This document shows, piece after piece, positions 1-64,000 of a DNA stretch of 64,000 nucleotides (position 1 is its first letter; every line of letters starts with the position of its first letter). The notes under the pieces were generated by a model that was not told the origin of the DNA, searched no databases, and saw nothing but the letters and a program-made list of their open reading frames with translations. A program made the translations under genes and the position numbers. The stretch is from Fulvivirga sp. M361. GTDB taxonomy: Bacteria > Bacteroidota > Bacteroidia > Cytophagales > Cyclobacteriaceae. Location of the stretch: contig NZ_VKDC01000006.1 in NCBI RefSeq assembly GCF_007097395.1, positions 1 to 64,000 on the forward strand, written 5' to 3'.

Positions 1-108
1 TGCAAGCTCAATGATATCAACCCATTAGAGTGGCTTACCCAAACCCTGAGAAAAATCCCTGAGTATAAGATCAACCAGTTACATGAATTACTGCCTATAA
101 GAAAATAA
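1..108 (+). pseudogene. 3' end of an IS66-family transposase (cut by window edge)
   Basis: The first 35 codons read through to a stop at 106-108. They give a peptide with the pattern LNDINPLEWL, then IPEYKINQLHELLP, close to the conserved C-terminal tail of IS66-type TnpC transposases (LN-x-NP at the start, HP/YKINQ-x-x-ELLP near the end). The 5' part lies outside the window, so I cannot tell whether the transposase is intact. Broken toxin genes immediately downstream suggest an old insertion zone. Family assignment is by motif only. Confidence 0.6.
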
Positions 109-110
109 TC

Positions 111-380
111 ATAATTAAATACACGCCCAACACCGAAGGGATACGGAACTCTGTGAAAAATGGTGAACTTTTGAAGTTGATGCAGGCGAATGGCTTTAGC
201 ATCTTAGTGACGGCAGATCAGCACTTACGTCATTAGCAAAACCTTGAAAAGCATGGTGTCGTCATCATTTTATTGATCAGCCCCACCAATCGCTATGATG
301 TTTTACGCGAATATATTCCCTCTATAGAATCCGAATTACCACCAAAGATCAATTACGGAATAATCGAAATAACGGGCTAA
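111..380 (+). pseudogene. Broken DUF5615/PIN-like toxin-type protein
   Basis: In one frame this stretch encodes KNGELLKLMQANGFSILVTAD, then HLRH, a TAG stop at 234-236, then QNLEKHGVVIILL and NRYDVLREYIPSIESEL. It matches the usual body of Bacteroidota DUF5615-like PIN-fold proteins: an N-G-E-L-L helix, a T-x-D strand end, a Y/H-Q-Q-N-L turn and a final V/I-P-x-I helix. The codon at the stop would be Gln (CAG to TAG) in the family. The first 30 or so residues with the initial acidic residue are missing. These proteins are often toxin partners in toxin-antitoxin pairs. I regard it as inactive unless the stop is suppressed. Confidence 0.6.
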
Positions 381-905
381 GCTGTTTTGATTTCCACATC
401 TTTCACATCAGGCAATGCCCATCTGCTCCAACTAGCGTGCATATACTCCTCAGTCTCTCGCGTAGTTCAAACACAGCATAACAATCGCTGTGCCTTTGGC
501 AAGAGAAGAGATGTATATTAAGTAGGCCTCCGGCCGGGTTGTATCAAGAAGCCAAAGTGTTTTAAAATATGAAAAAGACCATAATCATCGATTGATTTAG
601 CCTGTATAGATATCATGAATAAAATTGACGACTACGTTCACAATAATGATACACAAGCAAGTATTGCTGCACAACCCATGCATTCTTTACAGTAGCACGG
701 GAGATTATGCAGGACGGAGAGGCTTGATGGAAGTTGAAGTAGTGCAAGGCGAGTTATAGGCGCATAGTCCAATTATTCCCGTTCAATAAATCAGCAAGGG
801 AAGAGGGAGTAATAGCTCCTATGGAACCAAATCCTCTAAAAAGCGTTACCTTTAAAGCATACAAAAATGAGGATAAATCGTTATTTTGAGTCAAACGCAT
901 TGATT
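381..905. other. Non-coding, degenerate stretch
   Basis: No reading frame with recognisable protein character was found on either strand in these 525 bases. The stretch lies between two toxin-type remnants. It contains short open stretches broken by many stops, which suggests decayed genes, but I could not name a parent family. A TACCTTTA box at 847-854, upstream of the antitoxin gene, resembles a Bacteroidota -7 promoter element, but no -33 partner is visible at the usual distance. Confidence 0.4.
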
Positions 906-1130
906 ATGAGTGGCACACAGGCCAAAAAGCTGGAATTATTGGAATGGCTTGCCGCCTTACAAGATAAATCGCTGATCGAGGAATTAGCGCAATGGAAGGC
1001 ATCTCGTCAGCGTACCAGTATTGAAGCTTATAATCAAGATATAGAGTCTGCTGACGCTGAAATAGAAGCAGGTGACTATACTTCTCACGAAGAAGCGGTC
1101 AAAGCGATCCGTTCATGGAGAGAACAGTAG
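906..1130 (+). CDS. Small type II antitoxin-like protein
   Basis: This 74-residue acidic, helical protein starts MSGTQAKKLELLEWLAALQD and ends EEAVKAIRSWREQ. The shape is common to Bacteroidota antitoxins encoded just before ParE/RelE toxins: an N-terminal helix with L-E-L-L-E/D-W-L, then a YNQDIESADAEIEAG segment and a short E-E-A helix. I start at the ATG at 906. An in-frame ATG at 867 would add 13 residues that do not look like the family. Its stop overlaps the start of the next reading frame by 16 nt, as expected for a co-translated pair. The toxin partner is broken, so this would be a solitary antitoxin. Confidence 0.6.
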   Translation: MSGTQAKKLELLEWLAALQDKSLIEELAQWKASRQRTSIEAYNQDIESADAEIEAGDYTSHEEAVKAIRSWREQ

Positions 1131-1410
1131 TCTGGAACAAGCGGCCTTTGCAACATCTGGCTAAGGAGCTTAAACGTATCAGTGAGGGGTCTTACTAAAA
1201 TGCTGAGTTAGTAGAAACAGCGATCCTTACGTCATTAGAAGCCTTGAAAACCCGTCCTGAGAAATACCCACCAGATAAGTTTAAACGTAACATCCTGGAC
1301 ATTACCGTGCCTTTGAAACACATAGTTACCGGGTAGCTTATCGCTTTACAGACAAGCAGATCAGGGTATTACGTATCCGTCATGTAAAGCAGGAACCCAA
1401 GCTGTACTGA
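1115..1410 (+). pseudogene. Broken ParE/RelE-family toxin
   Basis: The frame starting at the ATG at 1115 encodes MERTVVWNKRPLQHLAKELK, typical of the RelE/ParE toxin N-terminus (V-V-W-N/T-x-x-A/P-x-x-x-L). A TAA stop at 1196-1198 interrupts it. It continues in frame with AELVETAILTSLEALKTRP and YPPDKFKRN, then shifts frame near 1307-1311. In the second frame the protein ends with HSYRVAYRFTDKQIRVLRIR followed by HVKQEPKLY, the family's conserved C-terminal strand and final Tyr. One stop plus one frameshift make this a clear pseudogene. It would have cut mRNA or blocked gyrase, depending on subfamily, which I cannot decide. Confidence 0.7.
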
Positions 1411-1439
1411 GGCCACCTCACGCGTCTGCCTCTAGGCAC

Positions 1440-1740
1440 ACCAACTAGTCCGCGTCTGTGCCGCGGATTACCGGATGTAAATTGGTGAAAGTTCTAGCAT
1501 TTACAATGCGGGTATCAAGGAGCCTTTTGGCTAAAAAGCATACCCCAACTATTCCTCGTTTTTTCAACAAGGGTTAAGGAGTGTTAGAAACGAAAGAGCC
1601 AGCATTTACCATGCGGCTTACCACCAACGCGAGTTAACCATTGAATAAATTCAGTTCCTCGGATCAACGCGTATCAGACAAAAAGATCAAGTATTTTTAA
1701 TACAGTTTCCCACCAACGAAAATCAACCATTAAAAAAATC
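1440..1740. repeat. Cluster of short hairpin repeats (REP-like)
   Basis: The gene-free stretch 1411-1782 holds several small inverted repeats. One at 1450-1466 has arms ccgcg and cgcgg around a 7-nt loop. GCATT-tac-AATGC lies within 1496-1511, and a near copy (agcatttaccatgcgg) is at 1601-1616. A second pair of similar blocks begins with ccaccaacg at 1621 and caccaacg at 1711, each followed by a related tcaaccatt/ttaaccatt segment. This looks like REP-type palindromic repeats or decayed transposon ends. No transposase of the matching kind is visible here. Confidence 0.35.
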
Positions 1741-1782
1741 AAACGCATAAAATTGCGTATTTTTGCATCGAATCTTGTTGGT

Positions 1783-3564
1783 TTGAAATACACTTATCTC
1801 CTTCTTTTACTGGTCTCTTATCCGCTGTTATACGGACAAGATCCTGCTGTACTGGATAGCCTGAAAAATCGTGCTCAGTTTTCTCCGGATTCGATGGAAA
1901 ATATCTCTGAAACAGACACTACACGACAACGAATAGTGACCAAACTGGATAGTATTGCGAATCTTAACTTACCAGTAGGTCAGGCAGATTCACTTCGGTC
2001 ACAGTGGTTGGGGCAATTAGATGACCTGAATAATCCATCTCTTTTAAAATCGAACCGTCTGGACTCCTTAACACGTTACCGTGCGTTTGCAGACAGCCTT
2101 AAATCTCTCAACCTTCCTCATGAAAAATATGTCAGTCGACTGGACAGTCTGATGAAGTTGCCGGAGGAGAAGGTACAGGGATACCTGGCCAAATGGAAAG
2201 AAAAAGCCAATAAACAAAGCGATAGGTTAGGGACAAAAAGACTGGAAGATAAAGTAAATGCCGGTATACCCGACCCCAATAGAGCAGGGTTCAATGCGCC
2301 TGGCATGGATGAGACTGGTATTGACCCTCCAACAGATAAGATACCGACAAATGAAATAGCTGGAAAAGCCAGTGGTTTGGAACAGGACCTTGGACTTTCC
2401 GGTGATGTCTCTGAAATCGAAAAACTGAAGGAAGAGCTGGCATTGGATGATCAGGTAGGATCTGCTGTTGATCCGTTAAAAGAAGATCTGGAATTAGACA
2501 AATTACAGGAGCAGGTCAGTGATGTTAAGGCATTGCCATCTGCAGAGGTGAATAAGGTAAAAGAGGCTGCCGGTGCAGATAAGGCAAATAAACAGCTGGA
2601 CAAGGTGTCTCAACGAGCAGAAGAGGGAAGTGAATATGCCCGGGAGGTTCAGGCAGCGGCAGATGGAGATTTTACGGAAGTAGAGGAGCGGATGGAGCAG
2701 AAAGCGCTTAAGAAAGCAGGTGCCTTGAATGACCTGGAAGAACAATCGGCGCTTTTGGAAGAAGCACGAAAAGAGCATGAGGAATACCTTTCCTTGCAAC
2801 AAGAGTATATAAAGCGGGCACAAAAGTACAGTGATCCGGCGTTTGTAAAGCAGCGAATACAGGAAAAATCAAAATATGTGGCTAACGACCAATTGAAAAA
2901 GTATAAGAGCAAGGTAGAAGATGCTCAGAAAGAATTAGCAGAACTTAAGATGGACTCTGTAAAACGGTTTATTGAAGTTAAAAGCGCCGAAGAGTGGCCA
3001 CTGCGGGACAGAATTATTTTCGGAGCTAACCTTGAGTTGTTGCGTAATGACATTATCCAGGTGGATGCAGCGCCTTACATAGGCTTTATGTTGGATGATC
3101 GGTGGCATGCCTATTTTAGCTATATGTACCGGATCCGTTTTAACAAAGACGACAGTCGTGTGCTGTTGAATAATCCGGTTTACGGGCCAAGATTGAGTTT
3201 CACCTATCGTTTCTACAAAGGCTTTTATGGCCTGCTTTCCGGTGAACAGGTCAGGGTGGATGTACCAAAGACCGGTCCGGCTGATCTCAGTGTACGCGAA
3301 TGGAGACGTGGCCTGTTTTTGGGCGTTGGTAACCGATATAACATCACCCCTCATATGAAAGGAACGGTGCAACTCATGTATAATTTTTTACATGACAATA
3401 CCAGTCCTTACGCAAGACCTATTAACATTCGCATGGGATTTGAAATAGACCTGAAGCAACGTGTTTCCCGGAAAGACGTCATCAATGGTGTGAAGAAAGC
3501 CCATAAAAGGAAAAAAATGCTTGAGAAGATAAAAAAAAGTAGCCCTGTCAAAGATCCATTTTAG
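1783..3564 (+). CDS. Envelope protein with coiled coil and C-terminal beta-rich domain
   Basis: I do not recognise a named family. The chosen TTG start gives 593 residues beginning MKYTYLLLLLVSYPLLYGQ, a clean signal peptide. A TTG at 1753 would add ten residues ahead of it and would overlap a TATTTTTG box (1759-1766) that looks like a Bacteroidota -7 promoter element. Residues of about 40-200 are Asp/Ser/Leu-rich with repeated L-D-S-L units. About 190-400 are strongly charged and predicted to form coiled coil. The last 180 or so residues alternate aromatic and polar residues (YIGFMLDDRWHAYFSYMYR, then LSFTYRFYKGFYGL), suggesting an outer-membrane beta-barrel or porin-like domain. A periplasm-spanning envelope role is inference. 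Confidence 0.65.
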   Translation: MKYTYLLLLLVSYPLLYGQDPAVLDSLKNRAQFSPDSMENISETDTTRQRIVTKLDSIANLNLPVGQADSLRSQWLGQLDDLNNPSLLKSNRLDSLTRYRAFADSLKSLNLPHEKYVSRLDSLMKLPEEKVQGYLAKWKEKANKQSDRLGTKRLEDKVNAGIPDPNRAGFNAPGMDETGIDPPTDKIPTNEIAGKASGLEQDLGLSGDVSEIEKLKEELALDDQVGSAVDPLKEDLELDKLQEQVSDVKALPSAEVNKVKEAAGADKANKQLDKVSQRAEEGSEYAREVQAAADGDFTEVEERMEQKALKKAGALNDLEEQSALLEEARKEHEEYLSLQQEYIKRAQKYSDPAFVKQRIQEKSKYVANDQLKKYKSKVEDAQKELAELKMDSVKRFIEVKSAEEWPLRDRIIFGANLELLRNDIIQVDAAPYIGFMLDDRWHAYFSYMYRIRFNKDDSRVLLNNPVYGPRLSFTYRFYKGFYGLLSGEQVRVDVPKTGPADLSVREWRRGLFLGVGNRYNITPHMKGTVQLMYNFLHDNTSPYARPINIRMGFEIDLKQRVSRKDVINGVKKAHKRKKMLEKIKKSSPVKDPF

Positions 3565-3752
3565 CTATAGGCGATCGACTAAGCTATTTAATAGGCCAGT
3601 CAGGGGGTAAAAATTTCTATAGAAGAAGTGCCCTGGCATCATTCATAAACACATATTCTGTATTCCAATGAACTGTGGATGAGTCCCCTTTCCTTTGAAT
3701 TGATCAAATAATTACTTAAATTAATCTACTCACCAAATCAAATGCGCAAACT

Positions 3753-4214
3753 ATGGTAAAAAGTTTTCAAGGGGTAAGACAGGTAAAGCCTGTGAAAGCC
3801 CAACCTCAGGATATATCCGTTGATAATTATATGAGTAGACAATTAATCACTTTTAGTCCGGATGATACAATGGATAAAGTGATCAAGGTCTTGTTGGATA
3901 AGAAGATTGCCGGAGGGCCTGTGGTCGATGAAAACAAACAGTTAGTAGGCGTTATTTCCGAAGGAGATTGCCTGAAGGAAGTGGTAAAAGGAAAATACAA
4001 TAATACACCCAGTCTGTCAGGCAGAGTGAGTGATCATATGTCAAAAGAGGTGAAGACCGTTCCTCCGGAAATGAACATCTTCGAAGTTGCTCAACTATTC
4101 CTGACCATGAAGTTGAGAAGGTTTCCCGTTTTAAAAGAAGGAAAACTTGTCGGTCAGATCAGCCAGAAGGATGTCATGCGTGCGGTACAAAAACTTAAAA
4201 ACGCTACATGGTAG
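3753..4214 (+). CDS. CBS-domain pair protein
   Basis: A 153-residue protein made almost entirely of two CBS motifs. The first (about residues 25-80) runs from YMSRQLITFSPDDTMDKVIK to GVISEGDCLKEV. The second (about 90-150) runs from HMSKEVKTVPPEMNIFEVAQ to LVGQISQKDVMRAVQKL. Paired CBS motifs form a Bateman module that binds adenine nucleotides such as AMP or ATP and usually controls a partner protein. No catalytic domain is attached, so it probably acts as a free-standing cytoplasmic regulator. The start is the ATG at 3753. The downstream gene is convergent, and the 83-bp gap has only a weak 6-bp hairpin (4214-4228). Confidence 0.85.
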   Translation: MVKSFQGVRQVKPVKAQPQDISVDNYMSRQLITFSPDDTMDKVIKVLLDKKIAGGPVVDENKQLVGVISEGDCLKEVVKGKYNNTPSLSGRVSDHMSKEVKTVPPEMNIFEVAQLFLTMKLRRFPVLKEGKLVGQISQKDVMRAVQKLKNATW

Positions 4215-4297
4215 TTGCTTCAAAAGCAATAAACATTACTATATACTAGTGCGGGTAAATAAGGAGATACTTAAGTAGCGGAAATATCAGAAATTGC

Positions 4298-7200
4298 TCA
4301 AAGCATAGCTTTTAGTTTTCCCAGTTCATTTTTAAGTACCTTAAAACGTTCCAGGGCATCTTTTCCGGGCTGCTGATCCGCTTTGTTCATCATGTTATAC
4401 AGGTAGTTGATCTGATCGGCAAGCATGGGTTGTGGATAGGTTCCTTCTGCGGTCTTTAATTTCTGTAATACGTTGGAGAGTGTAACATGACGTTCTGTAT
4501 CATATTCGGGTAAACCGGCCACTTTCTTCTTTTTATCCAGTTGTTTAAACTCTTTATTGAGCTCATCTTCCAGCTTTCGGGCTTCAGTGAGAAGCGCTAT
4601 CAGGTCCAGTTGTAGTTTTAGCAGTTCGGAGATATGATCTGAGGTAGTATGTGTTGCATTACGAGGATCCTGCATCAGGTTAAAAGTTTGTGTTAGCGTA
4701 GCACTACCTATGGTTAACTTGGCGGTGTAAACGCCTGGCGCTGCTAAAGGGCCATTTTTATAACGCTGGCGTTGCTTACTACTCCATGGCCCAGCATACG
4801 TCATGTTCCAATGAAACCGGTTTAAACCTTTATGGGTAGTTAATTTTTTATCCACCAGGTAAGTGATGGTATTTGTACTCATATCACTTATGGCCTGTTC
4901 TTCGCCTTTCATCTGACTGCTGTCCCCGAAATATGTATTTACAATATTTCCCTTATCGTCCATAATGTCTAATCGTATACTCGTATTTGTTGATTCGGAC
5001 AGGTAATAGTCAATGATCACGGAGGGTTTTGGATAAGTAATTAGCGGAGCGCCTTCCGTACGTACTTTCGGGTAACGAAAACGGTAGGTATCCGATGGCT
5101 TGAATAAGACAGCGTTGTCTTTTAAGTTTGTGATGTTTTTGTCTCGGAGTGTGGCGATATTATCCAATACCCAAAAGGAACGCCCCATAGTGGACAGCAC
5201 AAGGTCGTTACGATGTATTTTGATGTCAGTGATAGGTGTCAAAGGTAAATTTTGCTGGAAAGGTACCCATTGTTCGCCGTCGTTGAAGGAAATGAACATA
5301 CCCCATTCGGTACCGGCATAGAGTAACCCCGGTCGTTTCGGGTCTTCACGTATCACCCGGGTGGGGTAGTCTGCGGGGATCCCGTTAGTTCCTGTGGTTA
5401 GTAGTTTCCAGCTTTTACCGTAATTCTCAGTTTTATAAATGTAAGGTTTCCAATCCCCTAACTGGTAGCGCAGTACGGCGATGTAAGCTTTTTCAGCATT
5501 ATGAGGTGACGGTTCCACCGCATCCACTCTTCCTCCCTGTGGTAGTTTTGACGGTGTTACGTTGTCCCAGGTCTTTCCATCATTTTGCGTGACGTAGACA
5601 GGTCCGTCATTAGCGCCTGTCCATATCACTCCCTTTTGAACCGGTGATTCTCGTATCGAATAGAGTGTACTGTAAAATTCTTCTCCCGTAATGTCCCGTG
5701 TGATCGGGCTACCGGAAATCACTTGTTTGTCTGCCTTGAAAGCCGTCAGGTCCGGGGATATCGTTTCCCAGGTGACTCCTTCATCCCGTGTGCGATGAAC
5801 ATATTGAGAGCCGTGAAAGATCACACCAGCGTCATGAGGGGATACATGGATCGGCGAGACGCGTTGAAAGCGATAATTGAGGTCTTTGGGGTTATGACCG
5901 TACATGTTTGATGCCCCGACATAATATGATTTTTCAATTCCTGTGCGTTTGTCATATACGGTGAATCGTCCTTTGCAGTTGGCATATACAATGTCCGGGT
6001 TTCCCGGTTTAGGTACGGCCGGGCCTGTTTCACATCCGCCGGTATTCATGATCCAACCGATACCTGCCCTTTGTACACCGTAAGGGGCCATACTTGGGAC
6101 AGATATGGTCGTATAATTATCCTGTTGGCCACCGTAAAGCCAATAAGGATACTGATCGTCTACCTCTACCTGGTAGATTTCAGTAGTAGGTTGATTGAAT
6201 TGGGTGGACCAGCTTTGGCCTCCATTGTGAGTAACATTGGCCCCGCCATCGTTGGCTTGTATGAACAGGTCGGTATTGTTGGGGTTGATCCACATGTCAT
6301 GGTTATCACCGTGAGGGGGAGAAAGTTTTGACCAGGATTTTCCGCCATTGACGGACTTATAGTAGCTGGTAGCCATGGCATATACAATGTCCGGGTTTTT
6401 CGGGTCCACTTCTATGTTCGTATAGTAAAATGGCCTCTCGCGTATTCCTTTATGGTCTGAAACCTGTTGGAAGGACTTTCCCTGGTCTGTAGACTTGTAT
6501 AAACCTCCTTTATCATCCGGAGCTTCTATCAAAGCATAAACGATCCGTGAATCACCCGGGCAAACGGCCAGGTCAATTTTACCGATAAGGCCTTCTGGCA
6601 ACCCCTTAGTAACTTTTTCCCAGGTAGTTCCTCCGTCCATTGATTTGTAAATACCACCTTCTTGCGTAGTACCTCCGCTGATGATCGTCCATGGTTTCCG
6701 TTCGGCTTTCCAGGCAGCGGCATAAATGATCTCAGGGTTTCCGGGGAGTAACTCCAGGTCAGCGAAGCCAACTTTATCCGAAATGAATAACTTTTTTTTC
6801 CATGATTTACCCCCGTCGGTAGTTTTATATATTCCTCGTTCTGCATTTGGCTGAAATGCCTGCCCGATAGCGGCTACGTAAACTATATTATGATTTTCAG
6901 GGTGTATCTCCAGCGCACCGATATGTCCTGTTTTGGTCAGGCCAATGGGGTCCCATGTTTTCCCTGCATCTATGGATTTGTAAACACCCTTCCCTGAGAT
7001 GACATTGCTACGTAGACCGTCGGAACCGGTGCCGGCATATACGATGTTTTCATCATTTTGAGCTACTGCTATGGCGCCGATAGAAGGTGTTTCAAAGTAC
7101 CCGTCCGATACGTTGCTCCAGGTAGTACCATAGTCTTCCGTTTTCCATACACCCCCACCGGTGGCTCCCAGGTAATATGTAGAAGGTTTTGAAGCTATGC

Positions 7201-7333
7201 CTGCCACTGTGGTCACTCTTCCTCCACGTTCAGGCCCTACATTTCTGTATTTCAGGGCAGAGAAATCCTGACTTTTTATGGAATGAGCGTTGATAATAAG
7301 AAAGGCTAGAAGGATGGTTGAGGTCGCTTTCAT
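4298..7333 (-). CDS. Secreted VPS10/BNR-repeat (sortilin-like) protein
   Basis: This 1011-residue protein begins MKATSTILLAFLIINAHSIKSQ, a signal peptide. The frame is open 132 bases further upstream, but that extension is charged and would hide the signal, so I start at 7333. Residues of about 25-700 contain many Asp-box/BNR turns (GGVWKTEDYGTTW, YKTTDGGKSW, YKSMDGGTTW and similar) typical of VPS10/sortilin-like or photosystem-stability-factor-like beta propellers. The last third is a beta-sandwich plus a helical tail (LELQLDLIALLTEARKLEDE-like). Annotators often call these glycosyl hydrolases, but no catalytic residues can be assigned and the function is unknown. A paralogue lies at 8396-11692. 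Secretion to the envelope is inferred from the signal peptide. Confidence 0.8.
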   Translation of the reverse strand: MKATSTILLAFLIINAHSIKSQDFSALKYRNVGPERGGRVTTVAGIASKPSTYYLGATGGGVWKTEDYGTTWSNVSDGYFETPSIGAIAVAQNDENIVYAGTGSDGLRSNVISGKGVYKSIDAGKTWDPIGLTKTGHIGALEIHPENHNIVYVAAIGQAFQPNAERGIYKTTDGGKSWKKKLFISDKVGFADLELLPGNPEIIYAAAWKAERKPWTIISGGTTQEGGIYKSMDGGTTWEKVTKGLPEGLIGKIDLAVCPGDSRIVYALIEAPDDKGGLYKSTDQGKSFQQVSDHKGIRERPFYYTNIEVDPKNPDIVYAMATSYYKSVNGGKSWSKLSPPHGDNHDMWINPNNTDLFIQANDGGANVTHNGGQSWSTQFNQPTTEIYQVEVDDQYPYWLYGGQQDNYTTISVPSMAPYGVQRAGIGWIMNTGGCETGPAVPKPGNPDIVYANCKGRFTVYDKRTGIEKSYYVGASNMYGHNPKDLNYRFQRVSPIHVSPHDAGVIFHGSQYVHRTRDEGVTWETISPDLTAFKADKQVISGSPITRDITGEEFYSTLYSIRESPVQKGVIWTGANDGPVYVTQNDGKTWDNVTPSKLPQGGRVDAVEPSPHNAEKAYIAVLRYQLGDWKPYIYKTENYGKSWKLLTTGTNGIPADYPTRVIREDPKRPGLLYAGTEWGMFISFNDGEQWVPFQQNLPLTPITDIKIHRNDLVLSTMGRSFWVLDNIATLRDKNITNLKDNAVLFKPSDTYRFRYPKVRTEGAPLITYPKPSVIIDYYLSESTNTSIRLDIMDDKGNIVNTYFGDSSQMKGEEQAISDMSTNTITYLVDKKLTTHKGLNRFHWNMTYAGPWSSKQRQRYKNGPLAAPGVYTAKLTIGSATLTQTFNLMQDPRNATHTTSDHISELLKLQLDLIALLTEARKLEDELNKEFKQLDKKKKVAGLPEYDTERHVTLSNVLQKLKTAEGTYPQPMLADQINYLYNMMNKADQQPGKDALERFKVLKNELGKLKAML

Positions 7334-7469
7334 AGGGTTCGAAGAGATTGATGCGCGTTCAGACAATGTTAATTTATTCCTATGGTTTTTGTGAGCACTC
7401 TTTGATAATCGGCACATCATTACTTCCATATACTTATGGGTAAGGATGAAAGGGAGGGAATTCAAATCA

Positions 7470-7503
7470 GGGCTTTACAGTCCCTATGGAGACTGTAAAG
7501 CCC
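7470..7503. other. Perfect 13-bp inverted repeat upstream of the VPS10 gene
   Basis: The arms gggctttacagtc (7470-7482) and gactgtaaagccc (7491-7503) are perfectly complementary around an 8-nt loop. The repeat lies in the 278-bp gap between the H-NOX-like gene and the downstream VPS10 gene, both on the minus strand. Neither side has a T-run, so it is not a standard intrinsic terminator. It could be an RNA hairpin separating the two transcripts, an mRNA-stabilising 5' structure or a protein site. Confidence 0.6.
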
Positions 7504-7611
7504 GGCCAAGATGAGAAAGTCCGTATTATGATCAGCGAATGCTTTTATCATTATCTTACCCTATGGACAAGGGATAATTATGACTAAAATAGCTACATTC
7601 TGATGCTTGGG

Positions 7612-8163
7612 CTAAGACAGGACGGGAGTCGTATTCCTGACTCTTTTTATGGTAAGTACCTCATTTCCTGTAGCGCCAGATCTTTTGATGGTTAACTTAG
7701 TATTGTAATGTTTTCCTATGGCCCTGACAATGCCTATACCAAAAGCCAGGGCGTCTCGTTTAGAAGTGTATGATATGGTAATCTCATCTTTTCCTTTCCT
7801 GTTAATGATGAGGGTGGGAGAGGCTACATTGTTTTGTGTTGTTTTAACGGACCCGTATATCATGACCTCTATGTTTTCGATTAAGTCCATCGCATCCCAC
7901 TCTTCCCTTATGAATGCGCTGAATCTTTTGTACAAACTTGGAGTGATGTACTGACCAAAAGCTTCCAAAACAGAGTCTCTGCTCACTCCCAGCATTTTGC
8001 ATACAGCGTCCAAAATTTGTTCCACCTCATGGTCGGGATAGGCTTGAGTAGGATCATAGTACTTCATTCCTAAGCCACAGCCATACAGTATTTCTTTAAG
8101 GGCTTTCTGTCCATGGTTTTCTCTTACAAATTGGAACAGCTGTTTAAAAATAATACCATGCAT
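7612..8163 (-). CDS. H-NOX/HNOB-fold protein lacking the proximal heme histidine
   Basis: This 183-residue protein has the size and landmarks of the H-NOX (heme nitric oxide/oxygen binding) fold. It starts MHGIIFKQLFQFVRENHG, aligning with the MKGTIVGTWIKTL-type H-NOX start, and it has a Y-x-S-x-R motif at Y132, S134 and R136, which in H-NOX holds the heme propionates. The start is the ATG at 8163, chosen by this alignment; a TTG at 8184 would add seven residues. In my alignment the position of the heme-ligating His (about residue 99) is Glu, within LIENIEVMIY, and no His is near. It may bind heme differently, bind another ligand, or be heme-free. It sits alone between two VPS10 genes, with no adjacent kinase or cyclase. 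Confidence 0.65.
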   Translation of the reverse strand: MHGIIFKQLFQFVRENHGQKALKEILYGCGLGMKYYDPTQAYPDHEVEQILDAVCKMLGVSRDSVLEAFGQYITPSLYKRFSAFIREEWDAMDLIENIEVMIYGSVKTTQNNVASPTLIINRKGKDEITISYTSKRDALAFGIGIVRAIGKHYNTKLTIKRSGATGNEVLTIKRVRNTTPVLS

Positions 8164-8301
8164 CGCGTAAATGGGTTTGATCAATACAATGCCGACGCTT
8201 TATATAAAAGGAATAGGAGCAATTGCAGCACAAATGCTGGTGGCGAGTTGAGAGCTTTCCTGTGTTACGGGTCGACAAAGGATTGTGGTTTTAAAAATAA
8301 G

Positions 8302-8335
8302 GAATTGAAAAGACCCTAAAGGCCCTTTTCAATTC
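8302..8335 (-). terminator. Intrinsic terminator after the large VPS10 gene
   Basis: Arms gaattgaaaag (8302-8312) and cttttcaattc (8325-8335) pair perfectly over 11 bp with a 12-nt loop. Read on the minus strand, the stem is followed by ccttattttt, a T-rich tract. It lies 61 bases past the stop of the 8396-11692 gene and ahead of the H-NOX-like gene, so the two are probably separate transcripts. Confidence 0.65.
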
Positions 8336-8395
8336 GTGCATAGTTTAAACCGTTTTTAGTACGTTTAAGTTTTTTTTAACGAGTGTTTTTATTAT

Positions 8396-11300
8396 TTATT
8401 CTCCTTCTACCCAGGGAGCTCCCGCATCTTTTAGGGCTTTAGAGAGCGTTTCCAGCATGTTCTGAAGGTTTTGCAACTCATTTTCGATCGTGTTTATTTC
8501 GTTCTGTACAATGGTTAAAGTGGCTTTATGTGTTTCCGTAGGACCATAGGTAGAATTGCTCAGCCCGCGGAATAGTGCGAAAGTGCGCTCGCCAGGCGTT
8601 GGTTTGGTTTTTTCACCTGCCTGCCTTTTGGCACCATTACCGTACAGTTTACCTTCGAGTGATGTTAGTGCATTGCCCAGATCATACAATTGCTTGTCGA
8701 GTTCACCAGGATCACTGCCGGATTGTTTAAGAGCCTGATGCATGGCTTTTGATCGCTTCCTGGCATTAGCAAAACGAATATCAATGGCAGACAGTTTACG
8801 AACAATGTCGCTGTAACTTTGCCAAAAAGCTTTTAATTCAGCATGAGAAGCTCCTTTTAACGCCCCTTCCCGAAGCGGAACTACGTCAAAAGTCATCGGG
8901 TCACTTAATGAAGTAACCGTGCCTTCGACTTCTTTTGACAGCTGTACCGTGTATTTGCCCGGAATAACCATCATACCTTTGGGAAGGAAGTCAGGGGCCG
9001 ATGTCGCAGCTTCCAGGCGGATGGCGTCCGGTGCAGGGTATCGCAGGTCCCATGCTACTCTATGAAACCCTTTTTTTGCTGCTCCCCCAACGCGACGAAC
9101 CACATTTCCACTCGCGTCTTTAACGGTAAGCCATATTTTAGGGGTAGGGGTTACTCTTTCTTTTTCAACAGCTTCCCATCCGGGGAAAGAAATATTCCTG
9201 TTTTGAGCATTGGCCTTTTTCTCAGCTTCTTTACGTATTTCAGTTTTTGATTTGAGCCCGTCTTTTAAGTAATAGGTGAAAATGGCCCCAAAATCCGGAT
9301 TAGGGGCTACATAATGCTGGGCGCCCTGTGAACCTTTCTGGTCATCGAAACTCAGGTGAGACCTTGGGACATACCACCAGGCTTTCCTGGTAGGGAATAG
9401 TGTGGCTTCTTGTTGCAATTGGCTTTCAGTCACGCTTCGAAGTGCTGTGTAATCATCCAAAACAAAAAATCCGCGACCGAAAGAAGCGCCGATCAGGTCG
9501 TTTTCCCTTCTTTGAATGGCCAGGTCCCGGAAAGAAATAGTGGGAACGCCCCCTTGCAGCTTCGTCCATTGACCTCCGCCATTTACGGTGAAGTAGATCC
9601 CGAACTCAGTAGCGGCAAAGAGCAGTCCCGGTTTTTCATGGTCCTGAACAATACGCCAGACCAGGGTCCTGTCGGGTAAGTTGCCACGGATTGATTTCCA
9701 GGTCAACCCTTTGTCACTACTTCTTAACAAGTATGGCGAGAAGTCACCGTATTTATGATTGTCTAATGCAGCATAAACCACATTGCTGTCAAAGAGGTCC
9801 GCTTTGATGTCATTCACAAATGCTGTAGCAGGGACACCCGGGAGGGTTCCTACTTCTGTCTTCCGCCAGTTTTCACCACCATTTTCGGTCACCTGGATCA
9901 GCCCGTCATCCGTACCGGCATAAAGGAGTCCCTCTTGTTTTGGGGATTCTGCCAAAGACGTAATGGTGTTGTAGTTGGACATGGCCAGAAAATCCCAGGG
10001 ATTGTCCCAGCTTTGTGTCCGGCCCATTATGGGCAGTTCAATACGATTCTGGTTTTTTGTCAGGTCGCTTGAGATGGCCGTCCACTGATCACCACGATTA
10101 TCTGATTTCCATACCCTGTACGAGGCAAAATAGATGCGCTGTGGTGAATGCGGACTTACCAGGATAGGAGCATCCCAATTGAATCTTTCATGACCCTCAT
10201 CGGCACCTGCTTGAGGTTGTATGTCCGTTACCTCTCCTGTAGTAAGGTCAATGCGAGATAGGTTCCCTTCCTGCCGCTCCCCATACATGATGTCAGGGTT
10301 ACCAGGTTCGGTGGCGGGCTGGTGTCCATCCCAGTTAAGTACCACTTTCCAGTCAGAGTTCTGGATGCCATGCACATTGTCTGTGCGTGACGGACCTCCC
10401 TGCGTGCTATTGTCCTGGGTGCCGCCATAAATATTATAGAAAGGGGCGGCATCGTCTACAGCCACTTTATAATATTGGGTGACGGGGATGTTTTCCATAT
10501 AGCGCCAGTGGGTTCCAAGATCAAAACTTTCATATACGCCGCCATCGGTACCTACGAGCAAGTAATCCGGGTCACTTTTTTTGAAGGCAATGGCGTGATT
10601 GTCGCCATGTTTGTGGTCCCTGTTCAGTCGCTTGAATGTTTTTCCGCCATCTTCCGAGTACTGCATCCAGGCGTCTCCAAGGTAGAGTCTTTCAAACTGG
10701 TGAGGTGATGCATATAATTCCTGATAATAATGAGGCCCGGTAGCTCCTGCCACGGCATCAGATCTTTTTTCCCAGGTAGTGCCGCGGTCAGCAGAGCGAT
10801 AAACACCTCCTGTACGACGGTCTAATTCTATGGCGGCATAAATGATGTCCGGTTGCTGTGGAGAAACAGCCAGCCCGATCTTGCCCATATGTGAGGTAGG
10901 TAAACCGTTAGTAAGCTTGGTCCAGGTTTCACCACCGTCGGTACTGCGATGGATTCCTGAGCCAGGTCCTCCGCCCATATAGGCTGCCACCGTTCGGTGC
11001 CGGTCCCAGGTAGCGGCGTACATCCGGTCAGGATCACGAGGATCGGTCACCAGGTCCGTTACGCCTGTCCATTGAGCATTACCGAGCTTTCGCCTCCATG
11101 TTTTTCCACCATCAGTGGATTTGTATAAGCCGCGTTGACCTCCCTTTTTCCATAAAGGTCCTTGTGCCGCTACCCAGAGAATGTCAGAGTTTTCCGGGTG
11201 TATGATGATCTTGGAAATACGCTCAGATTTTTCCAGCCCCATATTTTTCCAGGTTATGCCCCCGTCATTACTCTTGTAGATGCCATCTCCATATCCCATA

Positions 11301-11692
11301 TGGCGACCACCTACATTTTCACCGGTACCCACCCATATCACATGTGGGTCCAGCGGGTCTATGGTAACACATCCTATTGAATACGATTTTTCTTTGTCGA
11401 AAACCGGCGTCCAGGTAGTGCCGGCGTTGGTCGTTTTCCATACTCCGCCTGAGCCTACGGCCACAAACCAGGTGTTTTCATCCTGCGGATGGATGGCGAT
11501 ATCTGCTATTCGGCCTGACATAAATGCCGGGCCTATGTTCCGTAACTTGATCCCGTTAAAAACAGAATCCGCAAAAAGAGAAGTAGTAGTAGCTGAAGAG
11601 CTTGTTGTTCTGCTTTTTCGTTGCCCAAACGCATATAGTGTGGCACAAATAAAGGCGAGAACTATTGCCGTTCTGATAAAAGTCTTGTTCAT
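8396..11692 (-). CDS. Secreted VPS10/BNR-repeat (sortilin-like) protein
   Basis: A 1098-residue protein with signal peptide MNKTFIRTAIVLAFICATLYAFGQ and a Ser/Thr-rich linker. Propeller repeats carrying Asp-box turns follow (GGVWKTTNAGTTW, YKSNDGGITW, YKSTDGGKTW, HRSTDGGETW, YRSADRGTTW). The second propeller extends to about residue 740 (FGRGFFVLDDYTALR, equivalent to MGRSFWVLDNIATL in the neighbour). The C-terminal part is a beta-sandwich (GGAAKKGFHRVAWDLRYPAP) and a long helical tail. The order of parts is the same as in the 4298-7333 protein, so the two are paralogues with diverged sequences. No sorting tail or enzyme site is obvious. Cell-surface or periplasmic location is likely, and function is unknown. 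Confidence 0.8.
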   Translation of the reverse strand: MNKTFIRTAIVLAFICATLYAFGQRKSRTTSSSATTTSLFADSVFNGIKLRNIGPAFMSGRIADIAIHPQDENTWFVAVGSGGVWKTTNAGTTWTPVFDKEKSYSIGCVTIDPLDPHVIWVGTGENVGGRHMGYGDGIYKSNDGGITWKNMGLEKSERISKIIIHPENSDILWVAAQGPLWKKGGQRGLYKSTDGGKTWRRKLGNAQWTGVTDLVTDPRDPDRMYAATWDRHRTVAAYMGGGPGSGIHRSTDGGETWTKLTNGLPTSHMGKIGLAVSPQQPDIIYAAIELDRRTGGVYRSADRGTTWEKRSDAVAGATGPHYYQELYASPHQFERLYLGDAWMQYSEDGGKTFKRLNRDHKHGDNHAIAFKKSDPDYLLVGTDGGVYESFDLGTHWRYMENIPVTQYYKVAVDDAAPFYNIYGGTQDNSTQGGPSRTDNVHGIQNSDWKVVLNWDGHQPATEPGNPDIMYGERQEGNLSRIDLTTGEVTDIQPQAGADEGHERFNWDAPILVSPHSPQRIYFASYRVWKSDNRGDQWTAISSDLTKNQNRIELPIMGRTQSWDNPWDFLAMSNYNTITSLAESPKQEGLLYAGTDDGLIQVTENGGENWRKTEVGTLPGVPATAFVNDIKADLFDSNVVYAALDNHKYGDFSPYLLRSSDKGLTWKSIRGNLPDRTLVWRIVQDHEKPGLLFAATEFGIYFTVNGGGQWTKLQGGVPTISFRDLAIQRRENDLIGASFGRGFFVLDDYTALRSVTESQLQQEATLFPTRKAWWYVPRSHLSFDDQKGSQGAQHYVAPNPDFGAIFTYYLKDGLKSKTEIRKEAEKKANAQNRNISFPGWEAVEKERVTPTPKIWLTVKDASGNVVRRVGGAAKKGFHRVAWDLRYPAPDAIRLEAATSAPDFLPKGMMVIPGKYTVQLSKEVEGTVTSLSDPMTFDVVPLREGALKGASHAELKAFWQSYSDIVRKLSAIDIRFANARKRSKAMHQALKQSGSDPGELDKQLYDLGNALTSLEGKLYGNGAKRQAGEKTKPTPGERTFALFRGLSNSTYGPTETHKATLTIVQNEINTIENELQNLQNMLETLSKALKDAGAPWVEGE

Positions 11693-11814
11693 AATGTTTG
11701 ACAGGTCTGATTTAGGTTTTCCGAAGTTACGGGCCGTCTAACGGATTTGAAAACCACCCATCAAAATTGTATGAGATGTGAGGGCAATGCCTTAATCTTC
11801 TACGAATTTATAAT

Positions 11815-12666
11815 TCAAAAATCGTATTCCGAAAATGACGCAGTAAACTCGTTAGGTTGAAAAGCCGGATCTACTTCAACATTTAGAAAGTCATATTGCT
11901 CGTAGAGCCCTTTATCATCATAGACATGAATACCTGACGGAATAAGACGCTGCTTGTCAATGTATAAGATCATTTTAGGGCTATAGTCATTTGGCATCTT
12001 CAACGTATATCCGGTGATGTCATGGTCAAAATCGTCCAGGTGCGTGTTGAGTGCCAGGATCATGCGTGCGCTGACCAAATGTTCGGCAGCTAATGAACGC
12101 ACTGTCCCTTTTTTATCTACTTTGTGATCAACATAAGTGAAATAAGGATTATTAAACGCAACTATCCAACAGTCGTTGCCATGTTTGTCAGTACTCCCGG
12201 ATAACTCAACCATGTTGCTGAGGTGCGGATGGTACTTATCCATCAGGTGTTCCATGATAGACACGAAGTAATCAAAACCGGATTCCATTACGGTGTGGTG
12301 TTGGTCCTTTGTCATTTGTGCTCCAAGTGGGTCCAGCTTTAAGTTGAACCATGGAAATCCGTCCGGATTGACCAGCGCCGTTTTACTGCCACCATGATAG
12401 AGGACTTCTATATTTTTACCAGGGGGTAGCTGTCTGGTGTATACTTTGAAAGGGTCCCGCTGGAGCTTTACGGCAGATCGCTGTTTGAGCATCTTACCAT
12501 TCACCCTTTCTTTTTTATGCATTTCATAGCTTAAAGTATTGATCTCTTTCGTTTTTGCAGACATTTCCCTCACCAGATTGCAGGCGTTTTGGGCGTGTAT
12601 TGAGTGAGCAGATAGCCAGAAACATAATGTAAAAACGGATGCGACAATCTTACGGGCTATGTTCAT
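11815..12666 (-). CDS. DUF1571 (LolA-like fold) secreted protein
   Basis: The protein has 283 residues from the ATG at 12666; a TTG two codons earlier is less likely. The N-terminus MNIARKIVASVFTLCFWLSA ending HAQ is a signal peptide. The body has the DUF1571 pattern: an early helix (CNLVREMSAKTKEINTLSYE), then KERVNGKMLKQRSAVKLQRD and PFKVYTRQLPPGKNIEVLYH, and a final strand set ending YDFLNVEVDPAFQPNEF. DUF1571 proteins resemble periplasmic lipoprotein carriers of the LolA type, but their ligand is not known. It is on the same strand as the upstream and downstream genes, with gaps of more than 100 bp, so it is probably its own transcript. Confidence 0.7.
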   Translation of the reverse strand: MNIARKIVASVFTLCFWLSAHSIHAQNACNLVREMSAKTKEINTLSYEMHKKERVNGKMLKQRSAVKLQRDPFKVYTRQLPPGKNIEVLYHGGSKTALVNPDGFPWFNLKLDPLGAQMTKDQHHTVMESGFDYFVSIMEHLMDKYHPHLSNMVELSGSTDKHGNDCWIVAFNNPYFTYVDHKVDKKGTVRSLAAEHLVSARMILALNTHLDDFDHDITGYTLKMPNDYSPKMILYIDKQRLIPSGIHVYDDKGLYEQYDFLNVEVDPAFQPNEFTASFSEYDF

Positions 12667-12952
12667 AAGCAAACTTTAAGTTTCAGTAAAGACAGTAGCA
12701 GATAACAAATGGTTGACGTTTTGCAGAAATAAATGCTATCTCTCTTGCCGTTAATGTAATTGTTCCTGCCTTATTTTCCAGTTGTTTTACGGTCTTTTTA
12801 ACGTCAGCCGGAATATTCTAATGAAAACCAACAGATTATTATTTCGTTGTGTATCGCACTAGCGGATAGCCACTTTGTAGTGCATCAGGAAACAAAACAA
12901 TTGATGTGAGCAGGGGCCAGGCAGAAGCCTAACCTTACCTTAATTTCAAGAC

Positions 12953-13516
12953 TTAATACTTTCTACCGTAAAGGAAAACGTTTTTGATCAGGTTTTTAGG
13001 GAAAGCATAGGAAAGGCCCCGGGTCAGATACGATTTTTCCGGACTTTTCGCGAAAAAGGAAGTTGATGCAGGCACCTTCAAACCCCATGAACCTGAAGGT
13101 TTAAGTTCTCCCGGCACAATAACGACCATATGTCCTTCCCCTTCCTCATTGATATAAATAGCAACACTGGCTCTGTTTTTATTGGCTCGCTCCTGCGCTG
13201 TTTGCAATACATCCGGTTCATAGGCGTGCCCAAGCTCCTCCCATTTGGCATTAGTCTTTAAGTATTCGGAAATTTCGACAACAGAAAGATATCGCTTTTT
13301 GGAAGCGGAGTAAAAGTCTTTTAAACCATACACCGTGGATAATGACTTTCCGGGATATTGATTACAGGATAATCCATTATCGGATACGTTTGCGCAGTCT
13401 TTGAATGCCGACATATCTGCCTGAAGATCCTGGTTCCAGTTTCTGTTGATTTTTTGTGCAAATGGGGTGGAAAAAAATAGGGTGATCAAAAGAGTTGTAA
13501 GTGCAAGTCCCCTCAT
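12953..13516 (-). CDS. Secreted small protein, possible Cys/His amidase-like fold
   Basis: A 187-residue protein with signal peptide MRGLALTTLLITLFFSTPFA and cleavage before Gln21. I do not recognise a named family with certainty. Two segments recall NlpC/P60- or CHAP-like cell-wall amidases: LSCNQYPGKSLSTVYG (Cys51, a C-N-x-F/Y helix start) and GEGHMVVIVPGE (His129 on a strand), with an A-Q-E-R-A-N helix before the His strand. If so, Cys51 and His129 would be the catalytic pair and the substrate would be peptidoglycan. This is inference, and the mature domain is short. No immunity or secretion-effector gene is next to it. Confidence 0.6.
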   Translation of the reverse strand: MRGLALTTLLITLFFSTPFAQKINRNWNQDLQADMSAFKDCANVSDNGLSCNQYPGKSLSTVYGLKDFYSASKKRYLSVVEISEYLKTNAKWEELGHAYEPDVLQTAQERANKNRASVAIYINEEGEGHMVVIVPGELKPSGSWGLKVPASTSFFAKSPEKSYLTRGLSYAFPKNLIKNVFLYGRKY

Positions 13517-13813
13517 AAGGCCGTTTAGTATCTGATATTAAAAAATGAACCATAAACTTACTTAAAATAACCCCTTTAAAAAGCTATTAATTGCTAAATA
13601 AGTACACATGTAAGAATTTTTAATTTTATTGTTTTGTAATCCGATTTATGCCTAAATGATGGTGGTCTTATTATTTAATCTTCCAGGACCTAAATACGAT
13701 TTGAAAATCATATTATTCTGATAATTAGTTCATTGGTTTTGTTGAAAAGCCTTGTCGGAATATACCACGGATGTTTTTAATCATTGATTCAAGGATTTTT
13801 GTAGCTTTAATAT

Positions 13814-14269
13814 ATGAAAACGACTGAGGAAAAATACACCCAACTCATTGATCAACAGATTCAAAAACTGTCTGCACCGGACTTTGATCTGGAAGCCTGG
13901 AAAGGAGCTACCAAGTACGTTTTAAGCTTAGTATTTGGTGAAAATAACACTAAAATAGCCGAAATAGAGAATCTTAAAATTGACTATAGCAGTTGGGCAT
14001 TGCGTGATTCGGCTTCGGATTATAAACCTATTGAAATGTGCAAAAAGAAGGGCCGGGAGTTACTAATCGTAGCTAAAGATGAGGTCGTACTTTTGGGATT
14101 AAATAATCAATCTAAAACGTCTGATTTACTTCTTAAATCACTTCTTTCGGAAGAAGAGTACAACCTATTCACCGATCCAGCTATGGATAAAGAAAAAAAG
14201 CGCGGTGTTCTGAGTAAGCTTAAAAAGAACCAACTGGTGGACATGCTTTTGCCGTTACTCCAGGGATGA
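13814..14269 (+). CDS. Hypothetical 151-residue cytoplasmic protein
   Basis: No family recognised. The protein is soluble and mixed alpha/beta, with no signal peptide or membrane segment. It starts MKTTEEKYTQLIDQQIQKLS, has a strand pair ELLIVAKDEVVLLGL in the middle and ends in a Lys-rich helical tail (LSKLKKNQLVDMLLPLLQ). It is convergent with the alkB-type gene, with 14 bp between their stops, and divergent from the secreted protein at 12953-13516 across a 297-bp AT-rich gap. The ATG at 13814 is the only good start. Confidence 0.6.
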   Translation: MKTTEEKYTQLIDQQIQKLSAPDFDLEAWKGATKYVLSLVFGENNTKIAEIENLKIDYSSWALRDSASDYKPIEMCKKKGRELLIVAKDEVVLLGLNNQSKTSDLLLKSLLSEEEYNLFTDPAMDKEKKRGVLSKLKKNQLVDMLLPLLQG

Positions 14270-14283
14270 CCGCTTACAATCCA

Positions 14284-14889
14284 TTACGTTGCCAAAATTG
14301 AACGAAAGGTAAGGTTTATCCTGGGGCGAGTGACCTTTTTAGTAGGAGGGAGACGATGCTGCCAGTAGGTTTGTGTTTCCCCTTTCATCACTAATAAGCT
14401 GCCATGCGCCAGTACCTGTGATACGCTTTGTCTTGTGACTTTATGCCTTAAACTGAACTCGCGTTCTGCTCCCAGGCTGACAGAAGCTATAACTGCATTT
14501 TTACTAAGGGTTTTCTCGTCATCACTGTGCCAGGCCATTCCTTCGCTGCCATTATGATAAAGATTGAGAAGACATGAGTTAAACCGGGTATGAACAAGTT
14601 GCTCTATCAGATTTTTTAACTCAGTTAATTCTTTCGTCCAGGGCAAGGCGTATTTTGTGGTATTGGAATAGGTATAGGCATATGTTTTGTCACCATACCA
14701 GGCCACCTTTCTTTTGGTTACAATATGTTTGCCCATGATTTTGGCCTCATCATTTCTCCAATCAACGGTATACAGTAATCTATCCAAGTAATGGTCCGCA
14801 TCAGATCGGTTAAGTATGATCCCGTGATAATCTGCTATTCCGTCATACGGAAGTAAGTTTTGCCTGGTTTCACTGCTAAACAGGTCCAT
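14284..14889 (-). CDS. alkB: AlkB-type 2-oxoglutarate/Fe(II) dioxygenase
   Basis: A 201-residue protein with the full AlkB active site. Fe(II) ligands are H121 and D123 in GMAWHSDDE and H178 in YWQHRLP. The 2-oxoglutarate-binding arginines are R190 and R196 in the RINLTFR segment. AlkB-family enzymes remove N-methyl lesions such as 1-methyladenine and 3-methylcytosine from DNA or RNA by oxidative demethylation. The length fits the bacterial/ALKBH2-like group. It is the last gene of a four-gene minus-strand operon with ada, overlapping the upstream Ada-like gene by 14 nt. Regulation by the Ada protein of the same operon is likely but not shown. Confidence 0.9.
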   Translation of the reverse strand: MDLFSSETRQNLLPYDGIADYHGIILNRSDADHYLDRLLYTVDWRNDEAKIMGKHIVTKRKVAWYGDKTYAYTYSNTTKYALPWTKELTELKNLIEQLVHTRFNSCLLNLYHNGSEGMAWHSDDEKTLSKNAVIASVSLGAEREFSLRHKVTRQSVSQVLAHGSLLVMKGETQTYWQHRLPPTKKVTRPRINLTFRSILAT

Positions 14890-15121
14890 TTCTCCATCTT
14901 TTATATGTCTCCCTTAGGCAATGAGCGCAAGGCCGGTATCCATATTTCAACGCTTCTTCCTGATCGGTAAAGAAAACCCTGTTCTCTCTTTTCAGTCGTT
15001 TTCCTGACCGGCATCCAAGTGAGCCATAGATCTTCAGCTTTTTGTTTCCTGCCAGGCGAAGTGATCCTTTCCTGATCCCTTGATTAAGCTCAAAGTTGGT
15101 TATTTCGTCGTGTAAAACCAT
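14876..15121 (-). CDS. Stand-alone Ada metal-site-like small protein
   Basis: This 81-residue protein resembles the N-terminal methyl-phosphotriester (zinc) domain of Ada. It contains GNKKLKIYGSLGCRSGKRLK and ENRVFFTDQEEALKYGYRPC, then AHC. Ada uses four cysteines (C38, C42, C69, C72). Here C37, C65 and C68 are present, but the second position is Lys41. I start at the ATG at 15121, which fits family length and leaves 4 bp after the upstream stop; an ATG at 15136 would overlap it. It lies between the PF09859-type oxygenase and alkB in the alkylation-repair operon. The operon's Ada lacks this domain, so the function may be split between two proteins. Confidence 0.75.
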   Translation of the reverse strand: MVLHDEITNFELNQGIRKGSLRLAGNKKLKIYGSLGCRSGKRLKRENRVFFTDQEEALKYGYRPCAHCLRETYKRWRNGPV

Positions 15122-15125
15122 CCAA

Positions 15126-15845
15126 TTATGCAGCATCGTGAAAAATGATCCCTAAAGTATGTCTTTGACCATATAAAACTTCACTCACTCCGTGTTTCAT
15201 GGCTGCCTTGTAATAACGTTGGTTGCCCTTAACAGGTCTGAAGTTGGTAGTGAATATGAGTATGTCTCCTTTGTTGCACTGTATAACCGTAGCTTTTGAC
15301 TGGGCCCTTGGGCGTTGTTCTGTGATAACAAATTCGCCACCGCCATAGTCATCACCGGGAGAGTTTAAAAACAATACAGCCTGAAGGGGAAAGTAAATGC
15401 TCCCATATAGGTCCTGATGCAATGTGTTATATCCACCTTCACCATATTTTAATAATAGCGGTGTGGGTTTTACCTGATGATTTTTAACACAGATATCTTG
15501 CAGCTCCTTCAGACTTGAAGGAAAAGCTTGACCAAGGTTCAGCGACGCCACCCATTTATTCGCCAGGGTAACAAGGTTTGGATAGATGAGTTCCCGCATG
15601 TCCTGAATAGCTTTTGGCAATGGGTACTTAAAATATTTGTATTCGCCCAGGCCAAAACGATAGCGCTCCATTACGATTGTTTTTCTGAAATGCTCCTGCT
15701 GATCATACAACCGGATAAGGTCATTGCATTGGTTCTCCGGAATACAACCAGGTAATTTGGCATATCCTTTTGTATCAATGGATGCAATAACAGATGTCCA
15801 ATTCTGTGCCTGAATGGACCGTTCTATCGGTGTAAACGTTTCCAT
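15126..15845 (-). CDS. 2OG-Fe(II) oxygenase, PF09859 (Oxygenase-NA) type
   Basis: A 239-residue protein with a double-stranded beta-helix active site. H143 and D145 (NTLHQDLYG) and H218 (AMKHGVSEV) are the likely iron ligands, and R228 (YGQRHTLGIIFHDA) binds 2-oxoglutarate. GGGEFVITEQRPRAQSK is the typical family core. This family is repeatedly found beside ada and alkB, and a nucleic-acid repair role is presumed but unproven. It starts 4 bp after the ada stop and its own stop is 4 bp before the next gene, a tight operon. Confidence 0.85.
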   Translation of the reverse strand: METFTPIERSIQAQNWTSVIASIDTKGYAKLPGCIPENQCNDLIRLYDQQEHFRKTIVMERYRFGLGEYKYFKYPLPKAIQDMRELIYPNLVTLANKWVASLNLGQAFPSSLKELQDICVKNHQVKPTPLLLKYGEGGYNTLHQDLYGSIYFPLQAVLFLNSPGDDYGGGEFVITEQRPRAQSKATVIQCNKGDILIFTTNFRPVKGNQRYYKAAMKHGVSEVLYGQRHTLGIIFHDAA

Positions 15846-15849
15846 ATTT

Positions 15850-16713
15850 TCAGTTGTTGCCTGGGATTATATCTGTTTGTGCTGCTTCCCAGCCTATCAT
15901 GGCTGTTTTTCTGATCGTACCCCAGCGGTAGCCACTGATTTCACCATTGGTACGGATCACACGATGGCACGGGATTAAAAAAGCCACCGGATTGCTTCCT
16001 ATAGCTGTACCTACAGCTCTCGATGCTTCAGGCTTTTGGATCAACTTAGCGACCTTGCCATAAGTAGATAAATGCCCGCTGGGTATCTTTAGCAGGGCCT
16101 CCCATACCTTTAACTGGAAGTCACTGCCTTTGAGATGTAGCTTGATCTGATCTAGTTTGCTCCAGTCATGAGTGAAAATATACAATGCATTTTGTTGTAT
16201 TAAATCCACCACCTGATGAAAGGTTGCATTTGGGAATGCACCGGTTAGGCTGACCATCGCTTCGGTTTCATCTTCTACAAAAGCCATGTGGCAAAGTCCT
16301 TTATGCGTGGAGGCTACCAGTAATTTACCAAACGGACTTTCTGCAAAACTATAGTTTATGGATAAAGCCTGTCCACCGTTTTTAAACTCGCCGGGGGTCA
16401 TTCCTTCTATGCTTACAAATAGGTCATGAAGACGACCTGTACCTGAAAGGCCGGTCTCATGTGCGGCGTCGAACAGTGTTGCTCTTTCTTTTTTCAACAA
16501 GCTTTTGGCGTAGGCGATACTTATGTATTGAAGGAATTTTTTTGGACTCACACCTGCCCATGAGGTAAATAGTCGTTGAAAATGATACGGACTCAGGTGG
16601 ACCTTTTCTGCTACTTCATAAAGGGAGGGTTGTTGTTTAAAATTGTCTTGAATGTAGCCAATGGCCTCAGCTATTCGCTCGTAATCGATATTTTTTTGAT
16701 CATTCATGGTCAT
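15850..16713 (-). CDS. ada: Ada-type regulator/O6-methylguanine-DNA methyltransferase
   Basis: A 287-residue fusion. Residues of about 10-105 are an AraC-type helix-turn-helix (EVAEKVHLSPYHFQRLFTSW, then KKFLQYISIAYAKSLL). Residues of about 120-280 are the suicide methyltransferase, with acceptor Cys249 in the IPCHRVIR motif followed by GEISGYRWG. It takes methyl groups from O6-methylguanine onto Cys249 and probably activates its own operon. Classical Ada also has an N-terminal zinc domain; that domain is absent here, and a separate gene at 14876-15121 resembles it. It is the first gene of the operon ada, oxygenase, Ada-like, alkB. Confidence 0.92.
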   Translation of the reverse strand: MTMNDQKNIDYERIAEAIGYIQDNFKQQPSLYEVAEKVHLSPYHFQRLFTSWAGVSPKKFLQYISIAYAKSLLKKERATLFDAAHETGLSGTGRLHDLFVSIEGMTPGEFKNGGQALSINYSFAESPFGKLLVASTHKGLCHMAFVEDETEAMVSLTGAFPNATFHQVVDLIQQNALYIFTHDWSKLDQIKLHLKGSDFQLKVWEALLKIPSGHLSTYGKVAKLIQKPEASRAVGTAIGSNPVAFLIPCHRVIRTNGEISGYRWGTIRKTAMIGWEAAQTDIIPGNN

Positions 16714-16789
16714 TTTGTTTTATGATCCAAAATTGGCAACACTGAGAATGATGTAAAACCCGAAAATTGCTCAATACGATGAATATATC

Positions 16790-17638
16790 CTAAGTGGTTC
16801 GATGTTTCATCGATTTTTTGATATTTAGCAGGTTTCCGGTCAGCATTAAAAGACTTCCAATTAACAATGTAATGTCAAAATCTTCATTGTATAGAATAAT
16901 ACCGGCCAGTGTAATGAGAGGCAGCCGCAGGAAGTCCAGGGTAACTACTAAGGTGACATCGGCATATTGCATTGCTTTCGCAGTACAGAAATGTGCCGTT
17001 AATCCGGTAATTGCGATCAATACGATCCACGGCCATGTTTCGCCTGTAACCCATTGCCAGTTGAATAGTGCGGGTATCAGCCCGAGGGGAAGCTGTATCA
17101 GACTCATGTAAAATAAAATAGTTGCCGGGCTTTCTTTGTAAGAAAGGGATTTTGTGAAAATGTGTGCAATGGCAAAAGCCACTGCTGCTGCGAGTACAAT
17201 AAATGAAGATCCGTTAAGAAGGGTGTATCCTGGCTTTAGAATGATGAGTACACCTAACAGGCCTACTACTATGGCAAATACTTTGACCTTTGTCATTTGC
17301 TCTTTTAACAGGAAATAGGCAATCAGCGCTGTCCATACAGGTGTAGTGAATTCTAATGCAAAGACTTCTGCCAAAGGCAATAGTCCAATGCCTATGAACC
17401 AACCGTATTGTCCTGCAAAATGGAAAGTATTTCTGATCATATGCTGCTTGAAATATTGCGTACGAAAAGGGTGTGGATTACCGGATAACACATGGATGGA
17501 CGACATGATCACCAACCCTAATGCACTGCGGTAGAAAAGCAGCTGGAACGTATCTAACACTCCATTAAGTTCACGTGCTCCAATGGCCATGATACAGAAA
17601 GAGGCCAATGTTCCAATCATCCATAAACCGGCTTTCAT
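16790..17638 (-). CDS. EamA/DMT-family membrane transporter
   Basis: A 282-residue hydrophobic protein with about ten membrane helices in two EamA halves, beginning MKAGLWMIGTLASFCIMAIG. Typical features are ARELNGVLDTFQLLFYRSAL at the end of helix 1 and VFALEFTTPVWTALIAYFLL in helix 4. Drug/metabolite transporters of this type export or import small metabolites; the substrate cannot be told from sequence. It lies 76 bp upstream of ada on the same strand, so it could be co-transcribed, but the gap leaves room for an ada promoter. Confidence 0.85.
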   Translation of the reverse strand: MKAGLWMIGTLASFCIMAIGARELNGVLDTFQLLFYRSALGLVIMSSIHVLSGNPHPFRTQYFKQHMIRNTFHFAGQYGWFIGIGLLPLAEVFALEFTTPVWTALIAYFLLKEQMTKVKVFAIVVGLLGVLIILKPGYTLLNGSSFIVLAAAVAFAIAHIFTKSLSYKESPATILFYMSLIQLPLGLIPALFNWQWVTGETWPWIVLIAITGLTAHFCTAKAMQYADVTLVVTLDFLRLPLITLAGIILYNEDFDITLLIGSLLMLTGNLLNIKKSMKHRTT

Positions 17639-17891
17639 AAAAGGAAGGTATTAGAATATGAACCTGACATAATAGTACTGGTACTACCGCTTCTCAATTG
17701 TAGATATGCTGTGTTCTTCTTAATGGAAGATTTGCTTTTCAAAGAAACAAAGAAAGAATTCGATTCAGGTATTTTAGGCGCTGCGGATAAATCTAAAGAG
17801 GTAACCCATTTTAAACTATGTATGAAGTTACTCAGCCCATGGCTTTCAAATACTAAGTGTTATTGCCAGTTCCTTACTTAAAAGAATAGAT

Positions 17892-18263
17892 CTAATTTTT
17901 ACTTCTTTTTGAAGCATAGGGAATGGTCTTATCCAATAACAATGCTTCATGTATGATCTCGTTTAACGCGTCTTTTGGGATATCCCGGTAGGTTTTGAAT
18001 TCCAGGCTAAAGACTTGTTTCCTGCCTTTATGGTCTAACAGCCCCTGTTCGTTGGATAATTCGTTACCACGAGTGAATGAGAGCTCAACATTTCCCGTTT
18101 TTGAAACATTAATGTAGCAGATCCAACTTTTAGCATAGTAAAAAGGTACTTTGTATCGTATTTTACAAGTGAGGTCCAGGCGAGTTAAGGTCTCATGCAA
18201 GTAAGTTATAATCTTGCGTTGCCCTTCATTCTGCCGGTAAATAAAATCTTCAACTTCACTCAT
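17892..18263 (-). CDS. DUF1801-family protein
   Basis: A 123-residue protein with the DUF1801 layout. It opens with FIYRQNEGQRKIITYLHETL (where the family has a helix before I/L-x-I-R-Y/W-K-V-P), followed by CKIRYKVPFYYAKSWICYI and an F-T-R-G-N strand. The fold is similar to the YdhG/iron-uptake group of small proteins, and the function is unknown. No signal peptide is present. It stands alone between the transporter and the DUF4476 gene. Confidence 0.75.
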   Translation of the reverse strand: MSEVEDFIYRQNEGQRKIITYLHETLTRLDLTCKIRYKVPFYYAKSWICYINVSKTGNVELSFTRGNELSNEQGLLDHKGRKQVFSLEFKTYRDIPKDALNEIIHEALLLDKTIPYASKRSKN

Positions 18264-18645
18264 GGATTAAGCGCTTAAATTATTTGTGATGCGATCCGGG
18301 TTTTGACAAATGTCCGATCTAAATATAAACTTTACATTTATAATTACCTGTTTGTGCCCCTTTATATTCATACCAATATGAGCAAGATGGTTAATCTTTC
18401 AAAAAGTTAATGATTATACTATTTTCACCAACCAAATCGCAGATCTATACATTCAATACCCTTTGATTGATCCACACTGGCAGTAGTAAGTACATCTGCT
18501 ATCAGGCAATAAGCTGAATGCTTGTCTTAGAACTTTTCCTGGTTTTTGTAGAGAAGATGTAGAGATGGAAAAACGCGGGATTTCGGTCTTTATAGCGTTA
18601 TTGGCACAACTTCTGTAAAGTGCTCCAAAACAAATTATCGAGATT
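18264..18645. other. Gene-free intergenic region between divergent genes
   Basis: These 382 bases separate the divergent DUF1801 and DUF4476 genes, so both promoters must lie here. The sequence is AT-rich around 18310-18430. I found no reading frame of protein character, no strong palindrome and no RNA gene. Confidence 0.5.
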
Positions 18646-19566
18646 ATGAAAACTATTTATTTTTTGATCATTGCTTTATTCGCTGGCAATGGACTTTTTG
18701 CGCAATCTTCCTCCCTGGTATTTTTCACAGAAGAAGGTGAAAAATTTACTCTTTTTGTCAATGGTGACAAAAAGAATGATACTCCTCAATCGCGCGTTAC
18801 TGCGGGGCAGATAGCGGTAGATTTTGCCCAGATAAAACTGGAGTTTGAAACTCCGGGCGCCCCCGTGGTCAAACAGCAAATGATGATTGACCCAGGCATG
18901 ACCATGACTTCTATTATAAAAAGAAATAAGAAAGGGCGTTATGTAATGCGCCCTGTAAGTTCCGTTCCGTTAGCTGATGATAAGACCTCTGAAACGGTAC
19001 GTATTTCCGAGGTAGTGGCTACTCCTGCCCCTATGGAGCAACAGGTGACTACTGTAACAACCACCACATCCCAACGAACCGATCAAAGCACCAAAAACGG
19101 TGGAGATAATGCTTCGGTAGGGATCTCTGTCACTGAAGGCTCTGCTAATGTAAGTTTAAATGTTAATGTAGCTCTTGATAATAGTGATTTGGAACCTTTG
19201 GAAGAAGAATCTACTACCACAGTGACTACCACTACCTATACTGAATCTTCTACCGTACAGCCTGAAGAAGCAGGTTGCAACGCCATGACAAACGACTCAT
19301 TTGAACGAGCCAAAAAATCTATTAATAATAAATCTTTCGGTGACGAAAAAATGACCGTTATGAAGCAAATTTTAAAGGGCAACTGTGTTTCAGTCAAGCA
19401 GGTAATAGGTTTTATGGAGTTGTTCACGTTCGAAGATAATAAGCTGGGTGTGGCTAAAGCTGCATATTCAAAAACCACGGATCAAGGCAATTATTACCAG
19501 GTAAATGATGCACTTACGTACTCAGAGTCTGTAGAAGAGCTGAGTCAGTTTTTGGATAGCCAATAA
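18646..19566 (+). CDS. DUF4476-domain secreted protein
   Basis: A 306-residue protein with signal peptide MKTIYFLIIALFAGNGLFAQ. An N-terminal beta domain (about 21-100: SLVFFTEEGEKFTLFVNGDK) is followed by a low-complexity Thr/Val/Ser-rich linker (about 120-220, with TTVTTTT tracts). The C-terminal DUF4476 domain covers about 225-305 (MTNDSFERAKKSINNKSFGD, then KMTVMKQILKGNCVSVKQV). DUF4476 is a small helical domain of unknown function common in Bacteroidota envelope proteins. A hairpin (19591-19629) follows the stop. Confidence 0.8.
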   Translation: MKTIYFLIIALFAGNGLFAQSSSLVFFTEEGEKFTLFVNGDKKNDTPQSRVTAGQIAVDFAQIKLEFETPGAPVVKQQMMIDPGMTMTSIIKRNKKGRYVMRPVSSVPLADDKTSETVRISEVVATPAPMEQQVTTVTTTTSQRTDQSTKNGGDNASVGISVTEGSANVSLNVNVALDNSDLEPLEEESTTTVTTTTYTESSTVQPEEAGCNAMTNDSFERAKKSINNKSFGDEKMTVMKQILKGNCVSVKQVIGFMELFTFEDNKLGVAKAAYSKTTDQGNYYQVNDALTYSESVEELSQFLDSQ

Positions 19567-19590
19567 TATTTACCAGGTTATTGATAAAGG

Positions 19591-19629
19591 AAAGCATGGA
19601 GTTATCCAGGTGAGTTTCATGCTTTTCTT
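19591..19629 (+). terminator. Possible terminator after the DUF4476 gene
   Basis: Arms aaagcatg (19591-19598) and catgcttt (19618-19625) pair over 8 bp, extendable by a wobble and an A-T pair. The loop is about 19 nt, and ttctt follows. The large loop and interrupted T-run make it a weak terminator. Confidence 0.4.
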
Positions 19630-19670
19630 AAATAAAGGGCCGGTTGGGGTTATGTCCGTGCCTAAGTGGA

Positions 19671-20177
19671 TTAAGCCTGCTGTTTTTTATTCAATTTTCG
19701 CACAGAGCGTGTAGCCCATCGTTTGAAACGTCCCCAGAAGATTTTTTGAGCACTATTCCATGGGTTGTATAGGTAAGGTTTAACGTAAGTGCTCAGTTTG
19801 CCCGTTATTTCAGTTAACTCACCTGTTTGCTCTGTGCTGAATTCAAGCCTGTAAGGTCTTATCCAGCGGAAACTGATTGCATAACTACCATACAGGTATT
19901 GCAGGTCACGATACTTATTTTCTTTAATAGTAGTAAGTTCGCCGGCAAAATTTACGAACGGACCGGAGTGATTAGTGAGTACACTTTCATAGAACCCATT
20001 CGGTATTTTATCCGGTTCAGGGCTATAAAATTCTACCTTCCAGGGCCATACCTGGGTATCCGTAAAGGTGCGGGTATCATTGAGCCACTGCCAGACCATA
20101 GCTTCATCAGCAGCCACTTTAAAAGAAAATTCAAAAGAATGGTCTTTAAATCCAGGTGGTTGAGGTTGTTTGATCAT
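19671..20177 (-). CDS. SRPBCC-fold protein
   Basis: A 168-residue soluble protein with the helix-grip outline: an initial strand (HSFEFSFKVAADEAMVWQWL), W-x-N-D-T-R, a long beta meander, and a C-terminal amphipathic helix (NSAQKIFWGRFKRWATRSVR). The SRPBCC (polyketide cyclase/Bet v1) fold binds hydrophobic ligands, and the ligand here is unknown. There is no signal peptide. The Arg/Lys-rich tail could touch membrane or nucleic acid, which is only a guess. It is convergent with the DUF4476 gene. Confidence 0.6.
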   Translation of the reverse strand: MIKQPQPPGFKDHSFEFSFKVAADEAMVWQWLNDTRTFTDTQVWPWKVEFYSPEPDKIPNGFYESVLTNHSGPFVNFAGELTTIKENKYRDLQYLYGSYAISFRWIRPYRLEFSTEQTGELTEITGKLSTYVKPYLYNPWNSAQKIFWGRFKRWATRSVRKLNKKQQA

Positions 20178-20468
20178 GTAATACTAAACCTTTTTTAACC
20201 TGTAATGTTTTTTCAGGGAGATTGGAGTTAGGCTGTGGTTTATTTTTCCTGTCATTATTACAAAAACGTACGATACAAAACGTTACCGTTTGGATTTGCC
20301 ATTCCAATATGTCGTGCCTCGTGCCTTTTTGATTTATTTAGATAGGTTGTAAATAATATTCAATACCTTTACACGGTCTCAGAAATTAAGAGATGTTTCG
20401 CTATAAAACACAAAACAATCAAGACTCCTAAATTTTCCTCGTCAACAGATTCTGACTTTTCAAAGACC

Positions 20469-21536
20469 TTGAAGCGCCGTGTTAATGATTATTTTAAAAC
20501 GAATAACATTAGCAGGTATGGTAATACAAGTATGATCTTTAAATCTGTTTTCATGCTTTCCTTGTATTTTGTGCCTCTCGGATTCATTATATCTGGAACC
20601 GTACATAACGTAGCGATTTTATTCGCTTTATTTCTTTTGAGTGGATTGGGAATGGCAGGAGTAGGTATGGGCATTATGCATGATGCACTCCATGGCTCTT
20701 ATTCCAAAAATAGAAGAGTGAATAAATTCATGGGATATGCCATGAACCTGATCGGAGCCAATGCTAATGTATGGAAGATACAACATAATGTGCTCCATCA
20801 TACCTATACAAATATCGAAGAGGCCGATGATGATATCAATGCACCTTTCTTTCTACGATTTTCACCTCATGCCAAGTGGAATAAGCTTCACAGGTTTCAA
20901 CACTTTTATGTTTGGATATTTTATGGTCTGTCCACTATTTCCTGGGTGATATCAAAAGACTTTATAAGAATTAATCGTTTTCGAAAATTAGGTTTTTTCA
21001 AGCGTAAAGGTGAGTTTAACCTGGAGATTGTCAAGATCTGCTGCTGGAAGCTCTTATATTATTCGTTTGCTCTGGTACTGCCACTCATTATGGTGCCAGT
21101 TGCTCCCTGGATAGTTTTGTTGGGTTTTCTGGCCATGCATTTTATAACAGGCCTTAGCATTACCATTATATTTCAAACAGCGCATATAATGCCGAGCACA
21201 GAATTTCCTTTGCCGGATGAGAATGGAAATATGTCTGATGAATGGTTAGCTCATCAGCTGGCTACTACCACGAACTACTCTCCAAAGAGCAAACTATTCT
21301 CTTGGCTGATAGGAGGGTTAAATTATCAGGTAGAACATCATTTATTGCCAAATATTTGTCATGTTCACTATAAGAAGTTATCAAAGATAGTGGCAGATAC
21401 TGCGAAAGAATTTAACTTGCCTTACCATTGTAAGCGTACGTTTGTAGGAGCAGTTCTTGATCATATTAAAATGCTTCGTTCCCTGGGACGATTGGAACTT
21501 GCACAGGTTAGTACGAACGAAAATAAAGTTATGTAA
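20469..21536 (+). CDS. Membrane fatty-acid desaturase
   Basis: From the TTG at 20469 the protein has 355 residues and the three His boxes of integral-membrane desaturases: HDALH (71-75), HNVLHH (106-111) and QVEHH (287-291), with LPNICHVHY just after the last. It has hydrophobic segments around residues 28-70 and 192-235. Such enzymes use O2 and an electron donor at a di-iron centre to introduce a cis double bond into acyl chains of membrane lipids. The frame is open upstream to at least 20403, and codons there (TPKFSSSTDSDFSKT) resemble the usual N-terminus, so the true start may be a non-ATG codon further up. A cold-shock gene follows 85 bp later. Confidence 0.85.
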   Translation: MKRRVNDYFKTNNISRYGNTSMIFKSVFMLSLYFVPLGFIISGTVHNVAILFALFLLSGLGMAGVGMGIMHDALHGSYSKNRRVNKFMGYAMNLIGANANVWKIQHNVLHHTYTNIEEADDDINAPFFLRFSPHAKWNKLHRFQHFYVWIFYGLSTISWVISKDFIRINRFRKLGFFKRKGEFNLEIVKICCWKLLYYSFALVLPLIMVPVAPWIVLLGFLAMHFITGLSITIIFQTAHIMPSTEFPLPDENGNMSDEWLAHQLATTTNYSPKSKLFSWLIGGLNYQVEHHLLPNICHVHYKKLSKIVADTAKEFNLPYHCKRTFVGAVLDHIKMLRSLGRLELAQVSTNENKVM

Positions 21537-21621
21537 CTTGCTAATATAACGGCAAGGTATGTCGTTATTGCATAGAATTTTCACTGAACACAATAAATAA
21601 TAATAATTAGAAACACAAGTA

Positions 21622-21816
21622 ATGAAAGAAGGAACAGTAAAGTTTTTCAATAATTCCAAAGGATTTGGTTTTATTAAGCCATCAGATTCAAGTGACGATA
21701 TTTTTGTTCACGAAACAGGTCTTATTGATGAAATCCGCGAAAACGACAAAGTAAAGTTTGAAGTGGAAAGAGGTAAAAAGGGTATGAATGCTGTCAATGT
21801 AGAATTGATTGACTAA
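21622..21816 (+). CDS. Cold-shock domain protein (CspA family)
   Basis: A 64-residue single cold-shock domain with both RNA-binding motifs: KGFGFIKP (RNP1, about residues 13-20) and DIFVHETGL (RNP2, about 27-35). It binds single-stranded nucleic acid and acts as an RNA chaperone. Length and motif spacing are typical. A good intrinsic terminator follows directly. The desaturase just upstream on the same strand suggests a shared response to cold or membrane stress; that link is inference. Confidence 0.93.
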   Translation: MKEGTVKFFNNSKGFGFIKPSDSSDDIFVHETGLIDEIRENDKVKFEVERGKKGMNAVNVELID

Positions 21817-21838
21817 ATAATATCATCAGTATATAGAG

Positions 21839-21866
21839 AGGCTATCCATTGGGTAGCCTTTTTTTT
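21839..21866 (+). terminator. Intrinsic terminator of the cold-shock gene
   Basis: The stem aggctatcc/gggtagcct closes a 3-nt loop with one wobble pair and is followed by eight T residues (21859-21866). It begins 22 bases after the csp stop codon. Confidence 0.85.
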
Positions 21867-21941
21867 GCGCTATTATATTTAATAGTACCATACATTCAGA
21901 TTACGATCATTGCCCATTTGTAGTTATCACTTTGTTCAGGC

Positions 21942-22592
21942 TCAGTTAGAAGCTATGAAATAGCTTTTGTCAGATGTGATAACCATTTTTTTGTCTTGAT
22001 TGCCCTCTTTAGACAAATGGAGTATAAAGCCAAATTCATAGATTTTACCGGTAACTTCTTCCGCATAAACCCTCAGGATCATACGAGAATCCGTAGGTTT
22101 TTTCTTTGTGCCAATAAATACATCCGTGGGAAGGTCGGTGATAGAATTGATGCCATCTTTTATCTCGAAATAGGGGCTGTAGCCCAGAGTACGTTTGCCA
22201 ATTTCCCAACTACCTGTTTCGAAGTCTATTTCACTCGCCTTATATACTTTCAATACATTTAATGTTATGGACTCCAGCAACCATCGGTCATTTGTGGTGT
22301 TAAGAAGATCTATTTCTATCTCCATACTTTCACGGGCTATGGATATGCGACGCTCTTTTAAGGATGAACTATGGGAAGTAGGAGGGTAGTAAATACCGCC
22401 ATAGTTTTCACTATTGACATCTTCCCCGGTAGTCAGGTCTATGCTGATGTCTTTCCAGTCATCCGCGACCATGTAGTGGTCATTGACAATAGTAATGGTT
22501 TTGAATTTTATCTCCCGGGTTGTGTTGGGAAGGTTGTTGTCAGTTAGAAAACAGTTGAGAGCAAGTAATAGAACGTAATTCATGTAGGTCAT
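21942..22592 (-). CDS. Hypothetical secreted or anchored protein
   Basis: The protein has 216 residues (213 if the second ATG at 22583 is used). It begins with a short hydrophobic stretch, MNYVLLLALNCFL, which may be a signal peptide or lipoprotein signal, although the Cys lacks a standard lipobox. The rest is mainly beta-strand with charged turns (VYKASEIDFETGSWEIGKRT, then FGFILHLSKEGNQDKK). I do not recognise a family. The gene is convergent with the cold-shock gene. Confidence 0.55.
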   Translation of the reverse strand: MTYMNYVLLLALNCFLTDNNLPNTTREIKFKTITIVNDHYMVADDWKDISIDLTTGEDVNSENYGGIYYPPTSHSSSLKERRISIARESMEIEIDLLNTTNDRWLLESITLNVLKVYKASEIDFETGSWEIGKRTLGYSPYFEIKDGINSITDLPTDVFIGTKKKPTDSRMILRVYAEEVTGKIYEFGFILHLSKEGNQDKKMVITSDKSYFIASN

Positions 22593-22945
22593 TCATTAGG
22601 CATAGTAAATTTACTTGAATAAAAGTATTTCCAAAAGATCTGTTAACACCTTATCATCCGACCGCCTTGGATCTTGAGTAACTCAAAACAGATGATCTCA
22701 ATAAAACCCGATGGGACCGGAAAGGCAAATAGTTTTCGAGCGCTTTCACTTAATGCAAAACGTTTAGCGGGCTGTTCGGGCTTTTGTGATGGAAGTATAG
22801 GTTGAATAATTTATGGCTTTACGATACTTCGGTGTGTTTATTCCGGTGGCTTTTCATGCTAACATTAGACGTTTGGTATTTATCTTTAAGTATAAGGAAA
22901 GCTTCATTCTACCTAGTATGTTTTGTATCAGATTTTTATAGATCA
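22593..22945. other. Gene-free region upstream of the dehydrogenase
   Basis: These 353 bases lie between divergent genes. The frame of the dehydrogenase is open back to 22802, but the added 48 codons encode a Trp/Leu/Phe-rich segment unlike the family, so I treat them as untranslated leader. A TATGTTTTG box at about 22917 resembles a -7 promoter element with one extra base. Nothing else is recognisable. Confidence 0.45.
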
Positions 22946-23953
22946 ATGAAAGTAGCTGTATATAGTACCAAACCGTATGATAAAACATTTTTCGATGCAG
23001 AAAATAGTGGACATAAATGTGAAATAACTTATTTCGAGGATCCCTTAACGGAAGAAACGGCCTTTTATACCAGTGATTTTGATGCGGTCTGCGTGTTTGT
23101 CAATGATCAGCTTGACCATACTGTAATACATCAATTGGCGAAGAATGGAATAAAACTGATTGCTTTACGTTGTGCCGGGTTTAATAATGTTGATTTACAA
23201 GCTGCTTCAGACCACGGTATTGCTGTGGTCCGTGTTCCGGCATACTCACCTTATGCAGTGGCAGAACATGCACTGGCATTGATCATGACATTAAATAGGA
23301 AAACCCACCGGTCTTTTAACCGGGTCAGGGAGAGTAATTTTTCACTTAACGGGCTTATCGGATTTGACCTTCACGGTAAAACTGTGGGAGTGATCGGTAC
23401 CGGTAAAATAGGGCGCATATTCTCGCGTATTATGTTAGGGTTAGGTTGCAAAGTAATAGCTTATGATCCTTTTCCTGATGAAGGGCTTCAGCAGTCCGGA
23501 ATAGCTTACGCTACGTTGGATGAGCTTTATTTGGCATCAGATATTATTTCCCTTCAGTGTCCTTTAACCCCCGAAACCTACCACCTGATCAACGAGAATT
23601 CCTTGCAAAAGATGAAAAATGGCGTAATGCTTATCAACACCAGCCGGGGTGGGCTGATAGATACTAAAATACTGGTTAAGGCACTTAAAAGTGGTAAAAT
23701 AGGCTATCTGGGTATTGATGTATATGAGCAAGAGGAGGCTATCTTCTTTAAAGACCTTAGTGATCAGATCGTTCAGGATGATCTTATTATGCGACTTATC
23801 ACTTTCCCCAACGTTCTTATCACATCACATCAGGCGTTTTTTACCGATACTGCTATGCAGAATATTGCAAGCACTTCTTTAGGTAATATAACAGCCTTTT
23901 TCAACGCGGGTAAAATTCAAAATGAAGTGAATCCGGATTGGGTGAAGGCTTGA
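22946..23953 (+). CDS. D-isomer-specific 2-hydroxyacid dehydrogenase (D-lactate type)
   Basis: From the ATG at 22946, MKVAVYSTKPYDKTFF opens a 335-residue enzyme of standard length. The NAD-binding Rossmann turn is VGVIGTGKIGR, followed by IAYDPFPD, whose Asp prefers NAD over NADP. The substrate and catalytic positions are the Arg in INTSRGGLID, the Glu in GIDVYEQEEA and the His in TSHQAFFT. The ALRCAGFNNVDL segment is typical of fermentative D-lactate dehydrogenases. It reduces pyruvate or a related 2-oxoacid in the cytoplasm. A hairpin with a T-run at 24089-24129 follows. Confidence 0.88.
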   Translation: MKVAVYSTKPYDKTFFDAENSGHKCEITYFEDPLTEETAFYTSDFDAVCVFVNDQLDHTVIHQLAKNGIKLIALRCAGFNNVDLQAASDHGIAVVRVPAYSPYAVAEHALALIMTLNRKTHRSFNRVRESNFSLNGLIGFDLHGKTVGVIGTGKIGRIFSRIMLGLGCKVIAYDPFPDEGLQQSGIAYATLDELYLASDIISLQCPLTPETYHLINENSLQKMKNGVMLINTSRGGLIDTKILVKALKSGKIGYLGIDVYEQEEAIFFKDLSDQIVQDDLIMRLITFPNVLITSHQAFFTDTAMQNIASTSLGNITAFFNAGKIQNEVNPDWVKA

Positions 23954-24088
23954 GCGAACCACTTGCAAAGACTACTACAGATGTCTGTAAGTGTTACTTA
24001 GGCCACTCATGAAAAATAGTTTTAGCTCAGAAGAAAGTGTGTTTTTGGCGTTTAGACGCACTGTTTTATGGACGATGTTGGTATTTTG

Positions 24089-24129
24089 AACCTCAAAATC
24101 AGTGGGATTATGCCATTTTTGAGGTTTTT
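24089..24129 (+). terminator. Possible terminator after the dehydrogenase
   Basis: Perfect 10-bp arms aacctcaaaa (24089-24098) and ttttgaggtt (24117-24126) enclose an 18-nt loop, and three further T residues follow. It is 136 bases after the stop. The rest of the 336-bp gap (23954-24289) shows no gene. Confidence 0.5.
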
Positions 24130-24262
24130 ACTCGCTACCACGGTCTGATTGGTAATAAGCGACTGAGCAATATCATTTTTCAACCGATTTTTAATATTAT
24201 GATAATCAAATAGTTATGTATCTTGTTGCCAGTAACCCAGTGGCTAGCGCCCAGCAACAAAA

Positions 24263-24284
24263 ACTTGAAAATTACTTTTCAAGT
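24263..24284 (-). terminator. Intrinsic terminator of the lipoprotein gene
   Basis: Arms acttgaaaa and ttttcaagt pair perfectly over 9 bp with a 4-nt loop. On the minus strand the stem is followed by ttttgttg. It starts 6 bases after the stop of the lipoprotein gene at 24290. Confidence 0.75.
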
Positions 24285-24289
24285 GAACC

Positions 24290-24805
24290 CTACTTAATTG
24301 AATCAGTGGTTGAAATTACTTTGGAATCTTGTATATCCAAATGGGCGGATTGACCGCTCAATAACTTCCAACCATCTTTCCTCTTGATCAAAGTGCCTGA
24401 CTCAATCATCAATACAGAAGACACATCTCCAAATGTATTATGTATCACGCCTTTAACCACTCCGGAATAAGTAGCAATTTCATGTGTAATAGGAAAGACC
24501 TGTAGTGTGTCCCAGCTAAACTCTACCTTTTCCAGGTGCCTGGCGTTTTCTTTCAGGATAATTTTGACAGAATCATAAGAGAGAGCTGACCTGTAACCGG
24601 GAGGAGCCCAAAAGAAATCCCTGGATTTATCAAGATATCTGAATTCCGCCATTAGGCCATCTCTTTTTATGTCGTCGAAATAATGACCGAACATTTCCAG
24701 AATATCATCACGGATCAGCGCTTTTTCATCCTCACTGAGTGGTTCGGATATAGTACAGGAAACCAGTAAAATGAAAGATAATAAGAGTGTCAGATACTTT
24801 GTCAT
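24290..24805 (-). CDS. Lipoprotein with NTF2/SnoaL-like domain
   Basis: A 171-residue protein. MTKYLTLLLSFILLVSC gives a lipoprotein signal with the modified Cys at residue 17. The mature part has the NTF2-like outline: helices with R-D-D-I-L-E-M-F and Y-F-D-D-I-K-R-D-G-L-M-A, then strands with ATYSGVVKGV and a final W-K-L-L-S-G-Q-S strand near residue 150. This is the DUF4440/SnoaL-type fold. The ligand or enzyme role is unknown. It is probably an outer- or inner-membrane lipoprotein facing the periplasm. Confidence 0.7.
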   Translation of the reverse strand: MTKYLTLLLSFILLVSCTISEPLSEDEKALIRDDILEMFGHYFDDIKRDGLMAEFRYLDKSRDFFWAPPGYRSALSYDSVKIILKENARHLEKVEFSWDTLQVFPITHEIATYSGVVKGVIHNTFGDVSSVLMIESGTLIKRKDGWKLLSGQSAHLDIQDSKVISTTDSIK

Positions 24806-24975
24806 GAGCGTCTTTTGTCTTGGATACTACGACGATTGATGCTAAAAGTAATGCTATGAGTTGAGAAAGTACTCATACTAAAGTACCAAACCACCCACTT
24901 TTTACTGAAATGATTTAGTCTTTTTTGAGAAAAGACAGATCGAATACGGTAGAGTAGGAGTGAATTTCCTTGCCC

Positions 24976-25620
24976 TTACAGAAGGTAAAAAAAGACTGAG
25001 ATAAAGTGAAGTGTAGTGCCTAACAGGACGAAAATATGAAAAATGGCATGGTTGTATGGTACACGGTGTAATAAATAAAACACGGCGCCTATGGTGTAGC
25101 TTGCTCCACCCAGTAGAAGATAGACCAGTGCCCCGGTCTGTAAACTTTCTACCAAGGGCTTGGCTGCTATTACAGCTATCCAGCCCATTAATACATAGCC
25201 TAAAGTGGAAATTCTATTGTATTTCCCGGCGTAGAATAATTTGATGATAATGCCTATCAGTGCCAGGCCCCAGGTGATGCCAAACAGAACCCAGCCAATG
25301 GTGCCATTTAATGCCACCAGGCAATAGGGAGTGTAGGTGCCGGCTATTAATACATAGATGGCCGAATGGTCAAGGATATTTAGCTTTTTACGAAGCGTTT
25401 TTTTCTTTGCCGAATGATAAAGTGTGGAAGCCAGATAGAGCAACGCCATGCTACTTCCAAAAATGGTGAAACTTACAATGTGCCACACTGAACCATACAG
25501 GCTGGAAAATGTGGCAAGCAATGCCAGTGCAGCAATACTTAATACAAAACCTGCCAGGTGTGTGACAACATTTAAAACCTCTTCTTTACGAGGGTAGTAG
25601 GTAAGGATATCTTTAGTCAT
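24976..25620 (-). CDS. Hemolysin-III/PAQR-family membrane protein
   Basis: A 214-residue protein starting MTKDILTYYPRKEEVLNVVT, with seven membrane helices. Family marks are the first helix preceded by E-E-x-x-N-x-x-T-H, then STLYHSAKKK, LNILDHSAIYVLIAGTYTPY, and the final HAIFHIFVLLGTTLHFISVF with conserved His residues. These His and Asp residues probably hold a metal ion as in PAQR proteins. Bacterial members are called hemolysin III but their true role is uncertain; lipid hydrolase or membrane homeostasis is suspected. A TTG 7 codons upstream is less likely. Confidence 0.88.
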   Translation of the reverse strand: MTKDILTYYPRKEEVLNVVTHLAGFVLSIAALALLATFSSLYGSVWHIVSFTIFGSSMALLYLASTLYHSAKKKTLRKKLNILDHSAIYVLIAGTYTPYCLVALNGTIGWVLFGITWGLALIGIIIKLFYAGKYNRISTLGYVLMGWIAVIAAKPLVESLQTGALVYLLLGGASYTIGAVFYLLHRVPYNHAIFHIFVLLGTTLHFISVFFYLL

Positions 25621-25808
25621 ACGTATGAACTTATAACACAAAAATAATGAGTTTAATTGCGTTGTAATGACATTTTATTTATTAAAGTATATCGATTTTG
25701 ATCGAAGCATTTAGGTGGTGGGGCGCCAATTATTGTAATGGAAGAACAGGTAGAAATGGTGCTTTTATAATTATTTAATTATCAGTGATTTGTATTTTTT
25801 TTGACCTT

Positions 25809-26438
25809 TTAAGTCGATACACTATGGACAGGCGTTACATTGGTTTTTATATCCAATATTTCCATAGTTTTATTTTTGTAGATTTCCATTTTGTTTTCGT
25901 ATTCCTTTGGATCATTGACCATGCTCAGGTAGTAATACGCTCCATCTAAGAAAAGGAAAACCAAATCGGCCAATTGGTGAGTATCTTCTGCCACCAGATA
26001 TCCATCTTTTTTGCACCGCTGAAGAATGTCATTTAGCATGAGACGTAGTGAATCGTGCAGGGCTTTAAACTTTTCCTTAATGGCATCATCCCGGAATATA
26101 AACGTAAAGCAGTTGTAGTAGACATCATCATCCACCAGCTTGTTCCATTTCCTGGAAAACAAATTATCAATAATTTCATGCAATGCTTCCAGGGAAGTTT
26201 GGTCCTTGTTTGATCTGACCTTATACAAGTTTTTATACCGGTCTAAGATATATTCTATCAAACCCAGTATGAGCTCTTCTTTTGAACTGAAGTAATGAAT
26301 GATCAGGCTTGGGTTTATCCCCATATTACCTGCCAGTTTACCAATAGATACATTATGAAGCCCCTCCTTTTTAGCAGTTTTATAAAAAGCTTGAATGATT
26401 TCTTTACGACGATCCGATCTAAGGCTTTTCCTACCCAT
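25809..26438 (-). CDS. TetR-family transcriptional regulator
   Basis: A 209-residue protein starting MGRKSLRSDRRKEIIQAFYK. The N-terminal helix-turn-helix covers about residues 8-55 (VSIGKLAGNMGINPSLIIHY, then FSSKEELIL). The C-terminal ligand domain follows and resembles FadR/BetI-like acyl- or choline-sensing groups only in length. The open frame continues 63 bases upstream, but that extension encodes no known domain and runs into the operator. The gene is divergent from a SusC/SusD pair. A perfect palindrome lies 49 bases upstream of its start and the same core precedes susC, so it probably represses itself and its neighbour. Confidence 0.88.
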   Translation of the reverse strand: MGRKSLRSDRRKEIIQAFYKTAKKEGLHNVSIGKLAGNMGINPSLIIHYFSSKEELILGLIEYILDRYKNLYKVRSNKDQTSLEALHEIIDNLFSRKWNKLVDDDVYYNCFTFIFRDDAIKEKFKALHDSLRLMLNDILQRCKKDGYLVAEDTHQLADLVFLFLDGAYYYLSMVNDPKEYENKMEIYKNKTMEILDIKTNVTPVHSVST

Positions 26439-26486
26439 ATGCAGTGCTATAATTATTGAAACAACATTTCTTTTAAAAATTAGTTT

Positions 26487-26508
26487 GAATTGAACATTCA
26501 TTCAATTC
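26487..26508. promoter_or_regulatory. TetR operator 1, overlapping the regulator's promoter
   Basis: The arms gaattgaa and ttcaattc flank cattca. On the minus strand the core reads TTGAATGAATGTTCAA. Its TTG sits 20 bases before TAATTTTT (26475-26482 on the plus strand). That fits the Bacteroidota -33/-7 layout (TTTG, about 20 bp, TAnnTTTG) and places the operator on the -33 element of the TetR gene. This suggests autorepression. Confidence 0.75.
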
Positions 26509-26750
26509 ATGTCCCTGATTTTTTTGTCAGGTATTCAGAACAACTTTTACTTTACAGGTGAATAAGATAACATATTATTCATTGTGACATTTAAAGAAGG
26601 TCTACATTTTACCCTACAGGCTTAGTGGCATAATGAATGACACTGACACATTGAATAAATACATCAGCAAGGCTTCCTGTCACTGTTCTAACGATAATCC
26701 AAATTTGGATGAAAACCATCGGTTTTCAAACTTCCTGGTCTTAATAGTAT

Positions 26751-26788
26751 GTTAATTTAAATTGAATGAATGTTCAATTTAAATTAAC
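26751..26788. promoter_or_regulatory. TetR operator 2 upstream of susC
   Basis: This is a 38-bp palindrome with 16-bp perfect arms (gttaatttaaattgaa and its complement) around tgaatg. The core TTGAATGAATGTTCAA is identical to operator 1. Its TTG at 26762 is again 20 bp before a TA box (TAACTTCT at 26785), giving a possible promoter for the SusC gene at 26898 with a leader of about 100 bases. Confidence 0.78.
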
Positions 26789-26897
26789 TTCTGCTTAATC
26801 CCTTGGTAACGGCTGTTTCCTAATCTTGTGTGGGGTATTATTCTGCTGTTTTTAAAGACTTTACCCGGAAATTTTAATCACTAATCACACAACCACT

Positions 26898-29800
26898 ATG
26901 GGAGAATTATTTACTATTCGTAGCCTGATACATAAGCTTAAAAGGCATGTATCCGTGCTTGTTTGTTTTTACCTGGGATGGATGAATGTAGTATCAGCTC
27001 AAACTACTGCAATTTCAGGTAACGTGACATTGTCAGACGGTCAGTCCGTTCCGGGAGTTAGCGTAACCGTTGAAGGTACCACGTTTGGTACCATCACCGA
27101 TGCCAATGGAAACTATAAGCTCTCTTTGAATTCAACAGATGCCAGCCTGATTTTCTCCTTCATAGGGTACCAGACAGAAAGGGTCGAAGTGAAAAATCAA
27201 TCTGTTATTGACATTGTTCTGGTCGAAGATGTGAAGGAATTACAAGAAATAGTAGTGACGGCCCTGGGTGTAAAACGTGACAAAAAAGCGTTAGGGTATG
27301 CTACCCAGGAAGTAGACGGGCAATCACTGGTCAAGGCAAGGGAGCCTAATGTTATGAGCAGTTTAACAGGTAAAGTTGCAGGCCTTGTAGTTAATAATCA
27401 AACGGACCTCTTCAGCTCGCCTCAATTCCAACTGAGGGGTGAAACCCCTTTAATAGTGGTAGATGGCCTGCCTAATGATACTGATTTTTGGGATATAAGC
27501 CCTGACGATATCGAAAAAATAACCGTTTTGAAGGGTACTACTGCTTCAGCTCTCTATGGTTCAATAGGCAAGGACGGAGCCATCATGATCACCACAAAAA
27601 AGGGTAGCTCAAACGGCGGTGGCACCCAGGTGAAGTTTAACTCAAGTACCATGTTTCAGGAAGGGTTCATTGCCATTCCCGAAGTGCAGTCTACTTATGG
27701 AGCTGGCTTTGGCGGACAATATGCCTTCGTGGATGGTAAAGGAGGAGGTATCCAGGACGGGGCAGGCTGGATCTGGGGGCCTAAGTTCGAGGGGCAGTTA
27801 ATCCCACAGTTTGATAGTCCTGTGGATCCCGTCACCGGGGAAAGAACACCTACGCCATGGACAGCCAGGGGAAAAGACAACCTCAATAACTTTCTTAGGA
27901 CAGGTTTAATTTCCACTAACAATATCAGTGTTTCCGGGGGTAATGAATTAGGGGATTTTAGAGTGTCTGCGTCCCACCAATATCAAAGAGGTATGGTGCC
28001 CAATACTGATTTAAACAATTCCACCTTTACACTATCCGGAGGATACAATTTTTCCAAAAAACTCAGAGCTGATGCGTCATTTACCTATAATAAACAGTAT
28101 ACCGACAATTTTCCTGCACTGGGATACGGCCCTCAAAACTACATTTATAATGTATTGCTTTGGCTCGGTACCGATGTAGATGTCAATTCCCTGCGTGATT
28201 ATTGGATTGAAGGCCAGGAGGGACTCCAACAAAATCATTATAATTTAAGGTGGTACAATAATCCCTTTTTTCAGGCTTTTGAAAATGAGCGAGGCTATTA
28301 CAAAGATGTGAATTACGGACAATTTTCAATGAATTATGATTTTACGGATGACTTGAGCCTAATGGTCCGGTCAGGAGTGAACTGGTCTAACCTGAACCGT
28401 ACAGAAAACACGCCTTATAGTTTTGTGGGGACCAACCTGAATGGGGAGTTTAGCCTTTCCAATGAGACCAGGTTCAGGATTGTATCCGATTTCCTTCTTA
28501 ACTACAGCAAAGAGTTGAGCCAGGACTGGGCTGTGAGGGCTTCAATAGGCGGAAGTAACAACTTTACAACATTGCGTTCTTCTTCTGTAGAGACGGATGG
28601 CTTAAATGTACCGGACCTGTATAACATATCTAATTCCAGGGGACCTGTCAGAGGTTCAAATCAGGAAGTACAAACCAAGTTGAACAGTCTGTATTTTACG
28701 AGTGAGGTAAGTTTTTTGAATGCTGTTTTCCTCGGGTTCACCGGGAGGAACGATTGGTCTTCATTCCTGCCTCCTGATAACAACTCTTTCTTCTATCCGT
28801 CAGCCTCATTAGGCCTGGTAGTTTCCGACCTGGTAGCAGTACCTGATGCTATCCCTTACCTCAAATTCAGGACCTCCTGGGCCCAGGTGAGAAGTGACAG
28901 GCTTTCAGATACCGATTTTTTTGTCACCACACCTACCTATAATGAAGGTACCACCTTTGGAAGTACAGGCTCTGTTGTATTTCCCGGAGTGAAGGCGAAT
29001 CCAAGCCTGAAACCTGATTTAACCTCTACACTTGAAATAGGGACTGACATAAGATTTTTGAAGAACAGGATAGGGTTGGACGTTACCCATTATCGGTCTT
29101 TAGATGAAGACCTGCTTACTCAGCGAACAGTTGCCAATTCATCAGGGTTTAGCTCGATCATTGAAAATGCAGAAGAAAAATACTTACGTCGCGGATGGGA
29201 AGTTGTACTTAACGCTACTCCTGTAAAGTCTGATGCCTTTGAGTGGAATACAACGATTAACTGGAGCCGGCATCGGAGAATACTTGAAGAGCTGCCTTCC
29301 GGTGAAACCGAACTGAATGGGGTGAAAAAAGGAGAACGTACGGACATTTATTTGGGAGATGCTTTCCTTCGTTCACCCGGTGGCGCTATTATTTATGATG
29401 AAGACTCAGGCCTTCCTTTAACAGATCCTTTCCGACAGATCCTGGGCCACATTTCACCAGACTGGAACTATGGTATTACCAACAGTTTCAAATACAAAAA
29501 CTTCTCTCTGGATGTCTCTGTTGATGGCCGTCACGGTGGTGTATTCTGGTCACAAACCATCCGGAAAATGCTTTGGGGGGGTACCCATCCGGCTACAGTC
29601 AACGAATTCAGGGACATGGACATCCAGGGAGTTGCTTCTTACGTGGGGGATGGGGTTATTGTCACAGAAGGTGAGTTGATAACCGATGCCGATGGGAACG
29701 TCATATCTGACACCCGTTCTTTTGCGCCAAATACTACTGAAAGCTTCTATTTTGATTGGGTCAACAGGTTCTATCACGGCCCGACGGAAGAACCTAATAT

Positions 29801-30038
29801 CCAGGACCAATCCTTTATTAAGTTAAGAGAAGTGGTTTTTACCTATCAGCTTCCAAAACAATTGTTAAAACGTACTTTCATTGAAAATGCGTCCATATCA
29901 TTCGTAGGCAGAAACCTGCTTATGAAATCCAATGTCGATTTCCTCGACCCCGAATCCATCAATATCAATACCGGGGAAGAGCTGCTACAAACACCTTCAC
30001 CGAGAAGTTTCGGAGTTAATCTGAACATGACATTCTAA
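26898..30038 (+). CDS. SusC/RagA-type TonB-dependent outer-membrane transporter
   Basis: A 1046-residue protein. A basic N-terminus and hydrophobic segment end near VVSAQ35 as signal peptide. Residues of about 38-110 form the carboxypeptidase-regulatory-like beta domain (SGNVTLSDGQSVPGVSVTVE). About 115-240 are the plug (LQEIVVTALGVKRDKKALGY, then PLIVVDGLPNDTDFW). The rest is the barrel, ending in a C-terminal Phe (NLNMTF). With its SusD partner it imports oligomeric nutrients across the outer membrane using TonB energy. The partner starts 10 bp after its stop. It is preceded by TetR operator 2. The substrate is unknown; nearby enzymes are an alginate-lyase-like protein and a phosphodiesterase. 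Confidence 0.9.
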   Translation: MGELFTIRSLIHKLKRHVSVLVCFYLGWMNVVSAQTTAISGNVTLSDGQSVPGVSVTVEGTTFGTITDANGNYKLSLNSTDASLIFSFIGYQTERVEVKNQSVIDIVLVEDVKELQEIVVTALGVKRDKKALGYATQEVDGQSLVKAREPNVMSSLTGKVAGLVVNNQTDLFSSPQFQLRGETPLIVVDGLPNDTDFWDISPDDIEKITVLKGTTASALYGSIGKDGAIMITTKKGSSNGGGTQVKFNSSTMFQEGFIAIPEVQSTYGAGFGGQYAFVDGKGGGIQDGAGWIWGPKFEGQLIPQFDSPVDPVTGERTPTPWTARGKDNLNNFLRTGLISTNNISVSGGNELGDFRVSASHQYQRGMVPNTDLNNSTFTLSGGYNFSKKLRADASFTYNKQYTDNFPALGYGPQNYIYNVLLWLGTDVDVNSLRDYWIEGQEGLQQNHYNLRWYNNPFFQAFENERGYYKDVNYGQFSMNYDFTDDLSLMVRSGVNWSNLNRTENTPYSFVGTNLNGEFSLSNETRFRIVSDFLLNYSKELSQDWAVRASIGGSNNFTTLRSSSVETDGLNVPDLYNISNSRGPVRGSNQEVQTKLNSLYFTSEVSFLNAVFLGFTGRNDWSSFLPPDNNSFFYPSASLGLVVSDLVAVPDAIPYLKFRTSWAQVRSDRLSDTDFFVTTPTYNEGTTFGSTGSVVFPGVKANPSLKPDLTSTLEIGTDIRFLKNRIGLDVTHYRSLDEDLLTQRTVANSSGFSSIIENAEEKYLRRGWEVVLNATPVKSDAFEWNTTINWSRHRRILEELPSGETELNGVKKGERTDIYLGDAFLRSPGGAIIYDEDSGLPLTDPFRQILGHISPDWNYGITNSFKYKNFSLDVSVDGRHGGVFWSQTIRKMLWGGTHPATVNEFRDMDIQGVASYVGDGVIVTEGELITDADGNVISDTRSFAPNTTESFYFDWVNRFYHGPTEEPNIQDQSFIKLREVVFTYQLPKQLLKRTFIENASISFVGRNLLMKSNVDFLDPESININTGEELLQTPSPRSFGVNLNMTF

Positions 30039-30048
30039 AAAAACAGAC

Positions 30049-31527
30049 ATGAAACGAATAAAATCTATAAGGCTCATTACCCTGATCGCAGTGATCTGCC
30101 TGACCTCCTGTGAAAGTTTTGATGACCTTGCCATTAACCCTAATGAGCCTACACAGGTAAACCCTTCATTAATTCTTACCAACCTTGAAGTCCGTGCTTT
30201 TGAAAAAGTTGATCTAAATGCGGCATTAGCGGTAAGGTATATGACTTTTACGGATAACGTAACGGATTTTCAGTACTATGGATGGCAGAGGTTTAACTTT
30301 AATGAATACGATGACCTCCGGCAGGTCCAGAAAATGATCGAAGAAGCGGAAAGGATCGATGCGGTGAACTTCATTGCCCTTTCTAAGTTTTTCAGGGCCT
30401 ATTTCTATCATGAACTTACTCAACGCTATGGTGATATTCCGTATGGAGAGACATTGGCAGGCTTTGAAGATAATTTCGAAGCTGAGTATATTCCACAGGA
30501 AGAGGTCTATATTGGGATCCTTAAGGACCTGACCGAAGCAAACGAAGAGCTGGACGAATCGAATGGCGTAATTGACGGTGATATTGTATATGGTGGTAAT
30601 ATTACCCAATGGAAAAAGTTGATTAACTCATTCCATCTGAGAGTGCTGATGAATTTATCGCTCAAAGAAGGTAATACACGGTTTAACGTGCGAAGCGCCT
30701 TTGCCAATATCTTCAACAACCCTGGAGACTTCCCCATTTTTGAACGTAATGAGGACAATGCACAATTGGTTTTTCAGGATCTGGATGGGAGCAGGTATCC
30801 GGAGTTCCAGAACAGATCGCTGCCGACGGCCTACTATTTTTCATCTTCTTTTATAAATATGTTAAAAGAACGTGAAGACCCGCGCTTATTTAAGATCGCA
30901 CAACCGGATGTTAAGTCAAGGCAAGCAGCCAATCCGGGGTTTGAAACGGATTTTGATTCTTACTCCGGTTTAGATGCAGGAGCACCCTTGTCAGAGAATG
31001 TAGCTGCCGTATCGGATGAGGGATTAGGCTCATTGATGGCTGAGCGATATGCAAATGATCCGGTGAACGAACCAGGTATTGCACTCGGTTATGCAGAAGT
31101 ATCCTTTATACTGGCGGAAGCCGTATCCAGGGGGTGGATAAACGGTAATGCGGCTGAGTTTTATGAGGATGGAATTAGGACGTCCATGGAGTTTTATGAT
31201 ATTCCTGAGACAGACATCGAAGCTTATCTTCAGCATCCCCAGGTAATATACGATGCAGGTCAGGGGCTAGAGATGATCATTACACAAAAATACATTTCGT
31301 TTTTTATGAACTCTCAACTGGAGCCTTTCTACAACCAGAGAAGGACAGGTTTCCCAACTTTCAGAGTAGGGCCGGCTACACTCAATGGAGGAGAAATACC
31401 CAAAAGATGGATGTACCCTGAACAGGAGCTTGATTTTAACCAGGTAAATGTTAATACAGCCATTCAGCGTCAGTTTTCTGGCAATGATAACATCAACGGG
31501 GTTATGTGGCTATTACAGGAGGAATAA
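30049..31527 (+). CDS. SusD/RagB-type nutrient-binding lipoprotein (SusD-like_2)
   Basis: A 492-residue protein. The lipoprotein signal MKRIKSIRLITLIAVICLTS precedes Cys21. The body has the TPR-like SusD fold of the SusD-like_2 group: DLAINPNEPTQVNPSLILTN, then FRAYFYHELTQRYGDIPYGE, and near the end FYNQRRTGFPTF, PKRWMYPEQELDF and the closing NGVMWLLQ. It caps the SusC barrel on the outer face and binds the substrate. Only 10 bp separate it from susC. An intrinsic terminator follows at 31556. Confidence 0.9.
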   Translation: MKRIKSIRLITLIAVICLTSCESFDDLAINPNEPTQVNPSLILTNLEVRAFEKVDLNAALAVRYMTFTDNVTDFQYYGWQRFNFNEYDDLRQVQKMIEEAERIDAVNFIALSKFFRAYFYHELTQRYGDIPYGETLAGFEDNFEAEYIPQEEVYIGILKDLTEANEELDESNGVIDGDIVYGGNITQWKKLINSFHLRVLMNLSLKEGNTRFNVRSAFANIFNNPGDFPIFERNEDNAQLVFQDLDGSRYPEFQNRSLPTAYYFSSSFINMLKEREDPRLFKIAQPDVKSRQAANPGFETDFDSYSGLDAGAPLSENVAAVSDEGLGSLMAERYANDPVNEPGIALGYAEVSFILAEAVSRGWINGNAAEFYEDGIRTSMEFYDIPETDIEAYLQHPQVIYDAGQGLEMIITQKYISFFMNSQLEPFYNQRRTGFPTFRVGPATLNGGEIPKRWMYPEQELDFNQVNVNTAIQRQFSGNDNINGVMWLLQEE

Positions 31528-31555
31528 CGATCCGCTGCAATCACTATAAATGTCA

Positions 31556-31588
31556 GAGGAAAAGGTCTGTGATCTTTTCCTCTTTTTT
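31556..31588 (+). terminator. Intrinsic terminator of the first susCD operon
   Basis: Arms gaggaaaag (31556-31564) and cttttcctc (31574-31582) enclose a 9-nt loop, followed by six T residues. It starts 29 bases past the SusD stop and ends the two-gene transcript. Confidence 0.85.
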
Positions 31589-31775
31589 ATTTAGGCCTTC
31601 TCTGAAAATTAAAATGGTAGGAAAGCATCCGATTTGAATGAAATAAAATGTATTTGATGAAGTAGCAAGCATTCTCTGTCAAAGCGACCTGAGCCTCATT
31701 TACCAGTCACCAGCACCCAACATACACTCCGCTTTTCCGTTAAGAGATCAAAATGAATTTTCAATGGAGCCCTGT

Positions 31776-32042
31776 TTACACCTGCTTTTCAACCTTTCTG
31801 TATTTCCACATTCCATAACAAGCGATCAGTCCCCAGAACAGGTTGGCCGTAGTGGCCGGGTAAGAGTGGTCATAAATGGTGTTGATCACCAGAAACAGGC
31901 TGCCAAGGATATTAAAAACATGATAAGTCTTTGTCTTCACGGTCCATTTGCCCCGGTTTAGCTGCAGGTAAGACACGATAAAAAGTACAGTTCCTAACCA
32001 TCCCATGGACAGGATGAAATATTCCGAAGAAATATCTATCAT
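31776..32042 (-). CDS. CBU_0592-like small membrane protein
   Basis: An 88-residue protein with three membrane segments: SMGWLGTVLFIVSYLQLNRG, YHVFNILGSLFLVINTIYDH and ANLFWGLIACYGMWKYRK. The G-W-x-G-T-x-x-x-x-x-S-Y start and the F-N-x-x-G-S-x-x-L-x-x-N helix match the small CBU_0592-type inner-membrane family of unknown function. The gene stands alone and has no recognised partner here. Confidence 0.7.
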   Translation of the reverse strand: MIDISSEYFILSMGWLGTVLFIVSYLQLNRGKWTVKTKTYHVFNILGSLFLVINTIYDHSYPATTANLFWGLIACYGMWKYRKVEKQV

Positions 32043-32050
32043 AAAGCTGA

Positions 32051-32100
32051 TTTAACGTGAGTTTGGGAAAAAAATTATTAAAAAAACTACTTTAACGTGA
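32051..32100. repeat. Short direct repeat near the IS982 remnant
   Basis: The decamer tttaacgtga occurs at 32051-32060 and again at 32091-32100, 40 bp apart, just ahead of the broken transposase frame. It could be a remnant of an element end or of a duplicated target. It is too short to decide. Confidence 0.3.
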
Positions 32101-32214
32101 ATATCGAATAAGGAATTAGTATGATATTTTAAACAGTTGTCTATTGAAAAAGGCTGTTTTTGAGTGTGTTAAATTTTTGATTTTCAGTATGTTGATCCTA
32201 AAAAAACAACCATT

Positions 32215-32394
32215 GTGTTAAAAGATAAAGTTATAGAATTTTTCGTTGAGGCCGATGACTTCTGTCTGGAGTTTGAGGTAGAAATTAAAAAGCATTTAAT
32301 CGGGTAAAAGAAAGCTGGATGCCAACTTAGAAAATCTCAACCATTTGATGATGAGATCATTTACACCCTAATCCTTTTCCACTTTTTTAAATGT
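32215..32394 (+). pseudogene. IS982-type transposase N-terminal remnant
   Basis: From a GTG at 32215 the frame encodes LKDKVIEFFVEADDFCLEFE, then VEIKKHLIG and a TAA at 32305-32307. It continues with LRKSQPFDDEIIYTLILFHF. This matches the start of Bacteroidota IS982 transposases (K-V-I-E-I-F-x-x-x-D-D-F-C and later S-D-S-E-I-x-T-I-x-x-L-F-H). The catalytic domain is absent. It is a dead fragment between the membrane-protein gene and the convergent alginate-lyase gene. Confidence 0.6.
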
Positions 32395-32427
32395 GGACTA
32401 GTAATTTCCAATTGGAATAACAAATTC

Positions 32428-32461
32428 AAAAAAACAGTATCACGCATACCAGCGCGATACT
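32428..32461 (-). terminator. Intrinsic terminator of the alginate-lyase-like gene
   Basis: On the minus strand, agtatcgcgc and gcgtgatact pair over 10 bp with one G-U wobble and a 6-nt loop, and gttttttt follows (seven A residues at 32428-32434 on the plus strand). It is 28 bases past the stop at 32490. Confidence 0.8.
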
Positions 32462-32489
32462 ATTCAATTCATAAGGATCAAATCACATA

Positions 32490-34826
32490 CTATTTCATCA
32501 ACAGCATCCGATCCATAAAAACTTTATCTCCTATTTGTATCCTGGAGAAATAAATACCTGGACTTGTGCTACTTCCTCTCGAATCTGTAGCTTCCCAGGT
32601 GATCTCGTATTCACCTGCCAACTGATACTCACTTACCAGCTCTCGTACTTTCTGTCCCATGGCATTAATGATAAGCAGGGTTACCTGGCTATCTTCTAAA
32701 AGTGAGTATTTGATTTTCGCATAAGATATGAACGGGTTTGGATAAATTGAACTCGCAATCATAGGTACTTCCTGAGATCGGGGTTTATGCACCTCTGAAC
32801 TTGCTGTTCTTGCGCCAGCTCCTCCACGACTACTTTCAGCTGGTCCATTGCCTGTTGGGTTGGGTTGACTATCCAGTTGAATTACAAATTTGTCCAGACG
32901 CGTTCCGTTTTCTCTATAGCTAATCTCCAGGGTATGACTTCCACTATTTAAGCTGTTGACCATGGTATTGTTCGTCGAATACCAGATCCCTACGCCGTTT
33001 CTGGAATTCTCTCTCACCCAGGTTCCATTATCGATTCTCCAGAAGAAGGAATCGTCATTACCTCCGGCAGAATATATTCTGAACCAAAATGCATAATCCC
33101 CACCCGTGGAGATATCAAAATTGTAAGAAGCAAGGCACTCCGCAGTAGTGCAGACAGGCGTATTTTGGGTCGTGTTGAATTGCGGATCGATCTCTATGTA
33201 TTCACCTTCAGATGCGCTGTTATCAGTAGCAATGATCCAATTGGAACCGATAGTTCCGTGCTCTGCTTCAATAGAAAGTACTCCTCCGCTTTCCTGGAAT
33301 GCACCGCTGGTTCCGCCGCCCCCCTGAGTGGTGGCTGAAGATTCATTTGAGAAACCTGAATTCCCATCTGTATTATATGCCCGAACCCGATAAGTGTAAG
33401 TAGTAGAAGCCGTTAAACCTGTATTGCTGTAATTGGTCACATTAGCACCTACGGTAGCAATTTCTGTGAAGCTGCCACCACTCTGTCTTTCGATTCTGAA
33501 GCCATCTTCATTGTTTGCATTGTCTGTCCAGGTCAGGTTTATGGTAGTAGAAGAGGCCGCCATAGCAGATAGTCCGGATGGTGCAGATGGAATCGTAGGT
33601 GTAGGACCGGAACCACCGGACATATCTCCCTGGGTCAGTGTGATCCATGTATTACCTTGCGCTCCATTGAGGGGTCTGTTATTTTGGACCCATGTTCGCA
33701 ATTCAGGAATGACATCATATCGAGAGTTTGCCCATTCATAAGCATTCTTGCGGGTAGCCAGATAATCAGGGTTACTATTCCATGGAAAAGAAATTCCGCC
33801 TTCATCCCATCGCCACATCCATTCAACCACATCTTGCAATGTTGCGCCTTCTTCTGTTTGCAAGCTGGTATAATCAAACCCTGCATAGCGGGCGATATCA
33901 AATGCCTGCACCATAGTAGTCATAGCGTATTGGGTATAGGTGATCCCTTTTCTTCCGCCAGACCGCACAACCTCTCGCTCTAAATAAACGCCTTGGTTGT
34001 CTTTCGAAATTTTCCATTCTGAGCCTGGATTTCTTACACTCCCGTCAGTGCGTGAATAGAAATAGCTCTTCAGTTGCACTAGTGCTTCTTGTAAGTGATT
34101 CGGGTCCTCTAACACAATCGCCGCGGCAATCAAACCTAAGAGTCCGGCATCTTTCCAATTGTTATCCTTTACTCTACTTACCTCTCTCACGGCACCTGAA
34201 CCCGTCAGTACTTCATTTCCCCACCAGGCCTTAAACGCTTCCCGGTCTGTACTGGTCCAGCCAGAATAATTGTAAATCAAATCTGCGGCATACAACATCC
34301 CTGAGAAATAAGAACCCAGTTGCAGCCCTCGGTCATCCCCGGAGAAAGTGGTCGCCGTATTCGTCCAGTCCATCAAAATCTCCTCTGCTTTCTCAGCATA
34401 GGTAGTGTTGTCTGTGAGCGCATAGGTCAACGCCAGCGTATAGGCAGCATAGCTATGTTCCCATAATACATCTCTGGCAGCTTGCAGTCCTGCGCCATCC
34501 TGATGACCACCGGGAATCCAAAGGTTGGATGGGGCAATGGAGGTAAACTGAAGCTGTAGGGTCGCCTCAGCAAGCAGATCATTATAAGCCGATATTTGCG
34601 GTTCTGCATTATTGGCAATACGGTCTTTCAGCGTATTGAGGTCTGCTTGATTCAATACCGTCATTGGGTGACTAAACTGGACACCTGATACATCTATGTT
34701 GTATTCAGTCCTCCAGGGTTCCGGCGCTCCTGGAAAGCTCTGACCAAGAACATTTATGGTCAAGAGTAAACAAGCATACAATGGCATGCCCAACAAACTT
34801 TTTTTGTAAAGAGATTTCATTTTCAT
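32490..34826 (-). CDS. Secreted alginate-lyase-like enzyme with FnIII, carbohydrate-binding and T9SS domains
   Basis: From the ATG at 34826 the protein has 778 residues; upstream frame extension would bury the signal peptide MKMKSLYKKSLLGMPLYACL. Residues of about 40-390 are an alpha-toroid of the alginate_lyase (PL5-like, PF05426) type with the NNWKDAGLLGLIAAA segment that usually carries the catalytic Asn/His region. About 410-500 form a fibronectin III domain (PSAPSGLSAMAASSTTINLT). About 505-655 form a beta-sandwich like a carbohydrate-binding module (LSIEAEHGTIGSNWI). About 690-778 are the type IX sorting tail (IYPNPFISYAKIKYSLLEDS). It is probably anchored at the cell surface. The exact glycan, alginate or other uronate polymer, cannot be fixed. 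Confidence 0.82.
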   Translation of the reverse strand: MKMKSLYKKSLLGMPLYACLLLTINVLGQSFPGAPEPWRTEYNIDVSGVQFSHPMTVLNQADLNTLKDRIANNAEPQISAYNDLLAEATLQLQFTSIAPSNLWIPGGHQDGAGLQAARDVLWEHSYAAYTLALTYALTDNTTYAEKAEEILMDWTNTATTFSGDDRGLQLGSYFSGMLYAADLIYNYSGWTSTDREAFKAWWGNEVLTGSGAVREVSRVKDNNWKDAGLLGLIAAAIVLEDPNHLQEALVQLKSYFYSRTDGSVRNPGSEWKISKDNQGVYLEREVVRSGGRKGITYTQYAMTTMVQAFDIARYAGFDYTSLQTEEGATLQDVVEWMWRWDEGGISFPWNSNPDYLATRKNAYEWANSRYDVIPELRTWVQNNRPLNGAQGNTWITLTQGDMSGGSGPTPTIPSAPSGLSAMAASSTTINLTWTDNANNEDGFRIERQSGGSFTEIATVGANVTNYSNTGLTASTTYTYRVRAYNTDGNSGFSNESSATTQGGGGTSGAFQESGGVLSIEAEHGTIGSNWIIATDNSASEGEYIEIDPQFNTTQNTPVCTTAECLASYNFDISTGGDYAFWFRIYSAGGNDDSFFWRIDNGTWVRENSRNGVGIWYSTNNTMVNSLNSGSHTLEISYRENGTRLDKFVIQLDSQPNPTGNGPAESSRGGAGARTASSEVHKPRSQEVPMIASSIYPNPFISYAKIKYSLLEDSQVTLLIINAMGQKVRELVSEYQLAGEYEITWEATDSRGSSTSPGIYFSRIQIGDKVFMDRMLLMK

Positions 34827-35595
34827 AAGGTTTATAGATAGTAGTAAGCGATTTATTTGGTTAAGCCTTATCCATACATCTTGCTCTGTCAACCCTCCCA
34901 CATCCATTATGACAGAAACTTCGGTTGTTATATAGTTAGGTACTTGCAGACTAGTACTTGTTAACCATTTTTAATCCCTCCAAGAGTGTACTTGCCATGG
35001 ATATCTGAGCAGTTATCATAAGTGTATCCTTTCACATTCACTGTCGCAAAAGGAAGTAACACTATAGTGAAAGCATCAGATATTGTTTCATACATCGTTT
35101 TCGTTGAAAAATTACAGGCTATATAACTCAACATATCGTAATTAATGTAAAGAGGTATTTGATTGTCAAGCTCAGAAAATGGCTTGGGTAAAAGTGAGAA
35201 AAGCTTTACAAATCAAATTCAGATTTGAAGCGAATACACTTGATAACACTTCAACCTTTTACACCTGACAAAAATGCTATTTCATAACAGGTTTGATCTT
35301 TTGTATAGTATCAAAATCGTCTTGTATTGTGCTATATATTGAAAAGATTCAATAGACACCTCCTAAAATCAGTAACTATAGATTGATCAGGCAATTTCAA
35401 CCCTCATTTTTAAGAATATTGCAATTTGTACTCTTAGAGGCTTGATTTCTTACTCATCAATCAACTTCGCGAGTAGATAACCCATTTAATATTTGAGCAT
35501 GTTTAACATGTTGTTTGTCCCTTACAGCAATTCATCTGATTCATGCCATAAGAAACCAGGGTGAATTAAGGTGCTTTGGTACATTGCTAATGCGA
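34827..35595. other. 769-bp AT-rich gap without a recognisable gene
   Basis: No reading frame of protein character, tRNA, terminator or long repeat was found on either strand. The region must include the promoter of the alginate-lyase-like gene and the end of the phosphodiesterase transcript. It could hold a small RNA, but nothing in the sequence demonstrates one. Confidence 0.5.
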
Positions 35596-36819
35596 TCAAT
35601 TTAAAAATACCCATGTATTGGTTTGATTAAAAGGAGCTTTCAACAGTATTTTATGTGTGCCGGAAGTTAAATCGAACCCTGTTTTGAACGTTCCCGCTTT
35701 TACATCAGCTTTCCCGATCAACAGGTATTCGTCTTTTTTACCTTCTTTAAAGTTGTTTGTAGTGGTGTGATAGATCTCTACTTCACCTGAACCATCAACG
35801 ACATCCCATGTCACTTCCAACGTTTCACTTTCTATGGAGGCCTTCATGTTCATCACAGATATTTTACCTAGAAAAGGGGTCCCATCAAACTCAGCGCTGA
35901 TCTCATCAGAAGGGGTTATATTCAGGTGGCGCAACAAAGTTGGAGTGATGTCTACAATAGCAGGTGTAGCGTTAAACCTGGCATTTAGATCATGTTGATT
36001 AGTAATGATCCATGTTGTGCGCTCTCTTTCGGATTGACCCCCATGGTTTTTACCCTTCTTGCTGTCTCTGCCATGATCTGTGGTGACTACCAGCATCCAG
36101 TCTTCATTATGCTCCTGTTTTCTGTACTGCACGGCATCCCATATTCTCTTTACCTGGATATCCGCCTTTTGTATGGCGTCGTTTAACTGTGGGCTGTCTC
36201 CATACATGTGTCCCATGTCGTCAGTATATTCAAGATACACCCAGGATAAGTCCGGAGCGTCCGTTTTAATATATTCAGCGGCATGTTGAGATACGTGTTC
36301 ATCTATATTGAAAATGAATTTTCTGCCAGTCAGGTGGGGAAAAGAAGAGGTATCATGTTCAAAACCGTCGAATGAGTGGTCCAGTTGAAGACCACCTGCC
36401 GTCGGTTTTCCTTCTCCAATGAGTTTGGTACGATTGTCCTCCCAGGTAGAAAAAATCGCTGTTTTCAATGTTGGGTCCGCCCTTTCAACTATCCTGAAAA
36501 TATTCCAATAATGGTAGTTGGGTTTTTTCACCTTATTGCCCCATACGTTATGCTTATAGGCCCAGACCCCTGTGATCATGTTCATGTAGCCAGGTGCTGA
36601 TATCGTGGGGGTCTCAGTGTAAGCACCGGTTTGTCCACCGACATATGATCGGGTGTAACCTCCTTGCCGAGCGATATGGTCAAGGGTAGGAGTGGCTACG
36701 TCTTCCAGTACATCAGCAGGGATACCATCCAGCAGAATGAAAACGGCTTTCTTCGTTTGAGCGCTACCATGAGCGACGAAGACCAGGAATATAGCTGTCA
36801 CTGTAAGTTTTTTTATCAT
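35596..36819 (-). CDS. Secreted type I phosphodiesterase/nucleotide pyrophosphatase-like enzyme
   Basis: A 407-residue protein starting MIKKLTVTAIFLVFVAHGSA, a signal peptide; codons upstream to 36837 add no hydrophobic core. The alkaline-phosphatase-superfamily core includes AVFILLDGIPADVL (metal Asp), the nucleophile region ETPTISAPGYMNMITG (Thr or Ser), YLEYTDDMGHMYG (Asp and His metal ligands) and LVVTTDHGRD with a nearby HGG. About the last 90 residues form a small beta domain. It probably hydrolyses phosphodiester or pyrophosphate bonds in the periplasm or outside; the substrate is unknown. An operator-like palindrome identical to the TetR core except one base lies 85 bp upstream. Confidence 0.82.
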   Translation of the reverse strand: MIKKLTVTAIFLVFVAHGSAQTKKAVFILLDGIPADVLEDVATPTLDHIARQGGYTRSYVGGQTGAYTETPTISAPGYMNMITGVWAYKHNVWGNKVKKPNYHYWNIFRIVERADPTLKTAIFSTWEDNRTKLIGEGKPTAGGLQLDHSFDGFEHDTSSFPHLTGRKFIFNIDEHVSQHAAEYIKTDAPDLSWVYLEYTDDMGHMYGDSPQLNDAIQKADIQVKRIWDAVQYRKQEHNEDWMLVVTTDHGRDSKKGKNHGGQSERERTTWIITNQHDLNARFNATPAIVDITPTLLRHLNITPSDEISAEFDGTPFLGKISVMNMKASIESETLEVTWDVVDGSGEVEIYHTTTNNFKEGKKDEYLLIGKADVKAGTFKTGFDLTSGTHKILLKAPFNQTNTWVFLN

Positions 36820-37377
36820 AGAAATATACATTAGCAAGATCTTGTATCAGAGTTTCAAAGTTATCGTTGTAATGTTATCCAATGGTTAATTGAATTTTAT
36901 AGTTTGAATAAATGTTCAATTTAAGTCATTGTTCGGAACTTTTTTCCGTTCAATACACAGTGGCAAGTGATGAGATTCAAATAGCTAATCACCAGTCATA
37001 TACTGTGCCTGCCTTATATTTTTGCATTAGGATCATATGGTAGTAAATATCACCTGCATATTCTTCCTGATTATTGAGTAAATACTATATAGTTTTTTAT
37101 CACTTTTCATTGTATTTTTTGAAGAAGATGTGACTGATATCACTCTTTTTATTTCCAATTTTGATGTTTAAACATATGTATGTTTTTGATATTTTTTACT
37201 CATTTTTCCTTTAAAAATGAATGAGTGGTATATTTAATGTTTTTGCAATCGTTTGCGGTATGGTTTTCGTATATTTAATAGTACATGGTACTTTATATCA
37301 CTTTATTAATGACTATTATTATAAACTGTATATCGGCTAATGCTGGCTGATAATTACTCAAATCTAAACCAACCTAT
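36820..37377. other. 558-bp divergent intergenic region before the second susC
   Basis: This AT-rich stretch separates the divergent phosphodiesterase and the second SusC gene. It holds operator 3 (36904-36919). No gene or hairpin terminator was found. A TTTG at 37252 and TATATTTA at 37270 resemble promoter parts but are only 14 bp apart, shorter than the usual spacing, so I do not call a promoter. Confidence 0.45.
36904..36919. promoter_or_regulatory. TetR operator 3, between the phosphodiesterase and second susC
   Basis: TTGAATAAATGTTCAA matches the core of operators 1 and 2 in 15 of 16 positions, and its TTGAA and TTCAA arms are perfect. It is 84 bases from the phosphodiesterase start and 458 bases from the second SusC start, so the phosphodiesterase is the more likely target. 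Binding is inferred from identity of the motif. Confidence 0.65.
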
Positions 37378-40300
37378 ATGAAGAAGACTTTACTACTAAC
37401 GTTTATCATGTTGGCGGTATTTGGCATGGCCGAGGCTCAGAATACAGTGACCGGTAAGGTGACTGACGGAGCTGACGGAGCAGCAATACCCGGTGTGAAT
37501 GTGGTCGAGAAAGGTACTACTAACGGTACCGTCACCGATTTCAACGGTAATTACACCTTGTCTATAGCGGATGGGGCCACCATTTTATTCTCATTTGTGG
37601 GATATGTTACCCAGGAAATACCGGCGGCCGGAAAATCCGTGATAGACATAAGCCTGTCAACAGATGTGCAACAACTGTCAGAGGTTGTGGTTATTGGCTA
37701 TGGGACACAGGAGGCAGATGATGTTACAGGCGCTATTTCATCTATTGATGCTGAGAATTTTAATCCAGGAGTGATCAGTTCTCCGGAGCAATTGTTTGAA
37801 GGTAAACTGGCTGGAGTACAGGTGTCTGCCAATAGTGGAGAACCCGGGGCAGGAATTAATGTTAACATCAGAGGTTTTAATTCCATACGGTCTACCTCGC
37901 AGCCTTTGTTTGTGGTGGATGGAGTTCCTATCACTTCCGACAATCCGAATGCCGGCGGCGTAGCCATCTCAAGTGGCTCTTCATCCGCTCCTCAAAACCC
38001 ATTGAGTTTCCTGAACCCTGACGATATAGCATCTATTGACATTTTGAAAGATGCTTCTGCGGCTGCAATTTTTGGTTCCAGAGCGGCCAACGGAGTTGTG
38101 TTGATCACTACGAAACAAGGGCAAAGTGGTAGTGGTACACTTGAGTACTCTTCCTATGGTTCTGTTGCTTTCATCAGAAATAAGCTGGACCTGCTGGACG
38201 CGGGTTCTTACGAAAACGCCATCAGACAACTCGCCGATGAAGCGGAAACACCTGATCAGCGGTCTTCATTGCTGGAGAACCTTGCAGGTGGTGATGTCGA
38301 TTATCAGGATGAAATTTTCAGAGTGGGGGTTACACAAAGTCATAACCTGTCGTATGGTGGAGGTACGGAAGATTCCCGCTACCGTATCTCATTAGGATAT
38401 CTGGACCAGGAAGGTGTGGTGGAAAACAGTCGATTGGAAAGGTATACGGCCAGGATAAATTCCAATCATAAGGCCTTAAACGATCGTGTAAGTATTGATC
38501 TGCAATTGACAGCTACAAGAACTGAAACGCTACATCCTCCTATTGAAGAAGGAGCAAATGCTACCGGGGACTTGATCATTAACGCCTTACGGGCCAACCC
38601 CACGTCATCACCTTTTGAAGATGACGGTTCCGTGGTGATCTCTCCCAGCAATCCGCTTGCGTTACTTGAATTCATTGATGACAATTCTGAGATGAACCGT
38701 GTGTTAGGAAATGTATCTGTAGGCGTTGAGATCGTGGAAGGGCTATCTTACAAATTTAATATGGGCGGTGACGCTGCCAATTCAGAAAGGAGGACGGATT
38801 TTTCCGCTCTTTTACCTACAGAGTCTAACAGTGGGTCAGGGACTATAAACGTACTGGAAACAAGTAGCCTGGTTTTCGATAATACGTTGAACTATGTAAA
38901 GACATTTGGTGAAGATCATCGCATAGATTTCCTGGTAGGCCACTCGTATCAACAGTTCAGAAGGAGAGGGTCTTTTATTTCCCGTGGAGATCCTATTTTA
39001 CCTACGATAGACATTACGCCAAACATCGCCTTTGCTTTAGAAAGTAATAATGAGCCTACTTCATTTTTAAGGTTTCGGGAGATACAGTCTTATTTCGGAC
39101 GTGTCAACTACGACTTTAGAGATAAATACTTGTTTACGGCTACAGTCCGTGTGGATGAGTCTTCCGTGTTTGGTCCCAGGAACAGCAGTGGTACATTCCC
39201 CTCTTTTTCCGCAGGATGGCGGTTAAGTGAAGAGACCTTTATACAGGACCTTGACGTATTTAGTAATTTGAAGCTCCGGGTAGGTTATGGGATACTTGGT
39301 AGTCAGGATATTCCGGAACGTCAGCAAGTATTTGCTTTTTCTACCGATGCCACTACCCGCTTTATCAATGGAAATGACCGATTACCAGGCCTTGCATTAA
39401 TCAGAACACCTAATCCTGATCTGAAATGGGAAGAACAACGACAGTTTAATATCGGGATAGACTTTGGGTTATTCGACGGACGTTTAACAGGTTCTTTTGA
39501 TTATTTCAATAAATCACAAGATGATCTTCTGGTGTTTATTCCAACAATACAACCCGCACCAACCAGTGGTCAATTTCAAAATATAGATGGAGATATAAGA
39601 AATACAGGCTTTGAGATTACACTGAGCAGTGTAAATATTAACCAGGGGGATTTTAGCTGGAATACGGATTTCAACCTTACTTCTGTTCAGCCAGAGGTCA
39701 GAGGTCTGGTCTTTACCCGTATCAATGGTGCAGAAGCTTCAGGACAGGGTCTTTCCGGAACCATTGTCCAGTATTTTACCAATGGCCAGGCACCCTTTGT
39801 GTTTTTAGGACGGGAGTTTACAGGCGTCGACGCAAGTGGTAACCCGCAATTTGTTCAGAATGAAAATGGTGCAGATGATCAATTCAGGGTGCTGGGAGAC
39901 CCAATTCCAAATACGATCCTTGGTTTGACCAACTCCTTTAGATATAAAAAATTCGACCTGACCTTTCTTTTATCAGCACAACTTGGTTTTGAAGTGTATA
40001 ACAACACAGCCAATTCATTATTTACAGCATCTTCTTTCAGGTCAGGTAGTAATGTTACAGAAGATGTGGCCAATGAAGCACTGAGTTCCGGTGAAACGGG
40101 AGGTAATCCGTTTTCAAGCAGGTTCATTGAAGATGGAGATTTTCTCAGGTTAACGAACGCTACCATCGGATATACTTTCGATGTTTCCAAGGTCAGCTGG
40201 TTGAACAGTATGCGTGTTTATCTGGCCGGGCAGAACCTGTTTTTGATCACGAACTATACAGGGTATGATCCTGAGGTAAACTCGCAACCCAATGCAACCA

Positions 40301-40398
40301 AAGTAAACAGTGTTGAGTTGCCATCAGCCCGTGGCATTGATAACTCAAGTTATCCGCGTCCGTCGACGGTGCAATTAGGATTAAATGTCAGGTTTTAA
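37378..40398 (+). CDS. SusC/RagA-type TonB-dependent transporter (second pair)
   Basis: A 1006-residue protein with signal peptide MKKTLLLTFIMLAVFGMAEA. The beta domain covers about residues 22-100 (VTGKVTDGADGAAIPGVNVV), then the typical box LSEVVVIGYGTQEADDVTGA. Plug residues include PLFVVDGVPITSDNPNAGG and LNPDDIASIDILKDASAAAI. The barrel ends in Phe (QLGLNVRF). It is a closer match to the standard SusC consensus than the first pair. It is the first gene of a long plus-strand carbohydrate locus, and the SusD partner starts 8 bp after the stop. The location suggests import of a small glucoside. Confidence 0.92.
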   Translation: MKKTLLLTFIMLAVFGMAEAQNTVTGKVTDGADGAAIPGVNVVEKGTTNGTVTDFNGNYTLSIADGATILFSFVGYVTQEIPAAGKSVIDISLSTDVQQLSEVVVIGYGTQEADDVTGAISSIDAENFNPGVISSPEQLFEGKLAGVQVSANSGEPGAGINVNIRGFNSIRSTSQPLFVVDGVPITSDNPNAGGVAISSGSSSAPQNPLSFLNPDDIASIDILKDASAAAIFGSRAANGVVLITTKQGQSGSGTLEYSSYGSVAFIRNKLDLLDAGSYENAIRQLADEAETPDQRSSLLENLAGGDVDYQDEIFRVGVTQSHNLSYGGGTEDSRYRISLGYLDQEGVVENSRLERYTARINSNHKALNDRVSIDLQLTATRTETLHPPIEEGANATGDLIINALRANPTSSPFEDDGSVVISPSNPLALLEFIDDNSEMNRVLGNVSVGVEIVEGLSYKFNMGGDAANSERRTDFSALLPTESNSGSGTINVLETSSLVFDNTLNYVKTFGEDHRIDFLVGHSYQQFRRRGSFISRGDPILPTIDITPNIAFALESNNEPTSFLRFREIQSYFGRVNYDFRDKYLFTATVRVDESSVFGPRNSSGTFPSFSAGWRLSEETFIQDLDVFSNLKLRVGYGILGSQDIPERQQVFAFSTDATTRFINGNDRLPGLALIRTPNPDLKWEEQRQFNIGIDFGLFDGRLTGSFDYFNKSQDDLLVFIPTIQPAPTSGQFQNIDGDIRNTGFEITLSSVNINQGDFSWNTDFNLTSVQPEVRGLVFTRINGAEASGQGLSGTIVQYFTNGQAPFVFLGREFTGVDASGNPQFVQNENGADDQFRVLGDPIPNTILGLTNSFRYKKFDLTFLLSAQLGFEVYNNTANSLFTASSFRSGSNVTEDVANEALSSGETGGNPFSSRFIEDGDFLRLTNATIGYTFDVSKVSWLNSMRVYLAGQNLFLITNYTGYDPEVNSQPNATKVNSVELPSARGIDNSSYPRPSTVQLGLNVRF

Positions 40399-40406
40399 AC
40401 AATAGA

Positions 40407-42080
40407 ATGATGAAAAAGATACAACAGATAAAAGGCCTGGTTCTATTGATATTGGCTGCTTTTTTCGTGAATTCATGTAATATAGAAGAAGAGGTGTTAG
40501 ATGAGATCACTGCTGATCAGGTGGAGACGATCAGCGCTTCCGACGCCATACAACTGATAGCGCCCGCTTATGCTGTCATGCGTGAAATGCTTCAACGGGA
40601 TGGAGTTTGGGGTGTTAATCAACATAGTTCTGATGAAACACTCGGGCCAACAAGAGGCTCTGACTGGGATGATAATGGCATTTGGAGGCAACTGCATACC
40701 CATACGTGGGACGCAAATCATACCTTTATTCGTTTGGCCTGGGAAGACTTAAACCAGGGCGTATCACGGTCTAATGGAGCACTGAATACTTTTATAAACC
40801 AAATTCCCGGTATAGATGCCAACCTCATTGCGGAGGCCCGTGTATTGAGGTCCCTGTTCATGTTTTACATCATGGATATGTTTGGGCAGGTACCTTTCAG
40901 GGAGATCGATGAAATCGATTTTTCCGTCTCCGGAAGGGTATTGACCCGTGCAGAAGCGTTTGAATTTATTCGTACCGAGTTAGAAGAGTCTATTGCGGAC
41001 CTGCTGAATGAAACGGAAGTGCCTTACGGACGTTTGACCAAAAATGCCGCCCGGACATTATTGGTGGTACTGAACCTGAATCATGAGGTATATTTAGATC
41101 AAAAGGTGGATGCACGTTATACAGATGCTGTTAACTTCGCAACGGATGTTATCGGAAGTGCCGCCTATACATTGGCCCCTGCAGAGGATTACTTTGGAAT
41201 GTTCGCCAACGATAATACGGAGACCAGGGCACAGGGAGAAGGCATCATCGTTGCCACATTTGTGAATGACCTTGATCTTGGCGAAGATAATGTTTCAATG
41301 ATCACACAGACATTGCATTACAATCAACGCTTTGGTGGTGGTGATGGCAACAATGATGGTCATTTAGACTTTTCCGCCTGGAACGGGTTTACGACGATAG
41401 CAGATTTCTACAATAGATGGGACCAGAATGATCCACGGTTTAGAGCAGAGTCTGAAATTACTGCTGCCAATGCATCTACGGTAAGCGAAAACAATCCTTA
41501 TGTATTTAATGGAATAAACAGGGGATTCCTGCAAGGCCAGCAGTTTGATGGGCAGGGCCGCTACGTGTTACACCGGGTAAGTAGTAGTGACAACGGTCAG
41601 GTAGCAGTAGCAGACCCTGCAGATGCCAATACTCCATTGCTCAACTTTACGGTAGATCTGAGTTTGACAGGTAATACAGAATCAAATGGCGTAAGGGTAC
41701 TGAAGTATGCCCCGGATCCAAATGCTCCTGTCATTACAAGAACAGATAATGATTTTATACTATGGAGATATTCCGATGTTTATTTGATGCGTGCAGAGGC
41801 TCAATTTCGTTTGGATGGTGGTGGTCAGGCGGACCTGGACGCTGTAAGGACTGCCAGAAATATGACGAGTATTCCTATCAGTGAAGATGCTTTACTTGAT
41901 GAAAGGGGTTTTGAACTGTATTGGGAAGGACATCGCCGCCGTGATCTCATCCGGTTCGGGAGGTTTACGGATGCGTATACATTGAAAGATGCAAGTCCTG
42001 CATTCAGAACATTATTTCCGGTTCCCCAGTCAGCGATAGATTCTGATCCGCTTTTGGACCCGACATTAGGAAATCAATAA
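40407..42080 (+). CDS. SusD/RagB-type nutrient-binding lipoprotein (second pair)
   Basis: A 557-residue protein starting MMKKIQQIKGLVLLILAAFF, with lipoprotein Cys24 in FVNSC. SusD core helices include AEARVLRSLFMFYIMDMFGQ followed by VPFREID. The C-terminal RagB signature is DERGFELYWEGHRRRDLIRF, then GRFTDAY and FPVPQSAIDSDPLL. It works with the SusC barrel just upstream at the outer face of the outer membrane. An intrinsic terminator at 42101 ends this two-gene transcript, so the genes behind it may need their own promoter or read-through. Confidence 0.92.
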   Translation: MMKKIQQIKGLVLLILAAFFVNSCNIEEEVLDEITADQVETISASDAIQLIAPAYAVMREMLQRDGVWGVNQHSSDETLGPTRGSDWDDNGIWRQLHTHTWDANHTFIRLAWEDLNQGVSRSNGALNTFINQIPGIDANLIAEARVLRSLFMFYIMDMFGQVPFREIDEIDFSVSGRVLTRAEAFEFIRTELEESIADLLNETEVPYGRLTKNAARTLLVVLNLNHEVYLDQKVDARYTDAVNFATDVIGSAAYTLAPAEDYFGMFANDNTETRAQGEGIIVATFVNDLDLGEDNVSMITQTLHYNQRFGGGDGNNDGHLDFSAWNGFTTIADFYNRWDQNDPRFRAESEITAANASTVSENNPYVFNGINRGFLQGQQFDGQGRYVLHRVSSSDNGQVAVADPADANTPLLNFTVDLSLTGNTESNGVRVLKYAPDPNAPVITRTDNDFILWRYSDVYLMRAEAQFRLDGGGQADLDAVRTARNMTSIPISEDALLDERGFELYWEGHRRRDLIRFGRFTDAYTLKDASPAFRTLFPVPQSAIDSDPLLDPTLGNQ

Positions 42081-42100
42081 GTAAAATATACCTGGAAGAT

Positions 42101-42131
42101 GGCCGTGATATCAACCGTCACGGCCTTTTTC
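42101..42131 (+). terminator. Intrinsic terminator of the second susCD operon
   Basis: Arms ggccgtga (42101-42108) and tcacggcc (42118-42125) enclose a 9-nt loop, followed by five T residues, a C and two more T residues. It lies 21 bases after the SusD stop and inside the 5' extension of the next open frame, which argues for the later start used for that gene. Confidence 0.8.
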
Positions 42132-42194
42132 TTACTTAAGCTATCTATTCCCCAAGCATTTGAGGGGCAGATGGTATTGTCGACATTATCACAC

Positions 42195-45100
42195 ATGAAT
42201 TCTGCCATTCACCTCCCTGTCTTTTTTAGGTATTTTCTTATCATAGGGTGTTTAACCTTTTCTTGCGCTACGCAGGATGCGGACAATACAGCGTTGACAG
42301 ATGGTCTTCCGGAGGTGCTTTTTGAATTGCTTCAGGATAGTATTACGGGTATCACTTTTAGGAACCAGTTAGCCATCAATGGTGAATTTGATGTGTTTAG
42401 ATACCGAAATTATTATAACGGTGGTGGCGTGGCAATAGGAGATGTAAACAATGATGGATTGTCAGATATCTATTTTACAGCCAATAGTACATCAAACAAA
42501 TTGTATTTAAACCTGGGCGATTTTCGGTTTAAGGACATAACAGATAGTGCCGGAGTAGCATGTAAAAAAGCATGGTCTACCGGTGTTTCCATGGTGGATA
42601 TAAACGGAGACGGATTTTTAGACATCTATGTATGTAACTCGGGAAATGTGGCAGGAGATGATAAGGAAAACGAACTATTCATTAATAATGGTGATCTGAC
42701 CTTTACAGAAGCAGCAGGTAAAGTAGGCTTGGACGATGCCGGGTTTTCCACACATGCAGTATTCTTTGATGCCGACCTGGATGGTGACCTGGATGTCTAC
42801 CTGCTCAATAATTCCTTTCGGCCCGTATCAACCTTTGGTTTAAAGAACATCCGTCACATACGGGATGAAAAAGGAGGGGACAAATTATACCTTAATAAGG
42901 AAGGTATCTTTGAAGACATAAGTGAGAAAGCAGGTATATACGGCAGTGTTATAGGGTTTGGACTGGGAGTATCTGTGGGGTTTGTTAATAATGACGACTT
43001 ACCTGATATCTACGTTTCCAACGACTTTTTTGAGCGCGACTATCTCTATATCAATCAGGGTGACGGAATGTTTTCTGAGCAATTACCAGAGCGTTTGGGG
43101 CATGTTAGCCTGGCTTCCATGGGGGCAGACATTGCAGACATTAATAATGACGGTCACCCTGAAATATTTTCTACCGATATGCTTCCGGAGAGCGATGTCA
43201 GGCTTAAAACTACTTCCACCTTTGAATCCTGGGACGTCTATCAGTCTAAACTGGATAACGACTACTATCACCAGTACATGAGAAATATGCTTCACCTGAA
43301 TAAGGGAGATGGAACGTTCTACGAGATAGGACAGCTTGCCGGTATTGATGCCACAGATTGGAGTTGGGGAGCTCTGATGGCCGACTTTGATAATGACGGA
43401 CTAAAGGACATTATCGTTTGTAATGGCATTTATAAGGACGTTACAAACCAGGATTTTTTGAATTTTTTGGCCAATGATAAAAACCTGGAAGCAGCCTTTA
43501 AAGGAGAAAAAATAGATTTTCAGCAGTGGGTAGATCAAATGCCATCCACAAGCCTGTCTAATTATGCTTTTAGAAATAAGGGGGATCTGACCTTTGACAA
43601 TGTGACAGAAGCATGGGGGATCGATGCACCCACGTTCTCCAATGGAGCGGCTTACGGCGACCTTGATAATGACGGAGACCTTGATCTGGTCATAAACAAT
43701 GTGAACCAGGAAGCTTTTGTTTACAGGAACGCACAATCAACATCAGAAACAAGGAGAACATTTCGCTGCTCACTGGAAGGGGAAAATAAGAACCGTTTTG
43801 GCATTGGAGCACAGCTCCTGTTATATTCTAATAGCAACATAATTCATTATCAACACTTTCCAATCAAAGGGTTTCAATCTTCCATGGATTATCAAGTGGT
43901 GGTGGGAGTCGGAGCCGGGCCTGTTGACTCTTTACGGGTAAAATGGCCGGGAGGCGCGGAACAGTTGATCGAGGCAATAGATCTCACCCAAGAATATACT
44001 TTAAAACAAACGGATGCGATTATAAAACCTAAAATACCCGTCAAAGTGGACGGTTACAAACCCTATTTTGAAGAAATCTCTGATATAGGACTTGATTTTA
44101 AGCACGAGGAAAACGAATACGTAGATTTTGATACGCAGAGACTGTTGTACAATATGCTTTCATTTAGTGGTCCTGCATTAACAAAGGGAGATATTAATAA
44201 TGACGGTTATGATGACCTGTTTATCGGAGGGGCCAAAGGCCAGCCGGGCGCTATTTATTTGCAGTCGGAAAATGGCTTTGAAAGGATGGAGATACAAGAT
44301 CTGTTAATGGATAGACAGAGTGAAGACATTGCTGCGCTCTTTTTTGATGCTGACGGCGACAAAGACCTCGACCTGTATGTGGTGAGCGGCGGCGCGGACT
44401 TTGAGGCTTCTTCTGCAGCGTTGTTAGACCGGCTCTATCTGAATGAAAAAGACGGCTCAGGTGTAATTACTTTTACGAAAGCAACAGATCATCTGCCGGC
44501 GATTAGCGAGAGTGGTTCTTGTGTTAGTGCAGCTGATATTGACTCTGACGGTGACATTGATCTTTTTCTGGGAGTGAGGCATTTGCCAGGTTACTATGGT
44601 ATAAAGCCTACTTCTTACCTGCTTGAAAATGATGGTACGGGTAAGTTTGCCCGATACAGCGAGGCTAAATCCGAAGCGCTGAAATCTATTGGAATGATCA
44701 CCGATGCAATCTGGTATGATCATGACGGAGATAATGATCCGGACCTTTTAGTAGTAGGAGAGTGGATGCCTCTTACCTTACTCTCAAACGAAGAAGGTGT
44801 TTTTACGGCTACCGTTCCGGCGGGTTTTGAAAACAGTAACGGATGGTGGAATTGTATAGTGAAAACCGACATCGATCATGATGGTGACGATGATTTTTTA
44901 TTAGGTAATTTGGGGCTTAACAGTCGTTTTAAAGCGGATAAGAATGATCCCATCCGCCTGTATGTAAAAGATTTTGATGGAAACCGTTCCCTGGATCACA
45001 TATACACTCACAGTCAGGTAGGCCGGGAATATCCTATGGCCTTAAAACATGACCTCGAGAAGCAGGTCATAGCTATAAAAAAGCAGTCAGTTTATTACAA

Positions 45101-45548
45101 AGACTACGCTGATAAGACCATAGATCAACTATTTTCAAAAGAAGACCTTGAAAACGCCACTGTCCATGTGGCGTACGAATTCAGGTCAGGTGTGGCCGTT
45201 AATGATGGGAACGGAGGGTTTTCCTTTGAGCCTTTGCCCTTAGAGGCCCAATATGCACCTATTTATGATTACCTGGTTATGGATGGCAATTCGGACGGTA
45301 TAAAGGACATTTTGTCCGTGGGTAATTTCAGCTATACCAAACCTGAAATCGGGAGGTATGATGCGAATGACGGGCTTTACTTTAAGGGGCTTGGTAAGGG
45401 TAAATTTAGTTGGCAACCCACAGCCTTTGAATATGAAGGCGATGCACGTCGTATTTGTCGAATAAAAACGAAAAACCATGATCTGCTCATTGTAGCATTA
45501 AATGATCAAAAGCCCAAAGTATTTATGTGGAAAGAGCAAGAGAGATAA
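42195..45548 (+). CDS. VCBS/FG-GAP and ASPIC/UnbV-repeat lipoprotein
   Basis: From the ATG at 42195 the protein has 1117 residues, opening MNSAIHLPVFFRYFLIIGCL with a lipobox-like TFSC (Cys24). The body is packed with Ca-binding loops of the D-x-D/N-x-D-G-x-x-D type (DVNNDGLSDIYF, DINGDGFLDIYV, DLDNDGDLDLVI and others), a CRTAC1-like beta propeller. An ASPIC/UnbV domain lies in about residues 520-610 (FGIGAQLLLYSNSNIIHYQH, then KWPGGAEQ). A second propeller follows. It is probably a surface-exposed sugar-binding or adhesive lipoprotein of the locus. It is paralogous to the next gene. Confidence 0.85.
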   Translation: MNSAIHLPVFFRYFLIIGCLTFSCATQDADNTALTDGLPEVLFELLQDSITGITFRNQLAINGEFDVFRYRNYYNGGGVAIGDVNNDGLSDIYFTANSTSNKLYLNLGDFRFKDITDSAGVACKKAWSTGVSMVDINGDGFLDIYVCNSGNVAGDDKENELFINNGDLTFTEAAGKVGLDDAGFSTHAVFFDADLDGDLDVYLLNNSFRPVSTFGLKNIRHIRDEKGGDKLYLNKEGIFEDISEKAGIYGSVIGFGLGVSVGFVNNDDLPDIYVSNDFFERDYLYINQGDGMFSEQLPERLGHVSLASMGADIADINNDGHPEIFSTDMLPESDVRLKTTSTFESWDVYQSKLDNDYYHQYMRNMLHLNKGDGTFYEIGQLAGIDATDWSWGALMADFDNDGLKDIIVCNGIYKDVTNQDFLNFLANDKNLEAAFKGEKIDFQQWVDQMPSTSLSNYAFRNKGDLTFDNVTEAWGIDAPTFSNGAAYGDLDNDGDLDLVINNVNQEAFVYRNAQSTSETRRTFRCSLEGENKNRFGIGAQLLLYSNSNIIHYQHFPIKGFQSSMDYQVVVGVGAGPVDSLRVKWPGGAEQLIEAIDLTQEYTLKQTDAIIKPKIPVKVDGYKPYFEEISDIGLDFKHEENEYVDFDTQRLLYNMLSFSGPALTKGDINNDGYDDLFIGGAKGQPGAIYLQSENGFERMEIQDLLMDRQSEDIAALFFDADGDKDLDLYVVSGGADFEASSAALLDRLYLNEKDGSGVITFTKATDHLPAISESGSCVSAADIDSDGDIDLFLGVRHLPGYYGIKPTSYLLENDGTGKFARYSEAKSEALKSIGMITDAIWYDHDGDNDPDLLVVGEWMPLTLLSNEEGVFTATVPAGFENSNGWWNCIVKTDIDHDGDDDFLLGNLGLNSRFKADKNDPIRLYVKDFDGNRSLDHIYTHSQVGREYPMALKHDLEKQVIAIKKQSVYYKDYADKTIDQLFSKEDLENATVHVAYEFRSGVAVNDGNGGFSFEPLPLEAQYAPIYDYLVMDGNSDGIKDILSVGNFSYTKPEIGRYDANDGLYFKGLGKGKFSWQPTAFEYEGDARRICRIKTKNHDLLIVALNDQKPKVFMWKEQER

Positions 45549-45614
45549 AACAATACAGTAAATGATTTTTAATCATCTGATTTTTAAATGTTTCTAATGT
45601 TTTGTGTTAAAGAA

Positions 45615-48600
45615 ATGATGCATTCTGACACTCGCCGATATACATTCCTGGCTGGCCATAAGACTATCCTGATCGTCATGATCATGGTATTCTTTTCCTG
45701 CGCTGAACCGCAAGATACGCCAGCCGTAATGGAATTGATACCCCCAAAGGAAACAGGTGTGTACTTCAGCAATGAGCTGAGAGAAACTCCTGAAATGAAT
45801 ATCTTCAATTACATGTACTTCTATAACGGAGGAGGTGTGGCTGCTGAGGATGTAAATGGTGATGGCCTCAAAGACATTTATTTCACTTCTAACCAGGACT
45901 CCAACCGACTTTATTTAAACCGGGGAAATTGGAAATTTGAAGATGTAACGGCCAGGACCAAGACGGCAGGAAGACCGGGCTGGTGTACCGGAACAGTGAT
46001 CACTGATGTAAACGGTGATGGAAGAATGGACATATATGTGAATAACCTGGGAGATTACTTAAGTTTTAAAGGGAAGAACCAGCTGTTCATCAATGAAGGT
46101 AACGATGAAAGTGGTATCCCTGTCTTTGTAGACCGGGCCAGGGAATATGGATTGGACCTTACAGGGTTCTCGACCCAGGCTGCTTTTTTTGACTATGATC
46201 TCGATGGTGATCTGGATATGTTTCAGTTGAACCACTCAGTGCATCAGAACGGCACCTTTGGTAAGGCGGATCTGCGAAAAGAAAGACATCCATTGTCAGG
46301 AGATCGGCTGCTGAGAAATGATAACAACAAATTTACCGATGTCACCGAACAAGCAGGTATCTATAGCAGTGTCATTGGCTATGGATTAGGCATTAGTATT
46401 GCAGATGTGAATTTAGATGGCTACCCGGATATTTATATTGGCAACGATTTTCATGAGAACGATTACCTCTACATAAACCAGGGGGACGGTACCTTTAAGG
46501 AAATGCTGGAAAGTAGCCTGATGCATACCAGTCGCTTTTCTATGGGGAATGATATTGCGGATTTCAACAACGATCTGTATCCGGATATCATAACATTGGA
46601 TATGCTGCCGGAAAACCCTGTCATGTTAAAAGCTTCAGCGGCAGAAGATGCCTACGATCTCTATGATTTTAAACTCAATTTTGGTTACAACTACCAGTAT
46701 TCCAGAAATTGTTTGCAGCTGAACCAACAGAACGGCAGCTTCAGCGATATTGGGCTAATGGCCGGCGTAGCAGCAACAGACTGGAGTTGGTCGGCCCTTT
46801 TTCTGGATATTGATCTGGATGGTAAGAAGGACATTTTCATTACCAATGGAATTAAAAGACGCTCCAACGACCTGGACTATATCAATTTTATTACTACAGA
46901 CTCTATCCAGTACAAATTGAAGGCGGCTGTTGTAGATGAGGCAGAATTAGAATTGGTAAGAACAATGCCCACAGTGAAGCTGGCCAACTACTTTTACCTA
47001 AATAACGGTGACAGTACTTTTACGCAAATGGCAGGAGACTGGGGACTGGACATACCTTCCTTCTCACATGGGGCTGCCTATGCAGATTTCGATAATGATG
47101 GAGATATGGATTTGGTGACCAATAATGTTGATGACCACCCTTTCTTGTATAAAAACAATACAATAGAGCTACAATCAAACGTAAATTACCTCAAGCTGGC
47201 TTTGATCGGAAGTGAGCAGAACCCGAAAGCCGTTGGTGCAAAAGTGGTGTTATTCACTTCCAATGGGCGGCAGCTACAGGAAAACTTCCCCACTAAAGGA
47301 TTTCAGTCCAGCGTAACCCATGACATGACCTTTGGAATAGGAACATCACAGCAAGTTGATTCTGCCTATGTCATATGGCCGGACAAGACATTCACCGTTC
47401 GTTATAATATTGCTACTAACCAAACCATAACTGTTAAAAAAGAAGATACCGACCCTGTTTTTGACTATCAGTTTTTTACAACCCATCAGCAAAGGAAAAA
47501 ACTATTAGAAAAGCCTGAAGTCCATATTTCTTTTGAGCATAAAGAAAACAAATTCGTTGAATTCAACAGAGAACCTCTGATGCCGTTTATGGTGTCAGCC
47601 GAAGGGCCGGGCGTGGCTGTAGGCGATATAAATGACGATGGCAGTGAAGACTTGTTTCTGGGAGGCGCTAAATGGCAAAGTGCACAGCTATTTGTTCAAA
47701 GGAACGGCAACTTTGTTCCTGTTCAGGACCAGCTGTTTCGTGTTGATAGCCTGAGTGAAGATGTGGCGAGTGAATTTTTTGACGCAGACGGAGATGGAGA
47801 CCTGGACCTGATCGTGGTATCCGGTGGAAATGAATTTGCTCAAAAGGCACCTGCCATGCAAGTTAGGTTGTACCTGAATGATGGCAAAGGTACTTTCACC
47901 AAAAGTGAAGGCTACCTTCCTGAACTTTACCTGACGGGCGCAACGGTGTCCGTTAGTGACATTGACGGTGATAATGATCCTGACCTGTTTATCGGAGCAA
48001 GAGCAGTGCCCTGGAACTACGGAGTTATACCCGATAGTTATCTGCTTCTGAATGATGGCACCGGCCATTTCAAAGACGTCACAGAACAGTTGGCTCCGGA
48101 ATTAAGAAACCCCGGACATTTGACCACTGCCGTATTTGCTGACATGAATAACGACGGTAGTGAAGACTTTATTTTAACCGGGGATTGGATGCCAATAAGT
48201 ATTTTCTATAACAAGGGAGGGTATTTTGAAAAGGCAGACCAGGAAGCTAATGGACTGGCTTACTCCAATGGTTTATGGTCGGTATTGAATATCACAGACT
48301 TTGACAATGACGGTGACCTGGATATAATAGGAGGTAACCTCGGGCTTAATAGTAAACTGCGTGCGTCAAAGGACCAACCTTTAACGTTATATGTCAACGA
48401 TTTTGATGGAAATGGGAAAATTGAGCAAGTGTTAACCCATTATATACAAGGCGAGGAACACATTTTTCAAACCAAAGATGAGCTGGTTAAATCGTTGAAT
48501 TCTATAAAAAAAGATTACCTGTCCTACCAAAAGTTTGCGGAGGCGGGCCTGAAAGATATTTTTACTGAGGACCAGCTGGAAAATGCTACTAAATATTACG

Positions 48601-48977
48601 CCTATGTACTGGAAACCTCCTACATAGAAAACCTCGGAAATGGTCAGTTTTCAATAAAACCTCTCAAAAAACCGGTTCAATTCTCATCTGTTCAGGCACT
48701 TTTAGCAGAAGACCTTGATCATGATGGTAACGAGGATATAATGGTGACCGGTAATTACTATCACACCAATATTCAAATGGGCCGGTATGATGCTAGTTTT
48801 GGTCATATACTTTTAGGGGATGGCAAAGGTAATTTTCAATACCCCACTCATAATAAGTCCGGTTTTTTCGTCAAAGAAGCTACCATAGCTATTAAGAAAC
48901 TTAAAGTAGGAAATGATATTTACTTTATAATTGTCCGAAATAATAATTCACCAGTCTTTTATAAAATGAAATCATGA
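45615..48977 (+). CDS. Second VCBS/FG-GAP and ASPIC/UnbV-repeat lipoprotein
   Basis: From the ATG at 45615 the protein has 1120 residues; ATGs at 45588 and 45597 are alternatives adding up to nine residues. The start MMHSDTRRYTFLAGHKTILI runs into the hydrophobic VMIMVFFSC lipobox. It carries the same order of domains as the preceding protein: FG-GAP propeller (DVNGDGLKDIYF, DINLDGYPDIYI-like), UnbV domain (VGAKVVLFTSNGRQLQENFP, then WPDKTFTVRY), then a second propeller (DINDDGSEDLFL). The two are tandem paralogues. Its stop overlaps the start of the GH65 gene by 4 nt (ATGA), so they are translated together. Confidence 0.85.
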   Translation: MMHSDTRRYTFLAGHKTILIVMIMVFFSCAEPQDTPAVMELIPPKETGVYFSNELRETPEMNIFNYMYFYNGGGVAAEDVNGDGLKDIYFTSNQDSNRLYLNRGNWKFEDVTARTKTAGRPGWCTGTVITDVNGDGRMDIYVNNLGDYLSFKGKNQLFINEGNDESGIPVFVDRAREYGLDLTGFSTQAAFFDYDLDGDLDMFQLNHSVHQNGTFGKADLRKERHPLSGDRLLRNDNNKFTDVTEQAGIYSSVIGYGLGISIADVNLDGYPDIYIGNDFHENDYLYINQGDGTFKEMLESSLMHTSRFSMGNDIADFNNDLYPDIITLDMLPENPVMLKASAAEDAYDLYDFKLNFGYNYQYSRNCLQLNQQNGSFSDIGLMAGVAATDWSWSALFLDIDLDGKKDIFITNGIKRRSNDLDYINFITTDSIQYKLKAAVVDEAELELVRTMPTVKLANYFYLNNGDSTFTQMAGDWGLDIPSFSHGAAYADFDNDGDMDLVTNNVDDHPFLYKNNTIELQSNVNYLKLALIGSEQNPKAVGAKVVLFTSNGRQLQENFPTKGFQSSVTHDMTFGIGTSQQVDSAYVIWPDKTFTVRYNIATNQTITVKKEDTDPVFDYQFFTTHQQRKKLLEKPEVHISFEHKENKFVEFNREPLMPFMVSAEGPGVAVGDINDDGSEDLFLGGAKWQSAQLFVQRNGNFVPVQDQLFRVDSLSEDVASEFFDADGDGDLDLIVVSGGNEFAQKAPAMQVRLYLNDGKGTFTKSEGYLPELYLTGATVSVSDIDGDNDPDLFIGARAVPWNYGVIPDSYLLLNDGTGHFKDVTEQLAPELRNPGHLTTAVFADMNNDGSEDFILTGDWMPISIFYNKGGYFEKADQEANGLAYSNGLWSVLNITDFDNDGDLDIIGGNLGLNSKLRASKDQPLTLYVNDFDGNGKIEQVLTHYIQGEEHIFQTKDELVKSLNSIKKDYLSYQKFAEAGLKDIFTEDQLENATKYYAYVLETSYIENLGNGQFSIKPLKKPVQFSSVQALLAEDLDHDGNEDIMVTGNYYHTNIQMGRYDASFGHILLGDGKGNFQYPTHNKSGFFVKEATIAIKKLKVGNDIYFIIVRNNNSPVFYKMKS

Positions 48978-50989
48978 TCAAATACACTCTTCTTATACCA
49001 GCGTTTCTTCTAAGCATTCTGTGTATAGGGCAGAATGCAAAAAAATCTTCCTGGCACATTACAGCGGATGACATTGACCCCACAAACTACTATGGTGTTA
49101 CGGTGGCGAATGGTATGGTAGGGATTGTTTCTTCACCGGAACCCATGAAAGTGAAAGATGTAGTGCTTAATGGCGTATATGATAACTACCAGCGTGGCCG
49201 TGTATCGAATATTTTAAAGACTTTCAACCATGTGAATCTGGACATAGATATTGATAACCAGGGAGTATTCAGTAATACCGTTACCAATTATCGTCAAACG
49301 CTGGATATGAAGCAAGCCCAATTTATCACCGCTTTCGATGTGGGAGACAAGGCTTCGGTGACCCATAAAGTAATGTCTTTACGCCATTTGCCTTTTACAG
49401 CCCTTGTCGTGGTTACGATCAAGGCAAAAAAAGACTTGACATTTGTAACAAAGAGTACGATACAAGCGCCGGACCACCTCAGTGATGTACGGCAATTCTT
49501 TGCTCATATAGATCGCCCTCACGTATCGTTTCCGTTGATGACCTCAGTGGCAGACAGTCCATCTGGAGAAAAGAAAGTAGCTGCCTCCAGTACATTTATT
49601 TTTCCGGAAGAACATGGGAATGAGCCCCATGTCATTCACGAAGACTGGGACTTCAACCGGCATTGGGCCAAATTCTCTAAAACCTTGAAAGCAGGGGAGA
49701 CCTATGAGTTTGCACTGGTAGCTTCCTCCTTGTCCAGTGAGCACTTTTCAGATCCGCAAAATGAGGTGGAACGATTGACGATCTACGGAAGGTTGGAGGG
49801 AAAAGAGCGGCTGTTACAACGACATAAAGAAGCATGGGAAAAATTGTGGAAAAGTGATATCGGGATCAAAGGAGATCTGCGATCCCAAAGAGAGGTTCGC
49901 TCGGCGCTGTACCACCTGTATTCATTTGCCAGAGAGGGTACCCCTTACAGTCTTTCTCCAATGGGGCTTTCAGGGCTGGGGTATAACGGACATGTGTTTT
50001 GGGATACGGAGCTATGGATGTATCCACCACTACTGGTGTTACAACCCGGCATAGCAAAGTCTCTGCTTGAATATCGTTTTCAGCGTCTTGAAGCAGCCCG
50101 GCAAAATGCCTTTGCCCATGGCTATAAAGGAGCGCAGTTTCCATGGGAATCGGCTGATGATGGCTCCGAAGATACGCCGGTATGGGCACTTACGGGGCCT
50201 TTTGAACACCACATTACCGGCTGTGTGGGGTGGGCCTTCTGGAAATACTACCAGGTGACAGGTGATAAAGAATGGCTGAAGGAGAAAGGCTGGCCTGTGC
50301 TCAGGGAAGTGGCCGATTTTTGGGCCAGTCGCGTGGAGCGGAACGGACCCGGGAAATATGACATAAAGAATGTGATAGGTGCCAATGAATGGGAAGAAAA
50401 TATAGATAATAATGCCTTCACCAATGCCATTGCCAAACTTACGCTAAGCTATGCCACACAAGCCGCTGATATTCTGGATACTAAGGCAGATCCGGATTGG
50501 GCGCATGTAGCGGCTAACATCCCCATTTTGCAGTTTCCGGATGGTGTAACCCGGGAAAATGCTACGTATAATGGGTCCATGATCAAGCAGGCTGATGTGA
50601 ATCTGCTGGCATTCCCTCTTCAATTTATTCAAGACAGAAGCCAGGTAAAAAAAGACCTTACTTACTATGAGACCAAAATGGCGCCTAACGGTCCTGCCAT
50701 GGGTTTTTGTGTATTGGCAACACTCTATGCACAGTTAGGAGAAACAGAAAAGGCTTTCGATATTTTTGTGAAGAGCTATCGACCCAATGCCGTACCTCCT
50801 TTTGGTGTGCTTTCTGAAACAGCCGGTGGAACGAACCCCTATTTTGCTACCGGGGCCGGGGGCATGTTACAAACCGTGATTTTTGGTTTTGGTGGGCTTG
50901 AAATAGGTGATCAGGGGGTTATCGAAACTGAAAAAAGGCTTCCCAAAGAATGGAAGGCATTAGAAATTAAGGGATGGAAAAAAAGGTAG
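48974..50989 (+). CDS. Secreted GH65-family glycoside hydrolase (hydrolase-type, not phosphorylase-type)
   Basis: A 671-residue protein with signal peptide MIKYTLLIPAFLLSILCIGQ. GH65 marks include HVFWDTELWMYP (340-351), KGAQFPWESADDGSE (385-399) and the general-acid motif GANEWEENIDNNAFTN, with E472. GH65 enzymes act on alpha-glucosides such as trehalose, maltose, kojibiose or glucosyl-galactosyl-hydroxylysine. In phosphorylases the loop equivalent to residues 569-578 reads HxSSLS and binds phosphate. Here it reads APNGPAMGFC, like acid trehalase and ATHL1-type hydrolases. I therefore infer a hydrolase acting in the periplasm. The gene starts inside the end of the preceding one (4-nt overlap). 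Confidence 0.82.
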   Translation: MIKYTLLIPAFLLSILCIGQNAKKSSWHITADDIDPTNYYGVTVANGMVGIVSSPEPMKVKDVVLNGVYDNYQRGRVSNILKTFNHVNLDIDIDNQGVFSNTVTNYRQTLDMKQAQFITAFDVGDKASVTHKVMSLRHLPFTALVVVTIKAKKDLTFVTKSTIQAPDHLSDVRQFFAHIDRPHVSFPLMTSVADSPSGEKKVAASSTFIFPEEHGNEPHVIHEDWDFNRHWAKFSKTLKAGETYEFALVASSLSSEHFSDPQNEVERLTIYGRLEGKERLLQRHKEAWEKLWKSDIGIKGDLRSQREVRSALYHLYSFAREGTPYSLSPMGLSGLGYNGHVFWDTELWMYPPLLVLQPGIAKSLLEYRFQRLEAARQNAFAHGYKGAQFPWESADDGSEDTPVWALTGPFEHHITGCVGWAFWKYYQVTGDKEWLKEKGWPVLREVADFWASRVERNGPGKYDIKNVIGANEWEENIDNNAFTNAIAKLTLSYATQAADILDTKADPDWAHVAANIPILQFPDGVTRENATYNGSMIKQADVNLLAFPLQFIQDRSQVKKDLTYYETKMAPNGPAMGFCVLATLYAQLGETEKAFDIFVKSYRPNAVPPFGVLSETAGGTNPYFATGAGGMLQTVIFGFGGLEIGDQGVIETEKRLPKEWKALEIKGWKKR

Positions 50990-51071
50990 ATATTCATGTT
51001 TGTGCTACATTTAACGGCGATTCAATGATTATAAAGAGTCGTGCACGACATAAGAACTATCAACATTTACC

Positions 51072-52424
51072 ATGAAAAAGGAAAATAAAATTTTTATCTG
51101 GCTTTTAGCCTTTTCGTTTATTACCAGTTGTAACCCTGGTAAAGAAACTGTTGTTACCGAGCCATCTGCATTACATGAAGCCATGCAGGAGTTAACAGAT
51201 GTCATCGTTCATGATATTTTTTCACCACCGGTAGCCAGCAGGATCTATGCCTACCCCAGTATTGCAGCATATGAAGTGTTGGCCGTGGAAGCCCCAAACT
51301 ACCGGCCACTCGCCGGCCAGTTACGGGATTTTGAGGCCATTCCGGAACCAAAGGCTGCTATTGATCTTCAGGTAGCCGCCGTCGATGCGTTTTTACTGGT
51401 AGGAAAAGCCCTGATCTTTTCCGAAGAAAAACTGGAGACGTATCGTAAAAACTGGCATGAACAAGTGAAACAACAAGGGTTGGATGAAACCATATTGAAA
51501 CATTCAATCGCCTACGCCGAAGAGGTGGCTACACACGTGCTTACCTGGGCGGATAAAGACAATTACAAGGAAACCCGCACCTTTCAAAAATTTACCATTA
51601 CAGATGACGTCTCCCGCTGGCAGCCTACACCGCCGGGATATATGGAAGCCATAGAACCGCATTGGAATAAGATAAGGCCTTTTGTTATCGATTCAGCGAA
51701 TCAATTTGTACCGGAAAGGCCCACCGCATTTGATATGGATGAAAACAGTCCTTTTTACAAGGAGACCATGGAGGTTTACACAGCCGTCAAAGAGCTGGAC
51801 GAAGAAGAAAAAGAGATCGCCAGTTTTTGGGACTGTAATCCATACGTGATGAATGTCCATGGACATGTGATGTTTGCCACTAAGAAGATCACACCCGGGG
51901 GTCACTGGATGGGAATAGCCAAAATAGCCAGTCAGAAAGCAGAAGCTGACCTGATGAAAACGGCCCAGGCCTATTCGTTGACGGCCATAGCCCTGGCAGA
52001 TGCTTTTATCAGCTGTTGGGATGAAAAGTATCGCAGTAGCTTAATCCGACCGGAAACTGTGATCAACAAGTACATTGACGAAGAGTGGTTACCTTTTTTG
52101 CAAACACCACCTTTCCCCGAATATACCAGTGGGCATAGTGTGATATCCGGAGCAGCAGGAGAAGCACTTACCGCCATTTATGGTGAGCCCTTTCATTTTG
52201 TAGATAGCACGGAAGTACGCTATGGATTGACAGCACGTGAGTTTGATTCTTTCCGTTCGGCTTCTGATGAAGCAGCCATAAGCCGGCTATATGGAGGCAT
52301 ACATTACATGCCTGCTATTGAAAACGGAGTTGCCCAGGGGAGGTCACTTGGAAAACTTATTGTTGATAGAATCGAGATGGGGCAAGCGGCTGAAAATGTT
52401 TCAGGTAATAAGAAAAGTAAATGA
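51072..52424 (+). CDS. PAP2/vanadium-haloperoxidase-type lipoprotein
   Basis: A 450-residue protein. MKKENKIFIWLLAFSFITSC gives lipoprotein Cys20. The PAP2/haloperoxidase active site is present: K319-x6-R326-P327 (KYRSSLIRP), S353-G354-H355 (YTSGHS) and S404-R405-x5-H411 (SRLYGGIHY). Enzymes of this superfamily are phosphatases (phosphate in the pocket) or vanadate haloperoxidases, and the sequence alone cannot decide. It ends inside the start of the trehalase gene (ATGA overlap). Among sugar hydrolases, a phosphatase removing phosphate from imported sugars is possible but unproven. Confidence 0.82.
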   Translation: MKKENKIFIWLLAFSFITSCNPGKETVVTEPSALHEAMQELTDVIVHDIFSPPVASRIYAYPSIAAYEVLAVEAPNYRPLAGQLRDFEAIPEPKAAIDLQVAAVDAFLLVGKALIFSEEKLETYRKNWHEQVKQQGLDETILKHSIAYAEEVATHVLTWADKDNYKETRTFQKFTITDDVSRWQPTPPGYMEAIEPHWNKIRPFVIDSANQFVPERPTAFDMDENSPFYKETMEVYTAVKELDEEEKEIASFWDCNPYVMNVHGHVMFATKKITPGGHWMGIAKIASQKAEADLMKTAQAYSLTAIALADAFISCWDEKYRSSLIRPETVINKYIDEEWLPFLQTPPFPEYTSGHSVISGAAGEALTAIYGEPFHFVDSTEVRYGLTAREFDSFRSASDEAAISRLYGGIHYMPAIENGVAQGRSLGKLIVDRIEMGQAAENVSGNKKSK

Positions 52425-54034
52425 ACGGTAGATTTACAAATATTCTATATTCACTGACCTGCTTTTTAGCGGCACTATTTCTTTGTTCCTGTCAGGGAGA
52501 AGAACCTAAGAGTGTTGATTTTTATAGTACAGCTCTTTTTAAGGACGTACAGTTCTCCGGTATTTTTCCTGATTCAAAAACCTTCGTAGACTGCACACCC
52601 AAAAAAGACATTGATTTAGTAAACACTGACTATCTAAACCGTAAAGATGCTTCGGATTTCGATTTAGAATCATTTGTACTGGAACACTTTGAACTTCCTG
52701 TAGTGCAAAATTCTGACTTCAGGTCTGATACTGCCAGGCATATGAAAGACCATATTCAGGCGTTGTGGTCCGTGCTTACCCGTGCCCCCGATAATGTAGA
52801 TACACGCTCTTCGTTAATACCCCTTCCTAAGAGCTACATAGTGCCTGGCGGACGTTTCAGAGAAATATACTACTGGGACAGTTACTTCACTTTGGAAGGG
52901 CTGATGGCTTCGGGAAAAAAGCAGGTGGCAAAAAATATGGTAGATAACTTCTCCTTTCTCATCGATACGATGGGTTTTATCCCTAACGGCAACAGGCACT
53001 ACTACCGCGGCAGGTCTCAACCCCCGTTCTATGCCCTAATGGTCAACCGGCTCGCACATGATGATCGTGATCTTTTCATTGGTTACTTGCCGGCGATGGT
53101 AAAAGAGTACCGGTTTTGGATGAGAGATATGCAACGGCTCTCTACCCAAAAAAATGCGCTTCGTCGGGTGGTTTTGATGCCTGATGGTGCCGTATTGAAT
53201 CGTTACTGGGATGACCTGGAAGGCCCCCGGCCGGAGTCATTCAAAGAAGACGTTGAGCTGGTAGAGTCCGGGGGTCTAAACCCGGAAAAAGCATACAAAG
53301 ATCTGCGTGCCGGCGCCGAGTCAGGATGGGACTATAGTAGCCGATGGTTTGCGGATGGGAAAGACCTTTCTACCATCCACACTACGGATATTGTGCCGAT
53401 AGACTTAAACTGCCTCCTGTATTTTCTCGAACTTAAAATTGCCCAGGGGTATAACTGGGACAGCCAACTCGATTCGGCACAGTTTTATTTGGAGAAGGCC
53501 GAAGACCGGAAAAAGGCGATCCAGCGCTATTTATGGGATGAAGAAGACCGCTTCTTTATTGATTATGATTTTATAAGCGAAAAAAAAACAGGTGTTCTGT
53601 CACTGGCAGGAGCATACCCGCTTTATTTTCAGATCGCTACCAAAGCCCAGGCTTCAAGTGTGCTGGACAAACTGGAGACGGATTTTTTAAAAGACGGAGG
53701 GTTTGTGACCACTTTAAGCCAAACAGGTCAACAGTGGGACGCACCGAATGGATGGGCACCGCTGCAATGGATCACCGTCAATGCCTTTTATAACTACGGT
53801 AGAGGGGAAGCAGGTAATGACGCTGCTTCAAGATGGTTAAAGCGAAATAACGAAGTGTATAAGGCAACAGGTAAAATGATGGAAAAATATAATGTGGTCG
53901 ATACTTCACTACTGGCAGGTGGCGGGGAATATCCACTTCAGGACGGGTTTGGATGGACGAATGGCATTGTGCTGGCCTTTGAGGAAATACTCCGGGAAAA
54001 AGAATTGATTGAGCAGATGACTGAAAGCCTTTGA
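52421..54034 (+). CDS. treA: Trehalase (GH37), lipoprotein
   Basis: A 537-residue protein with lipobox LFLCSC (Cys24). Both GH37 signatures are present: PGGRFREIYYWDSYF (142-156) and QWDAPNGWAP (438-447). The catalytic acid is D304 in AESGWDYSSRWF and the catalytic base is E503 in GGGEYPLQDGFGW, matching the Asp/Glu pair of Escherichia coli TreA. It splits trehalose into two glucose molecules, here in the periplasm because of the lipoprotein signal. Its start overlaps the haloperoxidase-type gene by 4 nt. An SSS symporter gene follows after a 124-bp gap and could import the products. Confidence 0.95.
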   Translation: MNGRFTNILYSLTCFLAALFLCSCQGEEPKSVDFYSTALFKDVQFSGIFPDSKTFVDCTPKKDIDLVNTDYLNRKDASDFDLESFVLEHFELPVVQNSDFRSDTARHMKDHIQALWSVLTRAPDNVDTRSSLIPLPKSYIVPGGRFREIYYWDSYFTLEGLMASGKKQVAKNMVDNFSFLIDTMGFIPNGNRHYYRGRSQPPFYALMVNRLAHDDRDLFIGYLPAMVKEYRFWMRDMQRLSTQKNALRRVVLMPDGAVLNRYWDDLEGPRPESFKEDVELVESGGLNPEKAYKDLRAGAESGWDYSSRWFADGKDLSTIHTTDIVPIDLNCLLYFLELKIAQGYNWDSQLDSAQFYLEKAEDRKKAIQRYLWDEEDRFFIDYDFISEKKTGVLSLAGAYPLYFQIATKAQASSVLDKLETDFLKDGGFVTTLSQTGQQWDAPNGWAPLQWITVNAFYNYGRGEAGNDAASRWLKRNNEVYKATGKMMEKYNVVDTSLLAGGGEYPLQDGFGWTNGIVLAFEEILREKELIEQMTESL

Positions 54035-54158
54035 TCCGTTCATGAATGATCCTGAAAATTGAAATTACTGTAAAATCGCAATATGAATTGATCAATAAAG
54101 GCCCTTCACTTATGTGTTTGACCGGGGCTATATAAGATAAACTAACGGCCGGAACCTT

Positions 54159-55880
54159 ATGGAAAGCATTGGATTAAGTAGCATTGATTTTATCATCATT
54201 ATTGTATACCTGATAGGGATCGTGTTCTACGGGATCACTAAAGGGAAGCAGCAGTCTTCTGAAGATTATTTCCTTGGGGGACGTACCATGACCTGGCCTA
54301 TTGTGGGTATTGCCCTTTTCTCAGCGAATATCTCCAGTTCTACGCTTGTCGGGCTTGCTTCGGACGCCTTTCAAACCAATATCAATGTGTACAACTATGA
54401 ATGGTATGCAGTGGTGGTTTTGATTTTCTTTGCTATTTTCTTTTTACCCTTTTACCTGAAATCAGGGGTGTACACTATGCCTGAATTTCTGGAAAGACGG
54501 TATGACCGTCGCTCCCGCTATTACTTCTCATTTATCACCGTAGTGGGGAACGTTATGGTAGATACGGCAGCCGGGTTATATGTTGGTAATATAGTCTTGA
54601 AATTGTTATTCCCGGAGTTGCCTTCCCTGGCTATCATCATCATTCTGGCCGTGGCATCTGCTGCCTATACCATACCCGGAGGGCTTAACTCGGTCATTCA
54701 AACGGAGGTGGTACAGGCCATCCTGCTTATTTTCGGGTCTTGTCTGCTTACATACTTTGCTTATGACCAACTGGGAGGTGGCTGGCACCTGATGATGACC
54801 AAACTTGATAGTATGCTGGCAAGCGGCCAGGTGGACTTTGGTAGCAGAGTGGAAGAAGGGAAGTTTATACCGGAAAATGCGCAGGAGGTTTTCTCATTAG
54901 TGCGTCCGGCAAATGACGAATTTATGCCATGGTGGGGACTCATCACCGGAGTGCCCTTACTGGGATTCTATTTCTGGGCGAACAATCAATTTATGGTGCA
55001 GCGTGTCCTGGGCGCAAAGGACCTGAACCATGGGCGATGGGGAGCATTATTTGCCGGATTGCTAAAGCTGCCGGTGATATTCATCATGGTTGTTCCCGGT
55101 ATTTTAGCGCTCTTACTATTTAATGACCTTGATATTTCACCTTTAAATTATATAACACCTCAAGGACCGTGCACCCGGCTGTCGGATTGTCCCAACCTTA
55201 CTTACCCGGTGTTGTTATTTCAATTGTTGCCCACAGGTATCCTTGGGCTGGTGGTAGCAGGCCTTTTGGCTGCCATGATGTCCTCGGTGTCTGCCACATT
55301 TAATTCAGCTTCCACCTTAGTGACCATGGACTTTGTCAAACAAATGAAGCCAGGGCTTACCAGCAAGGAACTGGTCAAAGTTGGTCAGATTGTGACGGCC
55401 ATACTGGTAGTTCTGGCGGCATCATGGGTGCCTTTTATAGAAAGGGTGAGCGACTCATTGTGGGATTACCTTCAATTAGTGATTGCGTTCACCTCTCCAC
55501 CGGCAGTATCTACATTTGTATTGGGTATGTTCTGGAAGAAGGCCAGTCCTACCGGTTCTTTTGTCAGTCTATTGTTTGGGTTTTTATTAGCGATCTTTAT
55601 GATTTTGTCGGCAGTATTCGAATGGGTCCCTGCCCTGAACGAAATACATTTTCTGGGTAAGGCTTCGTTGCTATTCGTGTCGTGTCTTACCGTGCACGTA
55701 GTGGTTAGCTTACTTTCAGCAGCGCCATTACAAGCAGCTGTAAAAGACTATACCTACCGTAAAGAAATTTTTGTGGCAGAAACACAGGAATTAAAAGCAT
55801 TGTCCTGGTATCGTAATTACAGGGTGCTTTCTATAATCCTTCTGATTGTAACTAGTCTGGTGGTTGGTTGGTTCTGGTAA
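54159..55880 (+). CDS. Sodium/solute symporter (SSS/SGLT family)
   Basis: A 573-residue protein with about 13-14 membrane segments. SSS marks are the first-helix region IIVYLIGIVFYGITKGKQQS, EDYFLGGRTMTWP, FSANISSSTLVGLASDAF and the conserved SVIQTEVVQAILLI region. GLTGVPLL-like WGLITGVPLLGFYFW and QFMVQRVLGAKDL are also present. Members co-transport Na+ with sugars, amino acids or carboxylates. Context beside trehalase suggests a sugar such as glucose. The RLSDCPNL insert between helices is normal for the glucose-transporter branch. It is probably in the inner membrane. Confidence 0.9.
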   Translation: MESIGLSSIDFIIIIVYLIGIVFYGITKGKQQSSEDYFLGGRTMTWPIVGIALFSANISSSTLVGLASDAFQTNINVYNYEWYAVVVLIFFAIFFLPFYLKSGVYTMPEFLERRYDRRSRYYFSFITVVGNVMVDTAAGLYVGNIVLKLLFPELPSLAIIIILAVASAAYTIPGGLNSVIQTEVVQAILLIFGSCLLTYFAYDQLGGGWHLMMTKLDSMLASGQVDFGSRVEEGKFIPENAQEVFSLVRPANDEFMPWWGLITGVPLLGFYFWANNQFMVQRVLGAKDLNHGRWGALFAGLLKLPVIFIMVVPGILALLLFNDLDISPLNYITPQGPCTRLSDCPNLTYPVLLFQLLPTGILGLVVAGLLAAMMSSVSATFNSASTLVTMDFVKQMKPGLTSKELVKVGQIVTAILVVLAASWVPFIERVSDSLWDYLQLVIAFTSPPAVSTFVLGMFWKKASPTGSFVSLLFGFLLAIFMILSAVFEWVPALNEIHFLGKASLLFVSCLTVHVVVSLLSAAPLQAAVKDYTYRKEIFVAETQELKALSWYRNYRVLSIILLIVTSLVVGWFW

Positions 55881-56027
55881 GTGATGTTAGTATATATTAG
55901 TAAGTTTATTGTTCTGTACTATTCGTGAAAAGGGCCCTATGTTCTACCTCAATACGAATAAAGAGCAATGAGATCTACAGGTAATGTCAATTAAAATGGA
56001 GCTTAGAAAGTAAAAACCGGTTGTAGC

Positions 56028-57689
56028 ATGAGTAATGTCTGTGGTAACTTTTCAGCGCTGGATCGAAGACTGGCTATAAATATATTAAAAGATATAAAGT
56101 ATGACCTGCTCGTCATAGGCGGAGGTATTACCGGGGCTGGAATAGCCCTGGATGCCGCTACCCGCGGGCTTAGAACGGCGCTGGTGGAACGTGATGATTT
56201 CGCTTCAGGCACCAGTAGCCGGTCAACCAAACTGATCCATGGAGGATTACGTTATCTGAAGCAGTTTGAGATTGCCCTGGTGCGTGAAGTAGGTCGGGAA
56301 AGGGCGATAGTCCATAAAAATGCACCACACCTGGTACCTTCGGAAAAAATGCTTCTTCCGCTTATAAAGGGAGGAACATTCGGACAGTTGACTACATCCA
56401 TCGGACTTATGGTATATGACGTGCTGGCAGGAGTAGAGCGCGGTGATCAACGTAAAATGCTATCTAAAACGGAAGCCTTAAAGAAAGAACCTTTGCTGAA
56501 TGAAGCCGTTCTGGAAGGTGCCGGGGTATATGCCGAATACAGAACGGATGATGCCAGGTTGACGATAGAAGTCATTAAAACGGCTGTGCAATACGGAGCG
56601 GAATGCTTTAATTATGTTTCTGCGCTGGACTTCACTTATGATCACGGGAAGGTGTCCGGGGTGAAAGTAAGAGATTGCTTATCAGATCAGGAATTTGATA
56701 TTGGAGCTAAATATGTAGTTAGTGCGGCGGGACCCTGGGTAGATGAATTGAGAGAAAAAGATCATTCATTAAACGAGAGGAGGTTGCATCTAACCAAAGG
56801 AGTGCATATTGTAATACCGAAAGATAAGTTTCCATTGCAGCAGGCTATCTATTTTGATGTACCTGACGGGCGAATGATCTTTGCCATCCCCAGAGGTTTG
56901 ATTACCTATATAGGAACTACAGATACGGATTATTTTGGAGACAAAGATTACATACGAACAGACAAAAAAGATGTTGAATACCTGTTGGAGGCATCAAATA
57001 ATGCTTTCCCTTCATTAAATCTAACATTAAAGGATGTTGTTTCCAGTTGGGCAGGGCTACGACCTTTGATCCATGAAGAAGGTAAGTCTGCCTCTGAGAT
57101 TTCTCGAAAAGATGAGATCTTTGAGTCAGATACAGGCCTCCTTTCCATCGCCGGTGGTAAGCTGACCGGCTTTCGCAGAATGGCGGAACGTATTGTTGAC
57201 GTGGTAGTGAAAAAATATGTCAAAGAATATGGTGATCAACCACTGGATCAGTGCAAAACGGCTAACTTGCCTCTGAGCGGTGGTGTTTTCTCTAACGCCA
57301 ACGAAGTGAAAGTCCATAAAGCTTCGTTACTCAAAAGATTACAAAAATATGGATTGGATGAATACACAGCATTTTACCTCGTCAGCAATTATGGGAAACA
57401 ATCGGACACCATTATGTCGCTCTTTGAGGAGTTTAAAGATAAACATGTCCACCATCGTTTTTTAAAGGCCGAATGCCGGTTTTGTATTGAAAATGAAATG
57501 ATGTATAATTTAAGGGACTTTTTTATACGTAGAACGGGACGACTTTACTTTGATATTGATAGCGTGAGGGCCTATAAACAGGTGGTGGCAGATTATATGA
57601 TGGGCTGCTTTAAATGGAGTAAAAGCAGGTGGAAGGAAGAGCTAAAAAAACTTGATCAGGAAATTACTAAAGTTTCCGTTTTCAAATAA
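56028..57689 (+). CDS. glpD: FAD-dependent glycerol-3-phosphate dehydrogenase
   Basis: A 553-residue flavoenzyme. The FAD-binding GxGxxG region is DLLVIGGGITGAGIALDAAT (near residue 26), followed by GLRTALVERDDFASGTSSRS and LIHGGLRYL, strong signatures of the GlpD/GlpA family. C-terminal parts include FAIPRGLITYIGTTDTDYFG and a GKLTGFRRMAERIVD segment. It oxidises glycerol-3-phosphate to dihydroxyacetone phosphate and passes electrons to the membrane quinone pool. The next gene, an amylosucrase-type enzyme, starts 2 bp after its stop, so they share a transcript. No glycerol kinase or transporter is adjacent. Confidence 0.92.
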   Translation: MSNVCGNFSALDRRLAINILKDIKYDLLVIGGGITGAGIALDAATRGLRTALVERDDFASGTSSRSTKLIHGGLRYLKQFEIALVREVGRERAIVHKNAPHLVPSEKMLLPLIKGGTFGQLTTSIGLMVYDVLAGVERGDQRKMLSKTEALKKEPLLNEAVLEGAGVYAEYRTDDARLTIEVIKTAVQYGAECFNYVSALDFTYDHGKVSGVKVRDCLSDQEFDIGAKYVVSAAGPWVDELREKDHSLNERRLHLTKGVHIVIPKDKFPLQQAIYFDVPDGRMIFAIPRGLITYIGTTDTDYFGDKDYIRTDKKDVEYLLEASNNAFPSLNLTLKDVVSSWAGLRPLIHEEGKSASEISRKDEIFESDTGLLSIAGGKLTGFRRMAERIVDVVVKKYVKEYGDQPLDQCKTANLPLSGGVFSNANEVKVHKASLLKRLQKYGLDEYTAFYLVSNYGKQSDTIMSLFEEFKDKHVHHRFLKAECRFCIENEMMYNLRDFFIRRTGRLYFDIDSVRAYKQVVADYMMGCFKWSKSRWKEELKKLDQEITKVSVFK

Positions 57690-57691
57690 GT

Positions 57692-59638
57692 ATGTATCAT
57701 CCAAAAGCGCATATTTTACTTAAAGAACTACTGTCTGATCTACCTGTTAAACTCCGGGAAGACCAGGATTTCATCCTTCGTTTAACAGCTAATTTTCCAG
57801 AGCTATACAGCAGATTTCAAGTGCTTTACGGGCAGCGTGATGATATCGATTTTCAACTCACTACCTTGGTGAATATGCTTGCGGTGAGTTATGAGGGGAG
57901 GTCTGAAAAGCTTAGAGAGACAGATCTGAGCAGGACAAGAGATGAAGGCTGGCATCTGTCTGAGAAGATTGCCGGGATGACACTATACCTTGATCGGTTT
58001 TGTGATAACCTCAAAAGTTTTATATCCAAAATTGATTACTTATGTGAACTAGGGGTTAACCTGGTACATTTGATGCCATTGATGAAGGGGCCTGAAGAAA
58101 AGAATGATGGCGGATATGCTGTGAGCGATTATCAAAAAATAGATCCGCGGTATGGTACAAATGCAGAACTGAAGAACGTCATTTCAGGGTTGCACAAAAA
58201 GGACATGTACTTAATGATGGACCTGGTGGTCAATCACACCTCAGATCAGCATAAGTGGGCTAAAGAAGCACGGAAGGGCAATAAGCAGTACCAGGATTAT
58301 TATTATTTATTTGAAGACAGGATCGTACCAGACCTGTTTGAACGTTCTTTACCTGAGATATTCCCTGAAAATTCACCGGAAAATTTCACCTATAGTAAAG
58401 AAATGGACCGTTGGGTGATGACCGTTTTTAATGATTACCAATGGGACCTGAATTATGCCAACCCTGAAGTGTTGATTAAAATGATCCGTATGCTACTTAC
58501 CCAGGCGAATTGGGGTGTGGATATCTTTCGTCTGGATGCAGTGGCATTCTTATGGAAACAGCTGGGTACCAGCAGTCAAAACCTTCCTGAAGCTCATATT
58601 GTTTTGCAACTCTTTAAACTGTGTACTCAAATTGTGGCCCCGGGCGTTGCACTTTTAGCAGAAGCCATTGTTTCACCTGATGAAATTGTCAAATACTTTG
58701 GCGGGTCAAAAACCCACAACGACGAATGTGACATAGCTTATAATGCCACATTGATGGCTTTGCTCTGGGATGCTATCGCAACTCACAATGCTAAGGTGCT
58801 GAATGAAGGTATGAGGTCTATGCCCCCGAAACCCGCTGGTAGTACCTGGATTAATTATGTGAGATGTCATGATGACATAGGATTGGGTTATGAGGACGAA
58901 GCTATTCATAATGCCGGTTATACACCCTATTCACATCGCAGGTTTATAGTAGACTTCTTTACGGGACAATTTGAAGGCTCCTTCGCCGAAGGTATGCCTT
59001 TTATGTTCAACCCAAAGAATGGCGATGCCCGCATTTCAGGTTCATTAGCCTCGTTGGCCGGATTGGAAGTGTCGTTAAAAACCGGGGTTAAGGCCAATGT
59101 GAAAAAGGCGGTGAATAGAATAATCCTGTTGCATTCCGTTGTCATTTCTTTTGGAGGTATTCCTATGTTATACTATGGGGATGAAATAGCGACATTAAAT
59201 GATTACACATTTTTGGATGATCCAAAAAGATCAGATGACAACCGTTGGATACACAGACCTCGGATAGACTGGGAGGTCAATTCAAAACGGAAAGAACGTG
59301 GTACTCCACAGCATACCGTTTTTACAGCTCTCAAAAGAATGCTTAAAGTAAGGTCTGAGTCACCTGAATGGGCAGATCATAATAACTGCAAAATTTTGGA
59401 TGTTGAAAATGAGCATCTGTTTTGTTTTGAAAGGAAGTCTCAGACGGACATCACCTTTGTTATCGCCAACTTTAAGGACAGACCTCAGCGTGTACATAAA
59501 GATTGGCTGGTAGCATGTCTCCATGTCGGTGTTTACTGGGACAAATACACGGATAAACCTATACAATTGGACGAAGGTTGGCTGACCCTTGATCCCTATC
59601 AATTTGTATGGCTGGTGAACAAGGTAAAAAGGATATGA
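57692..59638 (+). CDS. Amylosucrase-type GH13 enzyme
   Basis: A 648-residue cytoplasmic protein without signal peptide. GH13 active-site residues are D282 (nucleophile, FRLDAVAFLW), E324 (acid/base, LLAEAIVSPD) and D394 (RCHDDIGL). Spacing and neighbouring text (LGTSSQNLPEAH, IAYNATLMALLWD, DGSFAEG-like FEGSFAEGMPFMFNP) resemble Neisseria amylosucrase. The Asp139 of NDGGYAVS and the arginine in HRPRIDW, which close the sucrose pocket in amylosucrase, are kept. It would split sucrose and extend alpha-glucan, or hydrolyse sucrose or a related glucoside. The N-terminal helical domain (1-90) is also typical. It directly follows glpD. Confidence 0.88.
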   Translation: MYHPKAHILLKELLSDLPVKLREDQDFILRLTANFPELYSRFQVLYGQRDDIDFQLTTLVNMLAVSYEGRSEKLRETDLSRTRDEGWHLSEKIAGMTLYLDRFCDNLKSFISKIDYLCELGVNLVHLMPLMKGPEEKNDGGYAVSDYQKIDPRYGTNAELKNVISGLHKKDMYLMMDLVVNHTSDQHKWAKEARKGNKQYQDYYYLFEDRIVPDLFERSLPEIFPENSPENFTYSKEMDRWVMTVFNDYQWDLNYANPEVLIKMIRMLLTQANWGVDIFRLDAVAFLWKQLGTSSQNLPEAHIVLQLFKLCTQIVAPGVALLAEAIVSPDEIVKYFGGSKTHNDECDIAYNATLMALLWDAIATHNAKVLNEGMRSMPPKPAGSTWINYVRCHDDIGLGYEDEAIHNAGYTPYSHRRFIVDFFTGQFEGSFAEGMPFMFNPKNGDARISGSLASLAGLEVSLKTGVKANVKKAVNRIILLHSVVISFGGIPMLYYGDEIATLNDYTFLDDPKRSDDNRWIHRPRIDWEVNSKRKERGTPQHTVFTALKRMLKVRSESPEWADHNNCKILDVENEHLFCFERKSQTDITFVIANFKDRPQRVHKDWLVACLHVGVYWDKYTDKPIQLDEGWLTLDPYQFVWLVNKVKRI

Positions 59639-59695
59639 ATGTACCGGGTCATTGTAAAACTAAGAGTGTTTAGCTGAATTTCAACTTCAATACGA

Positions 59696-60610
59696 ATGAG
59701 TAAAAGGATGATATGGGGTATCGATCTGGGGGGCACTAAAATAGAAGGTGTGGTGCTGGACAGACAAAGTAATAACCAGGTGATACTTAGAAAAAGGCTG
59801 GCCACAGAGGCGGATAGAGGTTATGAGCATATTCTCCACCAGATTAAAAAGCTGATCGGTGAAATGTCAGATGAGGTGGGAGACCGTCCTGAGATTATAG
59901 GCATAGGCACTCCCGGCGCCCTGGACCCTCATACCCGGCTATTAAAGAATAGCAATTCAACAGCGCTTAATGGAAAGGCTTTCAAGACTGATTTAGAGAC
60001 TTTGTTAGGTATCCCGATAAAAATAGCAAATGATGCCAACTGCTTTGCATTGGCAGAGACCCGGATTGGTGTGGTAAAAGATATCTGCCCGGAGGCAGAA
60101 GTGGTATTTGGAGTAATTATGGGTACAGGTGTCGGTGGAGGAGTAGTAGTTCGTGGCCGGGTAATTAATGGAAGTCAAGGTATAGGAGGAGAGTGGGGCC
60201 ATAATTTTTTGGATGAATCCGGTGGGGAGTGTTATTGTGGGAAAACTGGATGCGTAGAACGTGTTATAGCAGGTCCATCGTTACAGCGTTACTATCATGA
60301 GATTTCCGGCCGGGAAAAAACGCTCAAAGAGATCGTAGCCCTGGGAGCTACCGGTGATCCTTATGCTCAACAGACCCTGGACAGGTTGGTCCACTTTTTT
60401 GGATTGGGGATATCAGCAGTTATCAATATTCTTGACCCTGACATTATTGTGCTTGGAGGTGGCGTAGGCAACATAGAAATACTTTATACCAAAGGGGTAG
60501 AAGCAGCAGCTAAACATACCTTTAATACACGCTTTGATACACGTATCGTGAAACCGAAACTGGGAGATAGCGCCGGTGTATTTGGTGCGGCTTTTTTGGT
60601 AGAAGAATAA
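59696..60610 (+). CDS. ROK-family sugar kinase
   Basis: A 304-residue protein. The ATP-binding start is MSKRMIWGIDLGGTKIEGVV. The ROK zinc site is GGECYCGKTGCVERVIAGPS (CxCGxxGCxE). Catalytic Asp is in KIANDANCFAL. It has no DNA-binding domain, so it is a kinase, not a NagC-type repressor. It probably phosphorylates glucose or fructose released by the trehalase, GH65 and amylosucrase-like enzymes. It begins 57 bp after the amylosucrase-type gene. Confidence 0.9.
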   Translation: MSKRMIWGIDLGGTKIEGVVLDRQSNNQVILRKRLATEADRGYEHILHQIKKLIGEMSDEVGDRPEIIGIGTPGALDPHTRLLKNSNSTALNGKAFKTDLETLLGIPIKIANDANCFALAETRIGVVKDICPEAEVVFGVIMGTGVGGGVVVRGRVINGSQGIGGEWGHNFLDESGGECYCGKTGCVERVIAGPSLQRYYHEISGREKTLKEIVALGATGDPYAQQTLDRLVHFFGLGISAVINILDPDIIVLGGGVGNIEILYTKGVEAAAKHTFNTRFDTRIVKPKLGDSAGVFGAAFLVEE

Positions 60611-60710
60611 GTGCATTATTTTTAATATCCTCTCTGTTGGTTGGATCCTTTTATTTTCAGCCTATGGCAGGCCTGAATCAGATACATATATTCTCTATCT
60701 TCGCGGCACT

Positions 60711-62042
60711 ATGCCGAAGCTACGTGCCAATACACCTTTTGACCCTGCCAGGTGGCCCTTTTTTTACGGCTGGATCATACTGATTTGCGGCGCTTTGGGT
60801 GTAGTGATGAGTGTGCCGGGGCAAACGATGGGGGTTTCAGTATTTACCGATCCGCTTATAGAGGTGCTGGGGCTTTCCAGGGACCAGTTAAGCATCGCCT
60901 ATATGCTTGGCACCATAGGTAGCTCATTTCTTCTTCCCTGGGCCGGTAGAAAGTATGACCGTTGGGGGGCTCGTTCCCTGGCGCTGACTTCTTCTGTTGG
61001 CTTGGGTTGTGTCCTTCTTTTCCTGAGTCTTGTCGATCATTTTCTTTTTGATCTGCTAGCGCTGACCAATTCGTTATTCATTGTCATCATTATGACCATA
61101 GGCTTTCTCTTTTTACGCTTTTTCGGGCAAGGAGTACTGACTATGACCTCCAGGAATATGATGATGGAATGGTTTGACAAAAGGAGAGGTTTTGCCACAG
61201 GTTTTAGCAATGTATTTGTGTCGCTGGCATTTTCAGCTTCTCCCGTTTTTCTTTATTATCTTATCGACTCTTTCAGCTGGCAGGGTGCCTGGCAGTTTAT
61301 GGCCTTGTTAGCCGGAGTCCTTTTTCCCATTTTTATTATTCTCTTTTTTCGCGATAAGCCGGAAGACAGTGGCCTTAAGCCCGATGGTAACTATAACAAG
61401 GCAGCCAAGGTGACCAAGCACCTGTTTCCCGTGGTGAAAGAATACACGAGAAAAGAAGCTTTACGTAGTTATCCGTTTTGGGTTTTTGCGCTGATGTTGT
61501 CCATGCAAGGTCTGTATATTACAGGGTTTACGTTTCATGTCATCTCTATTTTCAAAGAATCAGGTTTGTCAGAAACCCAGGCAATCACCATATTCCAGCC
61601 TTCTGCTGTGATAGCGGTTATAGTAACGCTCACGGGCAGCAGTATTAGTGACCATGTTCCCTTGAAGTACCTGTTATACGCTTTGGGTATTGGGGGATGT
61701 ATTGCCATTTCAGGAGTTATATTTTTGAGTGACCTGGAAATAGCCTATTATATGATCATTGCGGGTTCGGGTATTACTACCGGAGTTTTCAGTGTTTTGA
61801 CCTCTGTTACCTGGCCTCGATATTATGGCCGGCAACATCTTGGGGCCATTTCCGGTCAATTTACCATGATGATCGTCTTCGGCAGTGCCCTTGGCCCCAT
61901 ACTTTTTAGTACTTCACTTACTTACCTGGGCTCATACCAGTCTGCCGGATGGGTTTGTTTTGCTATATACGGTTTGTTAACGCTTGCAGCTTTGAAAGCG
62001 GATAATCCGCAGAAGAGATTTTATTCATCGCATGAAGAATAG
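60711..62042 (+). CDS. MFS transporter
   Basis: A 443-residue protein with 12 membrane segments. The loop after the second pair contains GRKYDRWGARSLAL, the G-x-x-x-D/E-R-x-G-x-R/K motif A of the major facilitator superfamily, and SMQGLYITGFTFHVISIFKE opens the second half. It belongs to the group around oxalate/formate- or monocarboxylate-type MFS proteins by outline, but the substrate is unknown. The gene is 100 bp after the ROK kinase on the same strand, so it probably belongs to the locus. Confidence 0.85.
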   Translation: MPKLRANTPFDPARWPFFYGWIILICGALGVVMSVPGQTMGVSVFTDPLIEVLGLSRDQLSIAYMLGTIGSSFLLPWAGRKYDRWGARSLALTSSVGLGCVLLFLSLVDHFLFDLLALTNSLFIVIIMTIGFLFLRFFGQGVLTMTSRNMMMEWFDKRRGFATGFSNVFVSLAFSASPVFLYYLIDSFSWQGAWQFMALLAGVLFPIFIILFFRDKPEDSGLKPDGNYNKAAKVTKHLFPVVKEYTRKEALRSYPFWVFALMLSMQGLYITGFTFHVISIFKESGLSETQAITIFQPSAVIAVIVTLTGSSISDHVPLKYLLYALGIGGCIAISGVIFLSDLEIAYYMIIAGSGITTGVFSVLTSVTWPRYYGRQHLGAISGQFTMMIVFGSALGPILFSTSLTYLGSYQSAGWVCFAIYGLLTLAALKADNPQKRFYSSHEE

Positions 62043-62255
62043 GTATGAAGAAGTCAGATTGCGCATTAAACGCCTGGTTGTAGAAGTACCTGAAAAAAAT
62101 TCAACATTACACTGAAAACACTTCATACATGAGTTAAGGTTTGTACCTGGGGGTATTCATATGTTTGTTAGCAGGTTCTGGGAGACAGCTATAATCAATT
62201 CCAATTAACCCATTTATTGGAATCCAGTACTTGCAATCTAAGTGAAGTGAATTTT

Positions 62256-62807
62256 ATGGATTACCAGGGAATCATTCAAAACATTACGAGTAAGGCCGTT
62301 AGAGAGATAAGCAAGATGTCAAATGCTGATCTCAACGCGAAGCCATCACAGAAAGCCTGGTCCAAAAAAGAGATACTAGGTCATCTAATTGATTCTGCTT
62401 TTAATAATCACCAAAGAATTGTCCGGGCAGTAAAACAATCAAACCTCATTTTCGCAGGTTACGACCAGGACGAGTGGGTCATTAGGAATGGCTATCAGCA
62501 CAGGGATATTCATGAACTTTTGCAGCTTTGGGAATTCACCAATTCCCATCTTGTTCATGCGATAAATAGTTTGCCTGAAGAGTTTCCTGATAAGAGATTT
62601 TGTGAACATAATCTGGACCAGATAGGTATGAACCCATTTCCTGCCTCTCAGGCTGCAACGCTGGCGTACCTTATATGGGACTATGTGCATCATATGGAAG
62701 GACATCTGGGGCAGATCCTTCCGACGTATGAAAAGATAAATGATACTTTTCAAATGGCTGAAGGACTACGGGAACCGGAAGCTGTGCCCTGGCTGGCGTT
62801 TCGTTAA
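62256..62807 (+). CDS. DinB-like four-helix metal protein
   Basis: A 183-residue protein from the ATG at 62256; a TTG at 62217 would add 13 residues without family character. DinB/YfiT-type marks are SKKEILGHLIDSAFNNHQRI (first His), WEFTNSHLVHAINSL and AYLIWDYVHHMEGHLGQILP (final His cluster). Three His residues form a metal site. Related proteins include thiol-transferases and nucleases, and the function here is unknown. It is followed 30 bp later by a racemase gene, so they may be co-transcribed. Confidence 0.8.
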   Translation: MDYQGIIQNITSKAVREISKMSNADLNAKPSQKAWSKKEILGHLIDSAFNNHQRIVRAVKQSNLIFAGYDQDEWVIRNGYQHRDIHELLQLWEFTNSHLVHAINSLPEEFPDKRFCEHNLDQIGMNPFPASQAATLAYLIWDYVHHMEGHLGQILPTYEKINDTFQMAEGLREPEAVPWLAFR

Positions 62808-62837
62808 TTACTATCATCAGAATAAAAGTAAAGTGTA

Positions 62838-63533
62838 ATGAAAACAATAGGATTAATAGGAGGGATGAGCTGGGAATCATCCAAAGTATACTATAAGCTC
62901 ATTAATGAAAGAGTGAAGGAATTGCTGGGAGGCACACATTCCTGCAAAAGCATTATGATCTCTGTCGATTTTAATGAAATAGAGCGTCTTACATTTGAAA
63001 ACAAATGGGATGAAATAGGAGAGATGATGGCGGCTTGTGCCCAACAATTAGAGCAGGCAGGAGCAGATATTATACTTCTCTGCACGAATACAATACATAT
63101 GGTGAGCGATGCGATCACTCAAAGCGTAACCATACCATTTTTACACATTGCTGAAGCTACAGGCCAGGAAATATCATCCCAAAAATTAAAAAAAGTAGCC
63201 TTACTGGGCACTAAATTTACAATGGAAAAAGACTTCTATACAGGGATCCTGAAGAAGAGATACGGTTTAGAAGTAGTGATACCCCGGGAAGAAGACCGGC
63301 AAATAGTGCATGACCTCATTTACAATGAATTAGTGCTGGGTAAGTTCACCACGGCGTCGAAGGAAAAATGTAAGCGTATCATTGGGCAATTGGTAATAGA
63401 GGGCGCTGAAGGGGTCATTTTAGGATGTACGGAGCTGCCGTTACTTATTCCATCGCAAGAATTGGACGTACCCTCTTTTGATACCAGTAAGATACATGCC
63501 TATAAAGGGGTGGAATGGGCATTGGACGGATAA
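62838..63533 (+). CDS. Aspartate/glutamate racemase-family protein
   Basis: A 231-residue enzyme with both catalytic cysteines of the family: Cys82 in ADIILLCTNTIH and Cys197 in GVILGCTELPLLI. It starts MKTIGLIGGMSWESSKVYYK, the usual N-terminus. Members racemise or isomerise aspartate, glutamate or hydantoins through two-Cys acid/base catalysis. The presence of both Cys argues for racemase activity, probably on aspartate. Cytoplasmic. Confidence 0.9.
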   Translation: MKTIGLIGGMSWESSKVYYKLINERVKELLGGTHSCKSIMISVDFNEIERLTFENKWDEIGEMMAACAQQLEQAGADIILLCTNTIHMVSDAITQSVTIPFLHIAEATGQEISSQKLKKVALLGTKFTMEKDFYTGILKKRYGLEVVIPREEDRQIVHDLIYNELVLGKFTTASKEKCKRIIGQLVIEGAEGVILGCTELPLLIPSQELDVPSFDTSKIHAYKGVEWALDG

Positions 63534-63580
63534 GAATTAAAACGTCTCAAGCCTGACGTTCTGAAATTATTACAACGATA

Positions 63581-64000
63581 TCAAAGTCTTCGGTCTGTAA
63601 CACACCTGGCTTCCTCAGCTTGCAGGCTATCCGAGGTCAGGTGTCGCCACCTGAATCTTTTTGAGAATGGATGTGACTTGCCTTCAGCCATATCCGCAGT
63701 TAATTCTCCCAACAAAGGCGCCATTTTAAAAGCATGACCGCTTCCCCCGGTGCTTACTGAAAGGCCTTTTATGTCAGGATGATTGTCAATCCAAAAGTGT
63801 CCGTCCAGTGTGTCCGTGTACAGGCATAAACGTGTATTTACCAGTGGGGCATCCTTGAGTTCAGGGAATGCATATTGTAGCATAGTGCGCAAATCCCGGA
63901 TATTTTCCTGGCCTACGTGCCTGTCATCTTTGTCAGGATGAATAACTGTACCGGCAGCATGTTTTGCAAATTTAATAATCCCATGCTTGGGTAGAAAGGG
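63581..64000 (-). CDS. FAD-dependent oxidoreductase, C-terminal part (5' end off the window)
   Basis: The frame is open to the window edge and gives 139 codons. The C-terminal region contains RLCLYTDTLDGHFWIDNHPD, then STGGSGHAFKMAPLLGELTA. These are the substrate-domain and final FAD-binding segments (GGSGHxFK) of sarcosine oxidase/N-methyltryptophan oxidase-type flavoenzymes (DAO family). The substrate cannot be told from this part. The C-terminus is about 20 residues longer than I would expect (RWRHLTSDSLQAEEARCVTD). It is convergent with the racemase gene. Confidence 0.82.
   Translation of the reverse strand, partial: PFLPKHGIIKFAKHAAGTVIHPDKDDRHVGQENIRDLRTMLQYAFPELKDAPLVNTRLCLYTDTLDGHFWIDNHPDIKGLSVSTGGSGHAFKMAPLLGELTADMAEGKSHPFSKRFRWRHLTSDSLQAEEARCVTDRRL

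Follow-up and report, generated by a model that had tools for sequence, protein, structure and literature searches.

The window, a stretch of 64,000 nucleotides from Fulvivirga sp. M361, contains a gene for a TetR-family protein with a divergently oriented SusC/SusD pair, and further along a hydrolase gene and a second susC/susD pair. The features of the locus, numbered by their position in the window, are arranged as follows.

25809..26438, minus strand, TetR-family putative repressor with TetR_N and TetR_C_37 (PF18665) domains assigned by Pfam
26475..26482, minus strand, candidate -7 box of tetR, TAATTTTT, 20 bp downstream of the operator 1 TTG (consensus match only)
26490..26505, minus strand, candidate operator 1 upstream of tetR, part of a 22-bp palindrome at 26487-26508
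26751..26788, plus strand, candidate operator 2, a 38-bp palindrome upstream of susC with its core at 26762-26777
26785..26792, plus strand, candidate -7 box of susC, TAACTTCT, 20 bp downstream of the operator 2 TTG (consensus match only, 4/6 letters)
26898..30038, plus strand, SusC/RagA-type TonB-dependent transporter (TIGR04056, 550.5 bits, cut-off 368.25)
30049..31527, plus strand, SusD-like protein (PF12771, SusD-like_2, 271.9 bits, cut-off 27)
31776..32042, minus strand, 88-amino acid membrane-like open reading frame, of a family found at 35/63 loci
35596..36819, minus strand, alkaline-phosphatase-superfamily hydrolase, NPP-like (PF01663; signal-peptide-like start by eye)
36904..36919, no strand, candidate operator 3, upstream of the hydrolase by about 85 bp (ATG at 36819) or 73 bp (alternative ATG at 36831)
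37378-42080, second susC/susD pair, on the opposite side of the third site from the hydrolase (divergent)

The SusC/RagA-type receptor adjoins the SusD-like protein, and the two form a SusC/SusD uptake pair. The TetR protein has an N-terminal TetR_N helix-turn-helix (PF00440, 30 bits with a cut-off of 24) and a TetR-type C-terminal domain (PF18665, 136.6 bits with a cut-off of 27), and it is the one PF18665 protein found in this genome. Its start is placed at the ATG of MGRKS, matching L052 and L053, and an upstream ATG lying inside the operator was set aside in favor of this position. The structure model shows an all-helical fold with a mean pLDDT of 78.3 whose best PDB matches are to 3crj (TM 0.74-0.77 by query length), and the fold search returned generic TetR matches from which no ligand could be read. 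A palindromic candidate operator near the gene, as expected of the TetR family, is present. BetI, Bacillus FadR and RutR share the N-terminal helix-turn-helix and palindromic operators and give weak model matches to the protein, but it lies far under their NCBIfam equivalog cut-offs (54.1 of 201.3, 30.9 of 200 and 26.8 of 368 bits, respectively) and their targets differ.

Three palindrome copies had been described in an earlier note on this DNA, and all three are confirmed at their positions. The 16-bp core TTGAATGAATGTTCAA is found as an exact copy upstream of tetR (26490-26505, minus strand) and again upstream of susC (26762-26777, plus strand), with a third copy carrying one mismatch at 36904-36919. 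At tetR the core is extended to the 22-bp palindrome 26487-26508, GAATTGAA-N6-TTCAATTC. The 38-bp palindrome claimed upstream of susC is likewise borne out, with 16-bp arms that are 100% complementary and a spacer of 6 nt. The further claim that a TA box lies 20 bp from the TTG at these two sites is right for both, with TTG at 26505-26503 followed by TAATTTTT at 26482-26475 toward tetR and TTG at 26762-26764 followed by TAACTTCT at 26785-26792 toward susC. A promoter-like TTG-N20-TA pair was sought in both directions at the third site and none was found. Among the relatives a TA is placed 20 bp after the TTG in 33/61 segments toward tetR and 11/61 toward susC, and at least 5/6 letters of TAnnTTTG at this spacing are found in 1/61 and 0/61, respectively, and the -7 box shows no conservation among them. 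The suggested blocking of polymerase by the regulator at the -33 element therefore has partial support: it is consistent with the TA spacing toward tetR, but is not borne out by the spacing toward susC, by the TAnnTTTG counts or by the third site, where the layout is absent.

The exact core occurs twice in the 8.13-Mb genome, at tetR and at susC, compared with 0.01 copies expected, and copies with at most one mismatch number five compared with 0.47 expected (expected counts computed from the base composition of the window). The whole-genome search thus gave no random scatter of the exact core. With up to two mismatches there are 23 genome matches compared with seven for the reversed control pattern, indicating that a background of loose matches exists. 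Among off-locus matches with a usable locus, 28 of 34 rows fall inside open frames of at least 450 nt, and the three window sites do not. Within the window alone there are four matches at up to three mismatches, a number reached by 10 of 100 shuffles, so that the significance of the motif rests on exactness, position and conservation.

The comparison with relatives covers 60 of the 65 TetR matches with E <= 1e-40 (leaving out G153, G238, G255, G232 and G166) together with L052 (on the same contig as L133), L053 and L054, the only loci used from a separate set of 80. A scoring matrix derived from 28 unique sites of the relatives, with the window excluded, gives the window sites 20.6, 20.6 and 19.0 bits, and scanning the 64-kb window with it returns these three sites and no others. 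Sites of at least 17 bits are located 0-600 bp upstream of tetR at 55 of the 63 loci that encode this TetR, the window among them, so relatives with tetR and susC in this arrangement have also retained the palindromes. Exact TTGAA-N6-TTCAA arms are found no more than about 300 bp upstream of tetR at 45/63 loci compared with 5/1706 control windows, and PF18665 loci of other Bacteroidota families have a site beside tetR in 4/4. The distance from susC back to the nearest site is 15 to 240 bp at 50/54 measured loci, with a median of 99 bp. The eight loci without a site of at least 17 bits beside tetR include one clade with a degenerate site (L134, L137 and L139), three loci with best scores of 12.9, 13.4 and 16.3 (L136, L151 and L191, respectively) and L143, with just 86 bp of upstream sequence; L054, where the TetR match is distant and partial, has no site across 8 kb upstream.

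Elsewhere in the 944,304 bp of the relatives there are 10 sites, each in front of a susC or hydrolase gene that is detached: five precede a susC parted from tetR by a metallophosphoesterase-family gene and five precede a hydrolase forming a separate unit, each set of five representing a single clade of shared descent. In most cases seen, a target gene that stands as a separate unit has a candidate site before it. The loose pattern is found in 50/65 genomes with the TetR compared with 58/230 without, three genomes with intermediate TetR matches being placed among the latter. No sites occur in 630,012 bp around 40 hydrolase loci of genomes without this TetR (from 39 of 44 genomes, leaving out G271, G291, G155, G059 and G119). 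The candidate sites, their conservation and their tie to this TetR can be read directly from the sequences.

The hydrolase is on the other strand from susCD and apart from it in the window, and stands behind susCD in most relatives; it is present at 54/63 loci, on the susC strand in 47 of them, giving SusCD beside phosphoesterases as in PUS-type loci. Protein clusters of a calcineurin-like kind are represented at 12 loci and those of an Exo_endo_phos kind at six, with Pfam run on two examples of each. Profile matches to NPP/ENPP phosphodiesterases (PDB codes 7mw8 and 2gsn, and ENPP5-7) have E of about 1e-8, with a common alkaline-phosphatase-superfamily core and low similarity, and weaker matches are made to phosphoglycerate mutase and PafA. 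An AlphaFold model of the hydrolase built from a two-sequence alignment had a mean pLDDT of 43.1 and was set aside. Asp-31, Ser-74, Asp-200, His-204, Asp-248, His-249 and His-259 are invariant in 20 sequences. These residues may correspond to the two-metal site and Ser/Thr nucleophile of an NPP enzyme, and the last invariant histidine lies closer than would be expected for NPP. In the genomes without this TetR, 2/40 hydrolase loci keep an adjoining susCD pair of the window type, and the other 38 show no matching pair, indicating that the hydrolase also occurs outside this regulon.

The recurrence of the same palindrome beside the same kinds of gene in dozens of relatives means that it very probably marks a real regulatory system. 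The control of its own gene and the SusC/SusD pair that the earlier note had proposed for the regulator is supported, since both random scatter of the exact core and a lack of conservation of the palindromes in relatives, which that note named as refuting, were looked for and neither occurred. The third copy most likely serves the hydrolase at 35596-36819, and the regulon is probably larger than tetR and susCD because this site precedes a phosphoesterase gene that is kept behind susCD in relatives. The arrangement would, with high probability, represent a TetR regulon acting by repression and inducer release at the putatively bound promoters of tetR itself, the divergent SusC/SusD pair and the alkaline-phosphatase-superfamily hydrolase. 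A TetR_C_37 repressor dimer would bind the palindrome TTGAAyGAnyrTTCAA at all three promoters and, when inducer is lacking, hold them low by covering or crowding. A compound derived from the imported substrate would then bind the TetR C-terminal domain, and release of TetR would allow the uptake pair and the hydrolase to be produced together. Binding, repression, inducer and substrate are the parts of this model that we infer. The hydrolase, with the further phosphoesterases at the loci of some relatives, suggests a substrate carrying a phosphoester, and the locus is best described as a phosphoester-linked SusCD under a putative one-component TetR repressor.

It is unlikely that the targets are confined to tetR and susCD with the third copy a chance match. 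In favor of a chance match, about 0.5 copies with one mismatch are expected genome-wide, proper promoter spacing is missing at this site, and two relatives have a hydrolase without its own site, apart from susCD in L218 (from another family) and following tetR in L157, so that a site is present in five of the seven relatives whose hydrolase is not on the susC strand. However, the third copy at 19.0 bits is one of only three sites in 64 kb, the gene behind it is on the susC strand at 47/54 loci, mostly behind susCD, and the five relatives whose hydrolase is detached, all of one clade, carry a site ahead of that gene. The same copy is positioned between the divergent hydrolase and susC 37378, and in 46/60 relatives the SusC beside tetR resembles the 37378 SusC, though distantly, more than the 26898 one. 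Service of the second susC/susD pair, alone or jointly with the hydrolase, is nevertheless very unlikely, as the distance from the site is about 85 bp to the hydrolase start and 459 bp to susC 37378, which is followed by GH65, FG-GAP and trehalase genes whose products gave no match at the loci of the relatives.

Regarding the mode of action, the TTG-20-TA layout that fits simple occlusion is common toward tetR and not toward susC, and is absent at the third site, as would be the case for a TetR that represses only its own gene and is an activator or dual regulator at susC and the hydrolase. The distance of 15 to 240 bp before susC at 50/54 loci is however within the usual promoter zone, and TetR-family regulators with a divergent target are mostly repressors, making activation quite unlikely. 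The perfect long inverted repeat of the 38-bp copy could resemble a structural DNA or RNA element such as a terminator or cruciform, a reading that is extremely unlikely as the other copies are short-armed and the conserved feature is a 16-bp sequence, with no extended hairpin, whose occurrence goes with that of one TetR.

SusCD pairs are usually viewed as being under ECF sigma/anti-sigma pairs or hybrid sensors. The excerpt of PMC4666351 describes BtAraR of Bacteroides thetaiotaomicron, a one-component repressor of SusCD genes with a substrate product as inducer, which is similar to the system proposed here but is an NrtR-family protein responding to arabinose with a regulon over several operons. 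PUSI of Flavobacterium johnsoniae, in the excerpted text of PMC8115612, has a SusCD-like pair by periplasmic phosphodiesterases, one of them pf00149, and is proposed to scavenge phosphodiesters. The window locus shares the SusCD-like pair beside phosphoesterases, whereas PUSI, which includes an ECF sigma factor, is induced when phosphate is depleted, and the window has a TetR with its own candidate operator and an NPP-like hydrolase. Compared by domains, IcaR of Staphylococcus aureus has the TetR_N and TetR_C_37 domains of the window TetR, and in the portion of PMC10100805 consulted it is the negative regulator of the divergent-type ica operon, single IcaR changes raising ica transcription; it differs in its Firmicute host and polysaccharide synthesis operon. 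No naturally occurring TetR associated with a locus of SusCD and phosphoesterase genes was found among the matches listed from the open-licence literature, where the excerpts of PMC12611786 and PMC11300592 have TetR solely as a synthetic switch.

Where the uptake substrate cannot be guessed from sequence, a one-component TetR regulon that is conserved and has a defined operator provides a simple experimental handle: the purified protein can serve to search for the inducer, which in turn would point to the nutrient. The operator could double as a small switch for Bacteroidota genetics. The third palindrome, preceding a gene that appears to have moved, illustrates that relatives can assign a gene to a stray motif copy. 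A tentative extension, possible although short of probable, is that the module is spread over several Bacteroidota families with one TetR (TetR_C_37) and its operator near-constant, while SusCD pairs of two distant types replaced each other several times and the phosphoesterase genes changed position. In that case the nutrient, a phosphodiester such as perhaps a lipid head group or choline-type ester, would be better defined by the regulator than by the transporter.

Among the remaining genome matches, C2, C72, C94, C127 and C13:3990 are inside open reading frames and were dismissed as members. Two others, which may be weak or foreign sites, were left out of the regulon: C80:28883, intergenic with 16.6 bits, and C13:5574, with 15.1 bits and adjoining another short TetR-like open reading frame. 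The 88-amino acid open reading frame has no operator before it in the window and was dropped as a member on this basis, its place in the regulon of this genome being doubtful. In the five relatives with a detached hydrolase the site is located between an open reading frame of this family and the hydrolase.

The sequence points to a real and conserved TetR regulon, which in the Fulvivirga sp. M361 genome probably spans three promoters. The copies of its core palindrome in the window are as follows.

26490-26505, - strand, operator 1, exact copy of the core TTGAATGAATGTTCAA, upstream of tetR
26762-26777, + strand, operator 2, exact copy of the core TTGAATGAATGTTCAA, upstream of susC
36904-36919, operator 3, copy with one mismatch to TTGAATGAATGTTCAA

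All three are located where the earlier note had placed them, and the 38-bp palindrome it described at 26751-26788 has perfect 16-bp arms. A search of the whole genome (8,129,137 bp) confines the exact core to operators 1 and 2 (composition-based expectation 0.01), and copies with at most one mismatch occur at five places (expectation 0.47). Background is present at the looser threshold of at most two mismatches, with 23 matches compared with 7 for the reversed control, and 28 of the 34 off-locus match rows examined lie inside open frames at least 450 nt long.

The regulator gene (25809-26438) encodes a TetR protein carrying the PF18665 (TetR_C_37) domain, the sole PF18665 match in its own genome (97.55% complete). 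Its start is set at MGRKS following the related loci L052 and L053, and an alternative 230-aa frame would start within the operator. Assignment as BetI, FadR or RutR is ruled out by the NCBIfam cut-offs. The SusC/SusD pair is encoded at 26898-31527. An alginate-lyase-like gene separates it from an alkaline-phosphatase-superfamily hydrolase (35596-36819) that is encoded farther along on the other strand and has a signal-peptide-like start (judged by eye). The best matches of the hydrolase are PF01663 and NPP/ENPP structures, with phosphoglycerate mutase and PafA weaker, and a search of the genome gave no second match of its kind. Seven residues are invariant across 20 hydrolase homologues, and these we take to be likely catalytic or metal residues.

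The 295 family genomes searched (own included) contain a TetR match at E <= 1e-40 in 65, and the set of 63 loci comprises 60 of the 65 relatives' TetR matches, L053, L054 and the window. Exact TTGAA-N6-TTCAA arms are found in the roughly 300 bp preceding tetR at 45 of the 63 loci and with one mismatch at 9 more, compared with 5 exact-arm and 60 one-mismatch cases in 1706 control windows from the same loci. A scoring matrix built from 28 unique sites, with the window excluded and the exact core also among the relatives' training sites, gives operators 1, 2 and 3 scores of 20.6, 20.6 and 19.0 bits. Conservation of the operator at orthologous loci is borne out by a site of at least 17 bits 0-600 bp upstream of tetR at 55/63 loci, that of L133, at 459, being closer to susC than to tetR. 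Such a site is missing at 8 of the 63; in a single clade made up of L134, L137 and L139 the site has decayed and the available stretch shows no hydrolase, L136, L151 and L191 have weak sites (L151 with neither SusCD nor hydrolase nearby), site-less L143 has just 86 bp of upstream sequence, and L054 is a distant partial TetR match with no site.

The 944,304 bp of relatives' sequence hold 10 further sites of at least 17 bits, all in two kinds of place. Five precede susC where a metallophosphoesterase-cluster gene stands between tetR and susC (L175, L177, L178, L181 and L189), a place where L168 and L169 have 16.3-bit sites, and five precede a hydrolase forming its own unit (L149, L152, L155, L156 and L158). 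Each set of five is one clade and therefore represents few events. Operator 3 adds one more site ahead of a separate hydrolase unit, at a distance of about 85 bp from the window's detached hydrolase.

Across the 63 loci susC is usually divergent from tetR, and the hydrolase is present at 54, on the susC strand in 47 of those. Of these loci, 12 encode a calcineurin-like protein, 6 an Exo_endo_phos-type protein and 35 a relative of the membrane-like 88-aa ORF (31776-32042, - strand), with Pfam assignments run on examples; one 88-aa homologue matches YgjV below cut-off. The SusC beside tetR is closer to the second SusC of the window (37378) than to that at 26898 in 46/60 relatives, at low identity. 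The TetR tree groups the window with L132 and L133 (100/99). SusD type, whose two forms are separate clusters at the thresholds used, has switched on this tree 3 times or more along well-supported branches, and parsimony over all labels gives 8 changes; some branches are long, which leaves these counts unsure. The operator is nearly constant while SusD type changes. L132, whose TetR is the nearest to the window's (73%), has a susC broken up into two frames in the region 5818-8503, and no susD was found before the hydrolase; tetR, operator and hydrolase are kept.

The sites depend on the presence of the TetR. At 40 hydrolase loci (630,012 bp) from genomes without this TetR there are zero sites of at least 17 bits; 2 of these keep a susCD pair of the same type as the window's, and at the other 38 no matching pair lies beside the hydrolase. 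The loose pattern is found in 50/65 genomes with the TetR versus 58/230 without, three intermediate TetR matches being classed among the latter. In a phylum-wide sample PF18665 gives a match in 6/395 genomes, five above cut-off including the window's own, and all four other above-cut-off loci have a site beside tetR (19.2, 20.7, 20.5 and 20.6 bits). In three of the four susC diverges from tetR, L219 having it as two separate frames; at L220 what follows is only a 97-aa ORF resembling a SusC start. The hydrolase of L218 is detached with no site before it, and that of L157 follows tetR without a site of its own. At L218:6904-8585 the hydrolase and 88-aa ORF are placed as in L149 with the operator missing between them. 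The proposal of a small regulon covering tetR and the SusC/SusD pair is supported by sites that are conserved and tied to TetR presence; the control itself, with TetR binding to the sites, repression, an inducer and a phosphoester substrate, is what we infer.

The TTG lies exactly 20 bp from a TA box at operators 1 and 2, as the earlier note had observed, and this layout was not found at operator 3. Toward tetR, TA follows TTG by 20 bp in 33/61 unique segments (1 to 14 at each remaining spacing between 19 and 44), and toward susC in 11/61, which is not special among spacings; at least 5 of the 6 letters of TAnnTTTG at the 20-bp spacing occur in 1/61 toward tetR and 0/61 toward susC. For tetR and susC of the window, occlusion of the -33 element is therefore a reasonable interpretation, but it misfits the third site, and these counts do not establish it as the general arrangement.

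The TetR_C_37 domain is shared with the C-terminal domain of Staphylococcus aureus IcaR (PMC10100805). The closest functional parallel is PUSI of Flavobacterium johnsoniae, in which SusCD is associated with phosphodiesterases and an ECF sigma factor and is induced by phosphate depletion (PMC8115612). BtAraR, a member of the NrtR family, is a known one-component repressor controlling SusCD (PMC4666351).

Two one-mismatch cores lie elsewhere in the same genome. That at L193:7884-7899 (C80:28883) is intergenic and precedes by 394 bp a gene judged by eye to be GH3-like; its surroundings resemble another SusCD-type locus. The other (L192:5574-5589, contig C13) has a short TetR-like ORF on one side and a short-chain-dehydrogenase-like gene on the other (by eye), and may be the operator of a different TetR with a similar taste. 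Several contigs of G006, a genome without a match to this TetR, carry TTGAACGATCGTTCAA-like palindromes, with 20 matches counted strand by strand, a repeat or the operator of another regulator.

The alginate-lyase-like protein between susD and the hydrolase (32490-34907) has an fn3 domain; its gene has no operator, and at relatives' loci it has a single partial match (L156). Near it, a short open fragment (32218-32308, + strand) looks like a transposase start and may have been left behind when a rearrangement relocated the hydrolase. The stretch 37378-54034 resembles a locus of its own for a disaccharide of the trehalose type: behind a second SusC/SusD pair it encodes two FG-GAP/ASPIC proteins, a GH65 protein, a PAP2 protein and a trehalase.
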